Below, one piece after another: positions 1 through 64,000 of a stretch of 64,000 nucleotides of DNA. The stretch comes from Bremerella volcania. GTDB lineage: Bacteria > Planctomycetota > Planctomycetia > Pirellulales > Pirellulaceae. The translations under genes and the position numbers were made by a program. The stretch spans positions 868,001 through 932,000 of the forward strand of contig NZ_CP036289.1 of NCBI RefSeq assembly GCF_007748115.1. Reading direction: 5' to 3'. The notes under the pieces were generated by a model. The model was given only the letters and a program-made list of their open reading frames with translations, was not told the origin of the DNA and ran no database searches. Within the stretch, counting starts at the first letter, position 1, and every line of letters starts with the position of its first letter.

Positions 1-100
1 TGTAGATTTTTGCTTTGACCTTCTCGTCACCGGAAGTCAAAGGAGCATCAAGCCGAAACTTGATCCACATCGCTTTACAGCATTCACAAGAACTGCTCAT
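1..100 (-). CDS. Hypothetical protein, N-terminal fragment cut by window edge
   Basis: An open frame begins with ATG at 100-98 and runs off the left edge of the window, giving 33 visible residues that start MSSSCECCKAMWIKF. A GGAGAG ribosome-binding site sits about five bases upstream of the start, which supports a real gene. The cysteine cluster (CECC) near the start is the only visible motif, and no family could be assigned. It diverges from the RHS gene across a gap of about 620 bp, so it may belong to the neighbouring secretion or toxin locus, but that is inference. Confidence 0.5.
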   Translation of the reverse strand, partial: MSSSCECCKAMWIKFRLDAPLTSGDEKVKAKIY

Positions 101-718
101 ATCGCTCTCCGTCTTGGACGACAATGTTTTGTTTCGGGATCGAATGGATCCACGTGTAATGATTCGGATTGATTAGGAGACATGAAGCGTACGAGAGGCC
201 GTAACACGGACTTCCATACTGCCTCCTGCTCCCCAGAGGCGCGGCGCAAACTAATAAACAAGCAAAACCGCGTGAGGACATATTTCACCTGCGTGCTTTC
301 ACGAAGTCCTCGTCATGTGCTATGCATCCAAGAGCTGACAACTTGGAATCTTTTCCAAGACTTTTCTAGAACGGCGTCTTTTTGGCTTCTTGCCGAAGCG
401 ATAGTCACAGCACAAATCGCTGGAATGCCTCACCGGACAGAGCGCGGAAAAGCTCTTGTAGCAAGGAGCAAAGCTGATTCCCGGTCATTATCGTGATTCG
501 CCTGACCAGGCAGCGACGCTCGCCGGCGGTTCGTGAGGTGAATTCGAGAGGCGTTTTCATCGCAGCAAGAAGACGATGCGGATTGTCTAATGTGCAAATT
601 GGCCAGTGCTTATCGCCGTGGAAAATTCTTGCCGCTAGTTTCAAACATTCTGCGTTTGGCTGCATAAGACTTCAGGCAAAAGTAATATCAACACGACCTG
701 AAATCTGCGGAGTCGATA
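101..718. other. Intergenic region without a supported gene
   Basis: This stretch separates the divergent partial gene on the left from the RHS gene. Short open frames exist on both strands but none has a good ribosome-binding site together with a recognisable protein. It presumably holds the promoters for both flanking genes; no promoter could be assigned with confidence. Confidence 0.5.
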
Positions 719-3700
719 ATGTCCGACCAAGCACTTTTGAAATATGGGGATTGTTTCCGTACGATCGATATCCCCTTCTTGGGTCTACCAGGAATCGACC
801 AAGATGCTGCCGCCTGCTGTGGCGAGCAGCCCGTCGGCGAACCTCAACCTCGAATCTTTTCCCTTTCGGACTGTCCTGCTTGTCCTGGAGATCTTCCGGG
901 ACCTTTGAACGAAACTGGGAAAGTACTTTGCGAGTTGAAGGACCATTTGCAGCTAAGCGTACCAGGAACGCTCGATGGCCCTGCTTCCATCAATCTGGCC
1001 AATCAAAATGCAGTCGTCAAAGTTCGTACGCCCAGCATTGGTCCGTTTGGTCCACAGGTCGTGCTGACTTACAACTCACGTAGTTCGTGTCGCCCGAGTC
1101 CCTATGGGGCAAAGTGGTCCAACCTGCTTCAGCCGAAGATTGAGAAGCACGGTGCGGATGCCGCGATTGTGACCAAAGGGGATGGTTCTTGCTGGCGGTA
1201 TACCGACCTAGATTACGGTTCAGGCTACTATCTTGCCCCGGATGGGGCTGTGAACTCTCTCGAGAGGACTGGCAGCGGTTGGATAGAAACACAACCGGAT
1301 GGCCTGCAACTCATCTACGATGAGCACCTCAGTGGTGTAGGCCGGCTCCAAAGCATCGAACGCCATAACGAAGAGTGGTACTTGAATTATCAAGGCAAAT
1401 TACTGGAATCCGTGAGGGACCCGCTCGATCGCCTTACTACGTTTACTTACGACTCGAATGAAAGATTGGCAAGTATCGTTGATCATGCCAACCGGACGAC
1501 GGAATTCCAGGTAAGCGACTGTGGTTGTCTGGAAAGCGTTACGCTGCCGGAAGATTGCACGACCTCGTTTGTTTATGACACCAGGGGCCGGATGCTGGCC
1601 TACGTTGATCCGGCAGGCCAGCGCACGAGCTACAGTTATGACAAATGCGGCCGTGTGCGTTCCGTCGTAACGCCAAAAGGAGAAACGACGACGTTTACTC
1701 CGCTCGACAAAACGACTACCCGAGTCGTCGACGCACGAGGCCATCTAACTACGGTTACATTTGACTCCGAGCGATTCATCACTTCCATCCAGGATCCTCT
1801 TGGACATACGACCAGCTATACCTGGCACGGCAATCACCTCAGTAGTCTGACCGACGCCAATGGCCATACGACACAATTGCAATACACGACTCTCCCGTCT
1901 CGCGTTCAGGCCGTAAGCCGCCTTGAATACGCCAACGGCGATGCCTTTTCATTCGACTACGACGGCAATGGTCGGGTGGAGCAAGTCGTCAACCCACGCG
2001 GATACGCGACGACACTCGTGTGGTATGGCTACGATAGGACAGAAACCCTGGATGCGTCTAACCAGAGAGTAACATTCGTCTACAACGCCAGTGGGCAACT
2101 GGAATCACAGCAAGATGAAGAAGGCCACGTCACTTCGCTAACATATGATGACGAGGGGAATGCTGAAGCTCGAATCAATCCTCTCAACCAGAGAACGACT
2201 TACACCTACAATGTTCATGCACAGCGCGAGTCGATTCGAAATCCCGAAGAGGATTTGGCGACGACGACCTACGATGCCCTGAATCGCCCCACTGCCCAAA
2301 TCACTGCTCTAGGGCATTCAACGCAATTCCGCTACGGCGAAAACTGCCTCCGCGAGGCGATCGAGAACGCCGAAGGGCATGTCACAACGACGATCTACGA
2401 CGCGAATAACCGCATCGAAGCAACGATAGATGCCCTCGGCCATCGTACAAGCTACGTCTACGATGAAGTGGGAAACCGCACTAAAGTGGTGAACCCGTTG
2501 GGGCACGAAGTCATCAGCGTCTACGATCAAGCCAATCGCCGAACCCAGCAGATCAATCCATTGGGGCTCGTTACGACCTATGGCTTTGACCCGGGCAATC
2601 GGTTGCTCTCTGTTGAAAACCCTGAGGGAGATGCGGCGGCGACTGAATACGACGGGCGCGATCGGATTCTGGCCGAGGTGGATGAGCTAGGCAACCGGAC
2701 CTCCTACACTTATGACGGATCCAGCAATCGCACGAGCTTCACGGATTCGCGCAGCCGGATCACCACCTATCTGTACGATCCGCGAAATCGGCAGACTAAC
2801 GTCACCAATGGAGAAAACGAGACGACGGAGAGGATCTATTACCCCGACGGCATGCTGCAGCAGACGATTGACCCGGAGGGGCACATTACCAGCTATCTTT
2901 ACGATGCTGCCAATCGTCGCACCCATACCATCAACCCGCTTGGACACGTCACCACGTCTGTCTATTGGCCAGATGGTCAGTTGATGCAATCGATTGATCC
3001 AGAGTACCACATCACCAGCTACATCTACGACGAAGACAATCGTCAAAAGAACGTGATCAATCCCGAGGGAGAAATCACGACGACTACCTACTATGACGAC
3101 GATCAGGTCGAAACCACGGTGAATGCGGAAGGTCATGTCGTCAGCTTCTTGTACGATGCTGTCAACCGTCTCACGGCTACCACGAATCCGGAAAATGAAA
3201 CAACCTCTGTCGAGTACGACGCCGCTGGGCGAAGCGAAGTCGAGATCGATGCTGAAGGCTATCGCACGACTTTCGTCTATGACGAAGCGGATCGACGCAC
3301 TGCCGTCATCAATCCGGAAGGCGAGACCACTTCCAGCATTTATTACGACGACGATCAGCTACGCCAAACGATTGACGCCGAAGGGCACGTTACCAGCTAC
3401 CAGTACGATTCGGCCAACCGCCGCACGGCCGAAATCAACGGCGAAGGCGAGATCACAACCAGCGTTTACTACGCCGATGGCCAACTGCAGCAGACGATCG
3501 ATCCAGAAGGAAATGCGACCAGCTACGTCTATGATGCCGCCAATCGTCGCATTGCGATGACTAATCCGGAGAATGAAACCACGCTCACGCGATACTACCC
3601 AGACGGCCAAGTGCATGCCATCGTCGATCCTGAGGGGCACGCCACAACCTATCTGTATGACGCAGCAAATCGCCGAACTGAGGTCATCAACGCGGAAAAC

Positions 3701-6700
3701 GAAATCTCTACCAGCATCTATTACGACGATGGTCAGCTGTGGCAAGAGATGAACCCCGAGGGACACATTACGACCTACCAGTACGATAAAGCTCATCGTC
3801 AAAAGTCGGTAATGAATGCCGAAGGGTTCGTAACGACGACCGTCTATTGGCCCGATGGCCAGGTAAAGCAGTCCATCGATCCGGAATATCACATCACGAG
3901 CTATCTTTACGATAAGGCCAACCGCCAAACCCTGGTAACCAATCCAGAAGGCGAAACTTCAAGCAGCACCTATCTGCCAGACGGTCAGCGGTTGTCAAGC
4001 ATCAATGGCCAGGGGCATATCACGACCTACCAGTATGACAAGGCCAACCGGCAAACGGAAATGATCAATCCGGAAGGCGAGATCACTTCCAGCATCTACT
4101 ATCGCAATGGCTTGCTAAAGGAGACGATCAATCCCCGCGGCTACGTCACGACTTATCAGTACGATCATGCCAACCGACAAACGAATACGATCGATCCGGA
4201 AGGAGGCGTCACAACCACCATCTATTGGCTTGATGGTCAAATAAAGCAATCCATCGATCCCGTCGGACGCGTAACCAGTTATTCCTATGACGATGCCAAT
4301 CGACAAGCGAGCGTTACGAATGGGGCTGGCGAGACGAGCTACTCGTCCTACTATCCCGATGGGCAGCTTAAGAATTCTATCGATCCCGAAGACCACGTCA
4401 CGACCTACCTGTACGACAACGTGAATCGACAGAAGGTCATGATCGATCCGGAAGGGAATATCACTACTACCGTGTATTGGCCCGACGGCCAGACTAGACA
4501 ATCGATCAATCCGGAAGGCCACGTCACGACTTACCTGTACGACAAGGACAACCGCCAAACGGCCATGATCAACGCCGAAGGAGAGGTCACCAGTACCACT
4601 TACTACGACGACGGCCAACAAAAGAACTTAATCAACGCCGAAGATCACGTCACGACGCAGACTTATGATGCCGCGAATCGGCTTCGACATTCCATCGATG
4701 CCGAGGGAGGCATCACCACGTATCTCTATTATCCTGATGGGCAACTCCAAACTACCATCGATCCGGTTGGCGATGCCGTACACTACGACTACGACAAAGC
4801 GAATCGACGCACAGCAATGGTCGATGGCGCGGGAGGTATTTCCACAACCGTCTACTGGCCGGATGGCTTGGCCAAGAACTCCATCAACCCTCGCGGCTAT
4901 ATTGCGACGACGATCTACGACAAAGCCGGGCGGGCAATTACCCAGATTGATGCCGAGAATCGCGTCTCGATCATTGTCTTCTTGGCCAACGGGCAACTCG
5001 ATGCCAGCATCAATCCACGCGGGAAGATAACTTCTTATAGTTACGACTCGGCCGGCCGACAGAACGCCGTGATGGATCCGCTGGGGCATGTCACAACCAG
5101 CCTCTTCTACGATGATGGCCAGCTCAAAGCAACGATCAATCCGCTCGGACACCGTACGACCTACCAGTACGATAAAGCTAACCGTCAGACGTTGGCCGTC
5201 AATAAGTCTGGCGAAGCGACGCAGTCGGTTTACTATCCAGACGGACAACTCTGGGTCAGTATCGATCCGCTCATGCGATGTACGACGCACACCTACGACA
5301 AGGTGAATCGCGAAACTCTCGTTGTCGGAGACGCCGACGAGGCAACCGCGTTCGTCTATTGGCCTGACGGACAACTCAAAGAACGGATAGATGCCTCGGA
5401 TGGGATCACCACCTATCTATACGACCATGCGAATCGGCAAACCGCGCAAATGGACGCCTTGGGGCAAGTTACCACGTCGATCTATTATGCCGATGGTCGT
5501 GTCCATGCGACGATGGATCCTTTGGCTTACATCACTACGCAGCAGTACGACGGCGCAAAACGAAATACGCTCACGCTTGATGCTCGGGGAGACGATAAGC
5601 TTCGCGTTTACTACCCCGATGGAACGCTCGAAAAGGAAATCACGCCGGGGCCCAGGACGACCTCATACTTCTACAACAAAGCCGCCCAGCCGGAACGTGT
5701 CGTCGATCCGCTGGGACGTATAACGACGACCTCGTACACGCCCACTGGTTATACCCAAACCCAACTGGATGCCACCGGTGAAGTGACGAGTTACGATTAC
5801 GACGACGCTGACCGAGAAAGAGCCTCGATCAACGCCTTGGGGCGGATCACCACGAATGTCTACGATGCCGCCAATCGGCGGATCGCGGTGGAGTCCCCCG
5901 TCGATGGAATTACGACCATGGCCTACGATCCGCTCGATCGAATCACGGCCGTAACGGATCCTCTGGGAAACACTTCTCAAACAATCTACGACGTCGTTGG
6001 TCGAGTTCAGGCCGAAGTCAATCCACTCGGCTACGTCACCACCTACGGTTACGACGCCGCGGATCGGCGCAACCAGGTGCAGGACGCGGAAGGGAACATT
6101 ACGACCACCCTGTACGATCCGCTCGGACGACCAACGACCGAAATCGATGCCGAAGGGCGGATTACCACGAGCGTCTACGATATCGCCGGCAGACTGACTC
6201 AACTCATCAATCCCCGCGGCTACGTCACCACGTTCTCGAATGATCCGCTTGGTCGGCGCACCGGGGAAATCAATCCGCTGGGTGAAGCGATCGAGTTTGC
6301 TTACGACGCCGTGGGCAATCGAAGGCTGCGGATGAACGCTCGCAACCAGATCGTCACTGCCACCTACAACTCCAACCAGGAATTAGAAGGAGAACTTTAT
6401 CCCGACGGACGCGTGCATACCTACACCTACGACGACGCAGGCAATCGCACGGCCAGCATCGATGCCACCGGTATCTATACGACCGTCTACGAAGATCGGG
6501 ATTTGCCCAAACGCACCATCAATCCGGATGGCAAGATCATCAGCTATACCTACAACGCGATTCGTCAGCGACAAACGATGACGGATCCCGATGGGGGCAT
6601 CACCAGCTACAGCTATGACGGGGCCGACCGGCTGAAATCGATCGTGAATCCGCAAGGCAAAGTAACGACCTTCGGTTACGACGCTGCTGGACGCAAGACA

Positions 6701-9190
6701 CACATCGAACACGCCAATGGAGCGATCGTTACCCACACCTACAATGCCGCCAACTGGCTGACCAGAATCGAGCGTCGCAAGAGCGACAACACGCTCGAAG
6801 AATTGACGACCTATACCTACGACCATGTCGGTAATCGCAAGAACGCCGTCGAACTCAATGGGGCTATCGTCACCTGGTCTTACGATAAAACCTACCAGCT
6901 TACGCAGGAACAGCGAAGTGGTACGGATGTGTACGACGTCAGCTACCAATACGATGACGCCGGCAACCGCAAGCAGCAGGACGATTCCGGAACGGTCACG
7001 ACCTTCATCTACGACGCGGCCAACCGGCTCGAACGGGAAGAGGCTTCCTCCGGCATTACGACCTACGTCCACGATGCCGATGGCAACCGCACGCAGAAGG
7101 AAACCAGTGCCGAAGTCATCTACTACGAATGGGACGAAGATAACCGCCTGATCAGCGCCGAGCCAACCGCAGGCCTGGTCACCTTCACCTACAACGCCGA
7201 GGGGCGGCGAGTTGAAAAGCATGCTCCCACTGAAGCCAAAAAGTTCATCTACGACTTCAAACGGCTCCTTCAGGAAACGGACGATGTGGGGGACGTCGAG
7301 CACCAGTACACCTTCACCAACATGGAGTACGGCGACCTGGTCAGCGAGTACGACGGCCTGGAGACCGCCTACCATCAGCACGACGCGATCGGCAGCACCG
7401 ACGCGCTGTGGGACGACAACGAAACGGCCGTCGACCGCTACCAACACCGCGCCTTCGGCATCCGGCAGTCCCACACCGGCACCAGCGACACGCCGTTCAC
7501 GTTCGTCGGTCAAAAGAACTACTACCGCGACCAGGAACTCGACCTCTACCTCGCCGGAGCCCGCTACTACGACCCACTGGTCGGACGATGGCTAAACGAA
7601 GACCCCATTCGCTACGAAGCTGAGGATTCGAATCTTTATCGGTACGTGGGGAATAACCCGGTTAACGAGGTGGATCCTAGTGGGGAAGCGCCAACATCGT
7701 ACTACGCGCGTCACGTTGTTGAGGACGGGATTCTCTACATTGAACTCGTCGAGCGGACACTCATTCCCTATACAGGCCGTATCTCTCGGATACCTATCGG
7801 AATCGAAATCGGGGAGGACTCTTACGTTCTAAGTCGTCGATTTGGAAAGCCAGCTAATCGAAACGATGGCTACAAGCTCAATCGAGCAAACCTGCTCACC
7901 ATTACAAAAATGATTCCGACGGATTACCCGGATGCTTTTGATCTTACGAAACAACAGCAGCGAGATACTATCAAAAAGAGAATAGAACGCTATATCAGCC
8001 AACACAATGAAATCCGAGGTGTAAAGACCCCTGCCCAACAGTATCGAGACAACGTTAGTTCACTCCTAGCAGCTCACGCTCGAACCCGCGAAGACAAGGC
8101 AAGGGTAGTTGCTCTCAACAAGCTTCCATTTATTAACAGGATGCGATTGTATACGGCGACAGTTGGAGAAATCTATGACGGACGTATCGAGGTCATTAAT
8201 CAAGGGAACGTAGAGGCCTATTTCCAAGGAATCCCCGAAGCCGCGGAGGGGTATTTCGTTCATGGACCTAAGAATACGATCTTTGGCATCTACAGCCTGG
8301 GCGAGTATCTAGTCGTCCGGGGAGTTGTCGGGGCTTCGGAAGATTTAGGGGACGTTGTCGGGACGCTTTATGAGAGTGAGGAAAAACGCAAGGAAGTCTT
8401 GAAAGAAGTTCAAAGGCAAATAGATGCCGCCCTTGACGACCCCAAGACGGGAGGAGCCCTTGCCTTCGAAGTCACGGTGACGATCCTTGCCCCCGAACAG
8501 GCCATCGGCAAATCGAAGTATTTCAAAGTCACCGTTAATGCGATTGGCGAAAACGGCAAAGCGATCGCGAGTAACGCTGGGAGAACTTTCGAGAAGCTTG
8601 CCAAAAATGCATCCACGCGAACAGGAGCAGCTGGTATACGTCCCAAACGAAACGTTTCTGGGACTGTACGAGGACAAGTTTCTGGAGTATCAAAGGAAGG
8701 AGTAACTGGAACTGCGAGCAAGTCAGCGGAAAGTGTTGCCCCGAAGAAAACTGGACGTGGCAGCCAGAAGGAATTTGCGGAAGAGGCGGAGCAAATCGTT
8801 TCGGAATCTACTGGAGTTCCGAGAAATCCGCAGGGTGCAGGGCAGCAAACAATTCCGGGTACTGGACCGAGTGGCGTCAGGGTGCCAGATTTGAAAGTTC
8901 GTGGGCCTCAAGGATCGGTACGGCTCCGTGGCTCAGTTGTTGAAGTAAAAGCTTCCCGTGGAACGAAGTTTGGCGATTTGAGTCAACGATCACGGGATCA
9001 GATTCGAGATGCGGTTGACTACGCTCGCAGGCTACGAGAGAAAGCGAGCTTGGTCCAAGATCCCCAAACGAAAAGAATTTTGCGAAATGCTCGTGTTGAA
9101 GTATTCTCGGACTTGCCTGCTCCGACACGTGGTGAGTTCGCAGACTTGATCAATCAAGGATTACTCGAATGGAAACAGATTCCGAGATAG
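719..9190 (+). CDS. Giant RHS/YD-repeat polymorphic toxin with C-terminal PD-(D/E)XK nuclease-like tip
   Basis: This 2,823-residue protein starts at an ATG preceded by GGAG. The N-terminus has no signal peptide. An RHS entry domain follows (about residues 95-215), then YD repeats to about 2150 and the conserved RHS-core end (RYVGNNPVNEVDPSG, about 2308-2322). RHS shells of this kind enclose a variable C-terminal toxin that is released and delivered to target cells. The tip carries a PD-(D/E)XK-like pattern: Asp2724 in VPDLK and Glu2742/Lys2744 in VEVKA, followed by a helical stretch, so a DNase is likely. The next gene overlaps the 3' end and looks like its immunity protein. Residues about 2485-2671 are encoded by a 562-bp segment duplicated downstream with a different toxin. 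The lack of a signal peptide suggests export by a specialised (contractile or type VI-like) system, which is not visible here. The RHS assignment is secure; the nuclease assignment is moderately secure. Confidence 0.93.
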   Translation: MSDQALLKYGDCFRTIDIPFLGLPGIDQDAAACCGEQPVGEPQPRIFSLSDCPACPGDLPGPLNETGKVLCELKDHLQLSVPGTLDGPASINLANQNAVVKVRTPSIGPFGPQVVLTYNSRSSCRPSPYGAKWSNLLQPKIEKHGADAAIVTKGDGSCWRYTDLDYGSGYYLAPDGAVNSLERTGSGWIETQPDGLQLIYDEHLSGVGRLQSIERHNEEWYLNYQGKLLESVRDPLDRLTTFTYDSNERLASIVDHANRTTEFQVSDCGCLESVTLPEDCTTSFVYDTRGRMLAYVDPAGQRTSYSYDKCGRVRSVVTPKGETTTFTPLDKTTTRVVDARGHLTTVTFDSERFITSIQDPLGHTTSYTWHGNHLSSLTDANGHTTQLQYTTLPSRVQAVSRLEYANGDAFSFDYDGNGRVEQVVNPRGYATTLVWYGYDRTETLDASNQRVTFVYNASGQLESQQDEEGHVTSLTYDDEGNAEARINPLNQRTTYTYNVHAQRESIRNPEEDLATTTYDALNRPTAQITALGHSTQFRYGENCLREAIENAEGHVTTTIYDANNRIEATIDALGHRTSYVYDEVGNRTKVVNPLGHEVISVYDQANRRTQQINPLGLVTTYGFDPGNRLLSVENPEGDAAATEYDGRDRILAEVDELGNRTSYTYDGSSNRTSFTDSRSRITTYLYDPRNRQTNVTNGENETTERIYYPDGMLQQTIDPEGHITSYLYDAANRRTHTINPLGHVTTSVYWPDGQLMQSIDPEYHITSYIYDEDNRQKNVINPEGEITTTTYYDDDQVETTVNAEGHVVSFLYDAVNRLTATTNPENETTSVEYDAAGRSEVEIDAEGYRTTFVYDEADRRTAVINPEGETTSSIYYDDDQLRQTIDAEGHVTSYQYDSANRRTAEINGEGEITTSVYYADGQLQQTIDPEGNATSYVYDAANRRIAMTNPENETTLTRYYPDGQVHAIVDPEGHATTYLYDAANRRTEVINAENEISTSIYYDDGQLWQEMNPEGHITTYQYDKAHRQKSVMNAEGFVTTTVYWPDGQVKQSIDPEYHITSYLYDKANRQTLVTNPEGETSSSTYLPDGQRLSSINGQGHITTYQYDKANRQTEMINPEGEITSSIYYRNGLLKETINPRGYVTTYQYDHANRQTNTIDPEGGVTTTIYWLDGQIKQSIDPVGRVTSYSYDDANRQASVTNGAGETSYSSYYPDGQLKNSIDPEDHVTTYLYDNVNRQKVMIDPEGNITTTVYWPDGQTRQSINPEGHVTTYLYDKDNRQTAMINAEGEVTSTTYYDDGQQKNLINAEDHVTTQTYDAANRLRHSIDAEGGITTYLYYPDGQLQTTIDPVGDAVHYDYDKANRRTAMVDGAGGISTTVYWPDGLAKNSINPRGYIATTIYDKAGRAITQIDAENRVSIIVFLANGQLDASINPRGKITSYSYDSAGRQNAVMDPLGHVTTSLFYDDGQLKATINPLGHRTTYQYDKANRQTLAVNKSGEATQSVYYPDGQLWVSIDPLMRCTTHTYDKVNRETLVVGDADEATAFVYWPDGQLKERIDASDGITTYLYDHANRQTAQMDALGQVTTSIYYADGRVHATMDPLAYITTQQYDGAKRNTLTLDARGDDKLRVYYPDGTLEKEITPGPRTTSYFYNKAAQPERVVDPLGRITTTSYTPTGYTQTQLDATGEVTSYDYDDADRERASINALGRITTNVYDAANRRIAVESPVDGITTMAYDPLDRITAVTDPLGNTSQTIYDVVGRVQAEVNPLGYVTTYGYDAADRRNQVQDAEGNITTTLYDPLGRPTTEIDAEGRITTSVYDIAGRLTQLINPRGYVTTFSNDPLGRRTGEINPLGEAIEFAYDAVGNRRLRMNARNQIVTATYNSNQELEGELYPDGRVHTYTYDDAGNRTASIDATGIYTTVYEDRDLPKRTINPDGKIISYTYNAIRQRQTMTDPDGGITSYSYDGADRLKSIVNPQGKVTTFGYDAAGRKTHIEHANGAIVTHTYNAANWLTRIERRKSDNTLEELTTYTYDHVGNRKNAVELNGAIVTWSYDKTYQLTQEQRSGTDVYDVSYQYDDAGNRKQQDDSGTVTTFIYDAANRLEREEASSGITTYVHDADGNRTQKETSAEVIYYEWDEDNRLISAEPTAGLVTFTYNAEGRRVEKHAPTEAKKFIYDFKRLLQETDDVGDVEHQYTFTNMEYGDLVSEYDGLETAYHQHDAIGSTDALWDDNETAVDRYQHRAFGIRQSHTGTSDTPFTFVGQKNYYRDQELDLYLAGARYYDPLVGRWLNEDPIRYEAEDSNLYRYVGNNPVNEVDPSGEAPTSYYARHVVEDGILYIELVERTLIPYTGRISRIPIGIEIGEDSYVLSRRFGKPANRNDGYKLNRANLLTITKMIPTDYPDAFDLTKQQQRDTIKKRIERYISQHNEIRGVKTPAQQYRDNVSSLLAAHARTREDKARVVALNKLPFINRMRLYTATVGEIYDGRIEVINQGNVEAYFQGIPEAAEGYFVHGPKNTIFGIYSLGEYLVVRGVVGASEDLGDVVGTLYESEEKRKEVLKEVQRQIDAALDDPKTGGALAFEVTVTILAPEQAIGKSKYFKVTVNAIGENGKAIASNAGRTFEKLAKNASTRTGAAGIRPKRNVSGTVRGQVSGVSKEGVTGTASKSAESVAPKKTGRGSQKEFAEEAEQIVSESTGVPRNPQGAGQQTIPGTGPSGVRVPDLKVRGPQGSVRLRGSVVEVKASRGTKFGDLSQRSRDQIRDAVDYARRLREKASLVQDPQTKRILRNARVEVFSDLPAPTRGEFADLINQGLLEWKQIPR
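2768..5665 (+). repeat. 23 head-to-tail 126-bp (42-residue) repeats inside the RHS gene
   Basis: Each unit encodes two alternating YD repeats, of the form YLYD-ANRRT-INPEG followed by YYPDGQL-IDPEGH. Positions 2768, 2894, 3020, 3146, 4028 and 5666 all fall on the same tyrosine or equivalent codon. That corresponds to exactly 23 periods of 126 bp with no net indel. Outside this block the YD repeats follow the simpler spacing of about 21 residues without the YYPDGQL half-unit. Confidence 0.85.
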
Positions 9191-9987
9191 GAACAGTTAA
9201 AAAACCTGCATTCACCATGCATTTGTGGATCAACCTATATTTGGCACGACCGGTATATGATTCAGAGCAACTTGAATCATTACACAAGCTGATTGTTGTT
9301 ACACTTCCGACATGGTCATCCGGTCTCAAAGTTCTTAAAAGCGAATACAAACGAAATCACCAAGATGTTGGACAAAATGGAAGTCTAAGCGAAGCGGTCA
9401 ATCAGGAAGCACCGGCACGGCGTGGCATTGGGACTGCCGTCCTCAAGGGTTCCACCGATGGTATTTCGTTCTTTTTGAATACGTGCCGTACATCATTGCC
9501 GCCTGAATTGAACCGTGTTTCCGTCGAGATCGAACTGCCTGTCATCGAAGGCGACAATGTTTCAAAGTGGGCAGTGCATTTTGTTGAAGAGGCTGTTAAC
9601 CGTTTGCCAGTTCGTTATGCGAAGGCGTACACGAGTGAAGAATTCGATTCCAAAAACAAGATTGCCGACGAAAGTGGGGTGCGTGCAATTGGCGTGCATT
9701 TGGATGAATCGTTACCGGGAGTCTATTGGCTGAATTACTTTGGAGGCCCATACGTTAGATTGATCGGTCATGACCGATTGAATTCTATCCAAGCCCATGA
9801 TGTGCGTGAGATTTCGGGTGGCGTGTTAGTCGTTCTTGATGCAACTCCGAATGCATGGAAAAACGATGATTATAAGTCGGTTGAAGAGGCAGCTATCAAC
9901 CACATCGGTAGTCAGTATGTCTTTTCGCGAGCCGACCTTGATCGAGAGACTTTTGCTCCAGATTTTCGATCCGACGACGTTCAATGA
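9169..9987 (+). CDS. Probable immunity protein for the RHS nuclease tip
   Basis: This 272-residue protein starts inside the last 22 bases of the RHS gene, the tight coupling typical of toxin-immunity pairs; an internal ATG at 9217 is an alternative start. It is soluble, with no signal peptide or membrane segment. A segment near residues 182-198 (GVYWLNYFGGPYV) recalls the WLN/Y motif of Imm52/DUF3396-type immunity proteins, but that assignment is tentative. The position directly after the toxin tip is the main evidence: such genes normally encode the protein that binds and neutralises the adjacent toxin in the cytoplasm. The downstream neighbour is a repeat, not another gene of the same operon. 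Confidence 0.6.
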   Translation: METDSEIGTVKKPAFTMHLWINLYLARPVYDSEQLESLHKLIVVTLPTWSSGLKVLKSEYKRNHQDVGQNGSLSEAVNQEAPARRGIGTAVLKGSTDGISFFLNTCRTSLPPELNRVSVEIELPVIEGDNVSKWAVHFVEEAVNRLPVRYAKAYTSEEFDSKNKIADESGVRAIGVHLDESLPGVYWLNYFGGPYVRLIGHDRLNSIQAHDVREISGGVLVVLDATPNAWKNDDYKSVEEAAINHIGSQYVFSRADLDRETFAPDFRSDDVQ

Positions 9988-10055
9988 CAAATTTCGCATC
10001 GCTGCCTCAGGCGGCTTGTAAGGCAACCAGCCTGCCGCTTTCGCCGTTTGGTACG

Positions 10056-10351
10056 CCTTGAACACCTGCACGCCTGGCGGCGGCTGCTTGGGCCTGATGC
10101 TCAAGCTCTTGTTTACCGCTGATTCTCTCTGCAACAAGTTCGCTGTCGATCTCCCAGTGAGCCTGCCATGCCCAAGAACGTGGGCATGGCTTTGGCCTTT
10201 AAAAAGATGCCTGGCCACCCCAGCTGATCACCTTCCCTTTGTTCAGCTCTTCCGATTTCATCGCCCCAGCTCTTTTTCCTCATCGACCCCTCTCTTGCGA
10301 TGGCCAGCATAACGACCGCTTGGCACCGTTTTGGGTATCGCTTTGACGATA
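10056..10351. repeat. Hairpin-bearing repeat, copy 1
   Basis: This 296-bp segment matches 12609-12971 closely over its whole length. It lacks a 65-bp block present in the second copy (12836-12900) and two bases in the central hairpin. The hairpin is a 9-bp stem (ccatgccca / tgggcatgg). The repeat ends directly before the displaced RHS cassette, so the two copies bracket the exchanged toxin and immunity genes. Confidence 0.7.
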
Positions 10352-11331
10352 CGTCGACAGCCGGCGACATCTATGACGGACGTATCGAGGTCATTAATCA
10401 AGGGAACGTGGAGGCCTATTTCCAAGGAATCCCCGAAGCCGCGGAGGGGTATTTCGTTCATGGACCTAAGAATACGATCTTTGGTATCTACAGCCTGGGC
10501 GAGTATCTAGTCGTCCGGGGAGTTGTTGGGGCTTCGGAAGATTTAGGGGACGTTGTCGGAACGCTTTATGCGAGTGAGGAAAAACGCAAGGAAGTCTTAA
10601 AGGAAGTTCAAAGGCAAATAGATGCCGCCCTCGACGACCCCAAGACGGGAGGAGCCCTTGCCTTCGAAGTCACGGTGACGATCCTTGCCCCCGAACAGGC
10701 CATCGGTAAATCGAAGTATTTCAAAGTCACCGTTAATGCGATTGGCGAAAACGGCAAAGCGATCGCGAGTAACGCTGGGAGAACTTTCGAGAAGCTTGCC
10801 AAAAATGCATCCACGCGAACAGGAGCAGCTGGTATACGTCCCAAACGAAACGTTTCTGGGACTGTACGAGGACAAGTTTCTGGAGTATCAAAGAAAGGGG
10901 TAACTGGAACTGCGAGCAAGTCAGCGGAAAACGTTGTTGCCCCAACTAAAGTGCCGGACACTCCATACCTCACTCGTGTTGATCCGGCGTTTCCTGGCAG
11001 GCCTGACCCACGTTTCTCGATCGACACCAAAACATTTACCGCTGGGGAGATTACTTCAAAAGGTGGTATCAGGAATACGAAAGAGTTTTGGCAGCAGTGG
11101 CAAGATCTTCGTCCTGAATCGCTTAGCAAGTCTAACCGGTACCTTATTGAGAACTACGACAAGCTAAAGGTGTCTCCGAGAATCGATGATGAATGGATTA
11201 AGGTCTTTCCTGAACATGCACCATTCAAAGGAGACGTGATTATTCATCACCACGTTGATTTTGGCCAATATGCGATTCCTGTTCCCGGAAAGACACACGT
11301 AGGTTCCGGTGGCATTTGGCATACAAAGTAA
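10300..11331 (+). CDS. Displaced RHS C-terminal cassette with HNH/EndoVII-like toxin
   Basis: The open frame starts within repeat copy 1, but from about base 10369 it is a near-identical copy of the pre-toxin part of the RHS gene (8171-8732). It has roughly a dozen differences in 562 bp and no length change. After base 10930 the sequence diverges completely into a new tip of about 133 residues. The new tip ends with a histidine-rich motif (IIHHHVDFGQYAIPVPGKTH, then GIWHTK) resembling HNH/EndoVII-superfamily nuclease toxins. There is no RHS shell and no good ribosome-binding site at 10300, so it is more likely a silent reservoir tip than a freely expressed toxin. A SUKH-type immunity gene follows 15 bases downstream, as expected for a complete cassette. 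Confidence 0.7.
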   Translation: MASITTAWHRFGYRFDDTSTAGDIYDGRIEVINQGNVEAYFQGIPEAAEGYFVHGPKNTIFGIYSLGEYLVVRGVVGASEDLGDVVGTLYASEEKRKEVLKEVQRQIDAALDDPKTGGALAFEVTVTILAPEQAIGKSKYFKVTVNAIGENGKAIASNAGRTFEKLAKNASTRTGAAGIRPKRNVSGTVRGQVSGVSKKGVTGTASKSAENVVAPTKVPDTPYLTRVDPAFPGRPDPRFSIDTKTFTAGEITSKGGIRNTKEFWQQWQDLRPESLSKSNRYLIENYDKLKVSPRIDDEWIKVFPEHAPFKGDVIIHHHVDFGQYAIPVPGKTHVGSGGIWHTK

Positions 11332-11346
11332 GTTAGGGTGAATTTC

Positions 11347-11922
11347 ATGGCACTTGAAATCGCAGAGATACAGTCTCGGCTTGATGAACAATTCGTTCCT
11401 CTTGAACCAATTTTGACAGGCTTTCGACTCGTATCATCAGAGGTAACACAAGAGGACATTGACCGTTTTCAACAGCAATTAGATGTTGTTCTTCCAAAGC
11501 ACTTTCAGGCAATGTTGCGTCGTTTTGACTTCGGTTGTTTCACATTAGGACCAATTGCCTTTTGCAACACCGGCGACTTTCTGTCTTGGACTTATCAGAA
11601 CAATCGAGGGGATTTCGCAAATGAGTATCCATGGTGGGGTTCGGGAACTCGACCGGACAACCTACTCCTGATCGCTAATTCCGATCCTTACGCCGTACTG
11701 TTGAATTGTAACGACGAAACCATTTCAGTGTTCAAGCATGGTGAAGCATGGAGCGACCACGAAATCATCGTTGCCAAGGATTTTGAGTTGTTTATTCGAG
11801 GCTTGGGCACGGTGTTTCTGATGCGGAATGCTGAAGGTGGAAATTCACTTTTGGCTGACGAAGTATCAATCGAAGCTGGTGGCGGCAAGGGAAATGCATT
11901 CTGGCGATGGTTTGCGGAATAG
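11347..11922 (+). CDS. SMI1/KNR4 (SUKH) family immunity protein
   Basis: This protein of about 191 residues begins at ATG 11347, preceded by AGGGTG eight bases away; a GTG at 11338 would add three residues. The N-terminal helix followed by a segment with Glu-Asp-Ile-x-x-Phe and 'VVLPKHFQAMLRRF' is the classic SUKH entry motif. A GDFLSW segment and a central WWGSGTRPDNLLLIA strand follow. SUKH proteins are known immunity proteins for nuclease toxins of polymorphic systems. Its position right after the HNH-like tip makes it the likely antidote of that cassette. Confidence 0.75.
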   Translation: MALEIAEIQSRLDEQFVPLEPILTGFRLVSSEVTQEDIDRFQQQLDVVLPKHFQAMLRRFDFGCFTLGPIAFCNTGDFLSWTYQNNRGDFANEYPWWGSGTRPDNLLLIANSDPYAVLLNCNDETISVFKHGEAWSDHEIIVAKDFELFIRGLGTVFLMRNAEGGNSLLADEVSIEAGGGKGNAFWRWFAE

Positions 11923-11966
11923 AGTCTTTGATTAAGAAAAGGTGTCAGGACGGCTCTGCAGAAAAC

Positions 11967-12126
11967 TTAAGCCCACCAGAGAATCAGAACATTGTGGGTC
12001 AGCACAATCAGGTGTAATTCTTTTTGGCGGCTTGGTTCCGTTTTGCCTCGGACGAAATTGCCTTGCCTACATTTGATCATGCTCATCACGGTCTCGACTT
12101 GGCTTCGGCTGGGTGGCACACAAAGG
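11967..12126 (-). pseudogene. C-terminal relic of a DDE transposase
   Basis: On the minus strand this segment reads SRSQVETVMSMIKCRQG and then ELHLIVLTHNVLIL before a TAA at 11969-11967. It matches the end of DDE transposases of the IS1182/IS5-like kind, with an Arg-x-x-VE-x-V-x-SMIK helix and a final LTHN segment. Only about 50 residues survive and no start or terminal repeat was found. It lies between the second and third toxin-associated modules, so it marks past transposition inside the RHS locus. Confidence 0.65.
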
Positions 12127-12181
12127 GCTAATCATTCGTCAGTCGCACCCGTCCGGACTGTGAATGAAGGAGATCATGTGA

Positions 12182-12535
12182 ATGGTTAGTGAACTTGAAT
12201 CAGTATTGAATACGCTTGGTGCTGCTGTTTTCACGCAGTCAGAAGCAGAAGTTGGACATGGGAAGTGGACGAAAGCTTGTCTTGACGCACGCTTTAATAA
12301 GCAGGATGAGTCTTGGGTATGGAAAATCAGAGCCATCAAGACGGATGGCAGCACATGTTCAATTGGTTCGAGTAGTAAGATAACACTAGGCCTGTTGGAC
12401 GTCGAAGACCTTCGAGGTACAGGTGACCAAGAGTGGTATGGTATACTCGTCACTGTTCAGCCTGACCAAAAATGCGATGTCCACTTTAATTATGATGAAC
12501 GATGCGCCTCCGATGAGTCCCTATATGACACTTGA
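12182..12535 (+). CDS. Small immunity-like protein (orphan)
   Basis: This 117-residue protein begins at ATG 12182 with GAAGGAG upstream. It is soluble and acidic. The C-terminal part (EWYGILVTVQPDQK, then DVHFNYDE) resembles the W-x-x-x-x-V-x-P-DGK-x-x-x-x-FxYDE ending of DUF600/YezG-like immunity proteins; this is a resemblance by eye only. No toxin tip precedes it; the transposase relic does. It may therefore be an orphan antidote kept against a toxin no longer encoded here. Confidence 0.55.
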   Translation: MVSELESVLNTLGAAVFTQSEAEVGHGKWTKACLDARFNKQDESWVWKIRAIKTDGSTCSIGSSSKITLGLLDVEDLRGTGDQEWYGILVTVQPDQKCDVHFNYDERCASDESLYDT

Positions 12536-12608
12536 TGCTCTGGCACGATCTTCGCAGGCTGTGCCGGTTTGAAGGGTTGCAGCTTGGCCGGTTGAGTAAA
12601 CTTCCGAG

Positions 12609-12971
12609 CCTTGAACACCAGCACGCCTGGCGGCGTCTGCTTGGGCCTGATGCTCAAGCTCTTGTTTACCGCTGATTCTCTCTGCAACAAGTTCGCTGTC
12701 GATCTCCCCGTGACCCTGCCATGCCCACGAAAACGTGGGCATGGCTTTGGCCATTAAAAAGATGCCAGGCCATCTCAGCTGATCACCTTCCCTTTGTTCA
12801 GCTCTTCCGATTTCATCGCCCCAGCTCTTTTTCCTTTCCCGCAATATTTTCTTCAAATCCCTCCTCTCTCGCACCGTAGTTCTTCTAGACGGTAATCCGC
12901 CATCGACCCCTCTCTTTTGATGGCCAGCATAACGACCGCTTGGCGCCGTTTTGGGTATCGCTTTGACGATA
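12609..12971. repeat. Hairpin-bearing repeat, copy 2
   Basis: This 363-bp segment is the longer copy of the repeat at 10056-10351. Its centre forms a perfect 11-bp stem (ccatgcccacg / cgtgggcatgg, 12719-12744) with an AAAA loop. It contains 65 bp (12836-12900) missing from copy 1. The minus strand has a partly conserved open frame in both copies, but it breaks up outside the shared part, so coding is doubtful. It ends 40 bases before the Clp-like gene. Confidence 0.7.
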
Positions 12972-13010
12972 GCCCCTGTAAACGTTCCTCTATTTTCAAA
13001 GATCGTCCCC

Positions 13011-15356
13011 ATGGAAAACTGTAAGAATCCCTTTCTCGTTGAAGGTGTAAGCGATCCCATTGTCCGAAGAACGCTGCGAGCCGCGGTGGATTATGCCGGC
13101 GGATCGATTTGCCCTGGCGACTTGTTGGCGGCCGTGTTGTTGCAGGCCGATTCCGAACTGCAGCAGCTGTTGGCGTCTTCGATGGTGGCTCCGGCTCGGG
13201 TTGAGGATTTGATTGCTTTGGCAGTCGATCGGGTCACGGACTCGCCGAAGCGTGATTTGGGCGCCGAAGTCGCTTTTTCGCCGGAAGCTAACCAGGCTTG
13301 TCAGACCTATCGGAAGTGGGAAAGCATGCGGTCGGACCGTGGAGGCCTGACGTCTTTTCTGCTTTGCGTGTTGGCGCATATGACCACCCAAGAACAACGC
13401 GAGTGGCCTGCATTTGATGTAAAAGAGGCAATTAAGAGCCTCGAGCAGTCGCTGGCCAACGTGCTTTCCACCCACGATACGGACGCTTTGTCTCTCCCGG
13501 GAGAACTGGCCTGGGCCGAGGACCTCACGCGGCAAGCTCGGCTGGCAGGTCTGGATCATGCCAGCCCCTTCGAGGGTGAGCCTGACTACGACCTTTTGGT
13601 GGAAGAACTATCGCGAGCGCTACATCGTACCGACGGCCATGCCATGCTGGTTGGGGAGCGTGGCGTGGGGCAATCGGCCATCGTAAGCGAACTGGCCCGA
13701 CGCGCTACCCAAGGCCAGCTTCCCGTGATGAAGGACAAACGATTTCTTTGGATCGATGCCCGCCATACGCCGCCAGAGCAAAGCGGGGCGCGGCTTGAAT
13801 CCCTTCTCGCCTCAGCCGCGGACGAGCCATCGCTGGTTCTGTGCGTGGAAGGTTTGGGCAAGCTGCTGCGTGGCGAGCAGGGGACCCATCATCGGTCTCT
13901 ATTGCTACGCGGCCTGGTAGGCATAAAGGCTAAATTGTTGGGCCTATTGAGCCCGGAAGAGTTCGAGGAACTAGCAGCCGACGATGCCGAACTGCGGGAA
14001 CGATTCACGGTTATCAGGGCGTTCGAACCGGAATCGGAAACGGCAGTACGGCTCGTCGGCTGCTACGGCGGGGGGCTGGAAGCAACCTACGCTTTGAAGA
14101 TCGAACCAGAGGCAATACGCGAAGCAGTGCGGCTCTCCCGTGACTACATCCTGCATCAGCGGCTACCAGGCAAAGCGGTCAAGATCCTACGCGAGGCATG
14201 CGAGCAGCGTGCGTTCGAGCAAATCCAATACGGGGAAACGAACTGCGTGATTGCCGTCGACGACGTGGTCGAGGCTGTGTCGCAAGCGAGCGGTGTTCCC
14301 GCTGAGACGCTTCGCGGGGTAGCCGAGCAAGGAGATTACACCGAGAGTCTGGCCGAGGAGATCTTCGGACAGTCGCATGCCGTGCGGGAAATCGCGGATG
14401 AATTGGGTCTGATCAAAGCAGGCTTGACGGATCCAGGTAAGCCTGCGTCGGTGATGTTGTTCGTCGGCCAGACTGGTACCGGCAAGACGGAGATGGCCAA
14501 GGCACTGGCGCGTTTTTATTCTCGCTCGAAACGGCTGCGAACCTATACCCTGGGCAACTTCGTCGAGCCCCACAGCGTGGCCAGTATCATCGGCGTGCCG
14601 CCGGGGTACGTTGGGCACGAACAAGGGGGCCGCATCGTGTCCGATCTGATGTCCGATCCCTACTGCGTGTTTCTTCTCGATGAAGCGGACAAAGCCCATC
14701 CCGACGTGCTGCAACCTTTTCTGAACCTGTTTGACGAGGGATGGGTACAAGACCAGCGCGGCGTGAAGGCCTACGGCGACAAGGCAATTTTCATTCTCAC
14801 CACGAATGTCGGACAACGCATGCTCGCCGACATGGCCCGACAAGGGAAGACTCCCGAGGAAATGGCGGCTCGGATGAAGGAATCGTTGGCACAAATTCGT
14901 CATGGCAAGTCGAATCGCCCGGTTTTTGCCCCGGAGTTCCTGGCTCGAATCAAGCGGGTCATCGTCTTCCGGCCGCTTGACAAAGAAGCCATGTGGGGGA
15001 TCACGGACAAGTTGATTCGCAAGATTCAAACCCGTTGGCGTGAGAACCGGCGAAAGGAACTGATTGTGCCGGACGTATTGGTCGACTCCATTGCCGAGAT
15101 GGCACACCAACAGAACGAGAAGGCACAAGGACGCGAAGGAGGACGGATCGTTCGCAAGCTGCTTGCGGAGTATGTCGAAACGCCCGTTCAGCGCGCCGTC
15201 TCGAAGATGCCCGAGGTCTACCAGAATAGCGAATCCGTCATTCTGGATGCGACCATTGCGAAAGACAGTGAAGATGAAACCGCTGTTCCTCAGATTGCGG
15301 TTCGCTTTGGTGGGACAAAAGAACCAGTCGAAAAGAAGGTGGAACATGCCCTGTAA
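13011..15356 (+). CDS. Clp-type double AAA+ ATPase with degenerate first ATPase site
   Basis: This 781-residue protein starts at ATG 13011; the frame is open further upstream, but that part lies in the repeat. It has an N-terminal Clp-N-like helical domain (about 1-150) and a first AAA module. The Walker A there reads GERGVGQS (about 214-221), lacking the lysine, and the Walker B region reads VLCVEG without Asp-Glu. The second AAA module is intact: GQTGTGKT (about 484-491), pore loop GVPPGYVG and LLDEADKA. The link between modules is short, so there is no ClpB-type middle domain, and no IGF/IGL ClpP-binding loop was seen. Family members unfold proteins or disassemble complexes, and ClpV relatives serve type VI secretion; a role with the RHS locus is only inference. 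The start of the next gene overlaps its stop codon. Confidence 0.85.
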   Translation: MENCKNPFLVEGVSDPIVRRTLRAAVDYAGGSICPGDLLAAVLLQADSELQQLLASSMVAPARVEDLIALAVDRVTDSPKRDLGAEVAFSPEANQACQTYRKWESMRSDRGGLTSFLLCVLAHMTTQEQREWPAFDVKEAIKSLEQSLANVLSTHDTDALSLPGELAWAEDLTRQARLAGLDHASPFEGEPDYDLLVEELSRALHRTDGHAMLVGERGVGQSAIVSELARRATQGQLPVMKDKRFLWIDARHTPPEQSGARLESLLASAADEPSLVLCVEGLGKLLRGEQGTHHRSLLLRGLVGIKAKLLGLLSPEEFEELAADDAELRERFTVIRAFEPESETAVRLVGCYGGGLEATYALKIEPEAIREAVRLSRDYILHQRLPGKAVKILREACEQRAFEQIQYGETNCVIAVDDVVEAVSQASGVPAETLRGVAEQGDYTESLAEEIFGQSHAVREIADELGLIKAGLTDPGKPASVMLFVGQTGTGKTEMAKALARFYSRSKRLRTYTLGNFVEPHSVASIIGVPPGYVGHEQGGRIVSDLMSDPYCVFLLDEADKAHPDVLQPFLNLFDEGWVQDQRGVKAYGDKAIFILTTNVGQRMLADMARQGKTPEEMAARMKESLAQIRHGKSNRPVFAPEFLARIKRVIVFRPLDKEAMWGITDKLIRKIQTRWRENRRKELIVPDVLVDSIAEMAHQQNEKAQGREGGRIVRKLLAEYVETPVQRAVSKMPEVYQNSESVILDATIAKDSEDETAVPQIAVRFGGTKEPVEKKVEHAL

Positions 15357-16911
15357 ACACGACTCTACCTCCAGCTGCCCATGGTGCCGCCCGCAACTGT
15401 CACTTTGCATGATTGTGCGAGACGCCGCACGAACGCTGGAACCATGTCTGGAAAGTATTCGTCCTTGGGTGGATGAGATCGTCATCGTCGATACTGGCTC
15501 GGTGGACCAAACGCTCGAAATTGCCGAACGTTATCAAGCCAGGGTTTTTCATTTTCCCTGGTGCGATGACTTCTCAGCAGCACGCAATGAATCTCTCCGC
15601 TACGCAAGCGGTGAATGGATCTTTTGGATGGATGCCGACGATACAATCGATGCGGCCAACGGACACAAACTGCGGGGACTCGTTGATCAAGATCATCATG
15701 AAAACACGCTGGGGTACGTGGTCCAAGTGCATTGTCCCGCGACAGGCGAAGGCCAGGACTTCACCGCGGTTGACCATGTAAAGCTCATTCGCAATCGGCC
15801 CGATCTGCGGTTTGAGGGACGCATCCATGAACAGATTCTTTCCGCTATCCGCAATGCCGGTGGCGATACGGCATGGACCGACATCTTCGTTACGCACTCA
15901 GGCAGCGATCAATCTGCCGAGGGGCGGCGTAAAAAGCACGAACGCGATTTGCGGATTCTCCATCTGGACCATCAGGAACGTCCCGAGCATCCGTTCGTGC
16001 TATTTAATTTAGGTATGACCTACGCCGATATGGAGCAGTATGAAAAGGCCGTTGATTGGCTCCAGCAAAGCATAGCACGAGCCCAACCGCCCGAGTCGCA
16101 CTTGAGAAAAGCATACGCGCTACTCGCGTCTAGCCTGTATCAGTTGGGTAGAAAGGCGGAAGCAAAAGATGTCTGCGAACGTGGTTTGAAAGTGGCAAGC
16201 AACGATCCGGAATTACTATTTCGCAAAGCAATGCTTGCCCATGAGGCGGGAAGCTTAGAGGAAGCAGAAGCCGCCTATCGCCAGGCACTCAAGCCCTCGG
16301 TCGAGCGTCACTTCGCGAGTATCGACATGGGGATCATCGGTGCGAAGGCCCGGCATAATCTAGCGTGCGTCTATGCCGACATGAATCGAGATGACTTGGC
16401 AGAAATACAGTATAGGCGTGCAGTACGCACCAAGCGTTGCACCGCGTCTGGTCCCGTTCTGATAGCGTCCTTAATTCGCCAGAGGAAATTTACATCCGCC
16501 GAGTTGGAACTCGAGTGGCTTGAGCAGAACTCGCTTGAAGTTTGGCAGGTATTGCTGCTTCGTTCTCAACTTCACGAGGCCCAGGGGAGTCTGACGAAAG
16601 CGCGTGACCTCTTAACGGAGGCGACCAGTAGGTTCTCTGACAAACCGGACGTGTGGGAAGCATTGGCGAGATTTCTTTTTGAACGTGACGAACTCGATCA
16701 GGCGGTCGAGCCACTTTCAGAGCTGGTTGATCTCGAGCCGCACAATGCAGCTGCGTGGCACAATCTTGGTATCGCCAAACTGCGAGGCGGTGATCTTCCA
16801 GGGGCTCAGGCTGCTTTGCGAGTATCGCTCGATTTGCGTCCGGAGTCGAACTCCACGAGGGAGGCCTTGCAGGAGGCCAGTCAGGTTGTCCGCGAGCAAG
16901 TTGCAATTTAA
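15346..16911 (+). CDS. GT2 glycosyltransferase fused to TPR repeats
   Basis: This 521-residue protein starts at ATG 15346, 11 bases before the end of the upstream gene, with AAGGTGG ahead of it. Residues about 17-200 are a family-2 glycosyltransferase (LSLCMIVRDAARTLEPCL, IVDTGSVDQT), with a metal-binding DADD near residue 96. From about residue 215 to the end it carries tetratricopeptide repeats, including one starting GMTYADMEQYEKAVDWLQQS. The architecture resembles SunS-like protein glycosyltransferases with TPR tails. The enzyme likely adds sugar to a protein or cell-surface glycan in the cytoplasm. It is translationally coupled to the Clp gene and followed by another glycosyltransferase. 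Confidence 0.85.
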   Translation: MPCKHDSTSSCPWCRPQLSLCMIVRDAARTLEPCLESIRPWVDEIVIVDTGSVDQTLEIAERYQARVFHFPWCDDFSAARNESLRYASGEWIFWMDADDTIDAANGHKLRGLVDQDHHENTLGYVVQVHCPATGEGQDFTAVDHVKLIRNRPDLRFEGRIHEQILSAIRNAGGDTAWTDIFVTHSGSDQSAEGRRKKHERDLRILHLDHQERPEHPFVLFNLGMTYADMEQYEKAVDWLQQSIARAQPPESHLRKAYALLASSLYQLGRKAEAKDVCERGLKVASNDPELLFRKAMLAHEAGSLEEAEAAYRQALKPSVERHFASIDMGIIGAKARHNLACVYADMNRDDLAEIQYRRAVRTKRCTASGPVLIASLIRQRKFTSAELELEWLEQNSLEVWQVLLLRSQLHEAQGSLTKARDLLTEATSRFSDKPDVWEALARFLFERDELDQAVEPLSELVDLEPHNAAAWHNLGIAKLRGGDLPGAQAALRVSLDLRPESNSTREALQEASQVVREQVAI

Positions 16912-16978
16912 GAAGCGTCGCTTCTTCTCTCGCAATCTTAATCAATGGATCGAACAGAATGCTTTAGGAGTAAATCAC

Positions 16979-19900
16979 ATGATTTCGGGTGTCGTCCTGG
17001 CTCGGAACGAGGAAATTAACATCGTCGGCTGTCTGCAAGCCCTTCAACCACACGTTGACGAGATCTTACTAATTGATATGGAGAGTACGGATCGCACAGT
17101 AGAGCTTGCGACGCCCTATGTTCAGAGCGTGCTGAGGCATCGTCTTGTACGCAATTTTGATGGCGCCCGTAACATCGCGATCGACAAAGCCAGAAACGCG
17201 TGGCTGTGGTTTGTCGATGCGGATGAGCGAATTCCTCAAGCGACAGGAAAACTGGTTTGCGAAGCAATACGGACCCATGGAAGTGAGTACGAAGCGATCT
17301 CAATTCCATTTAAATCGTATTGTGGCCGACAATGGATGAAGCATTGCGGCTGGTGGCCAGGCTACACAGGGCCGCGCGTTCTCAAACGTGGACACTTTCG
17401 TTTTGCTGATAGGGTCCATGGTGGGGTCCACCTTGAGGGACGCGAACTTCGCGTCGCACCCAATCCTCAACTCGGAGTCGATCACTACGGCATTCGTTCC
17501 ATAGAGCACTATGCCGACAAGGTGAATCGGTACTCATCCGCGGAAGCGGAGAACCTGGCTCAAGCAGGAGCGACATGGAATTGGAGGGCCGCAATCGCCG
17601 AAATGATGAGGGAGATTTGGCAGACATATGAATGGAATCCTGGCAACCTAGATGGAGAGTGGGGATGGGTCGCCGCCTGGATGTCAGGTCAATATCGTTG
17701 GCAGGCACAAAGCAAACTACTCGATCTCAACTCAAGTGATTTGACAGGTTCCAATCCAACTGCCGTTCCCGCAGATTTAGACGACGTCATCGCCTGCATG
17801 GAGGATTCCTTGGCCCAACTCCGGAAATCAAGTCCTACTCTTCCGTTGGGGGTAGTATGGAAAGCGGACGTTGCTGGTGTCAACGGTTATTCGGAGGAGG
17901 CGCGGACGTTTCTGCACGCAATGGCATATGGATCTAGACCCTTGGCATTGGAATCACCCCTTCGCTGCCACGGTAAAGACGCCGGCGTGGATCGGGACGA
18001 CCAAGCTCTATTCCGGGCGTTGCGAAATGCTCGAAGGCCGCGACATAGTTTGACAGTCACTCATTCGCTTCCCGGCGCCATTGAGCCTGATGCTCGATCA
18101 TCGGTCAATGCCTTAAGAACAATGATCGAAACGGATCGTGTGCCCGCATCATGGATTCCCCATATCCAAAAATTTGATCAAGTATGGGTACCATCGCAGC
18201 ATTCCGCCGATGCCTTCCGGCGAAGTTGGATAGCACCCGAGAAGATCCATATCGTCCCGGGCTGTCTTGATACGGAGATTTTCCAACCGGACGGCGTGAA
18301 ATGCTCGTTGCCGTCACAAATGCAAGGAAAGTTCGTCTTTCTAAGTGTATTTGATTGGGTACCTCGCAAAGGAGGCGAACTGTTAGTCCAAAACTATTGT
18401 CGAGAATTTGCCCCAGGCGAAGGAACAGGTTTGCTGATCAAGCTTTCTCGAATTCACGGCATGTCACTGGAGGAAATAAGGGGCCGGCTCGACGAATGTT
18501 TGCATGCAATTGGTCAATCTTTAGAAGAACGTCCCGATGTGTGTTTGCTCGACCAGGAAACTACGACTCAAGAAATGGCGGCGCTGTATCGCAGTGTCGA
18601 TGCTTTCGTTTTGCCTTCACGCGGAGAGGGCTGGGGAAGGCCCTATATGGAGGCGATGGCTTGCGGCCTTCCAACCATCGGCACGGATGCGACTGGGCAA
18701 ATTGACTTTATGACGGAAGAAAATAGCCTGCTGATACCGGCAAAAGAAGTCGACGTTCCAGAAAATGCCGCTCGTGATTTCCCTCTCTTTGATGGCCATC
18801 GTTGGTGTGAACCTAATTGCGATGAACTAAGAAGACTAATGCGTCAAGTTGTGAATGATCCGAAGCTGCGAGAGCGAATCAGTCACAAGGCTGTCCAGGA
18901 CATCCATTCCCGATTTAATCTCGATGCGGGCGCCAATGGTGTTGAACTTGCCATTCAGGCTGCTGAAAAGCGTTTCACACGCATGAGTGCCCCTCCCATT
19001 CAAGAAAATCAAACGCGCGTGATACTGGAAGGAGAATTGTTTTCAGGCCATAGTTTCTCGAATATTAACGAACAACTTTGCCTGGCTTTGGCGCGAGATT
19101 CCTCGCTTGCAGTTTCCATTCGGCGACTCTCTAACGGCTTGCCGGAAGAGCGTCCTCCGTTTGCCTCTAACGTGGAGGCCTATATTGATCGAGAACTACC
19201 TAATGGTCCACAAGTAACGATCCGTCATGCTTATCCTCCTGATTGGAATCCGCCTGAGAAAGGTCTCTGGATTCACGTGCAACCTTGGGAGTATGGTCAC
19301 CTGCCGAAAGAATGGATTGAGCCATTACGCGATCGCGTAGATGAGATCTGGGTCCCAAGCCACTACGTTCGAAAAGTCTATGAACGCAGTGGAATTCCCA
19401 GCGAAAAAATTCAGGTCATTCCTTGGGGTGTTAACGCCAAAGTGTTCACTCCTGAAGCGCCTCCGTTGATTCTGCCAACGAACAAAGGGTTTCATTTTCT
19501 CTACGTGGGAGGCACGATCGCTCGTAAGGGTTTTGACCGAGTGCTGGAGGCATACTTAGCGGAGTTCGGTCCTGAAGAAGATGTTGGACTGGTCGTAAAA
19601 GACATTGGCTCGAAAACGGTGTACCGTCATCACAACTATGCACAAGCAACGATCGAAGCTCAAAGCGATCCAACCAAACCGGAAATCCTCTATCTTGATG
19701 AGCCACTGACGCAAGGACAACTGGCAAGTCTCTTTGCTGCATGCGACTGCTTGGTGGCACCCTATCGAGGCGAGGGGTTCGGAATGCCAATTCTAGAGGC
19801 GATGGCTTGTGGCACGGCTCCGATCGTTCCCCAGGGAGGCGCTAGCGACGACTTCACAACTCCAGAAACAGCCTTTACTCTCCCAAGCGAGGAGGTCGAA

Positions 19901-21319
19901 GTGGCGACCGAGCTATCGTTGTTTGGTCCACTTCTTGAACTAAGTGTTTCTCCGGGGGACTTGCAGAAGCTGATGCGACAGGTGGTAACCGAATACGAGG
20001 AAACAAAAAGGAGAGGACAGGCAGCCTCTGAGTATGTAAGAGATCGATTCACATGGAACAATAGCGCGACGAAAATGAGTGAACGTATCGCCTTGCTTAC
20101 CGAACGTGCGTCCAGCCAGAGTCCCGAGGCCAACTCTTCTGCATCGAATCAACAGACTTCTAGTCTTTCGGCAATAGTGATGGCACCCGAAGAGGAAGCA
20201 GCATTTGCAGATACTCTTTCTTGCCTCCGACCGTTTGTGGAACAAGTTTTTTGTGTCGCAGATAAGCCAACGGAAACGGTTTTGAATTTAGCGCAAGAAT
20301 ATGGCTGCGAGGTAGTTTCCCGCATTGGCGAGATCGATCCCCAGGGGAAATGGTTTCTCTATCTTGAGAGCGGCGAAGTTCTAGACGATCAGGAACTTGA
20401 AAGTCTGACCGAGTTTCTAACGGGCGTTCCTAAAGAGATCGAAGCCATCGGTGCGCATGTCCTACTTCAAGACCGCGCGGGTAAGACGCTAGGAAGACAG
20501 GTTGACTTGCGACTGTTTCGAGGCAATTTTCTGGATAATGATAACTTTCCTTGTACAGACGTGCATGGAAGCGGTATGGATCAATCTGCAAAGATTCCCA
20601 TCGCCGAACTAAAAATCATAGCCAGTGTGCCGTGGGTTGATCGTGACGATTCCTTGCCAACCGGATTGCTACCTGACGAGACGTGGCTCACTTCCTGGAT
20701 CCCTGCCGCCGGTGAAGTATTCTTAGATATCGGGGCAAACCAAGGGCTATGGACCCACGCCTTATCCAATCAATATCAAACCATTCATTCAGTTGAACCT
20801 GGCCCGGATGCCTTAAAACAACTGAAATTGAAACTTCCTGGCAATGCATATGTTCATGAGTTCGCCGCCTGGGATATTGATGAGCAACGTGAGTTCAGTT
20901 GTTTTGATGATAGTCGACATTTAAGTACACACTTTCAAGCAGGTGGTGTAAATACAGGGCCAAGGCGTGGCTCAATAACTCTTAAATGCCAACCAATTGA
21001 CGACTTGAAAATCGCAGGTCGCGTCGATCTGATCAAGTGCGACGTGGAGGGTGCCGAGATAGAAGCTTTGAAGGGTGCCCAAAAACTCATCACTTTACAT
21101 CACCCCAGAATGCTTGTTGAAGTTCATTCGCGTGATAACTTGGAACAGGTCTTAAACATGATTTTGGTCTGGGGTTATGATTTCAAGGTCATACGCCACC
21201 CAAATTATCGTCCCTTTTCTGCTAATTGGTGGGACCATTGTTGGCTAGCTGCTGCGCCCAAAAACTACCTGAAAGCCTCGAGTGACAACAATTGCAAGAT
21301 GACAGAATTTGCCAGTTGA
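16979..21319 (+). CDS. Multidomain glycosyltransferase (GT2 + two GT4 modules) fused to FkbM methyltransferase
   Basis: The start is ATG 16979, with AGGAG eight bases upstream; the frame is open for 100 more codons, but that part overlaps the previous gene. The 1,446 residues split into modules. Residues 1-290 are a GT2 domain (SGVVLARNEEINIVGC, VDADER). About 290-660 are a GT4-type domain (VWVPSQ; LPSRGEGWGRPYMEAMACG). About 680-1040 are a second GT4-type domain (YVGGTIARKG; YRGEGFGMPILEAMACG). About 1060-1180 resemble a decayed GT2 fold lacking a clear DxD. About 1230-1430 are an FkbM-type SAM methyltransferase (FLDIGANQGLW, IKCDVEGAE). A single chain could build and cap a short glycan on a protein or lipid. 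It follows the TPR glycosyltransferase by 67 bases, so both probably act on the same product. Confidence 0.87.
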   Translation: MISGVVLARNEEINIVGCLQALQPHVDEILLIDMESTDRTVELATPYVQSVLRHRLVRNFDGARNIAIDKARNAWLWFVDADERIPQATGKLVCEAIRTHGSEYEAISIPFKSYCGRQWMKHCGWWPGYTGPRVLKRGHFRFADRVHGGVHLEGRELRVAPNPQLGVDHYGIRSIEHYADKVNRYSSAEAENLAQAGATWNWRAAIAEMMREIWQTYEWNPGNLDGEWGWVAAWMSGQYRWQAQSKLLDLNSSDLTGSNPTAVPADLDDVIACMEDSLAQLRKSSPTLPLGVVWKADVAGVNGYSEEARTFLHAMAYGSRPLALESPLRCHGKDAGVDRDDQALFRALRNARRPRHSLTVTHSLPGAIEPDARSSVNALRTMIETDRVPASWIPHIQKFDQVWVPSQHSADAFRRSWIAPEKIHIVPGCLDTEIFQPDGVKCSLPSQMQGKFVFLSVFDWVPRKGGELLVQNYCREFAPGEGTGLLIKLSRIHGMSLEEIRGRLDECLHAIGQSLEERPDVCLLDQETTTQEMAALYRSVDAFVLPSRGEGWGRPYMEAMACGLPTIGTDATGQIDFMTEENSLLIPAKEVDVPENAARDFPLFDGHRWCEPNCDELRRLMRQVVNDPKLRERISHKAVQDIHSRFNLDAGANGVELAIQAAEKRFTRMSAPPIQENQTRVILEGELFSGHSFSNINEQLCLALARDSSLAVSIRRLSNGLPEERPPFASNVEAYIDRELPNGPQVTIRHAYPPDWNPPEKGLWIHVQPWEYGHLPKEWIEPLRDRVDEIWVPSHYVRKVYERSGIPSEKIQVIPWGVNAKVFTPEAPPLILPTNKGFHFLYVGGTIARKGFDRVLEAYLAEFGPEEDVGLVVKDIGSKTVYRHHNYAQATIEAQSDPTKPEILYLDEPLTQGQLASLFAACDCLVAPYRGEGFGMPILEAMACGTAPIVPQGGASDDFTTPETAFTLPSEEVEVATELSLFGPLLELSVSPGDLQKLMRQVVTEYEETKRRGQAASEYVRDRFTWNNSATKMSERIALLTERASSQSPEANSSASNQQTSSLSAIVMAPEEEAAFADTLSCLRPFVEQVFCVADKPTETVLNLAQEYGCEVVSRIGEIDPQGKWFLYLESGEVLDDQELESLTEFLTGVPKEIEAIGAHVLLQDRAGKTLGRQVDLRLFRGNFLDNDNFPCTDVHGSGMDQSAKIPIAELKIIASVPWVDRDDSLPTGLLPDETWLTSWIPAAGEVFLDIGANQGLWTHALSNQYQTIHSVEPGPDALKQLKLKLPGNAYVHEFAAWDIDEQREFSCFDDSRHLSTHFQAGGVNTGPRRGSITLKCQPIDDLKIAGRVDLIKCDVEGAEIEALKGAQKLITLHHPRMLVEVHSRDNLEQVLNMILVWGYDFKVIRHPNYRPFSANWWDHCWLAAAPKNYLKASSDNNCKMTEFAS

Positions 21320-21641
21320 TGCTTCGCTTGCAATAGAAACATATGGTTTACGGCGTTCGAATGACTCCAACCAATAAAGCCCCTTTTGGGCCTCTGACCA
21401 GCCTCAAATTCTTATTGAAGATTCAGTCTGTGTAAGATCAGTGTGCTGTAGCAGCGAAGGCGTCGCCGGCGCTTTCGATAAGTTTTCTTGGCGGGAGAAC
21501 GAAGTTAAGAAACTTTTGCCGGATCGCGTCAGCGACCTTGCTCGGGATTTTTCAAGGGCGCTTGCCAATCGAACCTGCGATTTGCCAGAAAAGGACAAAA
21601 GAAAAAGCCTCGCAAGTCGTTGATTTGCAAGGCCTTAGGAG
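21320..21641. other. Intergenic region left of the candidate element
   Basis: No supported gene is visible between the glycosyltransferase stop and the tRNA-like sequence at 21642. The only clear structure is a terminator-like hairpin on the minus strand at 21601-21633. That hairpin would fit as the original terminator of a tRNA gene transcribed leftwards. Confidence 0.5.
21601..21633 (-). terminator. Rho-independent terminator reading leftwards
   Basis: On the minus strand the sequence is gccttgcaa, a loop, ttgcgaggc, then TTTTTC. It lies directly downstream of the tRNA-3'-end-like fragment at 21642-21652 in that direction. No gene on the minus strand now ends here, so it looks like an orphaned tRNA terminator. 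Confidence 0.6.
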
Positions 21642-21652
21642 GTCGGGGTGAC
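21642..21652. other. Candidate left attachment site (tRNA-Pro 3'-end copy)
   Basis: The 11 bases gtcggggtgac are identical to 48786-48796, which on the minus strand is the 3' end of the tRNA-Pro acceptor stem plus discriminator base. The copy lies 200 bp before a large serine recombinase and just before an orphan terminator. This is what integration into a tRNA 3' end would leave. Large serine recombinases usually prefer other targets, so this remains a hypothesis. Confidence 0.45.
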
Positions 21653-21851
21653 CGGCGATTGACATTTCCTAACGACTTCGCGAGAACCAGCCTGCTTGGG
21701 CTTGTTTTGTCGCAAAGCATTGAGTTCACAGAGGATATGTTCTTTGGTACTTGCGAGTCCTAGACAACTCTTCAATAGCTAACGATAAAACTAATTCTCG
21801 CCCTCTCCGAGTAGGGGCCTTTGAGGTCTCTGGTCACCCGGAGTGTTGGTA

Positions 21852-23777
21852 ATGTCGATCACAAATGGCGTTGTTCCGCGAAATGGCATATTCTTTCGAG
21901 TCTTAATTATTGCTCGGATTAGCACGGAGCATCAGGATAAGCTTAGCCTTGAGGATCAGATTGAGCTCAGTCGAGGTTGGTGCCGTCAGCATCTCGATCA
22001 GCGTTTCGAAGAACAGATTATTCAAAGCCAGGGAAGCGGCGAACTGCTGGATCGTCAAGAGCTTCGAGACCTCGAGGATGCGATCTTGTCAGATGAAATT
22101 GATCTGATCATCGCTGAAGACTTAGGTCGTATCTGTCGCCGGAATGCCGCTGTAGCATTCCTTGAACTGGCGGAAGACCACGAGACACGTGTCGTTACCC
22201 TGAATGACAATTTGGATACTGAAAACGACGACTGGCGTTTCAAAGCCGGTTTCGCAACGATGCATCACGAGTTTTCGAATGCAGATACGGGCAAGCGAAT
22301 TCGGCGAACTCTTCGGAGCCGGCACATGCAGGGCTTGGTCGTCCAGTGTTTGCCATATGGATATATCAAACCGCATCCTGGGGCCTCCGATCAAGAAGTC
22401 ACTAAAGATCCTGCGGCCGAGCCAATTATCGAGGAGATTTTCTCTCGGCTCGAGAACGGAGTGAGCTATTCTGAAGTCGTTGATTGGTTGAACGCTAAGA
22501 AGGTTCCAACCGGGAAGTATGTCAGCTCGAATCGCTGGACTGTTTCAACGCTTAGAAACCTGGTTTATAACCCGCTGTTGAAGGGCGTTCGTGTTCGAAA
22601 TCGCGTGAAGTCAAAACGTATCAACAAGACAGGACGACGCAAATCGATCAAGGCAGCTCCGGATGAGTTGCTTGAGCGCCATTGCCCTCATCTGGCATTC
22701 GTCGAAGCTCATCGATACGACGCTCTGATTCGGTTCCTTGATAAAAAGAACGCGGCCTATCGGCGAAAGAAGATGGACGGCCGCGACCCACGAGCGATGG
22801 TTCCCAAAAAGCGAACTCGCTTTCCTGGTCAGCAAGTGTTTTGTGCCGTTTGTGGGCACCCGATGCGATGGGGCGGTCATGGTCAAGTCGATCGCTTGGT
22901 CTGTAAAGGCGCTAAGGAATATAAGTGTTGGCAAGGTGCAACGTTCGACGGGAATTTGGCTTCCGAGAAGATCCTTGCCGCCGTGCTTCAAGCTATCGAA
23001 GAACTACCAGACTTCGCCGAGAACCTTCAAAGTCAAATCATGGAAGAGTCGCAGACACTTACCGACTCACGGTACTCGGAGAAAAAGCAGATCCAAAAAA
23101 GGATCGATAGTCTCAATCGTGAAATGGCCAACCTGATTCAGTTCGTCAAGAGTGGGAATCACTCGGAAGTCTTGACGAGAGAGATCGCAGAAACGGAGCT
23201 TCAGTTGACCGAGGCGAAGTTTGAGCTGCAAGAGCTTGGTGAACGCTCATGCTTGGTTCCTAAGCTTCCTTCTTCCGATATGGTTCGCGAACTTGCCAAG
23301 GATGCCATCACGAAGCATCTCGATTGTCCTTACCGAATGAGCCGTGTGATGCGCCCGCTGATTCCGCGCATTGAGGCTCATCCGATGCGACTTTGCGTTG
23401 GTGGATCGGTTCTCATTCGAGCTAAATTTCAGATGACATTGTGTCACTTGATTCCTGGGATGAAGGATTTTTCCGTGGCGCGAGAAGCCATGACACGGAC
23501 GATCGAGGTGGATCTCTTTGAGCCGGTCCAGCGCGAGTTGTTCCGTGAACAGGTTGTCAAGCTTCGTGAAACGGGCATGTATCAAAGGGATATCGCTGCC
23601 CACCTGGGTATCACGCAGCCTGCGGTCCAAAATGCATTGAAACTGCAGGGTGTGATGGACGCCTCAGGACTGAAAGATCCTTACGTTCCGGTGACGGAAG
23701 CCCCAACTGATTTGGGCCGTATGCGACGTCACCGGCATTCTCGATTCGAGTTTCAGCAATATGATCCTGGTAGCTAA
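21852..23777 (+). CDS. Large serine recombinase
   Basis: This protein of about 641 residues starts at ATG 21852, with CCGGAG upstream; GTG 21843 would add three residues. The N-terminal resolvase domain shows the catalytic serine in ARISTEHQ, followed by LSLEDQIE and an EDLGRICRR segment. The middle carries the recombinase domain (about 150-260) and a zinc ribbon (CAVCGHPMRW ... CKGAKEYKC). A coiled-coil (about 395-470) and a C-terminal helix-turn-helix (YQRDIAAHLGITQPAVQNAL) follow. These enzymes integrate and excise phages and integrative elements by double-strand exchange at short att sites. It is the first gene after the candidate attachment site and probably mobilises the downstream cassette. 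Confidence 0.92.
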   Translation: MSITNGVVPRNGIFFRVLIIARISTEHQDKLSLEDQIELSRGWCRQHLDQRFEEQIIQSQGSGELLDRQELRDLEDAILSDEIDLIIAEDLGRICRRNAAVAFLELAEDHETRVVTLNDNLDTENDDWRFKAGFATMHHEFSNADTGKRIRRTLRSRHMQGLVVQCLPYGYIKPHPGASDQEVTKDPAAEPIIEEIFSRLENGVSYSEVVDWLNAKKVPTGKYVSSNRWTVSTLRNLVYNPLLKGVRVRNRVKSKRINKTGRRKSIKAAPDELLERHCPHLAFVEAHRYDALIRFLDKKNAAYRRKKMDGRDPRAMVPKKRTRFPGQQVFCAVCGHPMRWGGHGQVDRLVCKGAKEYKCWQGATFDGNLASEKILAAVLQAIEELPDFAENLQSQIMEESQTLTDSRYSEKKQIQKRIDSLNREMANLIQFVKSGNHSEVLTREIAETELQLTEAKFELQELGERSCLVPKLPSSDMVRELAKDAITKHLDCPYRMSRVMRPLIPRIEAHPMRLCVGGSVLIRAKFQMTLCHLIPGMKDFSVAREAMTRTIEVDLFEPVQRELFREQVVKLRETGMYQRDIAAHLGITQPAVQNALKLQGVMDASGLKDPYVPVTEAPTDLGRMRRHRHSRFEFQQYDPGS

Positions 23778-23820
23778 GCATGGCTTTGTTGATGGCCCCA
23801 GCGCCATCCGACTACCTTCG

Positions 23821-23851
23821 GCCCATGTCCTAATTGGTCATGGGCTTTTTC
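23821..23851 (+). terminator. Rho-independent terminator after the recombinase
   Basis: The stem gcccatg / catgggc (23821-23827 with 23839-23845) is followed by TTTTTC. It lies about 45 bases after the recombinase stop and separates it from the small-gene cassette. Confidence 0.75.
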
Positions 23852-23881
23852 GTGCGCCGATCCCAAATAAGGAACTCAATT

Positions 23882-24064
23882 ATGCCCGCTAAAGCGGATT
23901 CATATTCCAAAGAACCTTTCATTGAACAAGTTGCACGATCACAGCATGAGTTCATAAGGCTTCTCGCAAGATGCATTGCGAAGCGACTTCTGCGGGAAGC
24001 TGAATCGGACGCCAGTAACCAGATAAGAGCTAAAAAAACGTCCAATTCGTGTCATAAGACCTGA
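23882..24064 (+). CDS. Small conserved-looking hypothetical protein
   Basis: The gene encodes 60 residues starting MPAKADSYSKEPFIEQ, with AAGGAACT ahead of ATG 23882. The sequence is basic and helical, with a central FIRLLARCIAKRLLRE helix. No family was recognised. It opens the tightly spaced cassette that runs to the DUF1257/Ycf46-like genes, and codon structure and a good start site support it as real. Confidence 0.55.
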   Translation: MPAKADSYSKEPFIEQVARSQHEFIRLLARCIAKRLLREAESDASNQIRAKKTSNSCHKT

Positions 24065-24126
24065 GGAGGATTTAGCCCTAGGCTTTCTAATTTGCCCCAT
24101 TTGTCAGGAGGAAAGGAGTTTCATTC

Positions 24127-24279
24127 ATGTCCAGTTTGGTCATTGCTTTGACAACGATCGCATTACTTTTCGCGATCGTAGCGCTCATTCGAGAAAGACG
24201 GCTCGTTATCGCGCTTCGTCAAATTCTTCGCCGTCTTGTGGAGCGTTTGAAGAACGATGAAACACACCATCGTCACTAG
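24127..24279 (+). CDS. Small single-pass membrane protein
   Basis: A strong ribosome-binding site (AAGGAG, eight bases away) precedes ATG 24127. The 50-residue product has one N-terminal hydrophobic segment (VIALTTIALLFAIVALI) followed by a very basic tail (RERRLVIALRQILRRLVERL). This fits an inner-membrane protein with the tail in the cytoplasm. It overlaps the start of the next gene by 23 bases, so the two are co-translated. Function unknown. Confidence 0.6.
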   Translation: MSSLVIALTTIALLFAIVALIRERRLVIALRQILRRLVERLKNDETHHRH

Positions 24280-24826
24280 CCTACTGCCTTTGCTCGTTCT
24301 ATCGCTGTTCTTCGGGTGCGATGAAGACGAGTATAGAAAATTGGCCGAAATGGCCGAGCGTCACAATCTTAGCCAGGAAGAGCAACGTCGACTGATGGTC
24401 GAGCTTCAAAAGGAAGTTGCGAATGGCTCGAATGATCTGGTTACCGCAGATGCCAATGCTCGCGAAGCATGGGTTGCGCTTCATCGCGAAGTCCAACAGG
24501 AACGAACTGAGATTGGACAACAACGTGATCGTTTGGAGGAGGATCGGAAAGCGCTGGCAACGCAGCGACAGCATGATTCACTCATCGCCGCGACCATGCT
24601 GACGTGCAGCAGTGTTGTCGTCTGCACGTTGCCACTTGTCTTGTGTTGGTACTTACTGAGTCGGCCTCAAGGCACTGGTGATGACACTGAAATCGCTGAA
24701 GTGTTTCTGAATGATGTCGTCGCGAGCCAACCATTGTTGCTTCCAAGACTAGGTCCCTCATCTCGCAATCAGAGTCAGAAACTCGATTCGCCAGATTTGA
24801 ATTCCTCAACAGAAACAGCAGATTAA
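24257..24826 (+). CDS. Lipoprotein-like protein with coiled coil and membrane segment
   Basis: The gene encodes 189 residues. The N-terminus is a signal sequence ending in a lipobox-like LSLFFGC (Cys21). A charged coiled-coil follows (about 25-110, rich in Glu/Gln/Arg), then a second hydrophobic segment (about 112-135, VVVCTLPLVLCWYLL) and a polar tail. No domain family was recognised. It is the third gene of the compact cassette and could tether the downstream cytoplasmic ATPase to the membrane, but that is only inference from position. Confidence 0.6.
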   Translation: MKHTIVTSLLPLLVLSLFFGCDEDEYRKLAEMAERHNLSQEEQRRLMVELQKEVANGSNDLVTADANAREAWVALHREVQQERTEIGQQRDRLEEDRKALATQRQHDSLIAATMLTCSSVVVCTLPLVLCWYLLSRPQGTGDDTEIAEVFLNDVVASQPLLLPRLGPSSRNQSQKLDSPDLNSSTETAD

Positions 24827-24837
24827 GGAGCAAGAGT

Positions 24838-25206
24838 ATGTCACATGTTGTCCAGGTAAAAACCCGAGTCAAAGACGTTGCCGCATTGGGACTCGCCACC
24901 CAGCGTCTGCAACTGGCAGAACCAACCTATGGCACTGCTAACTTCTTCGATGGTTCCGCGACGGGATGGCGCGTGTCACTTCCCGGGTGGCGTTACGACG
25001 CCGTATTCGATGTTGAGAGTGGAAAAGTTGATTTTGACGACTACGGAGGTCGCTGGGGTGAGCGAGCGGAATTGAACCGGTTGATCCAGGCGTATGGCGT
25101 CGAAAAAGCAAAGCTAGAAGCTCGTAAAAAGGGGTACTCAACTTCGGAGCGGCAGCTAGAAGATGGAAGCATCCGACTGTCAATTCAGGTAGGAGGTACA
25201 GCATGA
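24838..25206 (+). CDS. DUF1257 (Ycf35-like) protein
   Basis: ATG 24838 has AAGGAG ahead of it. The 122-residue product has the features of DUF1257/Ycf35: an N-terminal SHVVQVKTRVKD strand, a W-x-V-x-LPGW centre, VFDVESGKVDFDDYGG-x-WG, and a C-terminal helix with LNRLIQAYGVEKAK. In plastids and cyanobacteria, Ycf35 is a conserved protein of unknown activity. Its stop overlaps the next start (ATGA), so the pair is translationally coupled. It is followed by DUF2997 and a Ycf46-like ATPase, a trio that occurs together elsewhere. Confidence 0.82.
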   Translation: MSHVVQVKTRVKDVAALGLATQRLQLAEPTYGTANFFDGSATGWRVSLPGWRYDAVFDVESGKVDFDDYGGRWGERAELNRLIQAYGVEKAKLEARKKGYSTSERQLEDGSIRLSIQVGGTA

Positions 25207-25394
25207 GAACAATCGAGATCACATTCAATTCTGAAGGTGATTCCAAGATCGAAACACTTGGATTCGTGGGACGCACATGCCGGGATGCAAGCGCGTTCCT
25301 GGAAGAAGCCATCGGAGAGCGTACCGAAACTCTCGTCAAGCCAGAGTTTTACTCTCAAACGATAACGTCCCATCAACAGCAACAATCGAACTGA
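25203..25394 (+). CDS. DUF2997 family protein
   Basis: The gene encodes 63 residues, overlapping the DUF1257 gene by four bases. The features of DUF2997 are present: an N-terminal IEITFNSEGDSKIETLGFVG strand pair, then a CRDASAFLEEAIGE helix. DUF2997 proteins are small, of unknown activity, and usually encoded between a DUF1257 and an AAA ATPase gene, exactly as here. It is probably cytoplasmic and may form a complex with its neighbours. Confidence 0.8.
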   Translation: MRTIEITFNSEGDSKIETLGFVGRTCRDASAFLEEAIGERTETLVKPEFYSQTITSHQQQQSN

Positions 25395-25425
25395 TCGATC
25401 ACTGTCACAAAGGAGCGAACCGATT

Positions 25426-26904
25426 ATGTCGCTTACGGAACAATTGTCGGAGCACGTCGAGGCATGCTTCACGGGGATATGGCTTCAAAGCCATGAACCT
25501 GATGAAGTCTTAACGGAAATTGGCCGGCTTTGTCGACAGCAGGATTGGAGGTTGTCGACATGGAATATCAATCAAGGTATCAGGGGAACTGAAGCTGGCT
25601 CAGGTATTGTCGCCACGGATCCACTAGGAGTGATCCAGGCGATCCCATCGCTGGCAGTGCCAGGAGGGACGTCGATCGTTGTCTTGTCGAACTTTCATTT
25701 CTTCGTTCGAGGGGCAGAAGTTGTCCAGGCTCTTTCGGATCAAGTTTTGCTGGGAAAACGAGATCGCACGTTTGTCATAATACTTTCCCCAGTTTGTGAG
25801 ATTCCAGTCGAGTTGGAGAAGATGTTCGTCCAGATCGAGCATTCCCTACCTCAACGTGATCAATTGGCTGAAATTGCTCGTGAGGTCGCCGTAGAGGAAG
25901 GGGAACTACCTGAAAGTGAAGCATTCGAAGAGGTATTAGATGCCGCATCCGGTCTGACGTGTTATCAAGCTGAATCAGCGTTCAGTCTGTCGATCGTGCA
26001 GGAAGGAAGGCTGACGCCTGAGACTCTCTGGGCACAAAAAGGTCGGGAACTTAAAAAGTTGGCTGGACTGTCGCTACATCGAGGGCAGGAAGACTTCAAT
26101 TCGTTGGGAGGTCTCGATGCTCTGAAACGATTCACGAAAAGAATCTTGGAGCAGGCTGATCGAGGAGACCCATTACGCCAGCCACGGGGCGTCTTGCTTT
26201 TGTCGCCGCCTGGAGCTGGAAAGAGTCAGTTTTGTCGATGCCTCGGCAGGGAAACAAACCGCCCAACTCTGATCTTAGATATTGGTAGTTTGTTCGGCTC
26301 GCTACTCGGAGAAACCGAACGAAGAATCCGGCAGGCCTTGCAGGCGATTGATGCCATGGGGCCAAGCGTTGTCATGCTTGATGAAATTGAAAAGAGCTTC
26401 TCCGGGGTAGGGGGGAATGGCCAGAGTGACTCGGGCGTAGCCGCAAGGGCGTTTGGGACATTCCTGACGTGGATGAACGATCGCTCATCAAACAGTTTCG
26501 TGGTTTGCACTAGCAATTCGATCGAACGACTGCCACCGGAGTTTGCGCGATCGGAGCGATTCGATGCAGTATTCTTTGTCGACTTACCGAATCGAGAGGA
26601 GAAAGATCGCATCTGGCAACTTTACAAGGAGATGTTTCAAATTGATGGCGATCAACCCTTGCCAGATGACCGAGATTGGACCGGTGCCGAAATCAAATCG
26701 GCTTGTCGCCTGGCCTGCCTATTGCGCGTATCGCTCTCGGAAGCTGCTCAATACGTCGTCCCCGTGGCAAAAACGTCAGCCGAGTCGATACGGAAATTGA
26801 GAGAATTTGCCAGTGGTCGATGTCTTAGTGCCAGCCAGGATGGTATCTACCACTTCGAAGAATCCTCTCCGCGGAGGCGTTCTGCAAACCCACAGTTGAA
26901 TTAG
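25426..26904 (+). CDS. Ycf46-like AAA ATPase
   Basis: This 492-residue cytoplasmic protein starts at ATG 25426. The N-terminal half matches Ycf46 (FHFFVRGAEVVQALSDQ; an ELE-x-MF-x-QIEHSLPQRDQL stretch). The C-terminal half is a single AAA module, with Walker A PPGAGKS (Lys266), Walker B VMLDEIE (Asp319/Glu320), sensor 1 VVCTSN and an Arg finger in ARSERFD, all intact. Ycf46 is an ancient ATPase of cyanobacteria and plastids, linked to photosynthesis in cyanobacteria and otherwise poorly understood. It lies 31 bases after DUF2997, in a cassette led by a recombinase, and planctomycetes are not photosynthetic. A role in element maintenance or defence is possible but unproven. Confidence 0.85.
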   Translation: MSLTEQLSEHVEACFTGIWLQSHEPDEVLTEIGRLCRQQDWRLSTWNINQGIRGTEAGSGIVATDPLGVIQAIPSLAVPGGTSIVVLSNFHFFVRGAEVVQALSDQVLLGKRDRTFVIILSPVCEIPVELEKMFVQIEHSLPQRDQLAEIAREVAVEEGELPESEAFEEVLDAASGLTCYQAESAFSLSIVQEGRLTPETLWAQKGRELKKLAGLSLHRGQEDFNSLGGLDALKRFTKRILEQADRGDPLRQPRGVLLLSPPGAGKSQFCRCLGRETNRPTLILDIGSLFGSLLGETERRIRQALQAIDAMGPSVVMLDEIEKSFSGVGGNGQSDSGVAARAFGTFLTWMNDRSSNSFVVCTSNSIERLPPEFARSERFDAVFFVDLPNREEKDRIWQLYKEMFQIDGDQPLPDDRDWTGAEIKSACRLACLLRVSLSEAAQYVVPVAKTSAESIRKLREFASGRCLSASQDGIYHFEESSPRRRSANPQLN

Positions 26905-26933
26905 CAATTCATTGGACTCAACTGATTATTCGC

Positions 26934-26975
26934 AGAGCCTCCTCATCATTTTCGATGGGGAGGCTCTTTCTTTTT
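26934..26975 (+). terminator. Rho-independent terminator between ATPase and next gene
   Basis: The stem agagcctcc / ggaggctct brackets a loop of about 15 bases and is followed by TTTCTTTTT. It lies 30 bases after the ATPase stop and 18 bases before the next start, so the last three genes may be controlled separately or by read-through. Confidence 0.75.
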
Positions 26976-26992
26976 ATGGCAGGAATTCATTC

Positions 26993-27943
26993 ATGAGTAC
27001 AAGTACGATTGAAAGTCACATGGCCACCGTGCCCCATCAGAGTGCATCTCAACGCCTACGCAGGAAAATGGTGCCAATGCGACTGTCCTATTCTTGGTTC
27101 GGCACCCGCAAGTCGCTCAGTCGCGAGCAGAAGAGTCAGGCAGCCAGCGCTTTTGGGGCCGAAGGAAAATTTCTGTGCGCTGGAAAAAAGCTGATCGATA
27201 CCAATGATCCATCGTTCCGCGCGGTTACTTCGATTCGTGGTCAAGCGACAACCTATTTCCATGGAATATCGCTTGCATATCCAGAAGCCGGTGTTCGCTT
27301 GGTCCGTGAGGACGATGTGGCACGGGTGAACACTCGTTTGGCCGCGTATCGACAGGATCTGTCAGACGCGGTGCATCAACTTGAGATGCAGTACGATACT
27401 TTGAGAGACGCGGCCCGGGAACGACTCGGCAGTCTCTTCGATGAAAAAGACTATCCGAATCACTTGGCTGGCCTTTTTCAGATGACGTGGGATCATCCTA
27501 ACATTGAGCCCCCCAACTATCTGCGACAGCTAGACCCGGAACTGTATGAACAGGAATGCCTTCGCGTGCAGGCACGGTTTGACGAAGCAGTTCAGCTTGC
27601 TGAGGCCGGCTTCATGCAAGAACTCTCAGATCTAGTGGCCCATCTGTCGGAACGTCTGAGCGGTGAGTCTGATGGGCGGCCAAAAATTTTCCGTGATAGT
27701 GCCGTTACCAACTTGAGCGAGTTCTTTGAACGATTTCGGCGACTCAACATCCAATCCAACGGAGAATTGGATGCGCTCGTTGACCGAGCCAAACAAGTTG
27801 TCCAAGGTGTTGAGCCACAAACGCTGCGCGATCATGCGGATGTCCGGCGTCAAATCTCAGATCAGTTGGCCGAAGTAACTTCATCGCTTGATCAGCTTCT
27901 TATCGATCGACCGCGGCGGAATATCTTGCGGCGACCCAAGTAA
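26993..27943 (+). CDS. Conserved-looking helical protein of unknown function
   Basis: The start is ATG 26993, with AGGA eight bases upstream; the frame is open further up, but that part covers the terminator. The 316-residue product is soluble. It begins with a basic motif (RRKMVPMRLSYSWFGTRKSL), has a central helical stretch with VRLVREDDVARVNTRL, and a C-terminal part predicted to form long helices (LSDLVAHLSERLSG ... LDALVDRAKQVVQG). The layout recalls DUF3150-like proteins of mobile elements, but this could not be confirmed. It is the largest unexplained gene of the cassette and may be a partner or substrate of the ATPase. Confidence 0.7.
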   Translation: MSTSTIESHMATVPHQSASQRLRRKMVPMRLSYSWFGTRKSLSREQKSQAASAFGAEGKFLCAGKKLIDTNDPSFRAVTSIRGQATTYFHGISLAYPEAGVRLVREDDVARVNTRLAAYRQDLSDAVHQLEMQYDTLRDAARERLGSLFDEKDYPNHLAGLFQMTWDHPNIEPPNYLRQLDPELYEQECLRVQARFDEAVQLAEAGFMQELSDLVAHLSERLSGESDGRPKIFRDSAVTNLSEFFERFRRLNIQSNGELDALVDRAKQVVQGVEPQTLRDHADVRRQISDQLAEVTSSLDQLLIDRPRRNILRRPK

Positions 27944-27954
27944 GGATTTCTACC

Positions 27955-28206
27955 ATGGAATTGTTGATCGAAGTGTCGGGTTGTATCCGCTGCGTCTACG
28001 ATGAACAGATTTCGCTCGCTTCATTAGGAGAGGTCACGATTCAACGAGGTTCTCATGTAGAACCCACAACTGAGGGAAATTGGATAGCGGATCTCACGCC
28101 AGTCGACGGTCCCGTTCTAGGGCCATTTTCCGAAAGATCGCAGGCAATTGCCGCAGAGGTCCGTTGGCTTCAACGGTATTGGCTGCTTTCGAATCGCCAA
28201 GAATAG
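27955..28206 (+). CDS. Small conserved-looking protein
   Basis: The gene encodes 83 residues, with AAGGA ahead of ATG 27955 and only 11 bases after the preceding stop. The sequence is beta-rich at first (IQRGSHVEPTTEGNWIADL, then GPVLGPFSER) and ends in a helix (AIAAEVRWLQRYWLL). The pattern IxRGSxVEP-xxxGxWxADL is compact enough to be a family signature, but no named family was recognised. Probably part of the same operon as the 316-residue protein. Confidence 0.65.
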   Translation: MELLIEVSGCIRCVYDEQISLASLGEVTIQRGSHVEPTTEGNWIADLTPVDGPVLGPFSERSQAIAAEVRWLQRYWLLSNRQE

Positions 28207-28308
28207 TCGGTATCTACTTCGCCAAGAACGCGAGGAGAGTGTTTCTAAATACGCGATCGCCTCGTTCTGGGGCGATCGATTTTACCTGGTAATGAAAGGT
28301 AATGATCG

Positions 28309-28488
28309 ATGTACCCAATTGAATTTGATGAGGCTATATCTAAGGCGACAGGTGAAAGCCTATGCGTGATTCGCCATCGAGGATTTACGTTGGCGGATCC
28401 TGTGGAGGTTAATTTTGATCCTGAACCTGATGACCATGAACCGTCCTTTATTGACTGGGATGAAATGGAGAGGGAAAGAATGTATTAG
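28309..28488 (+). CDS. Small acidic hypothetical protein
   Basis: The gene encodes 59 residues (start MYPIEFDEAISKATG), preceded by GAAAGG. The product is acidic, with a repeated Asp/Glu-Pro cluster (NFDPEPDDHEP) and an IDWDEMERER end. It is the last gene of the cassette, followed 19 bases later by a strong terminator. No family recognised. Confidence 0.6.
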   Translation: MYPIEFDEAISKATGESLCVIRHRGFTLADPVEVNFDPEPDDHEPSFIDWDEMERERMY

Positions 28489-28507
28489 CTTTTTCAGATT
28501 TTCTTTG

Positions 28508-28540
28508 CGCCTGGCCCAAGGGGCTGGGCGTCTTTTTTTT
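28508..28540 (+). terminator. Strong rho-independent terminator closing the cassette
   Basis: A 10-bp stem with two wobble pairs (cgcctggccc / gggctgggcg, three-base loop) is followed by TCTTTTTTTT. It marks the end of the recombinase-ATPase cassette. Confidence 0.85.
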
Positions 28541-28569
28541 AGCTATCAGCTGATGGAGTGACGGTTATA

Positions 28570-28622
28570 CTGCCCTGTCCTCATGAATGAAGCCATGTCT
28601 TAAGTAATAGTCTTCAAGGATT
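28570..28622. mobile_element. Decayed end of an IS3-family element
   Basis: These bases align with the left end of the intact IS3 element (38560-38606). The match includes ctgccc, gaatgaa, cca and a 15-base identity tagtcttcaaggatt (28608-28622 and 38592-38606). No transposase reading frame remains. It abuts the end of the sulfatase gene, so both sides of the sulfatase operon carry related IS ends. Confidence 0.55.
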
Positions 28623-28638
28623 GAAGTGTAGCCAAGAA

Positions 28639-30018
28639 CTACTTCCTGACTCTTTCAAGCCAATGGCTTCGTCCCTTTAAAAGGTTAGAGACAATTGTCG
28701 GGTACTTTGCCGCAACGTTAACGGACTCACTTGGATCAGACAGCAAGTCAAAAAGCTGCGGTTGCCTTCCACTCTTGTCCAAGACAACTTTCCATTGATG
28801 TATCACTTTTCCACCGTCATGCTGGTCCTTGCGGATGGCATTGTCCCAGTACAAGGTGTCATTCTCTCTTGCGGCTTCCGTGCCTTTGAGAAGATCCAGT
28901 AAGTTTCGACCGTCCATTGCTTCAGGTGGTGTTCCCCCCGCTGCGGATATTAGGGAGGGTGCAATGTCGACATGGCAGATTGGAGCATCTAAGCGTTTTC
29001 CTTGCGGAAATTCTGCAGGCCAGGTAACTAGGAAGGGAATTCGAATTCCGCCTTCGTAGCTTTCGCCTTTGTTTCCGCGAAGGTATTTCGTTGCCCAATG
29101 AGGCCCTCCGTTGTCCCCAACGAAAATGATGATCGTGTTATCGAGTAACTCGAGTTCCCGAAGTTTCTCTTGGATCTGACCGATGCCTTCATCAACGACA
29201 TCGATCATTGCCGTGCTAACGTGCTCCATCCCAGGTTCTTTGAAACGCCTCATGTATCTTTCGGGTGGGCGTTGCGTGGGTACATGGCGGGCACTATGAG
29301 GCAGATAGAGAAAAAAGGGGCGATCCTTGTTGTCTTCAATAAACTCCACAGCGCGACGATTGAAGGCGGAAGTTAGATACCCGAATTTGGTGACGAACTG
29401 CTCATTTTCGTCGTCAGACAACCTGGAATCGAGAAGAGGTGCGTAGCGATGGGCAAACGGGCGAGTCGCGTGGTCTTTTTGGGTCGCTCGCCACTGCTGC
29501 ATGGTCTCCCATTGTAAGCCTGGCCCCGCTTTTGTTTCGTAATAGTCATGAGATGTGTACGTTACGAAGTGCTCATCAAAACCCCAATCGGTTGGTGGGA
29601 AATTGCCTTTCTCGGCACCGTTGTGCCACTTGCCTACGATGCCGGTATGATACCCTAACTCCTGAAGTGTTCTCGGTAGTCGAGGTACCGACTTGGGCAC
29701 TTGGACTCGTGAGTTCCAGCGTTGTGGATAACTTCCCGTTAGAAGTGCTCCACGCGATGGCCAACACATGTTGCCGGCTGAATAGCCTTGGTCACATGTA
29801 ATTCCTCTCAAAGCCAGTTCATTCAAGTGGATTGTGTTCGTCTCCCGTACACTTGCAGGATACGGCGTGTCGGCGTTCAGGATGCTTACATTACCAACCC
29901 CCACGTCATCGGGCATGATCAAGATAATATTGGGCTGCTTCGATCGCCCCGGAGCTGCCGAGGCAGATGAAACGAGGACGGTGAGCACCAGACCGATAAT
30001 TAGATTTAGCTTGGTCAT
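28639..30018 (-). CDS. Arylsulfatase-family sulfatase
   Basis: This 459-residue protein has a Sec signal peptide (about 1-21, ending SSASAA), so it acts outside the cytoplasm. The Cys-type sulfatase signature CWPSRGALLTG (about 84-94) gives the formylglycine residue, matured by a formylglycine-generating enzyme. PNIILIMPDDVG near residue 30, GKWHNG (about 129-134) and FVGDNGGPHW are the other metal and substrate motifs. Planctomycetes use many such enzymes on sulfated algal polysaccharides; the substrate cannot be told from sequence. It is transcribed leftwards, 158 bases after the DUF1559 gene and downstream of the sugar-oxidation operon. Confidence 0.92.
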   Translation of the reverse strand: MTKLNLIIGLVLTVLVSSASAAPGRSKQPNIILIMPDDVGVGNVSILNADTPYPASVRETNTIHLNELALRGITCDQGYSAGNMCWPSRGALLTGSYPQRWNSRVQVPKSVPRLPRTLQELGYHTGIVGKWHNGAEKGNFPPTDWGFDEHFVTYTSHDYYETKAGPGLQWETMQQWRATQKDHATRPFAHRYAPLLDSRLSDDENEQFVTKFGYLTSAFNRRAVEFIEDNKDRPFFLYLPHSARHVPTQRPPERYMRRFKEPGMEHVSTAMIDVVDEGIGQIQEKLRELELLDNTIIIFVGDNGGPHWATKYLRGNKGESYEGGIRIPFLVTWPAEFPQGKRLDAPICHVDIAPSLISAAGGTPPEAMDGRNLLDLLKGTEAARENDTLYWDNAIRKDQHDGGKVIHQWKVVLDKSGRQPQLFDLLSDPSESVNVAAKYPTIVSNLLKGRSHWLERVRK

Positions 30019-30080
30019 GCGAAAGTCAACGGAAAAAGTGATTGTCTCGAGGGGGTGAGAAATACTTGGGTTATGTTTCA

Positions 30081-30107
30081 GCGGCCACCGTGAAAACGGT
30101 GTGCCGC
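30081..30107. other. Hairpin between DUF1559 and sulfatase genes
   Basis: An 11-bp stem with one bulge (gcggccaccgt / acggtg-tgccgc) and a GAAA loop lies in the 158-bp gap. No T tract follows on the minus strand, so it is more likely an RNA-stability or processing structure than a terminator. Confidence 0.4.
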
Positions 30108-30176
30108 CATGGTTACCTTCGCGAGTGAAACACTCTGCGGCTGAATTAGATGAAATACAAAGTTTGCAAGGTCTTG

Positions 30177-31124
30177 CTACTCGTACTCGAACACGAGTCC
30201 GTCGTTTGCCGCCAGCATCGCCTCATAGGGACTATCCACTTCGTTGGACAAATCGTGAAATATCGTTTCCGCAATAAACCTCACCGAACCATCGTAAAAT
30301 AGGAATAGACCTCCTCCAGGATGGTTGCTGTTGCTGGCGTCCCCATGACCACTATTTAACGGTCTACGACCAGTCAACAAGAGGTTTCGGATCTTGCCAC
30401 GATCATCCGAAATTTGAATCGCAGCCCAAACCGTCGCTCCCGGTGTTGAGTTACCCAACTGATGGCACTTCTCACCAACCGCTGCCTGATTACTTGTACC
30501 ATCCGTCATCGCGCCAAAGTTGCCTTTAACAGGAAATGGTGATCCGTTGACGGTCGATATGGGAGTTGACCACGTGGGACGATTACGAACGAACTGGGGA
30601 AATGGCCCAGTGCCTACGTGACACTTCTCATCGGCGTGATGAAACACTGCAGCGTAATTGGATGCTGCAATCTCTTCGCTGCCAAATTTTTGCAGTTGCG
30701 TTGGACCTGTTGCCGATGGGCAACTGTACATCCCCAATTCCGTCTTACATGCAGCCAGAGTTTGAGCGGTATCATCTGGCCAGGCACCTTGACCGATTCC
30801 TGCCAGGTCATACAGCGATTGCTGTTCCATGTAAGGCAGAATCATGGCACTCCAAAGCCAGCCATCTTTGTTGTGGACCGATCCACCGTTTCCCCAATCA
30901 CCCGAAACAATGCCAGGAACAAGTTCACTGTAAGTATCGTGATGCATATGCAACGCTAGACCGATTTGCTTCAAGTTGTTCGAGCACTGCATCCGCCGTG
31001 CCGCCTCACGGGCCTGCTGCACGGCTGGAAGAAGAAGCGCGATAAGTACACCGATAATGGCAATAACGACAAGCAACTCAACGAGCGTGAAAGCCCTTTG
31101 ATGATTCCAAGCGGTAGTACGCAT
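30177..31124 (-). CDS. DUF1559 prepilin-like protein
   Basis: The gene encodes 315 residues, with AGGAG eight bases ahead of ATG 31124. The N-terminus is a type IV prepilin/pseudopilin signal ([18 protein letters not shown], about 10-27), with [19 protein letters not shown] directly after it. The C-terminal region matches DUF1559 (the conserved H-x-G-G-x-x-x-x-x-DGSV ending is seen as [14 protein letters not shown]). The family is greatly expanded in planctomycetes and likely forms surface or pilus-like structures. A small lipoprotein gene follows the usual planctomycete pairing on its upstream side. Confidence 0.93.
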
Positions 31125-31236
31125 GAAAAGAACTCCTAAAGTAGAATAGAAAGTGAAGTCAAGACAAGATAAGAACGTAATCGTTCAACAGCATTCGGTA
31201 ATGCCCATGAGAGCATTAGGCCGAACTGCCTGTATT

Positions 31237-31662
31237 TCATTTTTTTGCTCGGGCTACGCCACGGGTTTTCCTATCAGATTTCAGATCGAAATTGAACTCA
31301 TTGTCCCCTGACTCTACGACGTCAGCCGTCAACTCCGTATCGACGTTGTATTGCCGAGGGATCATCTCATCTCCATCAGGCCCTCCGGCTTCTTTGGTGA
31401 TCATCACTCGATTCAAGCCCACGACTCCACCCTCTTGCATGGCTGTGAAAGTGAGTTCGTAGTAACCCTCTTTGTTGGTTTGGCCAATGGACGCCCGTTT
31501 TCCCTCAGGTTGGAAGATGATCTCCGCATTTGCCAGTGGCTTTCCGTTAAGGAGCACATGCCCATGTACGGGAACGGTCTCACTGTTGGAGCTACAACCG
31601 AGCGAAAGTACTAAGGCTGCGAGCACGCCGCCCCTAGCGAATGAGAAATCTTTGAGTGTCAT
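31237..31662 (-). CDS. Carboxypeptidase-regulatory-like lipoprotein
   Basis: The frame is open for 45 more codons, but ATG 31662, with AAAGGG upstream, gives a proper lipoprotein signal (LAALVLSLGC). The mature part of about 120 residues begins with VPVHGHVLLNGKPLANAEI, a transthyretin/carboxypeptidase-regulatory-like beta fold with F-Q-P-E-G-K, and a GYYELTF segment. Such proteins sit beside DUF1559 genes throughout planctomycetes and are probably exported with them to the cell surface. Function unknown. Confidence 0.8.
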   Translation of the reverse strand: MTLKDFSFARGGVLAALVLSLGCSSNSETVPVHGHVLLNGKPLANAEIIFQPEGKRASIGQTNKEGYYELTFTAMQEGGVVGLNRVMITKEAGGPDGDEMIPRQYNVDTELTADVVESGDNEFNFDLKSDRKTRGVARAKK

Positions 31663-31812
31663 TGGGGAGACCCTTTCTGCATATGACATTGCGGAGAGAT
31701 GAGTTTTCGAATCGACGGTTTCATGCGGACAATGATCCGCTCTTAATGCGGCGAAATGGGACTCTTTACCTGCCCATTCGTGACGAAGTCTTTCCATTTT
31801 CTTGTGGTGATC

Positions 31813-33198
31813 TCATGTGGTTAGCTCAAACCCGACGCGACGAGGTCTGACGAGTCTGCTGTTCGCCTCTTTGTCATCAACGAATCGTTCGATGTCGGGA
31901 TTCCAAAGAAGAGGCCGATTCAATTCACGGGCGAGGTTGGCAAGGTGGCACACCGTTGCCGTACGATGCCCTACTTCGGCCGGGGCGATAGGGGGTTTCC
32001 GACTGCGGATACAATCGAGCCAGTTTTGTAGGTGTGGGCGAGCGACGTTGCCGGCCCCTCGCCATTTTTCAGAAAGACGAGGACTTGGAGCATCGATCAC
32101 GAGCTCTGCAGGGCTCACGTTGAAAGTATTCCTGCCCATCTCCAGCGTCCCGAGTTCCCCGTGAAAGCAAATCGGTTTGTTGCCGCCGGAAAACTGTAGT
32201 GGAATTCCGTTGGCAAACTTCATTTCAACAGGCCAGAACCTGCGTTCATCTTGAGTACTTGGGGGAGGGGTCTTGTGATCCCATGCCCTCCAGATTTCAT
32301 CGAGGGAATCGAGACGAGTTGTTCGAATAGAGACAGGGCCGGTCTCATCGCATCCCAGTGCCGACAACACCATGTCGATGCTATGTGCCCCCCAGTTCGT
32401 CATAAGGTGTCCGGAAAACTCTTGGAATAGATCCCAACCTCTCCATAAGAGATCGTTCACTTTGAACTGATCCTTATTCCACAAACGCCTGTTGTGAGCA
32501 CGCATTGCCACAGGCCCAAGAAACAGTCCCCAATTGAATCCATCTGGAATCGGTTCTTCGGCAAAGCTCGGGTTTATGATCGGCCCGGGATAATTTGGTA
32601 GCTCGACAGCTGTAATTTTGCCCAGGCCACCACCGCGAATGAAATCGCAAGCAAACTGATTCATCTCCATGGATCGCTGTTGACTGCCTACCTGTAGAAT
32701 TCGTCCCGTCTGTTTAACCTTGTCAACGATTAGGCGGCCTTCACCTATGGAGACGGTCATCGGCTTTTCGAGATAGACATCGAGGCCAGCATCCAATGCC
32801 AGTAATGCTGCGCTGGAGTGGTGATGATCGGGAGTCGCGATAATAACAGCATCCAGCGGTTCGCGATCCAGCATGACGCGATAGTCTTGATACTGACGAC
32901 AGCGGCTCGCGTAGAGCTCCTTAAAGCCCTCTAGTACTTCGATGAACTCATCTTGCGGGTGGAGCGTTTCATCCATCCGACTACAGGCACAGTCACAAAT
33001 CGCGGTGACACGTACCGAAGTTGGCAGATTGCCGATCAAGTACTTTCCTCGTACGCCTGTACCAATAACGCCGACTCGAAGTTGGTCGGAAGGGCTATCG
33101 CCTCGAACAAGGGACTTCCAACCAAGCGCCGTTAGCGTCATCCCGGATGCGCCGGTCGCGGTCAGGAAGTCTCGGCGATTAGGCTTTGACAAGCTCAT
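31813..33198 (-). CDS. Gfo/Idh/MocA family oxidoreductase (TAT signal)
   Basis: The gene encodes 461 residues. The N-terminus carries a twin-arginine-type signal (NRRDFLTATGASG), so export in folded form is likely. The Rossmann motif is GVIGTGVRGKYLIG (about 42-55), and EKPMTVSIGEG is the Gfo/Idh hallmark lysine-proline segment (about 144-154). The family oxidises or epimerises sugars with NAD(P). It overlaps the epimerase gene upstream by four bases, part of a leftward operon. The substrate is probably a sugar or sugar acid released by sulfatase-type degradation. Confidence 0.9.
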   Translation of the reverse strand: MSLSKPNRRDFLTATGASGMTLTALGWKSLVRGDSPSDQLRVGVIGTGVRGKYLIGNLPTSVRVTAICDCACSRMDETLHPQDEFIEVLEGFKELYASRCRQYQDYRVMLDREPLDAVIIATPDHHHSSAALLALDAGLDVYLEKPMTVSIGEGRLIVDKVKQTGRILQVGSQQRSMEMNQFACDFIRGGGLGKITAVELPNYPGPIINPSFAEEPIPDGFNWGLFLGPVAMRAHNRRLWNKDQFKVNDLLWRGWDLFQEFSGHLMTNWGAHSIDMVLSALGCDETGPVSIRTTRLDSLDEIWRAWDHKTPPPSTQDERRFWPVEMKFANGIPLQFSGGNKPICFHGELGTLEMGRNTFNVSPAELVIDAPSPRLSEKWRGAGNVARPHLQNWLDCIRSRKPPIAPAEVGHRTATVCHLANLARELNRPLLWNPDIERFVDDKEANSRLVRPRRVGFELTT

Positions 33199-34280
33199 AT
33201 GGACAGTACCTCCCCGGAGTACGCAAGACTTTCCCTAACGTTTTCGTCTTCGCGTTCCAACTGCTCGGCTTCCGAAAGACGACTTATCATCTGCGCGCGA
33301 GCAGGCTTATCACGAACCAACTGGATGATGCGCGATAGGTCACGACCCGTTACGAGAGGAAGCGTTGCCCAATAGTCCTCCGTCAAGCACGGAACCTTTA
33401 GCGCATCGCGCGTGATCAACTCGAGCGAGAAATGAATCTTCGGCTTCAACCGTCTGAGAATGCTCACCATCCGCGTTAAGTCGAGGCTGCCCTGGCCTAA
33501 GGGAACGTCGCCGAGAAGGAAACCGCCTGTATAGGACGACAATGCCTGGTCTTTTAGGTGAACCGAAACGGCATAGGGCGCGAAAGCTTCGATGGCGGCA
33601 TACGGGTCATCAAGTAGTGCGATGCTATTGCCAGTATCAACGCAAGCGCCGATCCATTCACAATCAAGATGCTTAAGCAGGGCCAGTCGCTCTTCGACAC
33701 GCTGGTCTTTGTGGTTTTCAATACCGACGGGGATTTTATATTTCTCGATAACGGGAACCGCTGACTCCATCATTCTGCGACCGCGTTGTTCGTACTTCCG
33801 AAAGTCTGACAGGGTTCGGAATTGTTCATAGCGCCTGCCGGGCATGATCACGGTTCGGATGGCTGTCGCGCCTGCGTCACGGGCTGTGATAACCTCCTGT
33901 TCAAAACGTCGGAGATCATCTTTGTCTTTCGGTGGATTGACGATTGCTTCGATGAATAGGTCCTTGCTCTCAGCGAACTCGCGAAGTTGATCTATCTCCG
34001 TCTTCTTCATGACACCAAGAGTTACCTGCATGCCACCTGCACCGACGGCATAGCAGTGCTTCATGAAGTTTAAAGGTGAAAAAAGGTCAAACTCTGAATC
34101 TTCGCGCCGCATCCAATTGCGTCGAATCTTGCAGCAATATTGAACCAATCCCAAGTTCGTTGCGCGAGCGGACTCATCGCCCAAGACAATTCCCGAAGCA
34201 TGCAACCCCAGCGGTATCGCTGCGGCAGCGATTCCCAGGAGCGTTCTTCTTGAAATCCTTCCGTTCATTTTCATTCTCAT
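33195..34280 (-). CDS. Sugar phosphate isomerase/epimerase (TIM barrel, TAT signal)
   Basis: The start is uncertain: ATG 34280 (residues MRMKMNG) or ATG 34268. Upstream starts would overlap the previous gene. A TAT-type motif SRRTLLG lies within the first 15 residues. The rest matches the AP-endonuclease-family TIM barrel (hydroxypyruvate-isomerase-like), with VGIENHKDQ and WIGACVDTGNS (metal-ligand segment) and a VHLKDQ strand. These enzymes epimerise or isomerise sugars. The gene is coupled to the next one by a four-base overlap. Confidence 0.83.
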   Translation of the reverse strand: MRMKMNGRISRRTLLGIAAAAIPLGLHASGIVLGDESARATNLGLVQYCCKIRRNWMRREDSEFDLFSPLNFMKHCYAVGAGGMQVTLGVMKKTEIDQLREFAESKDLFIEAIVNPPKDKDDLRRFEQEVITARDAGATAIRTVIMPGRRYEQFRTLSDFRKYEQRGRRMMESAVPVIEKYKIPVGIENHKDQRVEERLALLKHLDCEWIGACVDTGNSIALLDDPYAAIEAFAPYAVSVHLKDQALSSYTGGFLLGDVPLGQGSLDLTRMVSILRRLKPKIHFSLELITRDALKVPCLTEDYWATLPLVTGRDLSRIIQLVRDKPARAQMISRLSEAEQLEREDENVRESLAYSGEVLSI

Positions 34281-34305
34281 GCCGTTTGCAGGAGCCCCAC
34301 GCGCA

Positions 34306-35085
34306 CTAGCGGGCCGTCCAACCTCCATCAACCGTCAACATGCTACCGGTGACATAACTGGACGCTGGGCTGGCCAGAAATAGTGCCGCTCCTTGAATCT
34401 CTTTCATCTCGCCCCAGCGTTCGACGGCTGTCGCGCCGACGATGAAGTTTTTGGCTTCTTCCGTCTCCGCGATGGGAATGTTCATTGGGGTGAGAAAAGG
34501 GCCGGGGCAGATTGCGTTGACCGTTATTTTGTCGAGAGCAAGCTCCAGCCCCAACGCGCGAGTCATCTGTACTACCGCGCCTTTGCTGGTTGCGTACGGT
34601 GTTCGATTGGCAAGTCCCACCAAGCCCAATGTGCTGGCCATGTTGATAATCCGGCCATATCCTTGTCGTTTCATGATTGGCACGACATGTTTGATGCAAA
34701 GCCACATCGCATCCACATTGATGCTTTGAACCTGGCGGAACTCATCAAGACTAAGATCTTCGATGGCACCGCGGATATTGATTCCCGCGTTGTTAATGAG
34801 GACGTCTACGCGATCAAATTCCAGAGAACACCGCTCGACAATCGATTCAACGTCGCTTTCGACCGACACGTCCGCCGCCATGCCGATTGCCTTAACGGGG
34901 TACTCCCCCGCAATCCGTTCTGCCGCAGCCGTTGCTTCGCTTTCGTTTCGACTAACGAGAAGCAAGTCTGCCCCAGCGGACGCTAGACCGGCCGCCATTG
35001 CTTCACCGAGTCCTTTTGATCCACCAGTGACGATTGCCACCTGTCCATCCATTTGGAATTGAGAAATACCTGGCCAGCGGCTCAT
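34306..35085 (-). CDS. SDR family oxidoreductase
   Basis: This 259-residue classical short-chain dehydrogenase has the nucleotide motif TGGSKGLGEAM (about 20-30), NNAGIN and the active-site YATSKGAV with its Tyr-x-x-x-Lys. It is closest in general look to gluconate 5-dehydrogenase-type enzymes. Cytoplasmic; it probably oxidises or reduces a sugar intermediate. It is four-base coupled to the SMP-30 gene upstream. Confidence 0.9.
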   Translation of the reverse strand: MSRWPGISQFQMDGQVAIVTGGSKGLGEAMAAGLASAGADLLLVSRNESEATAAAERIAGEYPVKAIGMAADVSVESDVESIVERCSLEFDRVDVLINNAGINIRGAIEDLSLDEFRQVQSINVDAMWLCIKHVVPIMKRQGYGRIINMASTLGLVGLANRTPYATSKGAVVQMTRALGLELALDKITVNAICPGPFLTPMNIPIAETEEAKNFIVGATAVERWGEMKEIQGAALFLASPASSYVTGSMLTVDGGWTAR

Positions 35086-36011
35086 TTCAGACTTTCGTTA
35101 TTGTTTTGAGTTGTATAGTCGCCACGGACGTTCATGCGCACTGCGTAGAGGCTTGTCCGGGCTGTAATGAATAACGTACGGCCATCACGTCCGCCAAACG
35201 TCATATTCGCGGGAATCTCGGGCGTCTCAATGAGTGCGATTTCCTCACCTTCTAGCGAGAACACGCGGACGCCTTCGTTGGAAGTCGTATAGAGGTTTCC
35301 ATGTTCGTCCAAAGTGAGACCATCTGAGAAACGTGCTGCGGCAACCTGTTGATCCGAAAGACTTCCATCTGCTCCGATCTGGTAGCGATAACACTTCTGT
35401 GCACGCGGATCAGCTACATAGAGTCGTTTGCCGTCGGCGCTGCCGACGATTCCATTGGCGTTCTTGAGGCCGTATCCGACCTCGCGGACGTCAGTAAAAT
35501 CACTCGATAGAACACATATGGTTCCGCTCAAAGCATCTTCAGGAAACCGATCTGCTTGACTCGACTTGATAATGGGTATCGTGAAGTACACGATGCCAGT
35601 GGGCGCCATCCATAGGTCGTTGGGCATTCCGAGAGGGCGTCCTTCGCATTGATCAGCTAAGACCTTTTCTTCCCCGTCAGGCTGACGAAGTACAATTCGC
35701 CGCCCCCCCTCACAGAACACCAGTCCGCCCTTTTGAGTGACGACAATCCCGTTGGAATTGTGGCGTGCTTGTCTAACCAGTGTTACACCATCGGACTCGC
35801 TCCAGCGATGCGTGGCACCATTGGGCATATCCGAGAAGTATAAGGAATCGACCCCGTCCCAAGCGGGGCCCTCAGTGAACCGAAAGCCGCCAGCGAGCTT
35901 CGTTACCTTGCCCAGCGGTGTTGGGACCTGAGCACTCACCGTCGTCAGTACGACGCAAGAGAGCATCAAAGCGAAGAGGCAACTACTTATGACCTTCAAT
36001 CCGAGACTCAT
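35082..36011 (-). CDS. SMP-30/gluconolactonase family protein
   Basis: This 309-residue secreted protein (Sec signal about 1-28, ending TVSAQ) has a six-bladed propeller pattern: FTEGPAWDG, NSNGIVV, GMPNDLW, SDGLTLDEHGNLY. The family hydrolyses sugar lactones with a bound divalent metal (Glu and Asn ligands). In this operon it would open a lactone made by the oxidoreductases. It is coupled by four-base overlaps on both sides. Confidence 0.88.
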   Translation of the reverse strand: MSLGLKVISSCLFALMLSCVVLTTVSAQVPTPLGKVTKLAGGFRFTEGPAWDGVDSLYFSDMPNGATHRWSESDGVTLVRQARHNSNGIVVTQKGGLVFCEGGRRIVLRQPDGEEKVLADQCEGRPLGMPNDLWMAPTGIVYFTIPIIKSSQADRFPEDALSGTICVLSSDFTDVREVGYGLKNANGIVGSADGKRLYVADPRAQKCYRYQIGADGSLSDQQVAAARFSDGLTLDEHGNLYTTSNEGVRVFSLEGEEIALIETPEIPANMTFGGRDGRTLFITARTSLYAVRMNVRGDYTTQNNNESLK

Positions 36012-37291
36012 GACAGTTCCAATCCCTTCATCGTCCCGGTGCTACTGGCAAAGCGATCGGTTTCGATACCCATTCTCTGCAGTACGCTTACGAACAAGTT
36101 GGGCAATGGATAGTCGTGCGTCCCACCTAACGCAAGGTGCTGGGCATGCCGGAATCCACCTCCCGCGATCAACACAGGTAGGTTGTCGTTTGCATGGGAA
36201 TTGCCATTGCCGAGAGAGGTCCCGTAGATGACTGAGGTCTGATTGAGCAGCGATTTGCCGCTCGCTTGTCGCACGTCAAGTCCTCGGAGCAATGCGGCCA
36301 GCTCCTGGAATTGAGCCGATTCAATCCGACGAAGTTGCTCCAGCTTTTCAGGCTGGTTGCCATGGTGCGTGAGAGGGTGGGTGCCAGTATCCACGCCAGC
36401 GATATTGGGTTTTGCATCATTTTGATGGATGTATATCGAGATAATCCTGGTCGAATCGGTTTCAATCGCGATACGGGCCAAGTCATACATGACGCGTGTT
36501 CTGTCGATCAGCGCCCCCGAATCGTCATAATCCTGTGGGGGCGACATCTTTACCTGACGTTTCGGCTCTTTCTCCCACTGCTCGCTCTTGTGCAATCGCT
36601 TTTCCAAGTCGCGGACGCCGGTGTAGAACTGATTGAGCTTGTCTCGATCGGATGCTCCAACTCGCTTCTCCAATTCGCGTGCCCTTTCGCCGACCGAGTC
36701 CAAGATGCTGCGTCCCTGTCGAAGCTTGGCGATCTGTGCTTCGATCTCTTGCTGCGACCCTTGGACGAACAATTTTCTAAACAAGCGAGACGGCGATTCT
36801 TCACCAGGAATTTGAACGCCTGACTGGGTGTACGAAAGGCTCTGCCGAGTTCCGACCGACAACGCCAACGATGGGAATCTGGTCAAATGACCAATCCGCT
36901 CGGCGGCATATTGGTCGACGGAGATTGAATTGCGAAATCCGCCTCTACCTGGATGAGGAGCCGCGGTAAGAAAGCATTGCTCCGCGAAGTGTCCCCCATC
37001 GACCTCAGGATGAGAGACGCCGGAGAAGACCGTCATTCGCTCGCGAAAGGGTTCGAGTATCTCCAAATAGGGAGAGGCTTTGTAATCTCGGCCAACCCCT
37101 TCGGGAAAAAAGTAGCGGGGCAGAATGCCTTGATTCGTTTGGATGGCAATCAAACGCTGTGATTCGGCAAATGCGTCTTCCGACCGACAGGCCGGTGTCA
37201 TCGCATCGAGAATTGGCAACACGAGTCCAACACCCAAGCCACGCAGAACGGAGCGACGATCAACGAGCGGTTTCGACGATATAATATTCAT
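36008..37291 (-). CDS. DUF1552 protein
   Basis: This 427-residue protein starts with a TAT-like motif (DRRSVLRGLGVGLVLP) and carries the DUF1552 pattern: QTNQGILPRYFFPEG, SGVSHPEVDGGH, FPSLALSVG, NDAKPNIAGVDTGTHPLTHHG. The family is planctomycete-enriched and regularly encoded beside the haem-containing DUF1592/DUF1588/DUF1585 proteins. The exact reaction is unknown. It lies 14 bases after the truncated DUF1592 gene. Confidence 0.9.
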   Translation of the reverse strand: MNIISSKPLVDRRSVLRGLGVGLVLPILDAMTPACRSEDAFAESQRLIAIQTNQGILPRYFFPEGVGRDYKASPYLEILEPFRERMTVFSGVSHPEVDGGHFAEQCFLTAAPHPGRGGFRNSISVDQYAAERIGHLTRFPSLALSVGTRQSLSYTQSGVQIPGEESPSRLFRKLFVQGSQQEIEAQIAKLRQGRSILDSVGERARELEKRVGASDRDKLNQFYTGVRDLEKRLHKSEQWEKEPKRQVKMSPPQDYDDSGALIDRTRVMYDLARIAIETDSTRIISIYIHQNDAKPNIAGVDTGTHPLTHHGNQPEKLEQLRRIESAQFQELAALLRGLDVRQASGKSLLNQTSVIYGTSLGNGNSHANDNLPVLIAGGGFRHAQHLALGGTHDYPLPNLFVSVLQRMGIETDRFASSTGTMKGLELS

Positions 37292-37305
37292 ACTTCTGAC
37301 TTTAG

Positions 37306-38554
37306 TTATTTGGAGCGAAATGTTTCGCTGAGAATGACATCCTGAAGAAGCGACTGGATTGGATATCCTGCCTCTGCATTACGCTGCAAAATTTCTCCAA
37401 TGATCGGACAATCCGCAAATGAGATCCCGGCACCGGTCGCAAATACTAGGAATCGCTCGGTCAGATTTCGAGCAAGCTGCTCTTGTTGACCACACAAGTA
37501 CGTGCGGAACTGGTAAATATCGTGGAACCGAAATCCATCTTGGGTGACCCCGGACGCATCTACAGGTAAGCCGCGTTTGTACTTCACATCTCGGAGTGCC
37601 ACTTTGATATCGACTTCGTCTCCCTCGCCAATACTTCGGTAGTGATCGCGCCACTTACCCATGACGTCAAAGCTCTCTAGCGCGAACCCAGGCGGGTCGA
37701 TCGCGGCATGACAGCTAGCACATGATTCCAATTGGCTGTGTTTGGCAAGTTGCTCGCGAACCGTTACAGCACCACGCGTATCAGGCTCAATCGAACCCGC
37801 ACCCGGCGGCGGTGGAGAGGGTGGTGTTCCCAGAATTCTGTCCATGACCCAGACACCCCGCAGGACGGGAGATGTCGTCAAACCGTTTGCCGTAACCTTC
37901 ATCACGCTAGACTGTGTTAGAAGGCCCCCTCGTAAAGAATCCGGCGGCAAATTGACTCGTCGAATTGACAATCCTTTCACTTCGTCGATGCCGTATAACT
38001 CTGCAAGTCGTTCGTTGATCAACACAAAGTCTGCATCGACGACCGTGCGGACCGGTAGGTTCTGCCGAATCATCTCTTCGAGCGTCGCTTCTGTTTCCGC
38101 AACGCACGAATCAACGAGGTGATTGTCACAGAAGTACTCTGGGAATAGGAATCGATCCGGGGACGTGTCGTGAACATGGCGAAGGTCCAGCCACTGGCCA
38201 GCAAAGTCGCTGATAAACCTCTTTGATTTTGGATCTCGAAGCATTCGGGAAAATTGCAGCTTAAGCCCCTTATCGGTCAACAGTTCTCCCGTTTGTGCAG
38301 ACGCCATCAGTTCGTCATCGGGTATGCTACGCCATAGTAGAAAAGAAAGTCGACTGGCTAAGGCTTCCCCATCAAGTCGGCCAGGCATCTCTTGGAAATA
38401 GAGGAAATCAGGCGAACACAGGACGGCCTTGTAAGCTAATCGCATAGCATCCTGAAAACACGCTCGGCGATCGATGGCCTCGACAGCGAACGCTAGACAA
38501 CGTTGTACTTCTGATTCATCCGGAGTGCGTCGATATGCTCGAGCCATGAAGCTC
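37306..38554 (-). pseudogene. 5'-truncated DUF1592/DUF1588/DUF1585 cytochrome-type protein
   Basis: The remaining part of about 415 residues holds, in order, the RAYRRTP segment, DUF1592 (FLLWRSIPDDEL), DUF1588 (RGGLLTQSSVMKVTANG, TTSPVLRG), a CASCH haem-binding motif and DUF1585 (ERFLVFATG). Full-length members have several hundred more N-terminal residues with further haem motifs. The IS3 element ends at 38555 and cuts the gene; native sequence starts at 38554 and the missing part is not found on the other side of the IS. A start at ATG 38547 could give a short product. The IS transposase genes read in the same direction and could drive this operon. Confidence 0.85.
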
Positions 38555-38583
38555 TGACCTGCCCCCACGAATGAAACCAGTCT

Positions 38584-39447
38584 TTAAGTTGTAGTCTTCA
38601 AGGATTCTTCCAGGGGAAGGTGCTGGAGCGTAGCGGAAGCAGCTTCCCCTGGAAGAATTGCCTCCGGTGCCGGTGGACGGTACCCCAGCGAACTGTGCGG
38701 GCGTACCGTGTTGTACTCGACTCGCCACCGTTCGATCAACACTTTTGCCTCCAGCAGCGTGTCGAAGATCTCTCGATCGAGTAGTTCATCTCGCAGCTTC
38801 CCGTTGAAGGATTCGATGTAGCCATTCTCCCACGGGCTGCCAGGTTCGATGTACAGGGTGTTCACCTCGACTCGCTCCAGCCAGTCACGGACCTTAGTGG
38901 CGGTGAACTCTGAGCCGTTGTCGCTGCGAATGAAGTCTGGCACGCCACGGCGAACGAACAGGTCGCTAAGACGCTCCAAGACATCCTCGCTGGTCAGTTG
39001 ACGAGCCACATCGATCGCCAAGCACTCGCGAGTATACTCGTTGATCAGCGTCAGCATACGGAAGGCTCGACCATCGTGCGTTCGGTGATGCACGAAGTCA
39101 TAGCTCCAGACCTCATCACGATGACTCGGCCGCAGGCGAACGCACGAACCATCATTAAGCCACAGGCGACGTCGTTTCGGCTGCCTTTTTGGTACTTTCA
39201 AGCCCTCGCGACGCCATAAGCGTTCGATGCGTTTATGGTTCACCTGCCAACCTTTCCGGCGTAACATCTCAGTGATTCGCCGATAGCCATAACGGCCATA
39301 CTGTTCAGCAAGTTCAATCATCTCCCGGACTAGGCGAGGCTCGTCGTCGGGGACCCAGCGAACACGGCGCTGAGTGGAACGAGGCTGTCCCAGCACCCGG
39401 CAGGCCCTCCGTTCTGATACTCGCTCGCGTCCCAAAGTATCTCGCAC
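38584..39447 (-). CDS. IS3 transposase OrfB
   Basis: The GTG/ATG-type start is at 39447; the frame continues upstream to the end of orfA, so the active enzyme is probably made by frameshifting from orfA. The product of about 287 residues has the HTH_21 region and the rve integrase core with the DDE triad, seen as HRTHDGRAF (first Asp region), IRSDNGSEF and ENGYIESFNGKLRDE (the Glu of the triad). The gene ends 29 bases inside the left terminal repeat. Confidence 0.9.
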   Translation of the reverse strand: MRDTLGRERVSERRACRVLGQPRSTQRRVRWVPDDEPRLVREMIELAEQYGRYGYRRITEMLRRKGWQVNHKRIERLWRREGLKVPKRQPKRRRLWLNDGSCVRLRPSHRDEVWSYDFVHHRTHDGRAFRMLTLINEYTRECLAIDVARQLTSEDVLERLSDLFVRRGVPDFIRSDNGSEFTATKVRDWLERVEVNTLYIEPGSPWENGYIESFNGKLRDELLDREIFDTLLEAKVLIERWRVEYNTVRPHSSLGYRPPAPEAILPGEAASATLQHLPLEESLKTTT

Positions 39448-39479
39448 GTGCTCGACGATTCGCCGTCGCTTGTCCGGGC

Positions 39480-39758
39480 TCAGAAGTTTCCCGAAGCGGC
39501 TTCCTTCAGGATCGCCTTGTCGAGTTCGGCATCAGCCAGCAGTCGCTTCAGGCGAGCATTCTCCTTCTCGAGCTCTTTCAAACGCTTGGCCTGATCGGTA
39601 CGAACACCGCCGTACTCCTTCCGCCAGCGATAGTAAGTCTGCTCCGTGACGCCGATCGCCTTGCAGGCCTGGGCAATCGTCTTGTCCTGAGAGAGAAGCA
39701 CCTCCGCTTCGCGGAGATGCTGGATGATCTGCTCAGGCGTGAATCTTCTTCTAGGCAT
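39480..39758 (-). CDS. IS3 transposase OrfA
   Basis: The gene encodes 92 residues from ATG 39758, with GGGAG ahead of it. It has the helix-turn-helix of IS3 OrfA (RRRFTPEQIIQHLREAEV, then ACKAIGVTEQTYYRWRKEYGG) and a leucine-zipper tail (KRLKELEKENARLKRLLAD). It binds the IS ends and is needed with OrfB. Confidence 0.9.
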   Translation of the reverse strand: MPRRRFTPEQIIQHLREAEVLLSQDKTIAQACKAIGVTEQTYYRWRKEYGGVRTDQAKRLKELEKENARLKRLLADAELDKAILKEAASGNF

Positions 39759-39835
39759 AAGAAATCTCCCTTCAATGGGCATGCATTCAGCAAAAACTAA
39801 TTTACCGAATGGACGCTGTTGAAGGGGGCAGGTCA

Positions 39836-40704
39836 AGATGTACCGGCTCAACTTCCCTAACACACCGCTATACCACGGTGACATTGCCAATCTCACGGTC
39901 GAGGAAGCTCTTCGACTGAGTGGACTGGCCGAGGGTGAACTCGACATCTTCGACGGGTCGCCACCATGTCAGGGGTTCTCCATCGCTGGCAAAAGACAGT
40001 TTCACGATGCACGAAATCAACTCTTCAAGGAGTACGTCCGACTGCTTCGAGGTCTGAAGCCCAAGGCATTCATCATGGAAAACGTGGCTGGCATGGTGAA
40101 AGGGAAGATGAAGAAGATTTTCGCCGAATGCCTGACCGAACTGAAGGCCAGTGGCTACCGAGTGAAGGCCAAACTCCTTGACTGCTCTTACTTTGGGGTG
40201 CCTCAGATGCGGAAGCGTCTGATCTTCATTGGGATACGAAGGGAACTAGGATTTGAACCTAGTCACCCCCTGCCAAAAGGACCAGTCGTCTCGATCATGG
40301 AAGCCATTGACGGTGCGGACACTTCTGGCGTCCCTGAGTTGAATGACCGATATGGCCTTCTTTACGACCAAGTACCTCATGGCAAGAGTGCCGACTATGT
40401 GATTGGCACTGGCTACTCTTCGTGCGTAAAGCCTCACCCTCACAAGCCATCGCCAACACTTCCCAAGACACAAACTGGCAGAGGCTTCGCCACGATTGTT
40501 CATCCCTATGAGAGACGTGCGTTGAGTATTGGCGAGGCCAAACGGATCGGATCGTTTCCCGACGACTTCCAGTTAACCGGTTCTTACAGCGAACAATGGG
40601 CACGTATTGGGAACAGTGTGCCGCCTTTGTTCATGCGTCAGATTGCGTCCCACGTCGCTAACAATCTGAGCCAACACGTTAGCGAAAGGTTAGCTCCGAA
40701 TTAG
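39836..40704 (+). pseudogene. 5'-truncated DNA cytosine-5 methyltransferase
   Basis: The remaining 288 residues (ATG 39838 possible) contain motif IV GSPPCQGFS with the catalytic Cys, motif VI MENVAG, motif VIII GVPQMRKRLIF, and motif X GNSVPP. The N-terminal SAM-binding motif I (F-x-G-x-G) and about 35 residues are missing, cut by the right end of the IS3 element. Without motif I the enzyme is probably inactive. The gene was likely part of a restriction or solitary methylation system on the candidate element. Confidence 0.85.
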
Positions 40705-40808
40705 CCGAAACGGGGCTGAGGCGATTGAGGAAACCGTGCTTAATGATTCGTGTCGGTCGCACGTTGCGACTGGCGAAACACAACTCTTTCCGACAAGGAA
40801 AACGAATC

Positions 40809-41192
40809 ATGGCGAAGAAGACCACCAACGCACGCAAGACCACGACCGACAAAGCAGCCACCAGCGGCGAACAGTCCAAAAGCGACTTGATCCGGGCTTG
40901 GTTCAAAGAGAATCCCAAGGGAACGGCAACGCAATGTCAGCGAGCGATGAAGGAAAAGCACAATATCGAAGTCGTCTCGTCCCATTGCCAACAAGTGAAG
41001 AACGAAGCGAAGCAAACGGTTGATCTCGACACGATCAAAACAGCCGCCGAGTTCGTCAAGACGCACGGCAATGTGGAGGACGCCCTCGTCGCCATCGATC
41101 AGGTCGGCGACTTCATCACCCAATGCGGCAACGCCAAGAAGGCGAAAGCGGCTCTCGAAGCGTATCAAGCGATGGCAGCCGTGATCGGCTAG
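40809..41192 (+). CDS. Lysine-rich protein with HTH-like domain
   Basis: AAGGAAAA precedes ATG 40809; the frame is open 28 codons upstream, but without a better start. The 127-residue product has a Lys/Thr-rich tail (1-25), then a compact helical domain (KSDLIRAWFKENPKGTATQC) that resembles small helix-turn-helix domains common in planctomycetes. A second helical half (about 75-127) follows. Probably DNA- or RNA-binding; function unknown. Confidence 0.65.
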   Translation: MAKKTTNARKTTTDKAATSGEQSKSDLIRAWFKENPKGTATQCQRAMKEKHNIEVVSSHCQQVKNEAKQTVDLDTIKTAAEFVKTHGNVEDALVAIDQVGDFITQCGNAKKAKAALEAYQAMAAVIG

Positions 41193-41212
41193 TTCTTAGT
41201 TCCATTCATCCA

Positions 41213-41246
41213 AGCCCCGTGCGATCCACGGGGCTTTCTTTATTTC
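41213..41246 (+). terminator. Rho-independent terminator
   Basis: The stem agccccgtg / cacggggct is followed by TTTCTTTATTTC. It closes the HTH-like gene 20 bases after its stop and lies 15 bases before the next start. Confidence 0.8.
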
Positions 41247-41261
41247 TTGAGGAATACAATC

Positions 41262-41666
41262 ATGCGAAGTCTAAATCAGAAGGCCACCAAGACCTTCCTA
41301 AAACTCGTGGACGGTTTAGATCATGTCGGGGCCAATAAGAAAATCGACAACGCAGCAGGGGCGTTCATGCCCGTCTGCGTCGAGATCATCGCTGAGCCAT
41401 CGCAGTTTAGGAATGGCTGTTTCGTCGTGGCCGTGACCCACTACTATGAGAGCAATGGCGATCTCGTGACCGATCCCGAAGTGACTTTCCTAGTGACTGC
41501 TGAAAAGACCGTCTTTCCGCTGACATTCGAGCAAGGAGGCGTATGCTATCGAGTCGCCGCCAAGATCGAGAACGGTAAGATCATGTTCGATAAGGCAGCA
41601 CAAAGAGATCTCGCTCTATTCTGCAATGACTGGATGGCGAACATCGCCGAGCAGCAAGACTTCTAA
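41262..41666 (+). CDS. Small conserved-looking protein (DUF6908-like)
   Basis: The start is ATG 41262, with GAGGA ahead; a start 15 bases upstream is possible. The 134-residue product has DNAAGAFMPVCVEII, then VAVTHYYESNGDLVTDPEV. The HYYExNGDLxxDPE pattern is typical of a small family seen on mobile elements that I associate with DUF6908, though the name is not certain. It is cytoplasmic and convergent with the metallopeptidase gene. Confidence 0.6.
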   Translation: MRSLNQKATKTFLKLVDGLDHVGANKKIDNAAGAFMPVCVEIIAEPSQFRNGCFVVAVTHYYESNGDLVTDPEVTFLVTAEKTVFPLTFEQGGVCYRVAAKIENGKIMFDKAAQRDLALFCNDWMANIAEQQDF

Positions 41667-41730
41667 GAGGGATTCCAAAATTTGGAATGCCTACAGCGGC
41701 GTGAATACTCGAATTGCTAGTGAGTCTCCA

Positions 41731-42480
41731 TCAAGAAGGAGAGACACAGTTATTCAGTCTTTCTCGCCGCTTTTCCCAATCAGGCATCAGGGCTTTAAGC
41801 AATCGATAGAAGCCCGGACCGTGATTGTGTTCTTGCAAGTGACAAATTTCGTGGACAATCACGTACTCGATGCACTGCTTAGGGGCGATTACCAGATCTG
41901 GATTTAGCAAGATATGGCCTTCTTTGGTACAACTCCCCCAGCGATTCTTCATTCGGCGAATCTCGAAACGGTCTGCCTTGATTCCATGTCGCTCAACCTT
42001 TGTGGCCATGTCGTCGAATAACTCTTGGAAGACCGCTTCCGCACGTTTTCGGAACCAACTGACAACAAGCGTCTTGATGCGTGTCTTTTTCGATGGATCA
42101 ACGAGAGTGACGTTGATCTGCCCACGTGACATCTTGACGGTTTCCTCGTCCCCTTGATGGACTCGCAACCGATACTGCCGTCCCAAGTACCGATGCGACT
42201 CGCCACTGACATAGCGTCGAGGGGGAATCGTTGGCAGATAGTTTTCAAAGAATCGCTGCTGTTGGACGATCCATGCCGCTCGTTTGTGCATCTTTTCATC
42301 GATGGCGTTATCGTCCGCACCTTTTGGGGCAGTCACAACAACCGACAAATCGGGATGCACATCAATCGCTAACGTCTTACGTGCAGAGTATAGAAGCTGG
42401 TATTCAATCCGCTTGCGTCCATATTGGATCGAGAGTCGTCGGGCATGGCCATTGTGCTCAGAGTCGCCATTGAGCGTCAT
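41731..42480 (-). CDS. YgjP/M48-type metallopeptidase next to type I R-M
   Basis: The gene encodes 249 residues, overlapping hsdR by four bases (ATGA). The zinc motif is HEICH (about 212-216), with CHLQEHNHGPGFY completing the YgjP/SprT-like pattern. The N-terminal half is beta-rich (VHPDLSVVVTAPKGA). This family is often encoded within type I restriction-modification operons; its role there is unknown, perhaps turnover of restriction subunits. It is the last gene of the leftward hsd operon. Confidence 0.88.
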   Translation of the reverse strand: MTLNGDSEHNGHARRLSIQYGRKRIEYQLLYSARKTLAIDVHPDLSVVVTAPKGADDNAIDEKMHKRAAWIVQQQRFFENYLPTIPPRRYVSGESHRYLGRQYRLRVHQGDEETVKMSRGQINVTLVDPSKKTRIKTLVVSWFRKRAEAVFQELFDDMATKVERHGIKADRFEIRRMKNRWGSCTKEGHILLNPDLVIAPKQCIEYVIVHEICHLQEHNHGPGFYRLLKALMPDWEKRRERLNNCVSPS

Positions 42481-45400
42481 GGCTGCGTCTCCCGTCGTTT
42501 GGCGACCCGCATGATTCCGTCAAGTATCTCATCGATGTCCTCGCTCGATAGGGGCAGGTCATAACGTCCTTTGGCGGAGAACATCAAATCGTCGAGATCG
42601 TTCATCATGGCATGGACCACATCACGGTTGTCCGTCCAGTCCCGAATCTTCCTTTCCTCAACGATCTTCTTCGCCTTCAACGCCGTCTCCGCAGCAATGC
42701 CAGCAAGATCCGTCCGACCATCCTCCGAGACCTTCTCAAAACCTTCCTGTAACAATCGGAAGTACGCTTTGGCCTCAGGATCACTTCTTAGCTCGGCAGG
42801 CACTTTGGACGATCCCTGTTCTTTGGCTTCATTCCATGCCTCAAACATCTTCTTGAGGTATTCTTCCTCACTCATCCGCTGTTCAAGGTATGCCTTAATC
42901 GCTTCGTCGATAACCTCAGACAGCTTTTGGTACAGAACGGGGTCTTCCTCCATCTTCTCCGTGCAGGTCTTCTTGACCCGTGAAGCGATGAAGTCCGCTT
43001 TCGCCGCCGTCCCCTCGATCTCGTCCAGTTCTTCTTCGAGATTATCCACTTCAAAGATATTTACTGGCTTGACGATCCGCTTCACTTCATCGGCACCGAT
43101 GTACTTATCGACCATGTTGCGAATCTGGTCTTCGTACTCGCTGTAATCGACAGCCTCGTTGTATCGCTGCTTTACCGCCGCACGCAGATTACGGAAATAC
43201 TTCATGTCCTGCACATAGCGTTGCACGGTCGCTTTCGGTGTCTCCTCATGAAACTTGGCTGAAGACATCGCCAGTTGCAGCGTCTTCGAGAACTCGTTGA
43301 GCGTATCGTAGAAATCCTGCCTCACATCTTCAGGACGAAGGTGCTGCTGCATCGCTTCTAAGTCCTGCTTATTCGGGACTTCGTTGAAGACTGCCCAAAC
43401 ATTGGTGTGGCGTTCACTCAGTTTGGAAATCTCATCCTCAAGATCGGTAAACGTCCCTTCGATGTCTTCCTCGTCGAAGTCCCCCAAGGCATCGTAAGTC
43501 TTTACAGCTTCATCGAGTGCCCCAAAGATACCTCGATAATCAACGACCAGCCCAAAGTCTTTGCCATCAAATAAACGGTTCACACGGGCAATAGCTTGCA
43601 GAATGTTGTGGTCTCGCAATCGCTTGTCGATGTACAACACTGTATTACAAGGTGCATCAAACCCGGTCAGCAGTTTGTCCACGCAGATGATAATTTCCGG
43701 CTTCGGTGTCTTCTCGAAGTCATCGATGATTCGTTCGAGGTATTTCTTCTCGGAACCGAATTCGTCCATCATCTTCTTCCAGAATTGTTGAATCTCTGGA
43801 ATGTCTTCCTCTTCAATCGTTTCGTTGTCTTCCCGTGTATCAGGTGGCGAAATAATCACACGAGTTGAGACTGCCCGGTTAGGGTGTTCCTTGCCGATCT
43901 CCTCAAATAGCAGATGATACTTGAGTGCCATCGCTTTGCTGCTGACGGCAAACTGTCCTTTGAACTTCGTTCCTTTGAAGGTCTCACAAAAGTGGGTGGC
44001 AATATCAAAGGCGATCTCGTACAGTCGCTCCGAAGTCTTCGTCAGTTCCTCTTCCCGACGAAACTTCTTCTTGAGATCGGCTTTCTGCTCGTCGGACAAA
44101 TCCTTGGTGATTCGATCAAACCACTTGTCGATGGCCTTCTGGTCGCCATGCATTTCCGACATCCGGCCTTCGTATAAGATTGGTGTGACTGCCTTGTCCT
44201 CGACCGCCTTCCGCATCGGGTAGGTGTGAATAAAGCCGCCGAACTTGGTAGCGGTACTCTTTTCCTGTTTGAGCAGCGGCGTGCCGGTAAAACCGATGTA
44301 ACAGGCATTCGGGAAAACCTGCTTCATTTTGGCATGAGCCAGCCCGTATTGGCTGCGATGACTTTCATCTACCAGCACGAAGACATTGTTACTCTCGTCC
44401 CGTAGTTCATGAGTCGATGCAGCCGACTCAAACTTGTCGATAATCGTCGTGATGATGTCCACTTTACCTTGCGACACCAATTGAACCAGATGGCTACCGC
44501 TATTGGCCCGCTCAACTGATTTGCGACAGGCAAGGAACGTCTTCCAGATCTGCCGGTCGAGGTCAACTCGGTCGGTAACGATTACCACCTTAGGATTCTT
44601 AATCGTCGGTTCCAGCGACAACGCCTTGGCAAGCATCACCATTGTCAGGCTCTTGCCGCTGCCGGTCGTGTGCCAGATCACGCCGCCCGTTCGCTGCTGG
44701 TCTCCCTTCGACTTAGTGACTCTCGTCAGCGTTTCCCCGATGGCGAAATACTGCTGATAGCGAGCCACCTTTTTGATACTCTTGTCGAAGACGATGTACC
44801 GATACGCCATTTCCAACAGGCGTTCCGGTCGAAACAGACAGTACAGCAGCCGATCCTGTGGAGATGGCAACCGCTGCCCTGATGCAAGAATCTCCTGCAT
44901 CTTGGCCGCAACCAACGGCTTTCTGCTCTCGTACATTCGGGCCAATTGTTCCGCCGTTAATGGCGTGTTGACTAGCTTGGCAAGTTTCACGTCTAGATCG
45001 TCGGCGTGTTCTTCCTTCCAAGCAGACCAGAACTTCTTGGGTGTGCCGGTCGTGGCGTACTTGCCGTGGTTCTGGCAGATCGATCCCAGAAGTTGAGAGC
45101 AGACGAACAGACCGGGAATCTCGTCCTGCCGCTGGTTGCGAAGATGTTGGCTGATGCCATCCTCAACCGCATCCCGTTGATCCGGTCGTTTGCACTCGAT
45201 GACGGCCAAAGGAATCCCATTGACGAATAGTACAATGTCCGGTCGCCGTAGTTCGTGCGAAGCGGTCCGCTCGACCTCGAACTCATCGGCGATGTGGTAG
45301 ACGTTATTCTCCGGGTGTTCCCAATCGATGTACTGAAGCGTGTAGCTCCGCTTGTTTCCGTCGATGGTCTGCTCAATCGCTTTCCCCAGCGTCAGCAGAT

Positions 45401-45692
45401 CGAATACCTGCTCATTCGTCTTCACCAAACCATCGAAGGGGATGTTCGTTAGGGCATCAACGGCAGTCTTGAGGTTGCTCTCGGTGAAATCGTGCGTCTG
45501 TCCTTTGAAGGTGATCTGGTTCAGCTTACGGAGTTGCACGGTGAGAATCGCTTCCAACACAACTCGGCTGCGTTTGCCGCCCCGCAGGTCGAGTGATTCG
45601 GTCGGCGTGAGATATTGGTATCCAACTGCCTGCAAAAGTTGTAACGCAGGCAAATGCGAGACCAAATCTTCGAGGAACTCCGATACTGCCAT
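42477..45692 (-). CDS. hsdR: Type I restriction enzyme, R subunit
   Basis: The gene encodes 1,071 residues. An N-terminal PD-(D/E)XK nuclease (PDIVLFVNGIPLAVIECKRP, about 150-170) is followed by a superfamily-2 helicase: Walker A TGSGKS (about 347), VDESHRSQYG (about 440), and TGFDAPCN with later ARVNRLF motifs. It cleaves and translocates unmodified DNA as part of the R2M2S complex. It overlaps the metallopeptidase gene and follows hsdS with a three-base gap. All motifs look intact. Confidence 0.95.
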   Translation of the reverse strand: MAVSEFLEDLVSHLPALQLLQAVGYQYLTPTESLDLRGGKRSRVVLEAILTVQLRKLNQITFKGQTHDFTESNLKTAVDALTNIPFDGLVKTNEQVFDLLTLGKAIEQTIDGNKRSYTLQYIDWEHPENNVYHIADEFEVERTASHELRRPDIVLFVNGIPLAVIECKRPDQRDAVEDGISQHLRNQRQDEIPGLFVCSQLLGSICQNHGKYATTGTPKKFWSAWKEEHADDLDVKLAKLVNTPLTAEQLARMYESRKPLVAAKMQEILASGQRLPSPQDRLLYCLFRPERLLEMAYRYIVFDKSIKKVARYQQYFAIGETLTRVTKSKGDQQRTGGVIWHTTGSGKSLTMVMLAKALSLEPTIKNPKVVIVTDRVDLDRQIWKTFLACRKSVERANSGSHLVQLVSQGKVDIITTIIDKFESAASTHELRDESNNVFVLVDESHRSQYGLAHAKMKQVFPNACYIGFTGTPLLKQEKSTATKFGGFIHTYPMRKAVEDKAVTPILYEGRMSEMHGDQKAIDKWFDRITKDLSDEQKADLKKKFRREEELTKTSERLYEIAFDIATHFCETFKGTKFKGQFAVSSKAMALKYHLLFEEIGKEHPNRAVSTRVIISPPDTREDNETIEEEDIPEIQQFWKKMMDEFGSEKKYLERIIDDFEKTPKPEIIICVDKLLTGFDAPCNTVLYIDKRLRDHNILQAIARVNRLFDGKDFGLVVDYRGIFGALDEAVKTYDALGDFDEEDIEGTFTDLEDEISKLSERHTNVWAVFNEVPNKQDLEAMQQHLRPEDVRQDFYDTLNEFSKTLQLAMSSAKFHEETPKATVQRYVQDMKYFRNLRAAVKQRYNEAVDYSEYEDQIRNMVDKYIGADEVKRIVKPVNIFEVDNLEEELDEIEGTAAKADFIASRVKKTCTEKMEEDPVLYQKLSEVIDEAIKAYLEQRMSEEEYLKKMFEAWNEAKEQGSSKVPAELRSDPEAKAYFRLLQEGFEKVSEDGRTDLAGIAAETALKAKKIVEERKIRDWTDNRDVVHAMMNDLDDLMFSAKGRYDLPLSSEDIDEILDGIMRVAKRRETQP

Positions 45693-45695
45693 GCG

Positions 45696-46958
45696 TCACC
45701 CATTCACCGTATTGGCATCCACGTTGACCCGGACTTTGCCGGTAAGAAGCTGCTGCATCAGCCCCTTCTTTTGTTCTTTTAGGTATTTTAGTCTGCTTTG
45801 GTCGTACTTCAGTTCTCGAACTGCGGTACGCAAGACCTCAACGATCCGCCGCTGTTCCTCAATGCTGGGTGGAACAAACACCTTTCGCTTGAGGAGTTCG
45901 CTTGCGGAGAAAAGCAGGCGAAGTCGTTCTGCAAAGAATCCATTGCAAGCCAACAAGATTTGGTGTCGAAACCACGAAGTTTCAGAAATGAATCCCAGAA
46001 ACGAAATGTCAAACGCATCCTCATTTTTCGCTATCAGAACCGTGTACTGATCCGAGATATAAGTGTTGTGAAACTTTTTAGGGACAAGTCCCATCGCACC
46101 GTATGCTGCCTGAATGTTGGAGATCAGAAAGTCATTTTGTTCGATAGTAAATAGCTTCTTCACCTTTATCTGATGCCCATACGCAGGCTCTCGGAAAAAC
46201 ATTCCTTTCGAGTGTCGTCGAATGCTCGCAAGCTTGTACAACTGTTCGTCGTCCCATGAAATTGGACGCTTGACGGACTTAGTTAACTTTCCAAGCTCTA
46301 CCCATTTCCAAGATCTCCCTTCAAACTCCTTGAATCGCACCTTGCCCGTGAGAAGCTGCTGCATGAGAGCTTGTTTGCGTTTCTGCTTGGCGGCGATCAG
46401 CTTCTCGGTCAATTCAATCGCCCGATCCCACGTCGAAAGAATGGCGGCGATCTTTTGCTGTTCGGGAATGGGCGGTTGAAGAATGTCCAGTTTTCGAAAG
46501 TATGGCAATCCAATCGTTTTGATAGTTGAACCTACGGCGACTCTTTCGAACTCCTTCTTTGTCAATTGGAGCCAGTAATAGAGAAAGGTGTTATCCAAGT
46601 GCGGTCCGCAGTTCCACACTACAAAGTGTTGGCTGACAGCCATTGGCTCAGTTGTAATGGCACTCTTGCCAACACCTGCATCTCTCGAAACGATGACGAC
46701 TCCGGGTGGATGAAGCACTGCCGAGGAGTTTGCGATTCCTGCCTCGGAAATTTCATCTTCCGTATCGCTGATCCAACGTCGATCAAGTTTGTCGGAATCT
46801 TTCAGTGATACCCATTTAATTCCACCGCCGTAATACTCAGGGAATCTTTTGTCTGGCGTGTGTCCTGTGCCTCTCTTTGCAAGATCATCAAGAAGGCTGA
46901 TCTTCCAACCGTCTGGGACTCTGAACCGTCCGTCTTGTTGAAGTCGTTTGAGAAACAT
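45696..46958 (-). CDS. hsdS: Type I restriction-modification specificity subunit
   Basis: The gene encodes 420 residues. The typical two-target-recognition-domain layout is visible: a first domain with KWVSLKDSDKLD, a central conserved helix (AAILSTWDRAIELTEKLI), a second domain (KSVKRPISWDDEQLY) and a C-terminal helix (IVEVLRTAVRELKYDQSRLK), with the QQLLTGKVR motif repeated after each helix. It sets the DNA sequence recognised by the complex. It overlaps hsdM by one base. Confidence 0.93.
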   Translation of the reverse strand: MFLKRLQQDGRFRVPDGWKISLLDDLAKRGTGHTPDKRFPEYYGGGIKWVSLKDSDKLDRRWISDTEDEISEAGIANSSAVLHPPGVVIVSRDAGVGKSAITTEPMAVSQHFVVWNCGPHLDNTFLYYWLQLTKKEFERVAVGSTIKTIGLPYFRKLDILQPPIPEQQKIAAILSTWDRAIELTEKLIAAKQKRKQALMQQLLTGKVRFKEFEGRSWKWVELGKLTKSVKRPISWDDEQLYKLASIRRHSKGMFFREPAYGHQIKVKKLFTIEQNDFLISNIQAAYGAMGLVPKKFHNTYISDQYTVLIAKNEDAFDISFLGFISETSWFRHQILLACNGFFAERLRLLFSASELLKRKVFVPPSIEEQRRIVEVLRTAVRELKYDQSRLKYLKEQKKGLMQQLLTGKVRVNVDANTVNG

Positions 46959-48490
46959 TATGGACGGTCCCCAACTCTGAAACCCAACTCCTTCAGATAC
47001 CCCTGCATCTGCTCTTGGACTTGGGCTAACTCGCCATCGAGTTCGTCAATCTCTTCTTGCACCGCCCGGATGTCGATCTCCTCTTCCTCTTCGAACGTGT
47101 CCACATAGCGGGGAATGTTCAAATTGAAATCGTTCTCTTTGATCTCATCGAAGTGGGCGACATAGGCGTACTTGTCTATGCTCTCCCGTGCGGTGTACGT
47201 GGCGACGATCTTTTCCAAGTGAGCGTCCGACAGCGACACCTGATTCTTGCCGTCCACGTATTCCCGACTGGCGTCGATGAAGACGACCGACTTGTCGGGC
47301 TTCTGCTTGCGGAAGACGAGAATGGCGGCGGGGATGCCGGTGCCGAAGAACAGGTTCGCCGGAAGACCGATCACGGCATCGAGCAGGTTTTCTTCGATGA
47401 GTTGCTGGCGAATCTTCCCTTCGGTCGAGCCACGGAACAGCACGCCATGCGGCACGACCACGCCGACCCGTCCGCTGGTCTCGGTGATCGTCTCAATCAT
47501 GTGCGAGATGAAGGCGAAGTCCCCTTTGCTCTTGGGCGGAATGCCTCGATGAAAGCGGTTGTAATGATCGGCACCCGCTTCGTCGGCTCCCCATTTGTCG
47601 AGCGAAAACGGCGGATTGGCGACGACGACTTCGAACTTCATCAGCCGGTCGTCGGAGAGGAGTTTGGGGTTGCGGATCGTGTCGCCCCATTCGATGCGGG
47701 CGTTGTCCATGCCGTGCAGGAACATGTTCATCTTGGCGAGTGCCCACGTCGCCCCGATGTTCTCCTGTCCCCACAGCGAGAAGTCTTTCGAGCCGACCTG
47801 ATTGCCGCACTTGATGAGTAGCGACCCCGACCCGCACGCCGGATCGCAGATGCGTTCTCCCGGCTGCGGATCGACCAGACGAGCGATGAGTTGCGAGACT
47901 TCAGGCGGTGTATAGAACTCGCCTGCTTTCTTTCCGGCCCCGGCTGCAAATCGGCCAATGAGGTACTCGTAGGCGTTGCCGATAACATCCATATTCCCGA
48001 CCCGGCTAGGACGCAGGTCGAGACGGGGATCGCTGAAATCTTCTAGCAGCGATTTGAGTCGGTTGTTTCTCTCCTTGGTCTGGCCAAGGCTGGCTTCCGA
48101 GTTGAAGTCGATGTTGCGGAAGACCCCTTCGAGCTTGGCCTTGTTGGAGTCTTCGATCTCATCGAGGACGGTGTTGATGATCTCGCCAATATTGGCGGCG
48201 TTCCGCTGTTCATAGAGCGACATGAACGTGCAATGAGCAGGCAAGACAAAACGCTCTCGCTTGAGTCGCCGCTGAATCCGCTCTTCGTCGTCACCGTACT
48301 CGGCTTTCAGTTGGTCGTAATGATCCTGCCAGACATCGGAGATGTATTTCACGAACAACATCACAAGGATGTAATTCTTGTACTCCGAGGGATCGACCGC
48401 TCCTCGGAAGGTATCACACGCTTTCCAAAGAATGCCGTTGATCTCAGCCTGCGAGACGGTCGCCGACGCTTTGCCGTTTCCGTTTGCCAT
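46958..48490 (-). CDS. hsdM: Type I restriction-modification methyltransferase
   Basis: This 510-residue N6-adenine methyltransferase has an HsdM N-terminal helical domain, SAM motif I DPACGSGSLLIK (about 217-228) and catalytic NPPF (about 289-292). A C-terminal helix tail follows (EEIDELDGELAQVQEQMQG). It is the first gene of the leftward operon hsdM-hsdS-hsdR-metallopeptidase. Length and motifs are those of an intact family member. The promoter must lie in the 48491-48786 gap, close to the tRNA. Confidence 0.95.
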   Translation of the reverse strand: MANGNGKASATVSQAEINGILWKACDTFRGAVDPSEYKNYILVMLFVKYISDVWQDHYDQLKAEYGDDEERIQRRLKRERFVLPAHCTFMSLYEQRNAANIGEIINTVLDEIEDSNKAKLEGVFRNIDFNSEASLGQTKERNNRLKSLLEDFSDPRLDLRPSRVGNMDVIGNAYEYLIGRFAAGAGKKAGEFYTPPEVSQLIARLVDPQPGERICDPACGSGSLLIKCGNQVGSKDFSLWGQENIGATWALAKMNMFLHGMDNARIEWGDTIRNPKLLSDDRLMKFEVVVANPPFSLDKWGADEAGADHYNRFHRGIPPKSKGDFAFISHMIETITETSGRVGVVVPHGVLFRGSTEGKIRQQLIEENLLDAVIGLPANLFFGTGIPAAILVFRKQKPDKSVVFIDASREYVDGKNQVSLSDAHLEKIVATYTARESIDKYAYVAHFDEIKENDFNLNIPRYVDTFEEEEEIDIRAVQEEIDELDGELAQVQEQMQGYLKELGFRVGDRP

Positions 48491-48697
48491 GTCGCCTCAT
48501 GCGTTCTATCGGTCAAGAAGTGGTACGGAAGAGGATATGCCCATCATTCCAGCTTCACCACGATAAAGCATTCCAAGGGCAACGCAACCATCGTGTGGTG
48601 CATCCCACGCAAGTGGGGCGATCAAGATGCCAAGGGGACCGGAAAGCTCGTCAGAAGCGGCGTGGGGAGATGTGGGGTGGTCGTTTTGGCGGCCCGA

Positions 48698-48745
48698 ATT
48701 TTACACACGGGCTTTCACACCATTTTACACACATTTTTGACACAC
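48698..48745. repeat. Direct repeats of TTTTACACAC
   Basis: The 11-base sequence attttacacac occurs at 48698-48708 and 48722-48732. Weaker versions tttcacacc lie at 48713 and ttttgacacac at 48735-48745. The spacing between the exact copies is 24 bases. They lie upstream of hsdM, so they could bind a regulator of the hsd operon, or the recombinase at an att arm. Confidence 0.5.
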
Positions 48746-48756
48746 AAGGCGTCGTC

Positions 48757-48783
48757 GTAAGTTGTTTCCAAATAAGAACTTAC
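48757..48783. repeat. Inverted repeat next to tRNA-Pro
   Basis: The 7-base arms gtaagtt and aacttac (48757-48763 and 48777-48783) are separated by 13 bases. They end three bases from the tRNA 3' end. In the minus direction they may form a weak tRNA terminator; they may instead be part of a recombinase binding site. Confidence 0.45.
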
Positions 48784-48785
48784 AA

Positions 48786-48796
48786 GTCGGGGTGAC
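48786..48796. other. Candidate right attachment site (in tRNA-Pro 3' end)
   Basis: The 11 bases gtcggggtgac equal those at 21642-21652. On the minus strand they cover the last part of the T stem, the acceptor 3' half and the discriminator base of tRNA-Pro. Together the two copies would bound a 27-kb element with the recombinase at the left and the restriction operon at the right. Confidence 0.45.
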
Positions 48797-48860
48797 ACGA
48801 TTTGAACGTGCGACCTCTGCGTCCCGAACGCAGCGCTCTACCAGGCTGAGCCACACCCCG
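48787..48860 (-). tRNA. tRNA-Pro (anticodon CGG)
   Basis: On the minus strand the 74 bases fold into a full cloverleaf. The acceptor is CGGGGTG/CACCCCG, the D arm GCTC/GAGC, and the anticodon stem CTGCG/CGCAG with loop TTCGGGA (anticodon CGG). The T arm is GCACG/CGTGT with loop TTCAAAT. The discriminator is A and CCA is not encoded. All stems pair, so it appears intact. Confidence 0.93.
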
Positions 48861-48937
48861 ATGGGTTACGGGCAACCATGTGGATGTGGTGAATGCCCGC
48901 TGAAGATTTGGATTTTAATCCGCTGCGGAAGGTTCGG

Positions 48938-50707
48938 TCAACCTGACTGGCTGGCCGGAATCTTCGACTCGGTGGGCTTCCAGGCAACCAGTTGCAGCTC
49001 GACATTGCTTCGGCCGCGGAATGTGTTGATCACCGGATGATAGGCGATATCGAGCGGGCCATCGGTTGCTTCCAACTCGTCGGCCCATTCGCCTCGGCCG
49101 AAGGCGACGCCTCGGATTTTCACGCCGTGATGTTCCAACTGAATGGCCAGGTGCCGTTCGCCGCCGCCGATCTTTCTCGGTGGGGCTGCCAGTTTGGCTC
49201 CGGTGGCACACATCAAGGGCCGAGGGTTGCTTTGGCCGAACGGGCCTAGCTGGTCGATCTGTTCGACGATCTGACGAGTCAACTGCGTGAACGGGGCTTC
49301 GGCGTCGATCACTAGTTCGGAAACGCGGTCTTCGTCGGTGACGTTTGCGGCGGCGTATTCGCAGAACTCGTGGCGGAAGTTTTCGATTTGTGATTCATCG
49401 ATTTGCAGACCGGCTGCCGCGGCGTGGCCACCGTGTCCCAGTAATAAGTGGTCGCAGGCCTGGAGCGCCTCGTGAAGGTTCAAGCCATTGGCCGAACGGC
49501 ACGAACCGACGCCTGGTTTCACGCCTGCTTCGTCCAAGGCGATCATCACCACCGGGCGATTGTACTTGTCGGAAAGTCGACCGGCGACGATACCGATGAT
49601 GCCGGGGTGCCAGCCGTGGCCGGCGAGGACGAGCGCCGGGTCGTTTTCCGGATCGAACTCGTCTTTGATCTGTTTCGTGGCGGCCAATTGAACGCTGCGT
49701 TCCAAGCTCGAACGGCTATCGTTGAGCTGATGCAGATAGTCGGCCAAGGCGGCTGCCCGTTCGTTGGAATCGGTCGTCAGCAACTCGATCGCCAGTTGGG
49801 CTTGTCCCAGTCGCCCGGCCGCGTTGAGACGTGGTGCCAGAGTGAAACCGATGTCGTCACTGGCCAGGCTGGGCTTATCGCTGAGGCCGGTGACTTTAGC
49901 CAGCGCGCTCACGCCAGGCACGGGAAACTCGCGGAGGCAGTTCAGGCCATGACGCACCAACAGGCGGTTTTCATCGGTCAAGGGAACAACGTCCGCGACC
50001 GTACCGATCGAGGCCAGTCCCACGGCCGACAATAAATAGTTCTTGTAGCGATCGGTGACGCGTTTGGAATCGCATTCCAGTTGGCACAGCGCCCAGGCAA
50101 GCTTCAGCGCGACGCCAGCTCCACATAGTCCGCCGAACGGATAGTTCGTCCCCGGCAGACGTGGATGGACCAGCACCTTGGCATCGGGAAGTTGATCCCC
50201 CATTTCGTGATGGTCGGTAACGATCAGTTCCAGTCCCAACTCTTTGGCATGCTGGGCTTCGGCCACGCTGGCGATGCCGCAGTCGACGGTGATGACCAGG
50301 TCGGTCTCGCGCTCGGCCAGCTTGTCTAAGGCCTCGTTGTTCAGGCCGTATCCTTCGTCGATGCGATGCGGAACGTAGTACGAAACGGACGCTCCCATCA
50401 GCTTCAAGCAGCGATACAGAATGGCGGTCGACGTGATGCCGTCGGCGTCGTAGTCGCCGTAAATGGTGATCTTTTTGTCGCAGTGGGCAGCGGCGTGGAT
50501 GACGGCGGCGGCTTCCTTTACGCCGGGGAGAAGTTCCGGATCGCGGAGGCCGGATAGCTTGGCGTCGAGGAATTCGCGGGCCGCTTCGGCGTCTCGGATG
50601 CCACGGCAAACCAGCAATTGGGCAACCACCGGAGGAATGCTAGCGGCTCGTTCCAGAGAGCGGACGATGGAAATATCGTGCGGTAGAATTCGCCAGGTCG
50701 CATCCAT
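48938..50707 (-). CDS. recJ: Single-stranded-DNA-specific exonuclease RecJ
   Basis: This 589-residue member of the DHH phosphoesterase family has metal-site motifs GDYDADGIT (about 82-90), VDCGIAS, VTDHHEMGD (about 165) and a C-terminal DHHA1 GHGGHAAAAG motif. It degrades single-stranded DNA 5'-3' in mismatch and recombinational repair. It lies outside the candidate element, directly after tRNA-Pro on the same strand. Length is normal for the family. Confidence 0.93.
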   Translation of the reverse strand: MDATWRILPHDISIVRSLERAASIPPVVAQLLVCRGIRDAEAAREFLDAKLSGLRDPELLPGVKEAAAVIHAAAHCDKKITIYGDYDADGITSTAILYRCLKLMGASVSYYVPHRIDEGYGLNNEALDKLAERETDLVITVDCGIASVAEAQHAKELGLELIVTDHHEMGDQLPDAKVLVHPRLPGTNYPFGGLCGAGVALKLAWALCQLECDSKRVTDRYKNYLLSAVGLASIGTVADVVPLTDENRLLVRHGLNCLREFPVPGVSALAKVTGLSDKPSLASDDIGFTLAPRLNAAGRLGQAQLAIELLTTDSNERAAALADYLHQLNDSRSSLERSVQLAATKQIKDEFDPENDPALVLAGHGWHPGIIGIVAGRLSDKYNRPVVMIALDEAGVKPGVGSCRSANGLNLHEALQACDHLLLGHGGHAAAAGLQIDESQIENFRHEFCEYAAANVTDEDRVSELVIDAEAPFTQLTRQIVEQIDQLGPFGQSNPRPLMCATGAKLAAPPRKIGGGERHLAIQLEHHGVKIRGVAFGRGEWADELEATDGPLDIAYHPVINTFRGRSNVELQLVAWKPTESKIPASQSG

Positions 50708-50845
50708 GAATCGGGGATCGCTCCATCAGTCGAGAAAAGAGGTAGGCCAAAACCCAGATTATCAAGAGAATGCCGTCAATTGCCAGCCCCAAAGTGAGAA
50801 GGTTTGGTCTACTGCTGGTGCTTGGGAACGGTCGGCGCATACAAG

Positions 50846-50873
50846 AAGCCGGATCCTGGGGAACCGGCCTTTT
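50846..50873. terminator. Terminator-like hairpin between recJ and rpmG
   Basis: The stem aagccgg / ccggcctt is followed by TTTTC on the plus strand; on the minus strand the T tract is weak (CTTCTTG). It probably ends rpmG transcription on the minus strand or works in both directions. Confidence 0.45.
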
Positions 50874-50926
50874 CGCTGTGGGCAACTTCTCGCGGCGTGG
50901 CGATAGGGGCACGCGACAGCGCGAGC

Positions 50927-51091
50927 TTATTTCTTCTTTTCAGCGTGAACCGTGTGCTTACGCAGACGGGGGCAGTACTTCTTCAGGCGAAGCTTTTCAC
51001 CACCTGGCTTGCGGCGGAGCGAGTAGTTGTAGTCGCCCGTTTCTTCGCAAACGAGAAATACAGTTTCAGCTTTTTTATTCTTCTTGGCCAT
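50927..51091 (-). CDS. rpmG: 50S ribosomal protein L33
   Basis: The gene encodes 54 residues from ATG 51091 to TAA 50927. The sequence shows the bL33 pattern: [18 protein letters not shown], then [16 protein letters not shown]. This is the form with a single cysteine early and one late, so probably not a CXXC zinc-binding form. It is too short to be seen in routine long-frame lists. Ordinary core gene. Confidence 0.93.
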
Positions 51092-51601
51092 GGCTGGGAC
51101 CAATTACCTGCTATACGGTCTACAGATTGATTTGTCGAAACCCTAGTTTTTAGCAAACGGCTCCCTTTATGGGAAGGGCCGAAGGCTCGTTGCCGGGGAA
51201 CTTCGTACCAGTTTCCCGGGGCTCATGAAAAAAGTCGAGAAATCTAAACGACCGAGAGTACATGCATAGGGGAAATTCGTTCCTCTCCATGTAAAGATTC
51301 GCAATAAACTGCCGTTTAGGATGCGAATAAGACAGAGAACACGAAAACTCATCCATGCCACATTGCTGACAGGACGGTTGCCACCCTTGGTGGGGGTGTT
51401 GTGAAGGTTCGTTCACCGTAGAATGCTTTTAGTGATGAATCTCCTCCACTTTGCCACCCATTGGTGAACTGGTATCGGCTAACTTCAAGGCCCTTTTCTT
51501 TCCTTGAAGGCCGGATCCATGTGTCGCGTAAAGCGTGACCATGTAATGAGTTATTGGTCTCCGCTTCTAGCGTGAAGCGACGAATTCCACGGAGAATTGA
51601 A
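51092..51601. other. Intergenic region upstream of the squalene-repeat genes
   Basis: No supported gene. A hairpin (ccggggaac / gtttcccgg, 51193-51219) with one wobble pair lies in the middle; its function is unknown. The right half presumably holds the promoter of the following gene. Confidence 0.4.
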
Positions 51602-53119
51602 ATGGCTCAAGTTGACGCTGATCAAGAATCGCATGAAGAACATGAAGAACAGAAGCCAAAAATCGCCACGCGCTTCATGTTGTTTACGGCCGTTCCTTCC
51701 TGGCTGATCAGCTTGGTTGTTCACCTGGTGTTCTTCCTGATCTTGCTGACGATCTTCATGCCGCCGGTCAAGAAGGATAAACGCACCCTGACCATCAACG
51801 ATTCCGCCGACGCGGAGGAAATTGAAGAACTGGTCATGGAAGAGTTCGAGCCGATCGACGAGCAGACGCTTGAGTTCGACGACCCACCCGAGCAGCCTGA
51901 AGAGGCCATCTTGAGCGACGAGATCGTCGTCTCCGAATTCCAGGAAGAAATGGCCGCCACGCAGATGGTCGAGCTGAGTGACTTCGCCGAAGAGACCATG
52001 CCTTTTTCCGACATCATGAGCGAAGTGGCTGGCGTCGATGGCAATGCGACTTCCGGTCGCGGTCAGGCCACGCGTACCCAGATGCTGCGGGAAAATGGTG
52101 GTACCGGGGCCAGCGAACAGGCCGTGGTATGGGGTATTCAATGGATCGCCGAGCATCAGCTGAAAGATGGTACCTGGAGCTTCGATCACCGCCGCGGAGC
52201 CAAGAAGCCTGGCAGCAAGGACTGGGGATCGTTTGGCGACTCTCCGCGTGCCGCGACGGCGATGGCACTGTTGCCGTTCCTTGGCTCAGGCATCACTCAT
52301 AAAGAAGGCAAGTATAAGAAGCAGGTCGAAGCTGGTCTCGGCTCGTTGATCAAGCTGATGGAAGTCCGCGGCGATACCGGTAGCTTCCGTGAGCAGGAAG
52401 GCAACATGTATTCGCACGGCCTGGCGACCATCGCCGTCTGCGAAGCGTACGCCATGACGCAGGACAAGAACCTGTTGGGCCCTGCTCAGTACTCCATCAA
52501 TTACATTCAAGCCGCTCAAGACCCCGTCGGTGGTGGATGGCGTTATCAGCCTCGACAGCCTGGGGACACTTCGGTGGTGGGTTGGCAGTTGATGGGACTT
52601 AAAAGTGGTCACATGGGCTACCTGAGCGTTCGTAAGAACACGATCGCCGGCGCGATCAAGTTCCTCGATTCGGTCCAGACCAAGAACGGTGCCGCCTACG
52701 GTTACGCCGATGCCGGCAACAAGCCGTCGATGAACGCCGTGGGGCTGCTCTGCCGCATGTACACCGGTTGGAAGAAAGAGAACCCAGCCCTGCAGCAAGG
52801 CGTGAAGGACCTGGGTGCCCGCGGACCGAGCCTGGGGAACAACTCCGACATGTACTATAACTACTACGCGACCCAGGTCATGCGTCAGTATGGTGGTCCG
52901 GAGTGGGAAACCTGGAACGAGAAGATGCGTGAATTCCTGATCAAGCAGCAGGTTCCCCAAGGTCAGGCTGAAGCGGGCAGCTGGCACTTCAACGGCCCGC
53001 ATACCGAACGGGGCGGACGCTTGTACAACACCTCGCTTTCGCTGTTGACTCTGGAGGTTTACTACCGCCACCTGCCGATCTACAAAGCGAGTGCTTCCGA
53101 GGAAGACTTCCCGCTGTAG
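51602..53119 (+). CDS. Membrane-anchored prenyltransferase/squalene-oxidase-repeat protein (1)
   Basis: The start is ATG 51602, with GGAG ahead of it. The 505-residue product has an N-terminal membrane segment (about 35-57, SWLISLVVHLVFFLILLTIF), an acidic linker (about 58-120) and an alpha/alpha-toroid repeat domain (about 150-500). Repeat motifs include LKDGTWSFDHR and GGGWRYQPRQPGD. The fold resembles squalene-hopene cyclases, but no clear DxDD catalytic motif was seen. Paralogous to the next gene. Such tandem pairs are common in planctomycetes; their role is unknown. Confidence 0.82.
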   Translation: MAQVDADQESHEEHEEQKPKIATRFMLFTAVPSWLISLVVHLVFFLILLTIFMPPVKKDKRTLTINDSADAEEIEELVMEEFEPIDEQTLEFDDPPEQPEEAILSDEIVVSEFQEEMAATQMVELSDFAEETMPFSDIMSEVAGVDGNATSGRGQATRTQMLRENGGTGASEQAVVWGIQWIAEHQLKDGTWSFDHRRGAKKPGSKDWGSFGDSPRAATAMALLPFLGSGITHKEGKYKKQVEAGLGSLIKLMEVRGDTGSFREQEGNMYSHGLATIAVCEAYAMTQDKNLLGPAQYSINYIQAAQDPVGGGWRYQPRQPGDTSVVGWQLMGLKSGHMGYLSVRKNTIAGAIKFLDSVQTKNGAAYGYADAGNKPSMNAVGLLCRMYTGWKKENPALQQGVKDLGARGPSLGNNSDMYYNYYATQVMRQYGGPEWETWNEKMREFLIKQQVPQGQAEAGSWHFNGPHTERGGRLYNTSLSLLTLEVYYRHLPIYKASASEEDFPL

Positions 53120-53148
53120 TCGATACGATCGATTCAATCGAACCTGGA

Positions 53149-53187
53149 AAACCTCGCTGCAGGCAAGCGACTGCCGGCGAGGTTTTT
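53149..53187 (+). terminator. Rho-independent terminator
   Basis: The stem aacctcgc / gcgaggtt, with an inner ggca/tgcc pair, is followed by TTTTTTG. It lies 29 bases after the squalene-repeat gene. Confidence 0.85.
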
Positions 53188-53263
53188 TGTTGCGCGGGTA
53201 GGAAGGGATTCTGGCCTATAGTTTTCCGTTTTCAGCCAGTACTAGCCAAGGCAGCCTAGTCGC

Positions 53264-54796
53264 TTGCAAGCCAATACTTCCAGCGCGAGTCAAGACGTTG
53301 CGTCCCAGAACGGGGCAGCCGTACCCGATGCGCGCGTGCGGTTTCGCTTTCGCAAGCTGGTCTTGCTTTCGATGGACCGCATCAAGGGGGGCATCAGCTT
53401 CTTTGCCAGTGCCGCGGTTCACTTCATCCTGCTGATCATCCTGGCACTGTGGGTCGCTCCGACGGGGCCTGGTGGCAACTCTGGCGAGATCACCTTGTTG
53501 CCTTACGAACAGCCGCCAGAAGATCTCTCGATCATCCAGACGGTCACGCCGATCGAGATCAGCACCGCTCTCGATACCATGCAGCAAGAGCTGCAAACCG
53601 ACTCGGCCGCGGCCGGCGAGCTGACCAAGCTGACCGAGCCGCTACCCAATCAAATGGCTACCAATAGTCAGGCCGCCACCTTAGAGACGAGGAGCGATCT
53701 GCAGAAGAACTTGCCGTGGCAGATGGCCATCCCCTCGAAAACGGGGGGCGGCTTTCAAGGGCGAAATGGTGAACTTCAGAAAGAGTTACTCTCGGCACGC
53801 GGCGGCTCGCCGGCAACCGAGGACGCCGTCGAACGGGCGCTGCGGTGGATCGCCGCTCATCAGCTGCCGGACGGTTCGTGGAGCTTCAATCATCATGAGG
53901 TCGAGGTTGGCAAGTTGAGTCCCAACCCTGGCGAACCATTGACGCGGACCGGCGCGACCGGGTTGGCCCTGTTGCCATTTCTTGGCAAGGGATATACGCA
54001 TAGGAACGAAAACCCTTATCGAGATCAGATCGAACAGGGGCTCTACTTTTTACGTGCCAATATGATCATCGGCCCCAACGGTGGTGACCTGCAGGATGGT
54101 TCGATGTACGGGCACGGACTGGCGACGCTGGCGCTGTGCGAAGCGTACGCGATGACCGGTGATCCGGCATTGCGCACCGAAGCCACCGAGGCCGTTCACT
54201 TCATCGAATACGCCCAGCACGACCAAGGGGGCTGGCGTTACCAACCCAAGCAGCCCGGCGACATCAGCGTGTTCGGCTGGCAGCTGATGGCGCTCAAGAG
54301 CGCGCTGCTGGGGGACATTAAGGTGGATAGTTCCACGATCGGGATGGCCGAGTTCTGGCTGGATCGCGTGCAGCAGGCCGACGGCGCGTACTACGGCTAT
54401 CAGCATCCGGGGAAGATGGTTTCCCCCACGTCGATCGGGCTGCTTTGCCGAATGTACCTGGGGTGGCCGAAAGAAGATCCCCGCATGCATCGCGGGGTCG
54501 ACTTTCTGTCGGACGAAGGACCGTCGAAGACCGACATGTATTACAACTACTACGCCACCAACGTGCTGTGCCACTACGGCGGCCCCCAGTGGGAAGGCTG
54601 GAACGACGAGCTGAAGGCCTACCTGATCAAGACCCAGTCGCGCAAGGGATACACGACCGGCAGTTGGTACTTCGACGAAAAGCGCTCGCGCGTTGGTGGG
54701 CGATTGTACGTAACGTGTCTCTCGGCGATGATCTTGGAAGTCTATTATCGCCACATGCCACTCTACTCGGAGAAGTCGCTTGACTTCACATTCTGA
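53264..54796 (+). CDS. Membrane-anchored prenyltransferase/squalene-oxidase-repeat protein (2)
   Basis: The start is a TTG (53264), with AAGG about 12 bases upstream; a start at ATG 53372 is also possible. The 510-residue product has an N-terminal membrane segment (about 47-66, ASAAVHFILLIILALWVAP) and a repeat domain with LPDGSWSFNHH and GGWRYQPKQPGD, like its neighbour. The two share the same layout and probably arose by duplication. Its end overlaps the start of the HisA-like gene. Confidence 0.78.
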   Translation: MQANTSSASQDVASQNGAAVPDARVRFRFRKLVLLSMDRIKGGISFFASAAVHFILLIILALWVAPTGPGGNSGEITLLPYEQPPEDLSIIQTVTPIEISTALDTMQQELQTDSAAAGELTKLTEPLPNQMATNSQAATLETRSDLQKNLPWQMAIPSKTGGGFQGRNGELQKELLSARGGSPATEDAVERALRWIAAHQLPDGSWSFNHHEVEVGKLSPNPGEPLTRTGATGLALLPFLGKGYTHRNENPYRDQIEQGLYFLRANMIIGPNGGDLQDGSMYGHGLATLALCEAYAMTGDPALRTEATEAVHFIEYAQHDQGGWRYQPKQPGDISVFGWQLMALKSALLGDIKVDSSTIGMAEFWLDRVQQADGAYYGYQHPGKMVSPTSIGLLCRMYLGWPKEDPRMHRGVDFLSDEGPSKTDMYYNYYATNVLCHYGGPQWEGWNDELKAYLIKTQSRKGYTTGSWYFDEKRSRVGGRLYVTCLSAMILEVYYRHMPLYSEKSLDFTF

Positions 54797-55544
54797 TCGA
54801 CCTGCCTGGTACGACGCCATTTTGCCGGTGATTGACCTGCGACATGGCCAGGTCGTGCGAGGCATTGCAGGGCGGCGCGATGAGTATCAGCCGGTTGAGT
54901 CCCGCTATGCCGATGATTCGCGCCCAGGCAGCATTGCCCATGTCTATGCATCTCAGTTTGGGTTTCAGGACTGTTATGTGGCGGACCTGGGCGCGATTCT
55001 TGACGGGCAGATTGATGTCGCCGCGCTCGAAGCGATCGCTGTCCAGGGGCTGAAGGTTTGGTTGGATGCCGGCATCGGCAACGTGCGCCAGTGGCAGGCA
55101 AGTGAAGAGGCCCTCCGTGATTGGCGTCCTTACCGCTGGGTCGTGGGGCTCGAGTCTCTAGAGAGTTGGCAGACGCTGGAAGAACTGCTCGCGTGCATCT
55201 CGCCGGAGCGGCTCGTCTTCAGCTTGGACATGAAAGACGGTCGGCCGATGAGCACTCGCGAAGCGTTTATTGACCAATCCCCAGAGCAAATCTCGCGGCA
55301 TGCGGCAGAGCTGGGTGTGAAGTCGATGATCCTGCTCGACCTGGCAGCCGTTGGCCAGGGAGAGGGAAGCCAGACGGAATCGCTCATGCAGACCCTCCAG
55401 GAAGAGCTGCCGGATGTCGAGCTGATCGGGGGTGGCGGCATGAGCTGGCCTGACGACATCGAGGCGCTCGCCCAGCATGGGGCCGCGCGAATCTTGGTGG
55501 CCTCGGCGCTGCACGACGGGCGGATCGCGCCGCTTGGCCGGTAG
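54780..55544 (+). CDS. HisA-like TIM-barrel protein
   Basis: The start is TTG 54780, with GGAG seven bases upstream, overlapping the previous gene by 17 bases. The 254-residue product has a HisA/HisF-like beta-barrel pattern: ILPVIDLRHGQVVRG, YVADLGAILDG, VWLDAGIGN, and LIGGGGMS with ILVASALHDGRI near the end. It is related to HisA but is not clearly the histidine-pathway enzyme; HisA-related proteins of unknown or archaeal cofactor pathways have a similar look. It is translationally coupled to the second squalene-repeat gene. Confidence 0.78.
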   Translation: MTSHSDRPAWYDAILPVIDLRHGQVVRGIAGRRDEYQPVESRYADDSRPGSIAHVYASQFGFQDCYVADLGAILDGQIDVAALEAIAVQGLKVWLDAGIGNVRQWQASEEALRDWRPYRWVVGLESLESWQTLEELLACISPERLVFSLDMKDGRPMSTREAFIDQSPEQISRHAAELGVKSMILLDLAAVGQGEGSQTESLMQTLQEELPDVELIGGGGMSWPDDIEALAQHGAARILVASALHDGRIAPLGR

Positions 55545-56120
55545 CCCCCAATTATTTTTTTGGGGGGAGATCAAAAATTTTCTGCCGCCTTGTGGGGGAA
55601 AGCTGGGCAAGATCGATTGAGTTGGAAGCTTAATCGAGTGTCCCATGGTTGCCCCCGCCAGGCAGCGAGTCGAACGGTAGCCGGACCGATTCCCTTAGGG
55701 CTTTCCAATGGAAGTCAGTTTTCCACAAGTCACTTCTTGCGGTTTAGATCCGCAGAGAGACAAACGGGATTGAGAATGCGGAGTTCCCGCAGGTCATTTT
55801 AAGTGGTCGAATCTCCCCTTGCTGCGTGAACGCAAGGCATTATCATTTCTGTTGTCGAGCTGGTCACCCCACCATGCACTGATTGTTCTGGAAAGATTAC
55901 CCAGGCAGGCTTCGCCGCATCGACTTTGGCAGGCCTACCTCTTGGTTGCGACCATCTTTCACTCGGACACTAACGCAGAGCACGCACCCAGTCACTCCGA
56001 GATTTTTCCCACAATTACATTACGCGGGGGACATTCGACACTGACATTGTGATAGTTTTCACAAAGCCCTCCTGGCAAGTGTGTTGAACCATAGCCTCCC
56101 AAGCGGGAGTGAGGCCCAAG
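55545..56120. other. Intergenic region and nqr promoter region
   Basis: No supported gene in 576 bp. A hairpin with stem cccccaa / ttggggg (55545-55566) follows the HisA-like stop. The right part must hold the promoter and leader of the nqr operon; no riboswitch or operator could be recognised. Confidence 0.5.
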
Positions 56121-57470
56121 ATGCCACAGCGGATCACGATTAGCAAAGGCTTGACTCTGCCCATCGCAGGCAAGCCGAAACAGTCAGTAGAAGAAATCGC
56201 AGACGTCCGTAAAGTTGCGTTGATCGGTCGCGACTACGTTGGCATGAAGCCAACGATGTTGGTGACCGAAGGGGATATCGTCCAACTCGGTCAGCCCCTG
56301 TTTGAAGACAAAAAGTCGCCAGGCGTGCTCTATACCGCACCGGCGGCCGGCAAAGTGGTTGAGGTCAACCGCGGTGCCAAGCGTAGGTTCCTGTCAATCG
56401 TGATCGAAGTCGAAGGAGACGACAAAGTCGCCTTCGAGTCGTTCAGCGAAGCTAACCTGGTGGGTCTCGATCGTGAAAAGGTCGAAGCCAACCTGGTCAA
56501 GTCGGGCCTGTGGACCGCCTTCCGCACGCGACCTTTCGGCAAGGTCCCGGTACTGGGCACTTCCCCTCGCTCGATCTTCGTCACGGCGATCGATACCAAT
56601 CCATTGGCCGCCGATCCCGCCCCGATCATCAAGGGGAACGAGATCGAATTCATTGCTGGTTTGGAAGCGATCAGCAATTTGACGGAAGGCAAGGTCCACC
56701 TGTGCCAGGCACCGGGAGCCGCACTGCCAGGTAGCGATCTGCCGTTTGTCAACGCCGCCGAATTCGACGGCAAGCATCCTGCCGGCCTGGCCGGAACGCA
56801 CATTCACTTCCTCGATCCAGCCGGTCCTGGCCGCGTCGTGTGGTACCTCGGTTACCAGGACGTGATCGCCATCGGAAACCTATTTCGCACGGGCGAACTC
56901 GATACGCGTCGCGTCATCTCGCTGGCCGGTCCGGGCGTTAAAGAGCCACGTCTGGTCAAAGCTCCGCTGGGTGCCAGCATCGAAGATCTGACCAAAGGCC
57001 AACTCAACGAAGGTACCATGCGGTTGATATCCGGCTCGGTGCTTTGCGGTTACGAGTCTGGCGGCGTCGAAGCCTATCTGGGACGTTACCACACCCAGGT
57101 ATCGGTGCTGGAAGAAGGCCTCAACCGCGAGATGTTCGGTTGGCTTGCACCCGGCTTCAAGAAGTTCTCGGTCAAGTCGGTGTTCGCTTCGTTCCTGTCG
57201 CCAGGCGAACTGAACATGACCACTACGGCCAACGGTAGTCACCGCGCGATCGTGCCGATCGAAGCTTACGAATCGATCATGCCGCTGGACATCGAACCGA
57301 CGGCCTTGCTCAAGTCACTTATCGTCGAAGACACCGATTCCGCTCAGGCGTTGGGCTGCTTGGAATTGGAAGAAGAAGATATCGCCTTGTGTACGTTTGT
57401 GGACACGGGGAAACACGATTTCGGTACCATTCTGCGGAAGAACCTGACCCGCATTGAAGCCGAAGGATAG
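56121..57470 (+). CDS. nqrA: Na+-translocating NADH:quinone reductase subunit A
   Basis: The start is ATG 56121, with GAGG ahead; GTG 56109 would add four residues. The 449-residue product is a soluble peripheral subunit with the NqrA pattern ([37 protein letters not shown]). It takes part in quinone binding. First gene of nqrABCDEF. Confidence 0.95.
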
Positions 57471-57472
57471 CC

Positions 57473-58708
57473 ATGAAATTTTTACGCGGAATGCTCGATA
57501 AGGTCGAACCAATGTTCCTCGAAGGAGGAAAGTTGGAACGGCTCTATCCGCTGTACGAAGCGGCGGATACGTTTCTGTACACGCCACCAGATCGTGCCAA
57601 GGGTTTGACCCATGTGCGCGACGGGTTGGACCTGAAGCGAACGATGATTTTCGTCGTTCTCTCCCTGCTGCCATGTATTTACATGGCCCTGTGGAACACG
57701 GGGTACCAGGCCAACTTCCAGATCGCCAATGGCGCGCAGCCAATGGCTGACTGGCACGAGACCATCTTCAAGATGACCGGGCTCAGTCACGATCCGTCCA
57801 GTTGGATCAGCAACGTCGTGCTGGGGGCGATCTTCTTCCTGCCGGTCTACATCGTCACGATGACCGTCGGTGGCACGATCGAATTGATCTTCAGCATCGT
57901 GCGGAAGCACGAGATCAACGAAGGTTTCCTGGTTACCGGGATGCTCTTTCCGTTGATCCTGCCTCCGACCATTCCGCTGTGGCAGGTGGCCGCGGGGATT
58001 GGTTTCGGCGTTCTCGTAGGTAAAGAAGTCTTCGGCGGTACCGGCAAGAACTTCCTGAACCCGGCCCTGACCGCTCGTGCGTTTCTGTACTTCTCGTACG
58101 CAACCGACCTGACCGGCGATAAGATCTGGTCGGCCGTTTCGCCTGATGGCTTCAGTGGAGCAACCACCTTGGGTGTGGTCGCTTCTGCCCCGGCCGGAAC
58201 GACGATGGAACAGGCCATGGCACAGGTCGACGGCCATGGCATTACCTGGAACCAGGCCTTCCTGGGCGTGATGCAGGGTTCGATGGGCGAAACTTCGGTG
58301 CTCGCTTGTTTGCTCGGCGCGGCCTTCCTGATCGCGACCGGCATTGGTTCGTGGCGAATCATGCTCGGCTGCGTGATCGGTGCCATGGGGCTCTCAGGCG
58401 TCTTCCACCTGGTCAGCGACGACGTCCTGTACGGCATGGCACCTTGGTGGCACCTGGTGGTGGGTGGCTTCGCGTTTGGTACCGTCTTCATGGCGACCGA
58501 CCCGGTCTCCGCCGCGATGACCCGTACCGGCAAGTGGATTTACGGTATCCTGATTGGTGTCGTCACCATTCTGATTCGTGGCGTCAGCCCAGCTTTCCCG
58601 GAAGGGATCATGTTGGCGATCTTGTTCGGCAACGTCATGGCGCCGCTGATCGACTACTTTGTTCTGCAAGCTAACATCAATCGGAGAAAGGCCCGCTATG
58701 CGACGTGA
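57473..58708 (+). CDS. nqrB: Na+-translocating NADH:quinone reductase subunit B
   Basis: The gene encodes 411 residues, starting three bases after nqrA ends. It is an integral membrane subunit with several hydrophobic helices. The motif SGATT (Ser228-Thr232) holds the threonine that binds FMN covalently. It carries part of the sodium channel and the quinone site. It overlaps nqrC by 11 bases. Confidence 0.95.
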
Positions 58709-59484
58709 TAGTGTTGCCGGAACCATTTTGGTTGCCGCAGTTTTATGCGTGGTCTGCTCCGTCATTGTGAGTAGTACGGCGGTTGGGCTGAAGAGCTTCC
58801 AGCAAGCCAATTCCAAGCTCGACAAGCAGCGTAACGTTCTGGCGGCCGCTGGTCTCCTCAAGCCTGAGGACACCCCGGCCGACGTGGAAGCGACGTTCCA
58901 AAAGAACTTCGAGAAGCACTTCGTGAACCTGGAAACAGGCGAAGTGGTTTCCGATGAACAACTCAAAGAGGCCGGCGTGGCCGAACCCTCGACCTACGAT
59001 CCAGCCGAAGCTCGCGACAACCCGAATCTCAATCGTACCGTCGAAGGTTTGCCTGGGATCGTGAAGACCGAGAAGTACGTCGACGTCTACCTGGTGAAAT
59101 CGGATGACGGCAAGCTCGAAGGCCTGGTGCTTCCGATTTACGGCAAGGGGCTGTGGTCGACCATGTACGGCTACCTGGCACTCGACGCCGATTTGAAAAC
59201 GGCCAAGGGGATCACCTTTTACTCGCACGGCGAAACGCCGGGCCTGGGTGGTGAAGTCGACAACCCCAACTGGAAGTCCCAGTGGCCAGGCAAAAAGGTC
59301 CGCGACGACGAAGGCAACGTGCTCATCGAAGTCGTCAAAGGGCAGGGGAGCGGTGATTCCGAGGTCGATGGCCTTTCCGGTGCAACCATTACTACCAAGG
59401 GCGTCGATAACTTCGTCCGCTTCTGGTTAGGTGAAGAAGGCTTCGGCCCTTACCTCAAGAACCTCGAATCGAAGGAGAAGTCCG

Positions 59485-59492
<8 letters not shown>
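58698..59492 (+). CDS. nqrC: Na+-translocating NADH:quinone reductase subunit C
   Basis: The start is ATG 58698, with GGAGAAAGG upstream; the frame is open further but that part lies inside nqrB. The 264-residue product has an N-terminal membrane anchor (about 6-26) and a periplasmic FMN-binding domain with SGATI; Thr230 is the FMN attachment residue. It overlaps nqrD by eight bases. Confidence 0.95.
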
Positions 59493-60117
<625 letters not shown>

Positions 60118-60120
60118 ACA

Positions 60121-60735
60121 ATGGAAAGCTATTTGACCATCGCCCTCAAGGCGGTCTTCAGCGAAAACCTGGCCCTCGCATTCTTCCTGGGGATGTGTAC
60201 GTTTCTGGCCGTTTCCAAGAACGTGAAGACGGCCTTGGGCCTGGGCGCGGCCGTGATCGCGGTCATGGCGATTACGATTCCCGTCAACCAATTGCTGTAC
60301 TCCTTCTTCCTGAAGAAGGGTGCGATGGCTTGGATCAACCCGAGCCTGGCCGATATGGACCTGAGCTTTCTCGGATTGATCAGTTACATCGGCGTCATCG
60401 CGGCCATCGTGCAGATCCTGGAAATGGCGCTGGATCGGTACGTTCCGGCCCTGTACGCGGCCCTGGGTATCTTCCTGCCGCTGATTACCGTGAACTGCGC
60501 CATCCTCGGTGGTTCGCTCTTCATGGTCGAACGCAATTACAACTTCGGTCAAAGCGTGGTTTATGGTCTGTCAGCCGGCTTCGGCTGGGCATTGGCCATC
60601 GCCGCTCTGGCTGGCATTCGTGAAAAACTGAAATACAGCGACGTGCCTGATGGCCTGAAAGGTCTGGGAATCACGTTCATCACCGCCGGTCTGATGGCCA
60701 TGGCCTTCATGTCCTTCGGCGGTATGATCAAGTAG
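60121..60735 (+). CDS. nqrE: Na+-translocating NADH:quinone reductase subunit E
   Basis: This 204-residue integral membrane protein with about six helices matches the NqrE/RnfA pattern ([36 protein letters not shown]). It shares the membrane iron-sulfur centre with NqrD. Followed after 65 bases by nqrF. Confidence 0.95.
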
Positions 60736-60800
60736 GACTGCCCGGTAAGCGTCGCATCGAATTTACTTAGCAAAATCCTGGTATCAGGAAGAAGTTAGTC

Positions 60801-62024
60801 ATGGCAATTGTTCTCGGCGTGAGCATGTTCACAGGGGTGGTTTTGCTCCTGGTGGTCATCATTCTCTTGGCCAAGAAGGCTTTGGTGCCGTCCGGAGATG
60901 TCCAGATCGACATTAACGAACACACCAAGGACATCTGCGTCCCCGCAGGCGGCAAGCTGCTTAACGCGCTTGCCGACCAAGGCGTGTTCGTCTCCTCGGC
61001 CTGTGGCGGCGGTGGTACTTGTGCCCAGTGTGTCGTCCGCGTGAAGAGCGGCGGCGGCGACATCCTGCCGACCGAACGTTCGCACATCAACAAGCGTCAG
61101 GCTCGCGAAGGCTATCGCCTTTCCTGCCAGGTGGCCGTCAAGCAGGACATGGAAATCGAAGTCCCGCACGAAGCCCTGGAAACCAAAAAGTGGGAATGCG
61201 AAGTCATCTCGAATCGCAACGTCGCCACGTTCATTAAGGAATTCAAGCTGAAGATTCCGGAAGGGGAATCGGTTCCCTTCAAGGCCGGTGGTTACATTCA
61301 GATTGAAGTTCCGCCGCACGAACTTTCGTACAAAGACTTCGACATCGAAGAGGAATACCACGAAGACTGGGACAAGTTCAACCTCTGGCGTTACACCAGC
61401 AAGGTAACCGAGCCGGTGATTCGTGCTTATTCGATGGCCAACTACCCTGGCGAAAAGGGCATCATCATGCTCAACGTCCGTGTGGCTTCGCCTCCGCCAC
61501 GCGCCCCCGAGGGAACGCCTCCCGGGAAGGTTTCCAGTTACATCTTCAACTGCAAGCCGGGCGACAAGGTGACCATCAGCGGTCCTTACGGCGAGTTCTT
61601 CATCAACGACAGCGACGCCGAAATGATTTACATCGGTGGCGGTGCCGGTATGGCTCCGCTGCGAAGTCATATCTTCGAGCTGTTCAAGAACATCAAAACC
61701 GGCCGCAAGGTGACCTACTGGTATGGTGGTCGTAGTCTTCGCGAATTGTTCTACGTCGAAGAGTTTCGCGAGATCGAAGAGCAGTTCCCGAACTTCAAGT
61801 TCAACATCGCGTTGTCCGATCCGCTGCCGGAAGACAACTGGACCGGGTACAAGGGTTTCATCCACCAGGTGCTGTTGGAAAACTACCTGAAGGACCACCC
61901 GGCACCCGAAGACATCGAATACTATATGTGCGGTCCGCCCATGATGAACCAGGCCGTCTTCAAGATGCTGGACGATCTGGGCGTCGAACCAGAAAACATC
62001 CGCTTCGACGACTTCGGCGGCTAA
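60801..62024 (+). CDS. nqrF: Na+-translocating NADH:quinone reductase subunit F
   Basis: The gene encodes 407 residues: one N-terminal membrane helix, a [2Fe-2S] ferredoxin-like domain ([15 protein letters not shown] with a later LSCQV cysteine), an FAD domain ([11 protein letters not shown]) and an NADH domain ([22 protein letters not shown]). It is the electron-input subunit, taking electrons from NADH to FAD and the iron-sulfur centre. Confidence 0.95.
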
Positions 62025-62060
62025 GCCCCCAATGGCGAGTCGATTCGGCTCGCGAAGATC

Positions 62061-63089
62061 ATGCAAAGCTACACCACGGCCAGCCTCTTATGGCTGGCCG
62101 TTTTCCTTGGTTGCCAGCAAGTTGCCCCGCCAGACCCCATCGCGACGATCCAGGGGCAGACGATGGGCACCACCTATCACATCCGCGCGGTGACCGGTCC
62201 GGAAGGTCCCCAGCGGCTGATCAAGATCCAGGAAAGGGTCGACGAGCTTCTGGCCCAAGTCAATCACCAGATGTCGACTTACGATCCTGAGTCAGAACTC
62301 TCTCGCTTCAACCAGGCACCGGCAGGCGAGTGGTTTCCGGTTTCGAGCCAACTGATCGAAGTCGTGGATGCTGCCCGGCAGATCAGTGACGCGACCGACG
62401 GCGCCTTCGACGTGACGGTCGGACCTTCGGTGAACCTGTGGCGGTTTGGCCCCGACAAGAAGCGGAAAGAGTTCCCCACGGACCAAGAGATCGCCCAGGC
62501 GAGCAAGCTGGTCGGCTACCAGCAAGTCGAGATCCAATCCGATCCGCCCGCACTTCGCAAAGCACAAGATGACGTCTATGTTGACTTGTCGGCGATCGCG
62601 AAAGGGTATGGGGTCGACGCGGTCTATGAGTTAATCAAGGCCGAAGGCTTCACCGACTTCATGGTCGAGATCGGCGGCGAAGTCCGCGCGACTGGGCTCA
62701 AGCCCAACGGCGATCCATGGAAGATCGGAATTGAGACGCCCGCCGACGATGTTCGCCAGTACGACCTGGTGGTCGGCCTGCATGACAGGGCGCTGGCCAC
62801 CTCTGGTGACTATCGCAATTTCTTCAAGCACGACGGCAAGCGTTACTCGCATACGATCAATCCCAAGACGGGTCGCCCGGTCGAACACGACCTGGCATCG
62901 GTCAGCGTGTTGTTTGAAAACTGCATGCTGGCCGATGGCTACGCCACCGCATTTTTGGTCTTGGGCCCGGTCGAAGGATATAATTTCGCACAGGAACACA
63001 ACCTGCCGGTCTTCTTCCAGATGAGGAAAGAGGACGGCACGGTTGAGACCAAAGCCACCACTGCCTGGCAGCAGTACCAATCGAATTAG
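62061..63089 (+). CDS. apbE: FAD:protein FMN transferase
   Basis: This 342-residue lipoprotein has a signal ending in lipobox VFLGC (Cys18). ApbE motifs include GTTYHIRAV, the acidic DATDGAFDVTVGP and KGYGVDAV (about 180), plus SGDYRNFF and HTINPKTGRPV. It transfers FMN from FAD onto the threonines of NqrB and NqrC in the periplasm. It lies at the end of the nqr operon, as in many bacteria. A terminator-like hairpin lies inside its first codons. Confidence 0.93.
   Translation: MQSYTTASLLWLAVFLGCQQVAPPDPIATIQGQTMGTTYHIRAVTGPEGPQRLIKIQERVDELLAQVNHQMSTYDPESELSRFNQAPAGEWFPVSSQLIEVVDAARQISDATDGAFDVTVGPSVNLWRFGPDKKRKEFPTDQEIAQASKLVGYQQVEIQSDPPALRKAQDDVYVDLSAIAKGYGVDAVYELIKAEGFTDFMVEIGGEVRATGLKPNGDPWKIGIETPADDVRQYDLVVGLHDRALATSGDYRNFFKHDGKRYSHTINPKTGRPVEHDLASVSVLFENCMLADGYATAFLVLGPVEGYNFAQEHNLPVFFQMRKEDGTVETKATTAWQQYQSN
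62076..62106 (+). terminator. Terminator-like hairpin inside the apbE start
   Basis: A perfect 10-bp stem (acggccagcc / ggctggccgt, 62076-62085 with 62092-62101) with a six-base loop is followed by TTTT. It lies in codons 6-14 of apbE, within the signal-peptide region. It could partly stop transcription after nqrF, giving less apbE/nqrM mRNA. It may also be a chance product of Leu/Ala codon choice. Confidence 0.45.
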
Positions 63090-63101
63090 AGGACATCCGC
63101 C

Positions 63102-63368
63102 ATGCTTATCGTATTGCTTATTACCATCGGCGTCTTTGCCATTGTATTGGCTGGAATGGCGATCGGCGTGATCCTCAGCAATCGCGAAATCAAAGGAAGC
63201 TGTGGGGGGCTGAACAAGTTCAAAGACTCGGTCGGCAATCCGATCTGCGATGCGTGCAGTAACCCTTCGCCCTCGTGCAGCCGCATCCCCGAGAAAGAAC
63301 GCTGCCAAGAGCCAACCGACTGCGCCGACCACGACGTCGAAGACGAAGTGACCAACCAGGTTCACTAG
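63102..63368 (+). CDS. nqrM: Na+-NQR maturation protein NqrM
   Basis: This 88-residue protein has one N-terminal membrane helix (about 4-27) and the NqrM signature NREIKGSCGGL, followed by a cysteine-rich region (CDAC, CSRI, RCQE). NqrM is needed to insert iron between NqrD and NqrE. It lies 12 bases after apbE. Confidence 0.92.
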   Translation: MLIVLLITIGVFAIVLAGMAIGVILSNREIKGSCGGLNKFKDSVGNPICDACSNPSPSCSRIPEKERCQEPTDCADHDVEDEVTNQVH

Positions 63369-63425
63369 CAGGTTGCGGCATCCCAATGGATGGGTCCTTA
63401 TCTCTGATGACCTAAAGAAGGGACT

Positions 63426-63533
63426 AGCCACAGAGATCACAGAGGACACAGAGTTGGGAAGCTAAGAATCTCCACCATGGCTAGGGACTAACATCTAGCG
63501 CATGAAATCCTACTCTCTGTGTCCTCTGTGGCT
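63426..63533. repeat. MITE-like inverted repeat (CACAGAG family)
   Basis: The left arm (63426-63453, agccacagagatcacagagg and beyond) pairs with the right arm (63515-63533, ctctgtgtcctctgtggct). The loop is about 60 bases. Similar cacagag/ctctgtg repeats are common as small non-coding mobile repeats. No coding frame is present. Confidence 0.65.
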
Positions 63534-63665
63534 CATTCCTCTTAGGGATGTGGAAACGAACTTCTGAGGCCAATTTCTCGGCAATTGCGAAACTTTGCAT
63601 TGACCCTGGGGGTTAAACGTAGGAACCTTAACTTTTCGCAACTTGGTACCTCCGAGGGCTTGGCT

Positions 63666-64000
63666 ATGAATTGCTCAGCGCGGCTACTTTCTGTTCTTGG
63701 TTGTCTCTTTCTCGCCGGGCCACTCTTCGCCCAGGCACCTTCTTTCGATCGACTCGATCGCAACAGCGACGGCAAGATTGAGAAAGACGAATTGCCTGAG
63801 CGTGCCCAGCAACTTTTTGGTCGGCTCGATAGTGATTCCGACGGTAGTGTTACCCAAGCAGAATTCGAGGCCTTTGAAAAGCGACGAGCACAAATGCAAC
63901 GACAGCGCCAAGGTCAACGCCCTCAAGCGAATGACAACGTCGCCGGTGTCGAGATCAAGCGTGACATTCCCTATGGCGATGAGAAGATCAATCGGCAAAA
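63666..64000 (+). CDS. EF-hand protein, N-terminal part (window edge)
   Basis: The frame begins at ATG 63666 and runs off the right edge (about 111 residues visible). A Sec signal peptide (about 1-22, ending LFAQA) is followed by two EF-hand loops (DRNSDGKIEKDE; DSDSDGSVTQAE). After a Gln/Arg-rich linker comes VEIKRDIPYGDEKI, which looks like the start of an alpha/beta-hydrolase (esterase) domain. Planctomycetes often encode secreted EF-hand hydrolases of this type. The catalytic part lies outside the window. Confidence 0.7.
   Translation, partial: MNCSARLLSVLGCLFLAGPLFAQAPSFDRLDRNSDGKIEKDELPERAQQLFGRLDSDSDGSVTQAEFEAFEKRRAQMQRQRQGQRPQANDNVAGVEIKRDIPYGDEKINRQ

Follow-up and report, generated by a model that had tools for sequence, protein, structure and literature searches.

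A conserved six-gene core with a Ycf46-type ATPase, DUF1257, DUF2997 and a DUF3150-like protein on a mobile-looking element of Bremerella volcania

Gene content of the locus

The window, the whole stretch of DNA analysed here, comprises 64,000 nt of Bremerella volcania. ORF inspection gives ten intact ORFs at positions 21852–28488: a recombinase gene heads the locus, and nine closely spaced genes follow. A strong terminator (stem at 28507–28531, followed by T8) lies 3′ of the last gene, s59, confirming the ten-gene cassette with a closing terminator described in the initial annotation. The features are listed below; counts refer to set 1, 43 loci drawn from 57 matches of the AAA ATPase and selected by this protein alone.

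21611–21638, + strand: putative left-end motif CGCAAGT-N16-CTTAG, 211 bp 5′ of the recombinase (pattern search)
21643–21744, + strand: conserved non-coding leader (TCGGGGTGACCGGCGATTGACATTTCYTAACGACTT...)
21852–23777, + strand: large serine recombinase, 641 aa (Pfam Resolvase and Recombinase; PHROG integrase, 1.5e-51)
23882–24064, + strand: s60, 60-aa small protein (3 of 43 loci)
24127–24279, + strand: mem50, small membrane protein (9 of 43 loci)
24257–24826, + strand: lipoprotein-like protein with a lipobox, a coiled coil and a C-terminal TM segment (11 of 43 loci)
24838–25206, + strand: DUF1257 (Ycf35-like) protein (PF06868, below cut-off; alignment)
25203–25394, + strand: DUF2997 protein (PF11211; alignment)
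25426–26904, + strand: Ycf46-type classic AAA ATPase (PF00004)
26934–26967, + strand: internal terminator-like hairpin in the gap between the AAA and DUF3150-like genes
26993–27943, + strand: 316-aa DUF3150-like helical protein (tblastn to an annotated DUF3150 relative)
27955–28206, + strand: s83, small conserved protein with a GSHVEP...GPxLGPF motif (39 of 43 loci)
28254–28278, + strand: internal terminator-like hairpin in the gap between s83 and s59
28309–28488, + strand: s59, small conserved protein with an ATGE...IRRLGF motif (35 of 43 loci)
28507–28549, + strand: right end, consisting of the terminator hairpin, T8 and TTAGCTATCAG (strict pattern in relatives)

The first protein has both domains of a large serine recombinase, Resolvase (5e-14, 53 bits) and Recombinase (3e-11, 44 bits), above the Pfam cut-offs, whereas its zinc ribbon falls below (21.1 vs 25.3 bits). 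In the alignment of the lipoprotein-like protein, the TM segment is found in all 23 sequences and the lipobox pattern in 17. The DUF2997 assignment is confirmed (38.7 bits; cut-off, 24.1). The DUF1257 protein scores 19.3 bits against a cut-off of 22.2, and its relationship is based on the 37% identity to a protein annotated as DUF1257 in L077. The AAA ATPase matches PF00004 (1.2e-22) and, over nearly its full length, phrog_8638 (2.7e-76). Its closest NCBIfam model is the CDC48 subfamily (5e-18, 64.7 bits), the cut-off of which is far higher (802.65).

The 316-aa protein gives no match to PF11348 at E ≤ 1. Its tblastn match to the annotated DUF3150 protein of the L077 plasmid (E = 6e-34), which itself exceeds the PF11348 cut-off (35.3 vs 24.9 bits), indicates that it is a remote DUF3150 relative; another DUF3150 relative, in L078, scores under the cut-off (22.1 bits). 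s83 also adjoins the DUF3150 gene on the L077 plasmid. The AlphaFold model of the 316-aa protein has a pLDDT of 79.6, and none of the 211 PDB matches in the fold search with this model reaches E ≤ 0.001. To our knowledge, no molecular function has been assigned to DUF1257, DUF2997 or DUF3150, and that of Ycf46 is unclear.

The gap between the AAA and DUF3150-like genes holds hairpins in several relatives too, differing in sequence when compared by eye. The sole Rfam match, SNORD67, is sub-threshold (E = 0.03) and was taken as chance.

Conservation of the core and ends of the element

The labelled core genes keep the order DUF1257, DUF2997, AAA, DUF3150-like, s83 and s59 in 43 of 43 loci, and all six are labelled in 19. 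Profiles detect DUF1257 and DUF2997 in every locus and the 316-aa protein in 39; once overlapping + strand ORFs are sorted, the counts become 35, 35 and 38, respectively. Such unchanged order is more than chance would give, and the six core genes are one conserved system, as the initial annotation had proposed. A neighbourhood of unrelated genes assembled by chance behind a recombinase, to which the inconstancy of the recombinase, s60, membrane and lipoprotein genes could point, is extremely improbable, and for the six core genes it is ruled out by the order conservation, which spans genera, and by the relatives in other phyla. The lipoprotein-like and membrane proteins, given their low counts, therefore lie outside the core. 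A recombinase homologue is found in only 20 of the 43 loci, so that "recombinase-led" does not hold as a general trait. The loci tested showed no scattering of DUF1257, DUF2997 and the Ycf46-like gene in planctomycetes without the rest of the cassette. Searches of open-licence PMC papers turned up no description of this gene combination, and the system thus still appears undescribed. The core is multi-copy and patchily distributed: with the own genome counted, 25 of 60 relatives have it.

The window copy appears to be a mobile element of ~6.9 kb (21611–28549). The unit at 21597–28550 recurs with 86–88% identity in another genome (L037) amid unrelated flanks, in line with the earlier suggestion of portability. 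One unit thus occupies two unrelated sites, with its right end defined by a signature composed of the hairpin, a T-run and TTAGCTAT. This signature recurs in many relatives: the strict pattern is found in 12 of 38 downstream segments of set 1 and 14 of 79 of set 2, with no match on the opposite strand (set 1) or in 780 kb of control strand. At the right end of the window copy, the exact TTTTAGCTATYRG is the sole occurrence in the 6.5 Mb genome. The homology between the window copy and L037 stops within a few bases of TTAGCTAT, and for L044, L050 and L052 it stops near TTAGCTAT. Variant 8-mers replace TTAGCTAT in L039 and L051, and in the L038/L043/L049 group the homology continues ~70 bp beyond it. 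The 8-mer also occurs upstream of the AAA gene, four times direct and six times inverted, and one strict right-end match is inverted in L146 (591,785 bases). Bare elements and those ending in clamp, PD-(D/E)XK or E1 genes share the right-end signature as their closing sequence, and it offers a handle for finding more such elements.

The left end is less certain than the right end. The pattern CG[TC]?CAAGT N13–16 YTTAG gives 11 matches in 11 loci, all upstream of the labelled AAA gene; it precedes the recombinase in three, the DUF1257 or lipoprotein gene in seven and an unlabelled reverse ORF in L044. It has no match on the opposite strand or in 780,040 control strand bases, a test that is post hoc because the pattern was partly derived from the same loci. 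The leader TCGGGGTGACCGGCGATTGACATTTCYTAACGACTT, single-copy in the own genome, sits 5′ of recombinases in L037, L042, L063 and L064. An inverted ATAGCTAA at 21775 was rejected as the left end, because the homology with L037 extends ~180 bp further left.

Flank searches of relatives gave no clean empty insertion site, since the flanks are conserved on one side only, and mobility is therefore inferred from the relocation. The right flank (sulfatase) of the window copy is conserved in G008, where homology begins only at 28630, preceded by a repeated IS-end-like stretch (28569–28622). In eight other genomes of the genus, nothing corresponds to the left flank save one short local match. G006 and G007 share the host flank of L037 as far as L037 positions 13804–13825, but not the opposite flank. 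The restriction operon that had been placed on the same element is a real type I R-M operon but starts 14 kb past the right end.

Modules of sister elements and relatives elsewhere

The window copy is a bare form. In sister elements, the core continues into a Ubl-E2-JAB-E1 module or a β-clamp/nuclease module, and these optional genes lie inside the same kind of right end. Profile matches in set 2 (80 loci) number 29 for Ubl, 28 for E2, 26 for JAB, 26 for E1 and 26 for the clamp; neither module is found in 16 of 70 set-2 loci. In set 1, E1 occurs in seven loci and the clamp in ten, never both in one locus. The own genome also holds a Ubl form (L008) and a clamp form (L007). All 25 PDB matches of the clamp profile at E ≤ 1 are β clamps (best, 1e-8). 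All 28 labelled Ubl sequences share a fixed KIEG close to the end of the protein, an E1 of a sister element matches ThiF (1e-22), and HPHV-x5-C is invariant in 23 of 23 alignment rows of E2. Of the 50 matches listed for the E2 candidate model, ~23 are E2/UEV structures by title, each individually insignificant (E ≥ 0.3), and none of 288 reaches E ≤ 0.001.

The sister elements resemble PRTRC, or the type 6d operon described by Iyer et al. 2006 (PMC1779556), in that separate Ubl, E2, JAB and E1 genes are likewise ordered; equating PRTRC with type 6d is our own reading of their component parts. A further likeness is that a DUF3150-type gene lies within ~12 kb of PRTRC (Ubl-pathway) genes in four of five plasmids viewed, among 42 matching records. 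The differences should also be noted. Pfam finds no Ubl, E2, JAB or E1 among the ten window genes (they are present in sister elements such as L008 and L059), and no ParB match. The E1 of L008 falls under the TIGR03736 cut-off (25.7 vs 144.75 bits), and no PRTRC model is among the matches of its JAB, E2 and Ubl. The sister E2 has a long C-terminal cysteine-rich region, and the sister modules are joined to the Ycf46/DUF1257/DUF2997 core. On Burkholderiales plasmids (annotation of L078, L222 and L223), a DUF3150-type gene likewise adjoins an ATP-binding protein near PRTRC genes; however, the L078 ATP-binding protein is not matched by the window-type AAA profile at E ≤ 1e-3, and a VWA protein stands where the window system has DUF1257/DUF2997.

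The AAA/DUF1257/DUF2997 trio is also carried by plasmids of Nitrospirota, Aquificota, Bacillota and Cyanobacteriota. Thus, although Ycf46 and Ycf35 are best known from cyanobacteria and plastids, the link to photosynthesis drawn from them is misleading. Relatives are also found on a phage and virus-classed contigs, the latter with DNA-metabolism neighbours, namely RecT (L212) or AAA_24 and PD-(D/E)XK (L209). In other phyla, the trio is accompanied by a 4Fe-4S protein or ferredoxin and not by an annotated DUF3150 or Ubl, and some related AAA genes have no annotated DUF1257/DUF2997 nearby. On a Paenibacillus plasmid, a 4Fe-4S protein adjoins the trio; on one of Paenarthrobacter, such a protein adjoins AAA and DUF2997. 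Together with the DUF2997-ycf35-fed7 cluster of the Synechocystis chromosome, where a ferredoxin is the companion according to PMC4284462, this arrangement could suggest a housekeeping role, redox or CO2-related, acquired by planctomycetes. Such a role is very improbable for a core that is mobile-looking, multi-copy and patchy, has no Fe-S family match among the ten window genes (Pfam) and has DNA- and Ubl-related partners in sister elements. The same three families are also found together on Nostoc and Geminocystis plasmids, where no DUF3150, s83 or s59 is annotated.

Possible functions of the system

Judging from sequence, we tentatively favour, well short of confidence, a Cdc48-like machine that uses ATP to remodel proteins bound to DNA on behalf of the element. 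The AAA ring would act as a Cdc48/p97-type segregase, with DUF1257 and DUF2997 as small adaptors and the DUF3150-like protein as a substrate-handling partner, and would pull or remodel proteins on DNA or the replisome for replication, recombination or establishment of the element. The Ubl module would mark targets, and the clamp and PD-(D/E)XK genes would provide the DNA-side machinery; the bare window copy may use the Ubl and clamp copies of the same genome. The conserved core order, the L037 repeat, the common right end, the clamp and Ubl modules, the proximity to PRTRC, the DNA-metabolism neighbours on virus-classed contigs and the CDC48 model nearest to the AAA protein are consistent with this remodeller. 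On the other side stand the module-free copies, the PD-(D/E)XK genes that fit defence equally, the lack of a structural match for the DUF3150-like model, the insignificant E2/UEV fold matches, the trios beside 4Fe-4S proteins or ferredoxin in other phyla and the related AAA genes found without annotated DUF1257/DUF2997. A bolder form appears improbable: a bacterial equivalent, carried by mobile elements, of the Cdc48-ubiquitin-PCNA axis, in which the AAA segregase and DUF3150-like protein would act on the replisome and the clamp would be controlled in two alternative ways, by an own β sliding clamp (with nuclease) or by the Ubl-E2-JAB-E1 pathway, which would modify a protein of the host, perhaps its clamp. 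The data place DUF1257, DUF2997, DUF3150 and Ycf46 in a testable joint context: a single conserved operon on a mobile-looking element whose ends can be recognised, with ties to ubiquitin-like conjugation and to sliding clamps. Should this link prove functional, it could reveal targets of the plasmid PRTRC/6d ubiquitin-like systems and provide a tractable bacterial model for ubiquitin-directed AAA remodelling.

The main rival to the remodeller, anti-phage or anti-plasmid defence, is possible though rather unlikely. The ATPase complex would sense or remodel invader proteins, with Ubl conjugation, nuclease or membrane proteins as effectors. Ubl-E2-E1-JAB operons are known in defence, and a patchy, mobile-looking, multi-copy system fits this role. 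A defence-type gene lies near the core in 7 of 43 loci; nine genes picked by eye from five loci match defence families (Hma, type I R-M, PglW, DruE and MTase II/mads3) at E ≤ 1e-20, and blast identifies relatives of two of the nine in L040 and L061. However, the PADLOC matches in the window element are limited to the AAA domain and a marginal one to the recombinase coiled coil (ZorA2, E = 0.006). The likeness to IetA of IetAS (6.6e-15) covers only residues 252–429, and the partner serine protease is missing, no protease family being matched among the ten window genes in Pfam or PADLOC. A PADLOC tally on a sample of 95 of 168 neighbour ORFs (300 to 1500 aa long) and 95 of 161 control ORFs shows no strong enrichment, 99 families being matched in the neighbour sample and 64 in the control sample; among the 25 families listed for each, none is matched by more than two members. 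The relatives on phage and virus-classed contigs also count against defence.

A role in maintenance or addiction, securing the stability or partition of integrative elements and plasmids, is unlikely; here, the lipoprotein and the small proteins would be the toxin/antitoxin-like components. The proposed lipoprotein and membrane parts are absent from most loci, and neither a ParA/ParB nor a protease match is found among the ten genes (Pfam). In its favour are the ties to ParB/PRTRC plasmids, a unit bounded by a terminator, a protein with both a lipobox and a C-terminal TM segment, and the precedent of SGI1, in which an AAA protein of the SpoVK/Ycf46/Vps4 kind is described as the antitoxin to a protease (PMC10954446).

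A conserved core of six genes

The ten genes that the initial annotation had described at the window locus are real and intact. The recombinase gene is followed by nine closely spaced genes encoding, in order, s60 (small proteins are named by residue count), a membrane protein, a lipoprotein-like protein, DUF1257, DUF2997, a Ycf46-type AAA ATPase, a 316-residue helical protein, s83, and s59. The first gene and the terminator are located as follows.

21852-23777, large serine recombinase, first gene
28507-28531, terminator, 3' of the s59 gene

In NCBIfam, the AAA protein is closest to classic AAA proteins of the CDC48 type, with every score far short of the cut-off, and a phage family of unknown function, phrog_8638, matches it over nearly the whole length (2.7e-76). 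The 316-residue protein is, judging from sequence comparison, a remote relative of DUF3150. PF11348 gives no match to the window protein itself; tblastn connects it (6e-34) with a protein annotated as DUF3150 and encoded on a Candidatus Manganitrophus plasmid. This plasmid protein scores above the PF11348 cut-off. The DUF3150-like profile also matches the DUF3150 protein encoded on Cupriavidus pMTS2 (6e-28).

Terminator-like hairpins are also found inside the operon, at 26934-26967 and 28254-28278. In several relatives, as judged by eye, these positions are occupied by unrelated hairpin sequences, and transcription possibly proceeds segment-wise or with antitermination. The lipoprotein family (24257-24826 in the window) has a lipobox, a coiled coil, a conserved transmembrane segment, and a C-terminal tail, a topology that we take to be similar to that of unimolecular spanins.

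Relatives were sought with the AAA protein alone at E<=1e-40. Matches were found in 25 of 60 genomes, including the genome that hosts the window, with 57 rows in total and at most six per genome; both presence and absence occur within one genus. Wide loci were taken for 43 rows (set 1: the window, L007, L008, and L037-L076), and the other 14 were omitted as short contigs, contig ends, or partial or weaker matches. For set 2, named genomes were scanned with the DUF3150-like alignment; the set consists of the best 80 of 198 relatives and shares some loci with set 1. We take its hosts to be planctomycetes by title or by genus name, except for Emcibacter (L146) and two loci titled "bacterium" (L180 and L184). 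In an even draw across the phylum, the DUF3150-like protein was present in 14 of 294 genomes, the host genome included.

Genes in set 1 were counted by an iterated profile search over six-frame ORFs. DUF1257, DUF2997, and AAA are present in 43/43 loci, the DUF3150-like protein and s83 in 39 each, and s59 in 35, and the remaining genes are variable (recombinase 20/43, lipoprotein 11/43, membrane protein 9/43, and s60 3/43). With overlapping ORFs resolved, the plus strand alone gives 35 for DUF1257, 35 for DUF2997, 43 for AAA, 38 for the DUF3150-like protein, 31 for s83, and 35 for s59 (n=43). The proposal that these genes form a single system is upheld by their arrangement: the order of the labelled core genes is identical in all 43 loci, in 19 of which all six are labelled. 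Two loci from a genome with several copies, L060 and L061, are decayed element copies with the AAA gene in pieces.

The same unit at unrelated sites, and its right end

The window segment 21597-28550 recurs in another genome (L037) at 86-88% nucleotide identity, with no more extensive match by blastn in the flanks. The homology stops within a few bases of a hairpin, a T run, and the 8-mer TTAGCTAT. It also stops near the right end in another family, with the exact 8-mer in L044, L050, and L052 and variants in L039 and L051; in L038, L043, and L049, it extends about 70 bp past the 8-mer. These three loci carry four extra cargo genes 5' of DUF1257, one of which encodes a trypsin-like protease with a GYF domain.

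The strict right-end pattern follows the DUF3150-like gene in 12/38 set-1 and 14/79 set-2 loci, with no occurrence on the opposite strand of the set-1 segments or in 20 control regions (780,040 strand bases). The 8-mer alone occurs downstream in direct orientation 15 times in set 1 and 17 times in set 2 (inverted, 1 and 0), upstream in 4 direct and 6 inverted copies, and not at all in the control regions. Eleven loci have a left motif, CG[TC]?CAAGT-N13-16-YTTAG, which precedes the recombinase in three (window 21611, L037, and L064), the DUF1257 or lipoprotein gene in seven, and an unlabelled reverse ORF in L044. It is absent from the other strand and from the controls, for a motif that is post hoc and partly derived from the same loci. 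An empty insertion site was looked for, and none was found.

In the Emcibacter locus L146, TTAGCTAT appears twice on the left side, 5' of a two-gene unit and again 5' of the core, which suggests tandem units. The three direct sites there (1975, 4346, and 12359) bound the two-gene unit and a core-plus-Ubl unit, like a cassette array. A 54-bp repeat that resembles an IS-end remnant lies between the right end of the window element and a sulfatase gene (28569-28622), with further copies at 38554-38606, elsewhere in the host genome, and in related genomes.

Alternating modules, and ties to Ubl and DNA-metabolism genes

In sister elements, the core runs past s59 into one of two modules, U (Ubl-E2-JAB-E1) or C (beta-clamp/nuclease). 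The right-end sequence closes bare elements after s59 and module-bearing ones after E1, the clamp gene, or the PD-(D/E)XK gene, so the modules appear, from sequence, to lie within the same element as the core. The host genome carries all three forms: bare (window), C (L007), and U (L008).

The module U Ubl is ThiS-like and about 74 residues long (Pfam ThiS 21.9 bits, below the cut-off of 22.5); all 28 labelled sequences have KIEG and then a variable tail. JAB is likewise below its cut-off (Prok-JAB 23.1 bits, cut-off 25), and ThiF/E1 is above (80.8 bits, cut-off 28.1). The E2 candidate (340 residues) has a long, cysteine-rich C-terminal region and an invariant HPHV-x5-C closely resembling the HPN...C motif of E2 proteins. 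A fold search with its AlphaFold model (pLDDT 83.0, pTM 0.56) returned nothing at E<=0.001; judging by their titles, about 23 of the best 50 matches, each at E>0.001, are E2/UEV structures. A FYVE-type zinc domain was matched with a probability of 0.99 (E=0.45). The module C clamp profile matches beta sliding clamps alone in the PDB (25/25 matches at E<=1, best 9.8e-9). Module C further encodes an unassigned small protein and a PD-(D/E)XK nuclease (L008 copy, 110 bits, cut-off 22); the nuclease gene also lies 3' of module U in some loci.

Among the 43 set-1 loci, E1 is found in 7, JAB in 5, and the clamp in 10, and E1 and the clamp never co-occur. In set 2, profiles match Ubl in 29, E2 in 28, JAB in 26, E1 in 26, and the clamp in 26 loci; JAB accompanies E1 in 25/26, and E1 and the clamp occur together in 3. 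Labels made after the overlap filter give JAB 3 versus 26 by profile. By label, the 70 set-2 loci with at least 1.5 kb downstream divide into U only (24), C only (25), both (5), and neither (16), where C means the clamp or the module C small protein. Fisher statistics for this alternation, which ignore relatedness, are p=0.0005 (n=70), p=0.004 at >=4 kb (n=51), and p=0.03 at >=6 kb (n=44). An extra gene lies between DUF2997 and AAA in 12/43 set-1 loci; we take its VVEGxNDIEFL to be a TOPRIM-like motif, and Pfam did not confirm TOPRIM in it.

Similar linkages are seen on plasmids. For the DUF3150-type protein, 5 of 42 matching plasmid records were viewed. On the Manganitrophus plasmid, AAA-DUF1257-DUF2997-DUF3150-s83 are consecutive, and ParB and PRTRC C, B, and A lie about 7-12 kb beyond. 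Cupriavidus, Paraburkholderia, and Burkholderia plasmids have a complete PRTRC set and, 5-6 kb on, an annotated ATP-binding protein, a DUF3150-type protein, and VWA; the Simplicispira plasmid has the VWA partner, with no PRTRC within the region viewed. Eight plasmids were viewed for AAA, and five carry the AAA-DUF1257-DUF2997 trio (Manganitrophus, Geminocystis, Paenibacillus, Nostoc, and Thermovibrio, the last called by profiles, with DUF1257/DUF2997 on the opposite strand). Of the other three, Paenarthrobacter has AAA with DUF2997; Treponema and Calditerrivibrio have AAA and no annotated DUF1257/DUF2997. No partners are annotated in the two phage or satellite records that were viewed for AAA. 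The Geminocystis trio (L214) adjoins RloB, an ATP-binding protein, zeta toxin, and DUF4007. The Treponema AAA (L215) has a 4Fe-4S protein on one side and a phage baseplate V protein on the other and is perhaps a contractile injection system ATPase.

A DUF3150-like relative is also found in seven virus-classed contigs, with an AAA match in 7/7 and DUF1257 too in four (L207 and L209-L211). Neighbours include a D12-type methylase and an AAA_24 protein (L209) and RecT (L212). Some of the seven may not be phages, given the phage-type integrase of L209 and the replication-type AAA_25 protein of L211. A related AAA and a DUF3150-like protein are also encoded by Tunturi_3, a phage in culture.

Neither the individual parts nor the concept of mobile Ubl operons is new. 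In Iyer et al. 2006 (PMC1779556), operon type 6d combines Ubl, E2, JAB, and E1 genes, as in module U, with a helical protein; "AAA" and "ParB" are absent from its main text. PRTRC is, by our reading of its parts, type 6d. For Synechocystis, duf2997-ycf35-fed7 is listed in PMC4284462. DUF3150 is not named in the open-licence literature searched, and the accessible portions describe neither the core system nor its linkage with Ubl or clamp modules.

Possible roles and neighbouring defence genes

The AAA ring, with two small adaptors and the helical partner, would remodel DNA-bound proteins for the element; Ubl tagging would guide it, or the clamp and nuclease would be paired with it. The ATPase beside the DUF3150-type protein is Ycf46-type here and, on pMTS2, an ATP-binding protein without a match to our AAA profile; the recurrence of DUF3150-type protein, ATPase, and Ubl pathways together in separate lineages is the strongest hint. 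The CDC48-like ATPase and the clamp/Ubl alternation suggest a segregase acting on the replisome. Nucleases and mobile Ubl operons also occur in defence, which makes anti-phage defence a serious rival. A third explanation is an addiction role: in SGI1, an AAA of the SpoVK/Ycf46/Vps4 kind acts as an antitoxin (PMC10954446).

As to defence, nine large genes near the core in five set-1 loci, chosen by eye, belong to known defence families at E<=1e-20, and L040 and L061 have blast relatives of two of them. Samples of 95 of the 168 neighbour ORFs (at least 300 residues, those above 1500 excluded) and 95 of the 161 control ORFs were compared with PADLOC models and matched 99 and 64 families, respectively. 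Among the first 25 families listed per side, none has more than two members matched; DISARM/Hma/BREX-type helicases occur in the neighbours alone and kinase-type families mainly in the controls. This evidence is only suggestive. The restriction operon, which the initial annotation had placed on the same element, proved to lie outside it (type I R-M, 42477-48490). This operon (R, S, M) adjoins a tRNA-Pro gene (48786-48860) as a separate island.
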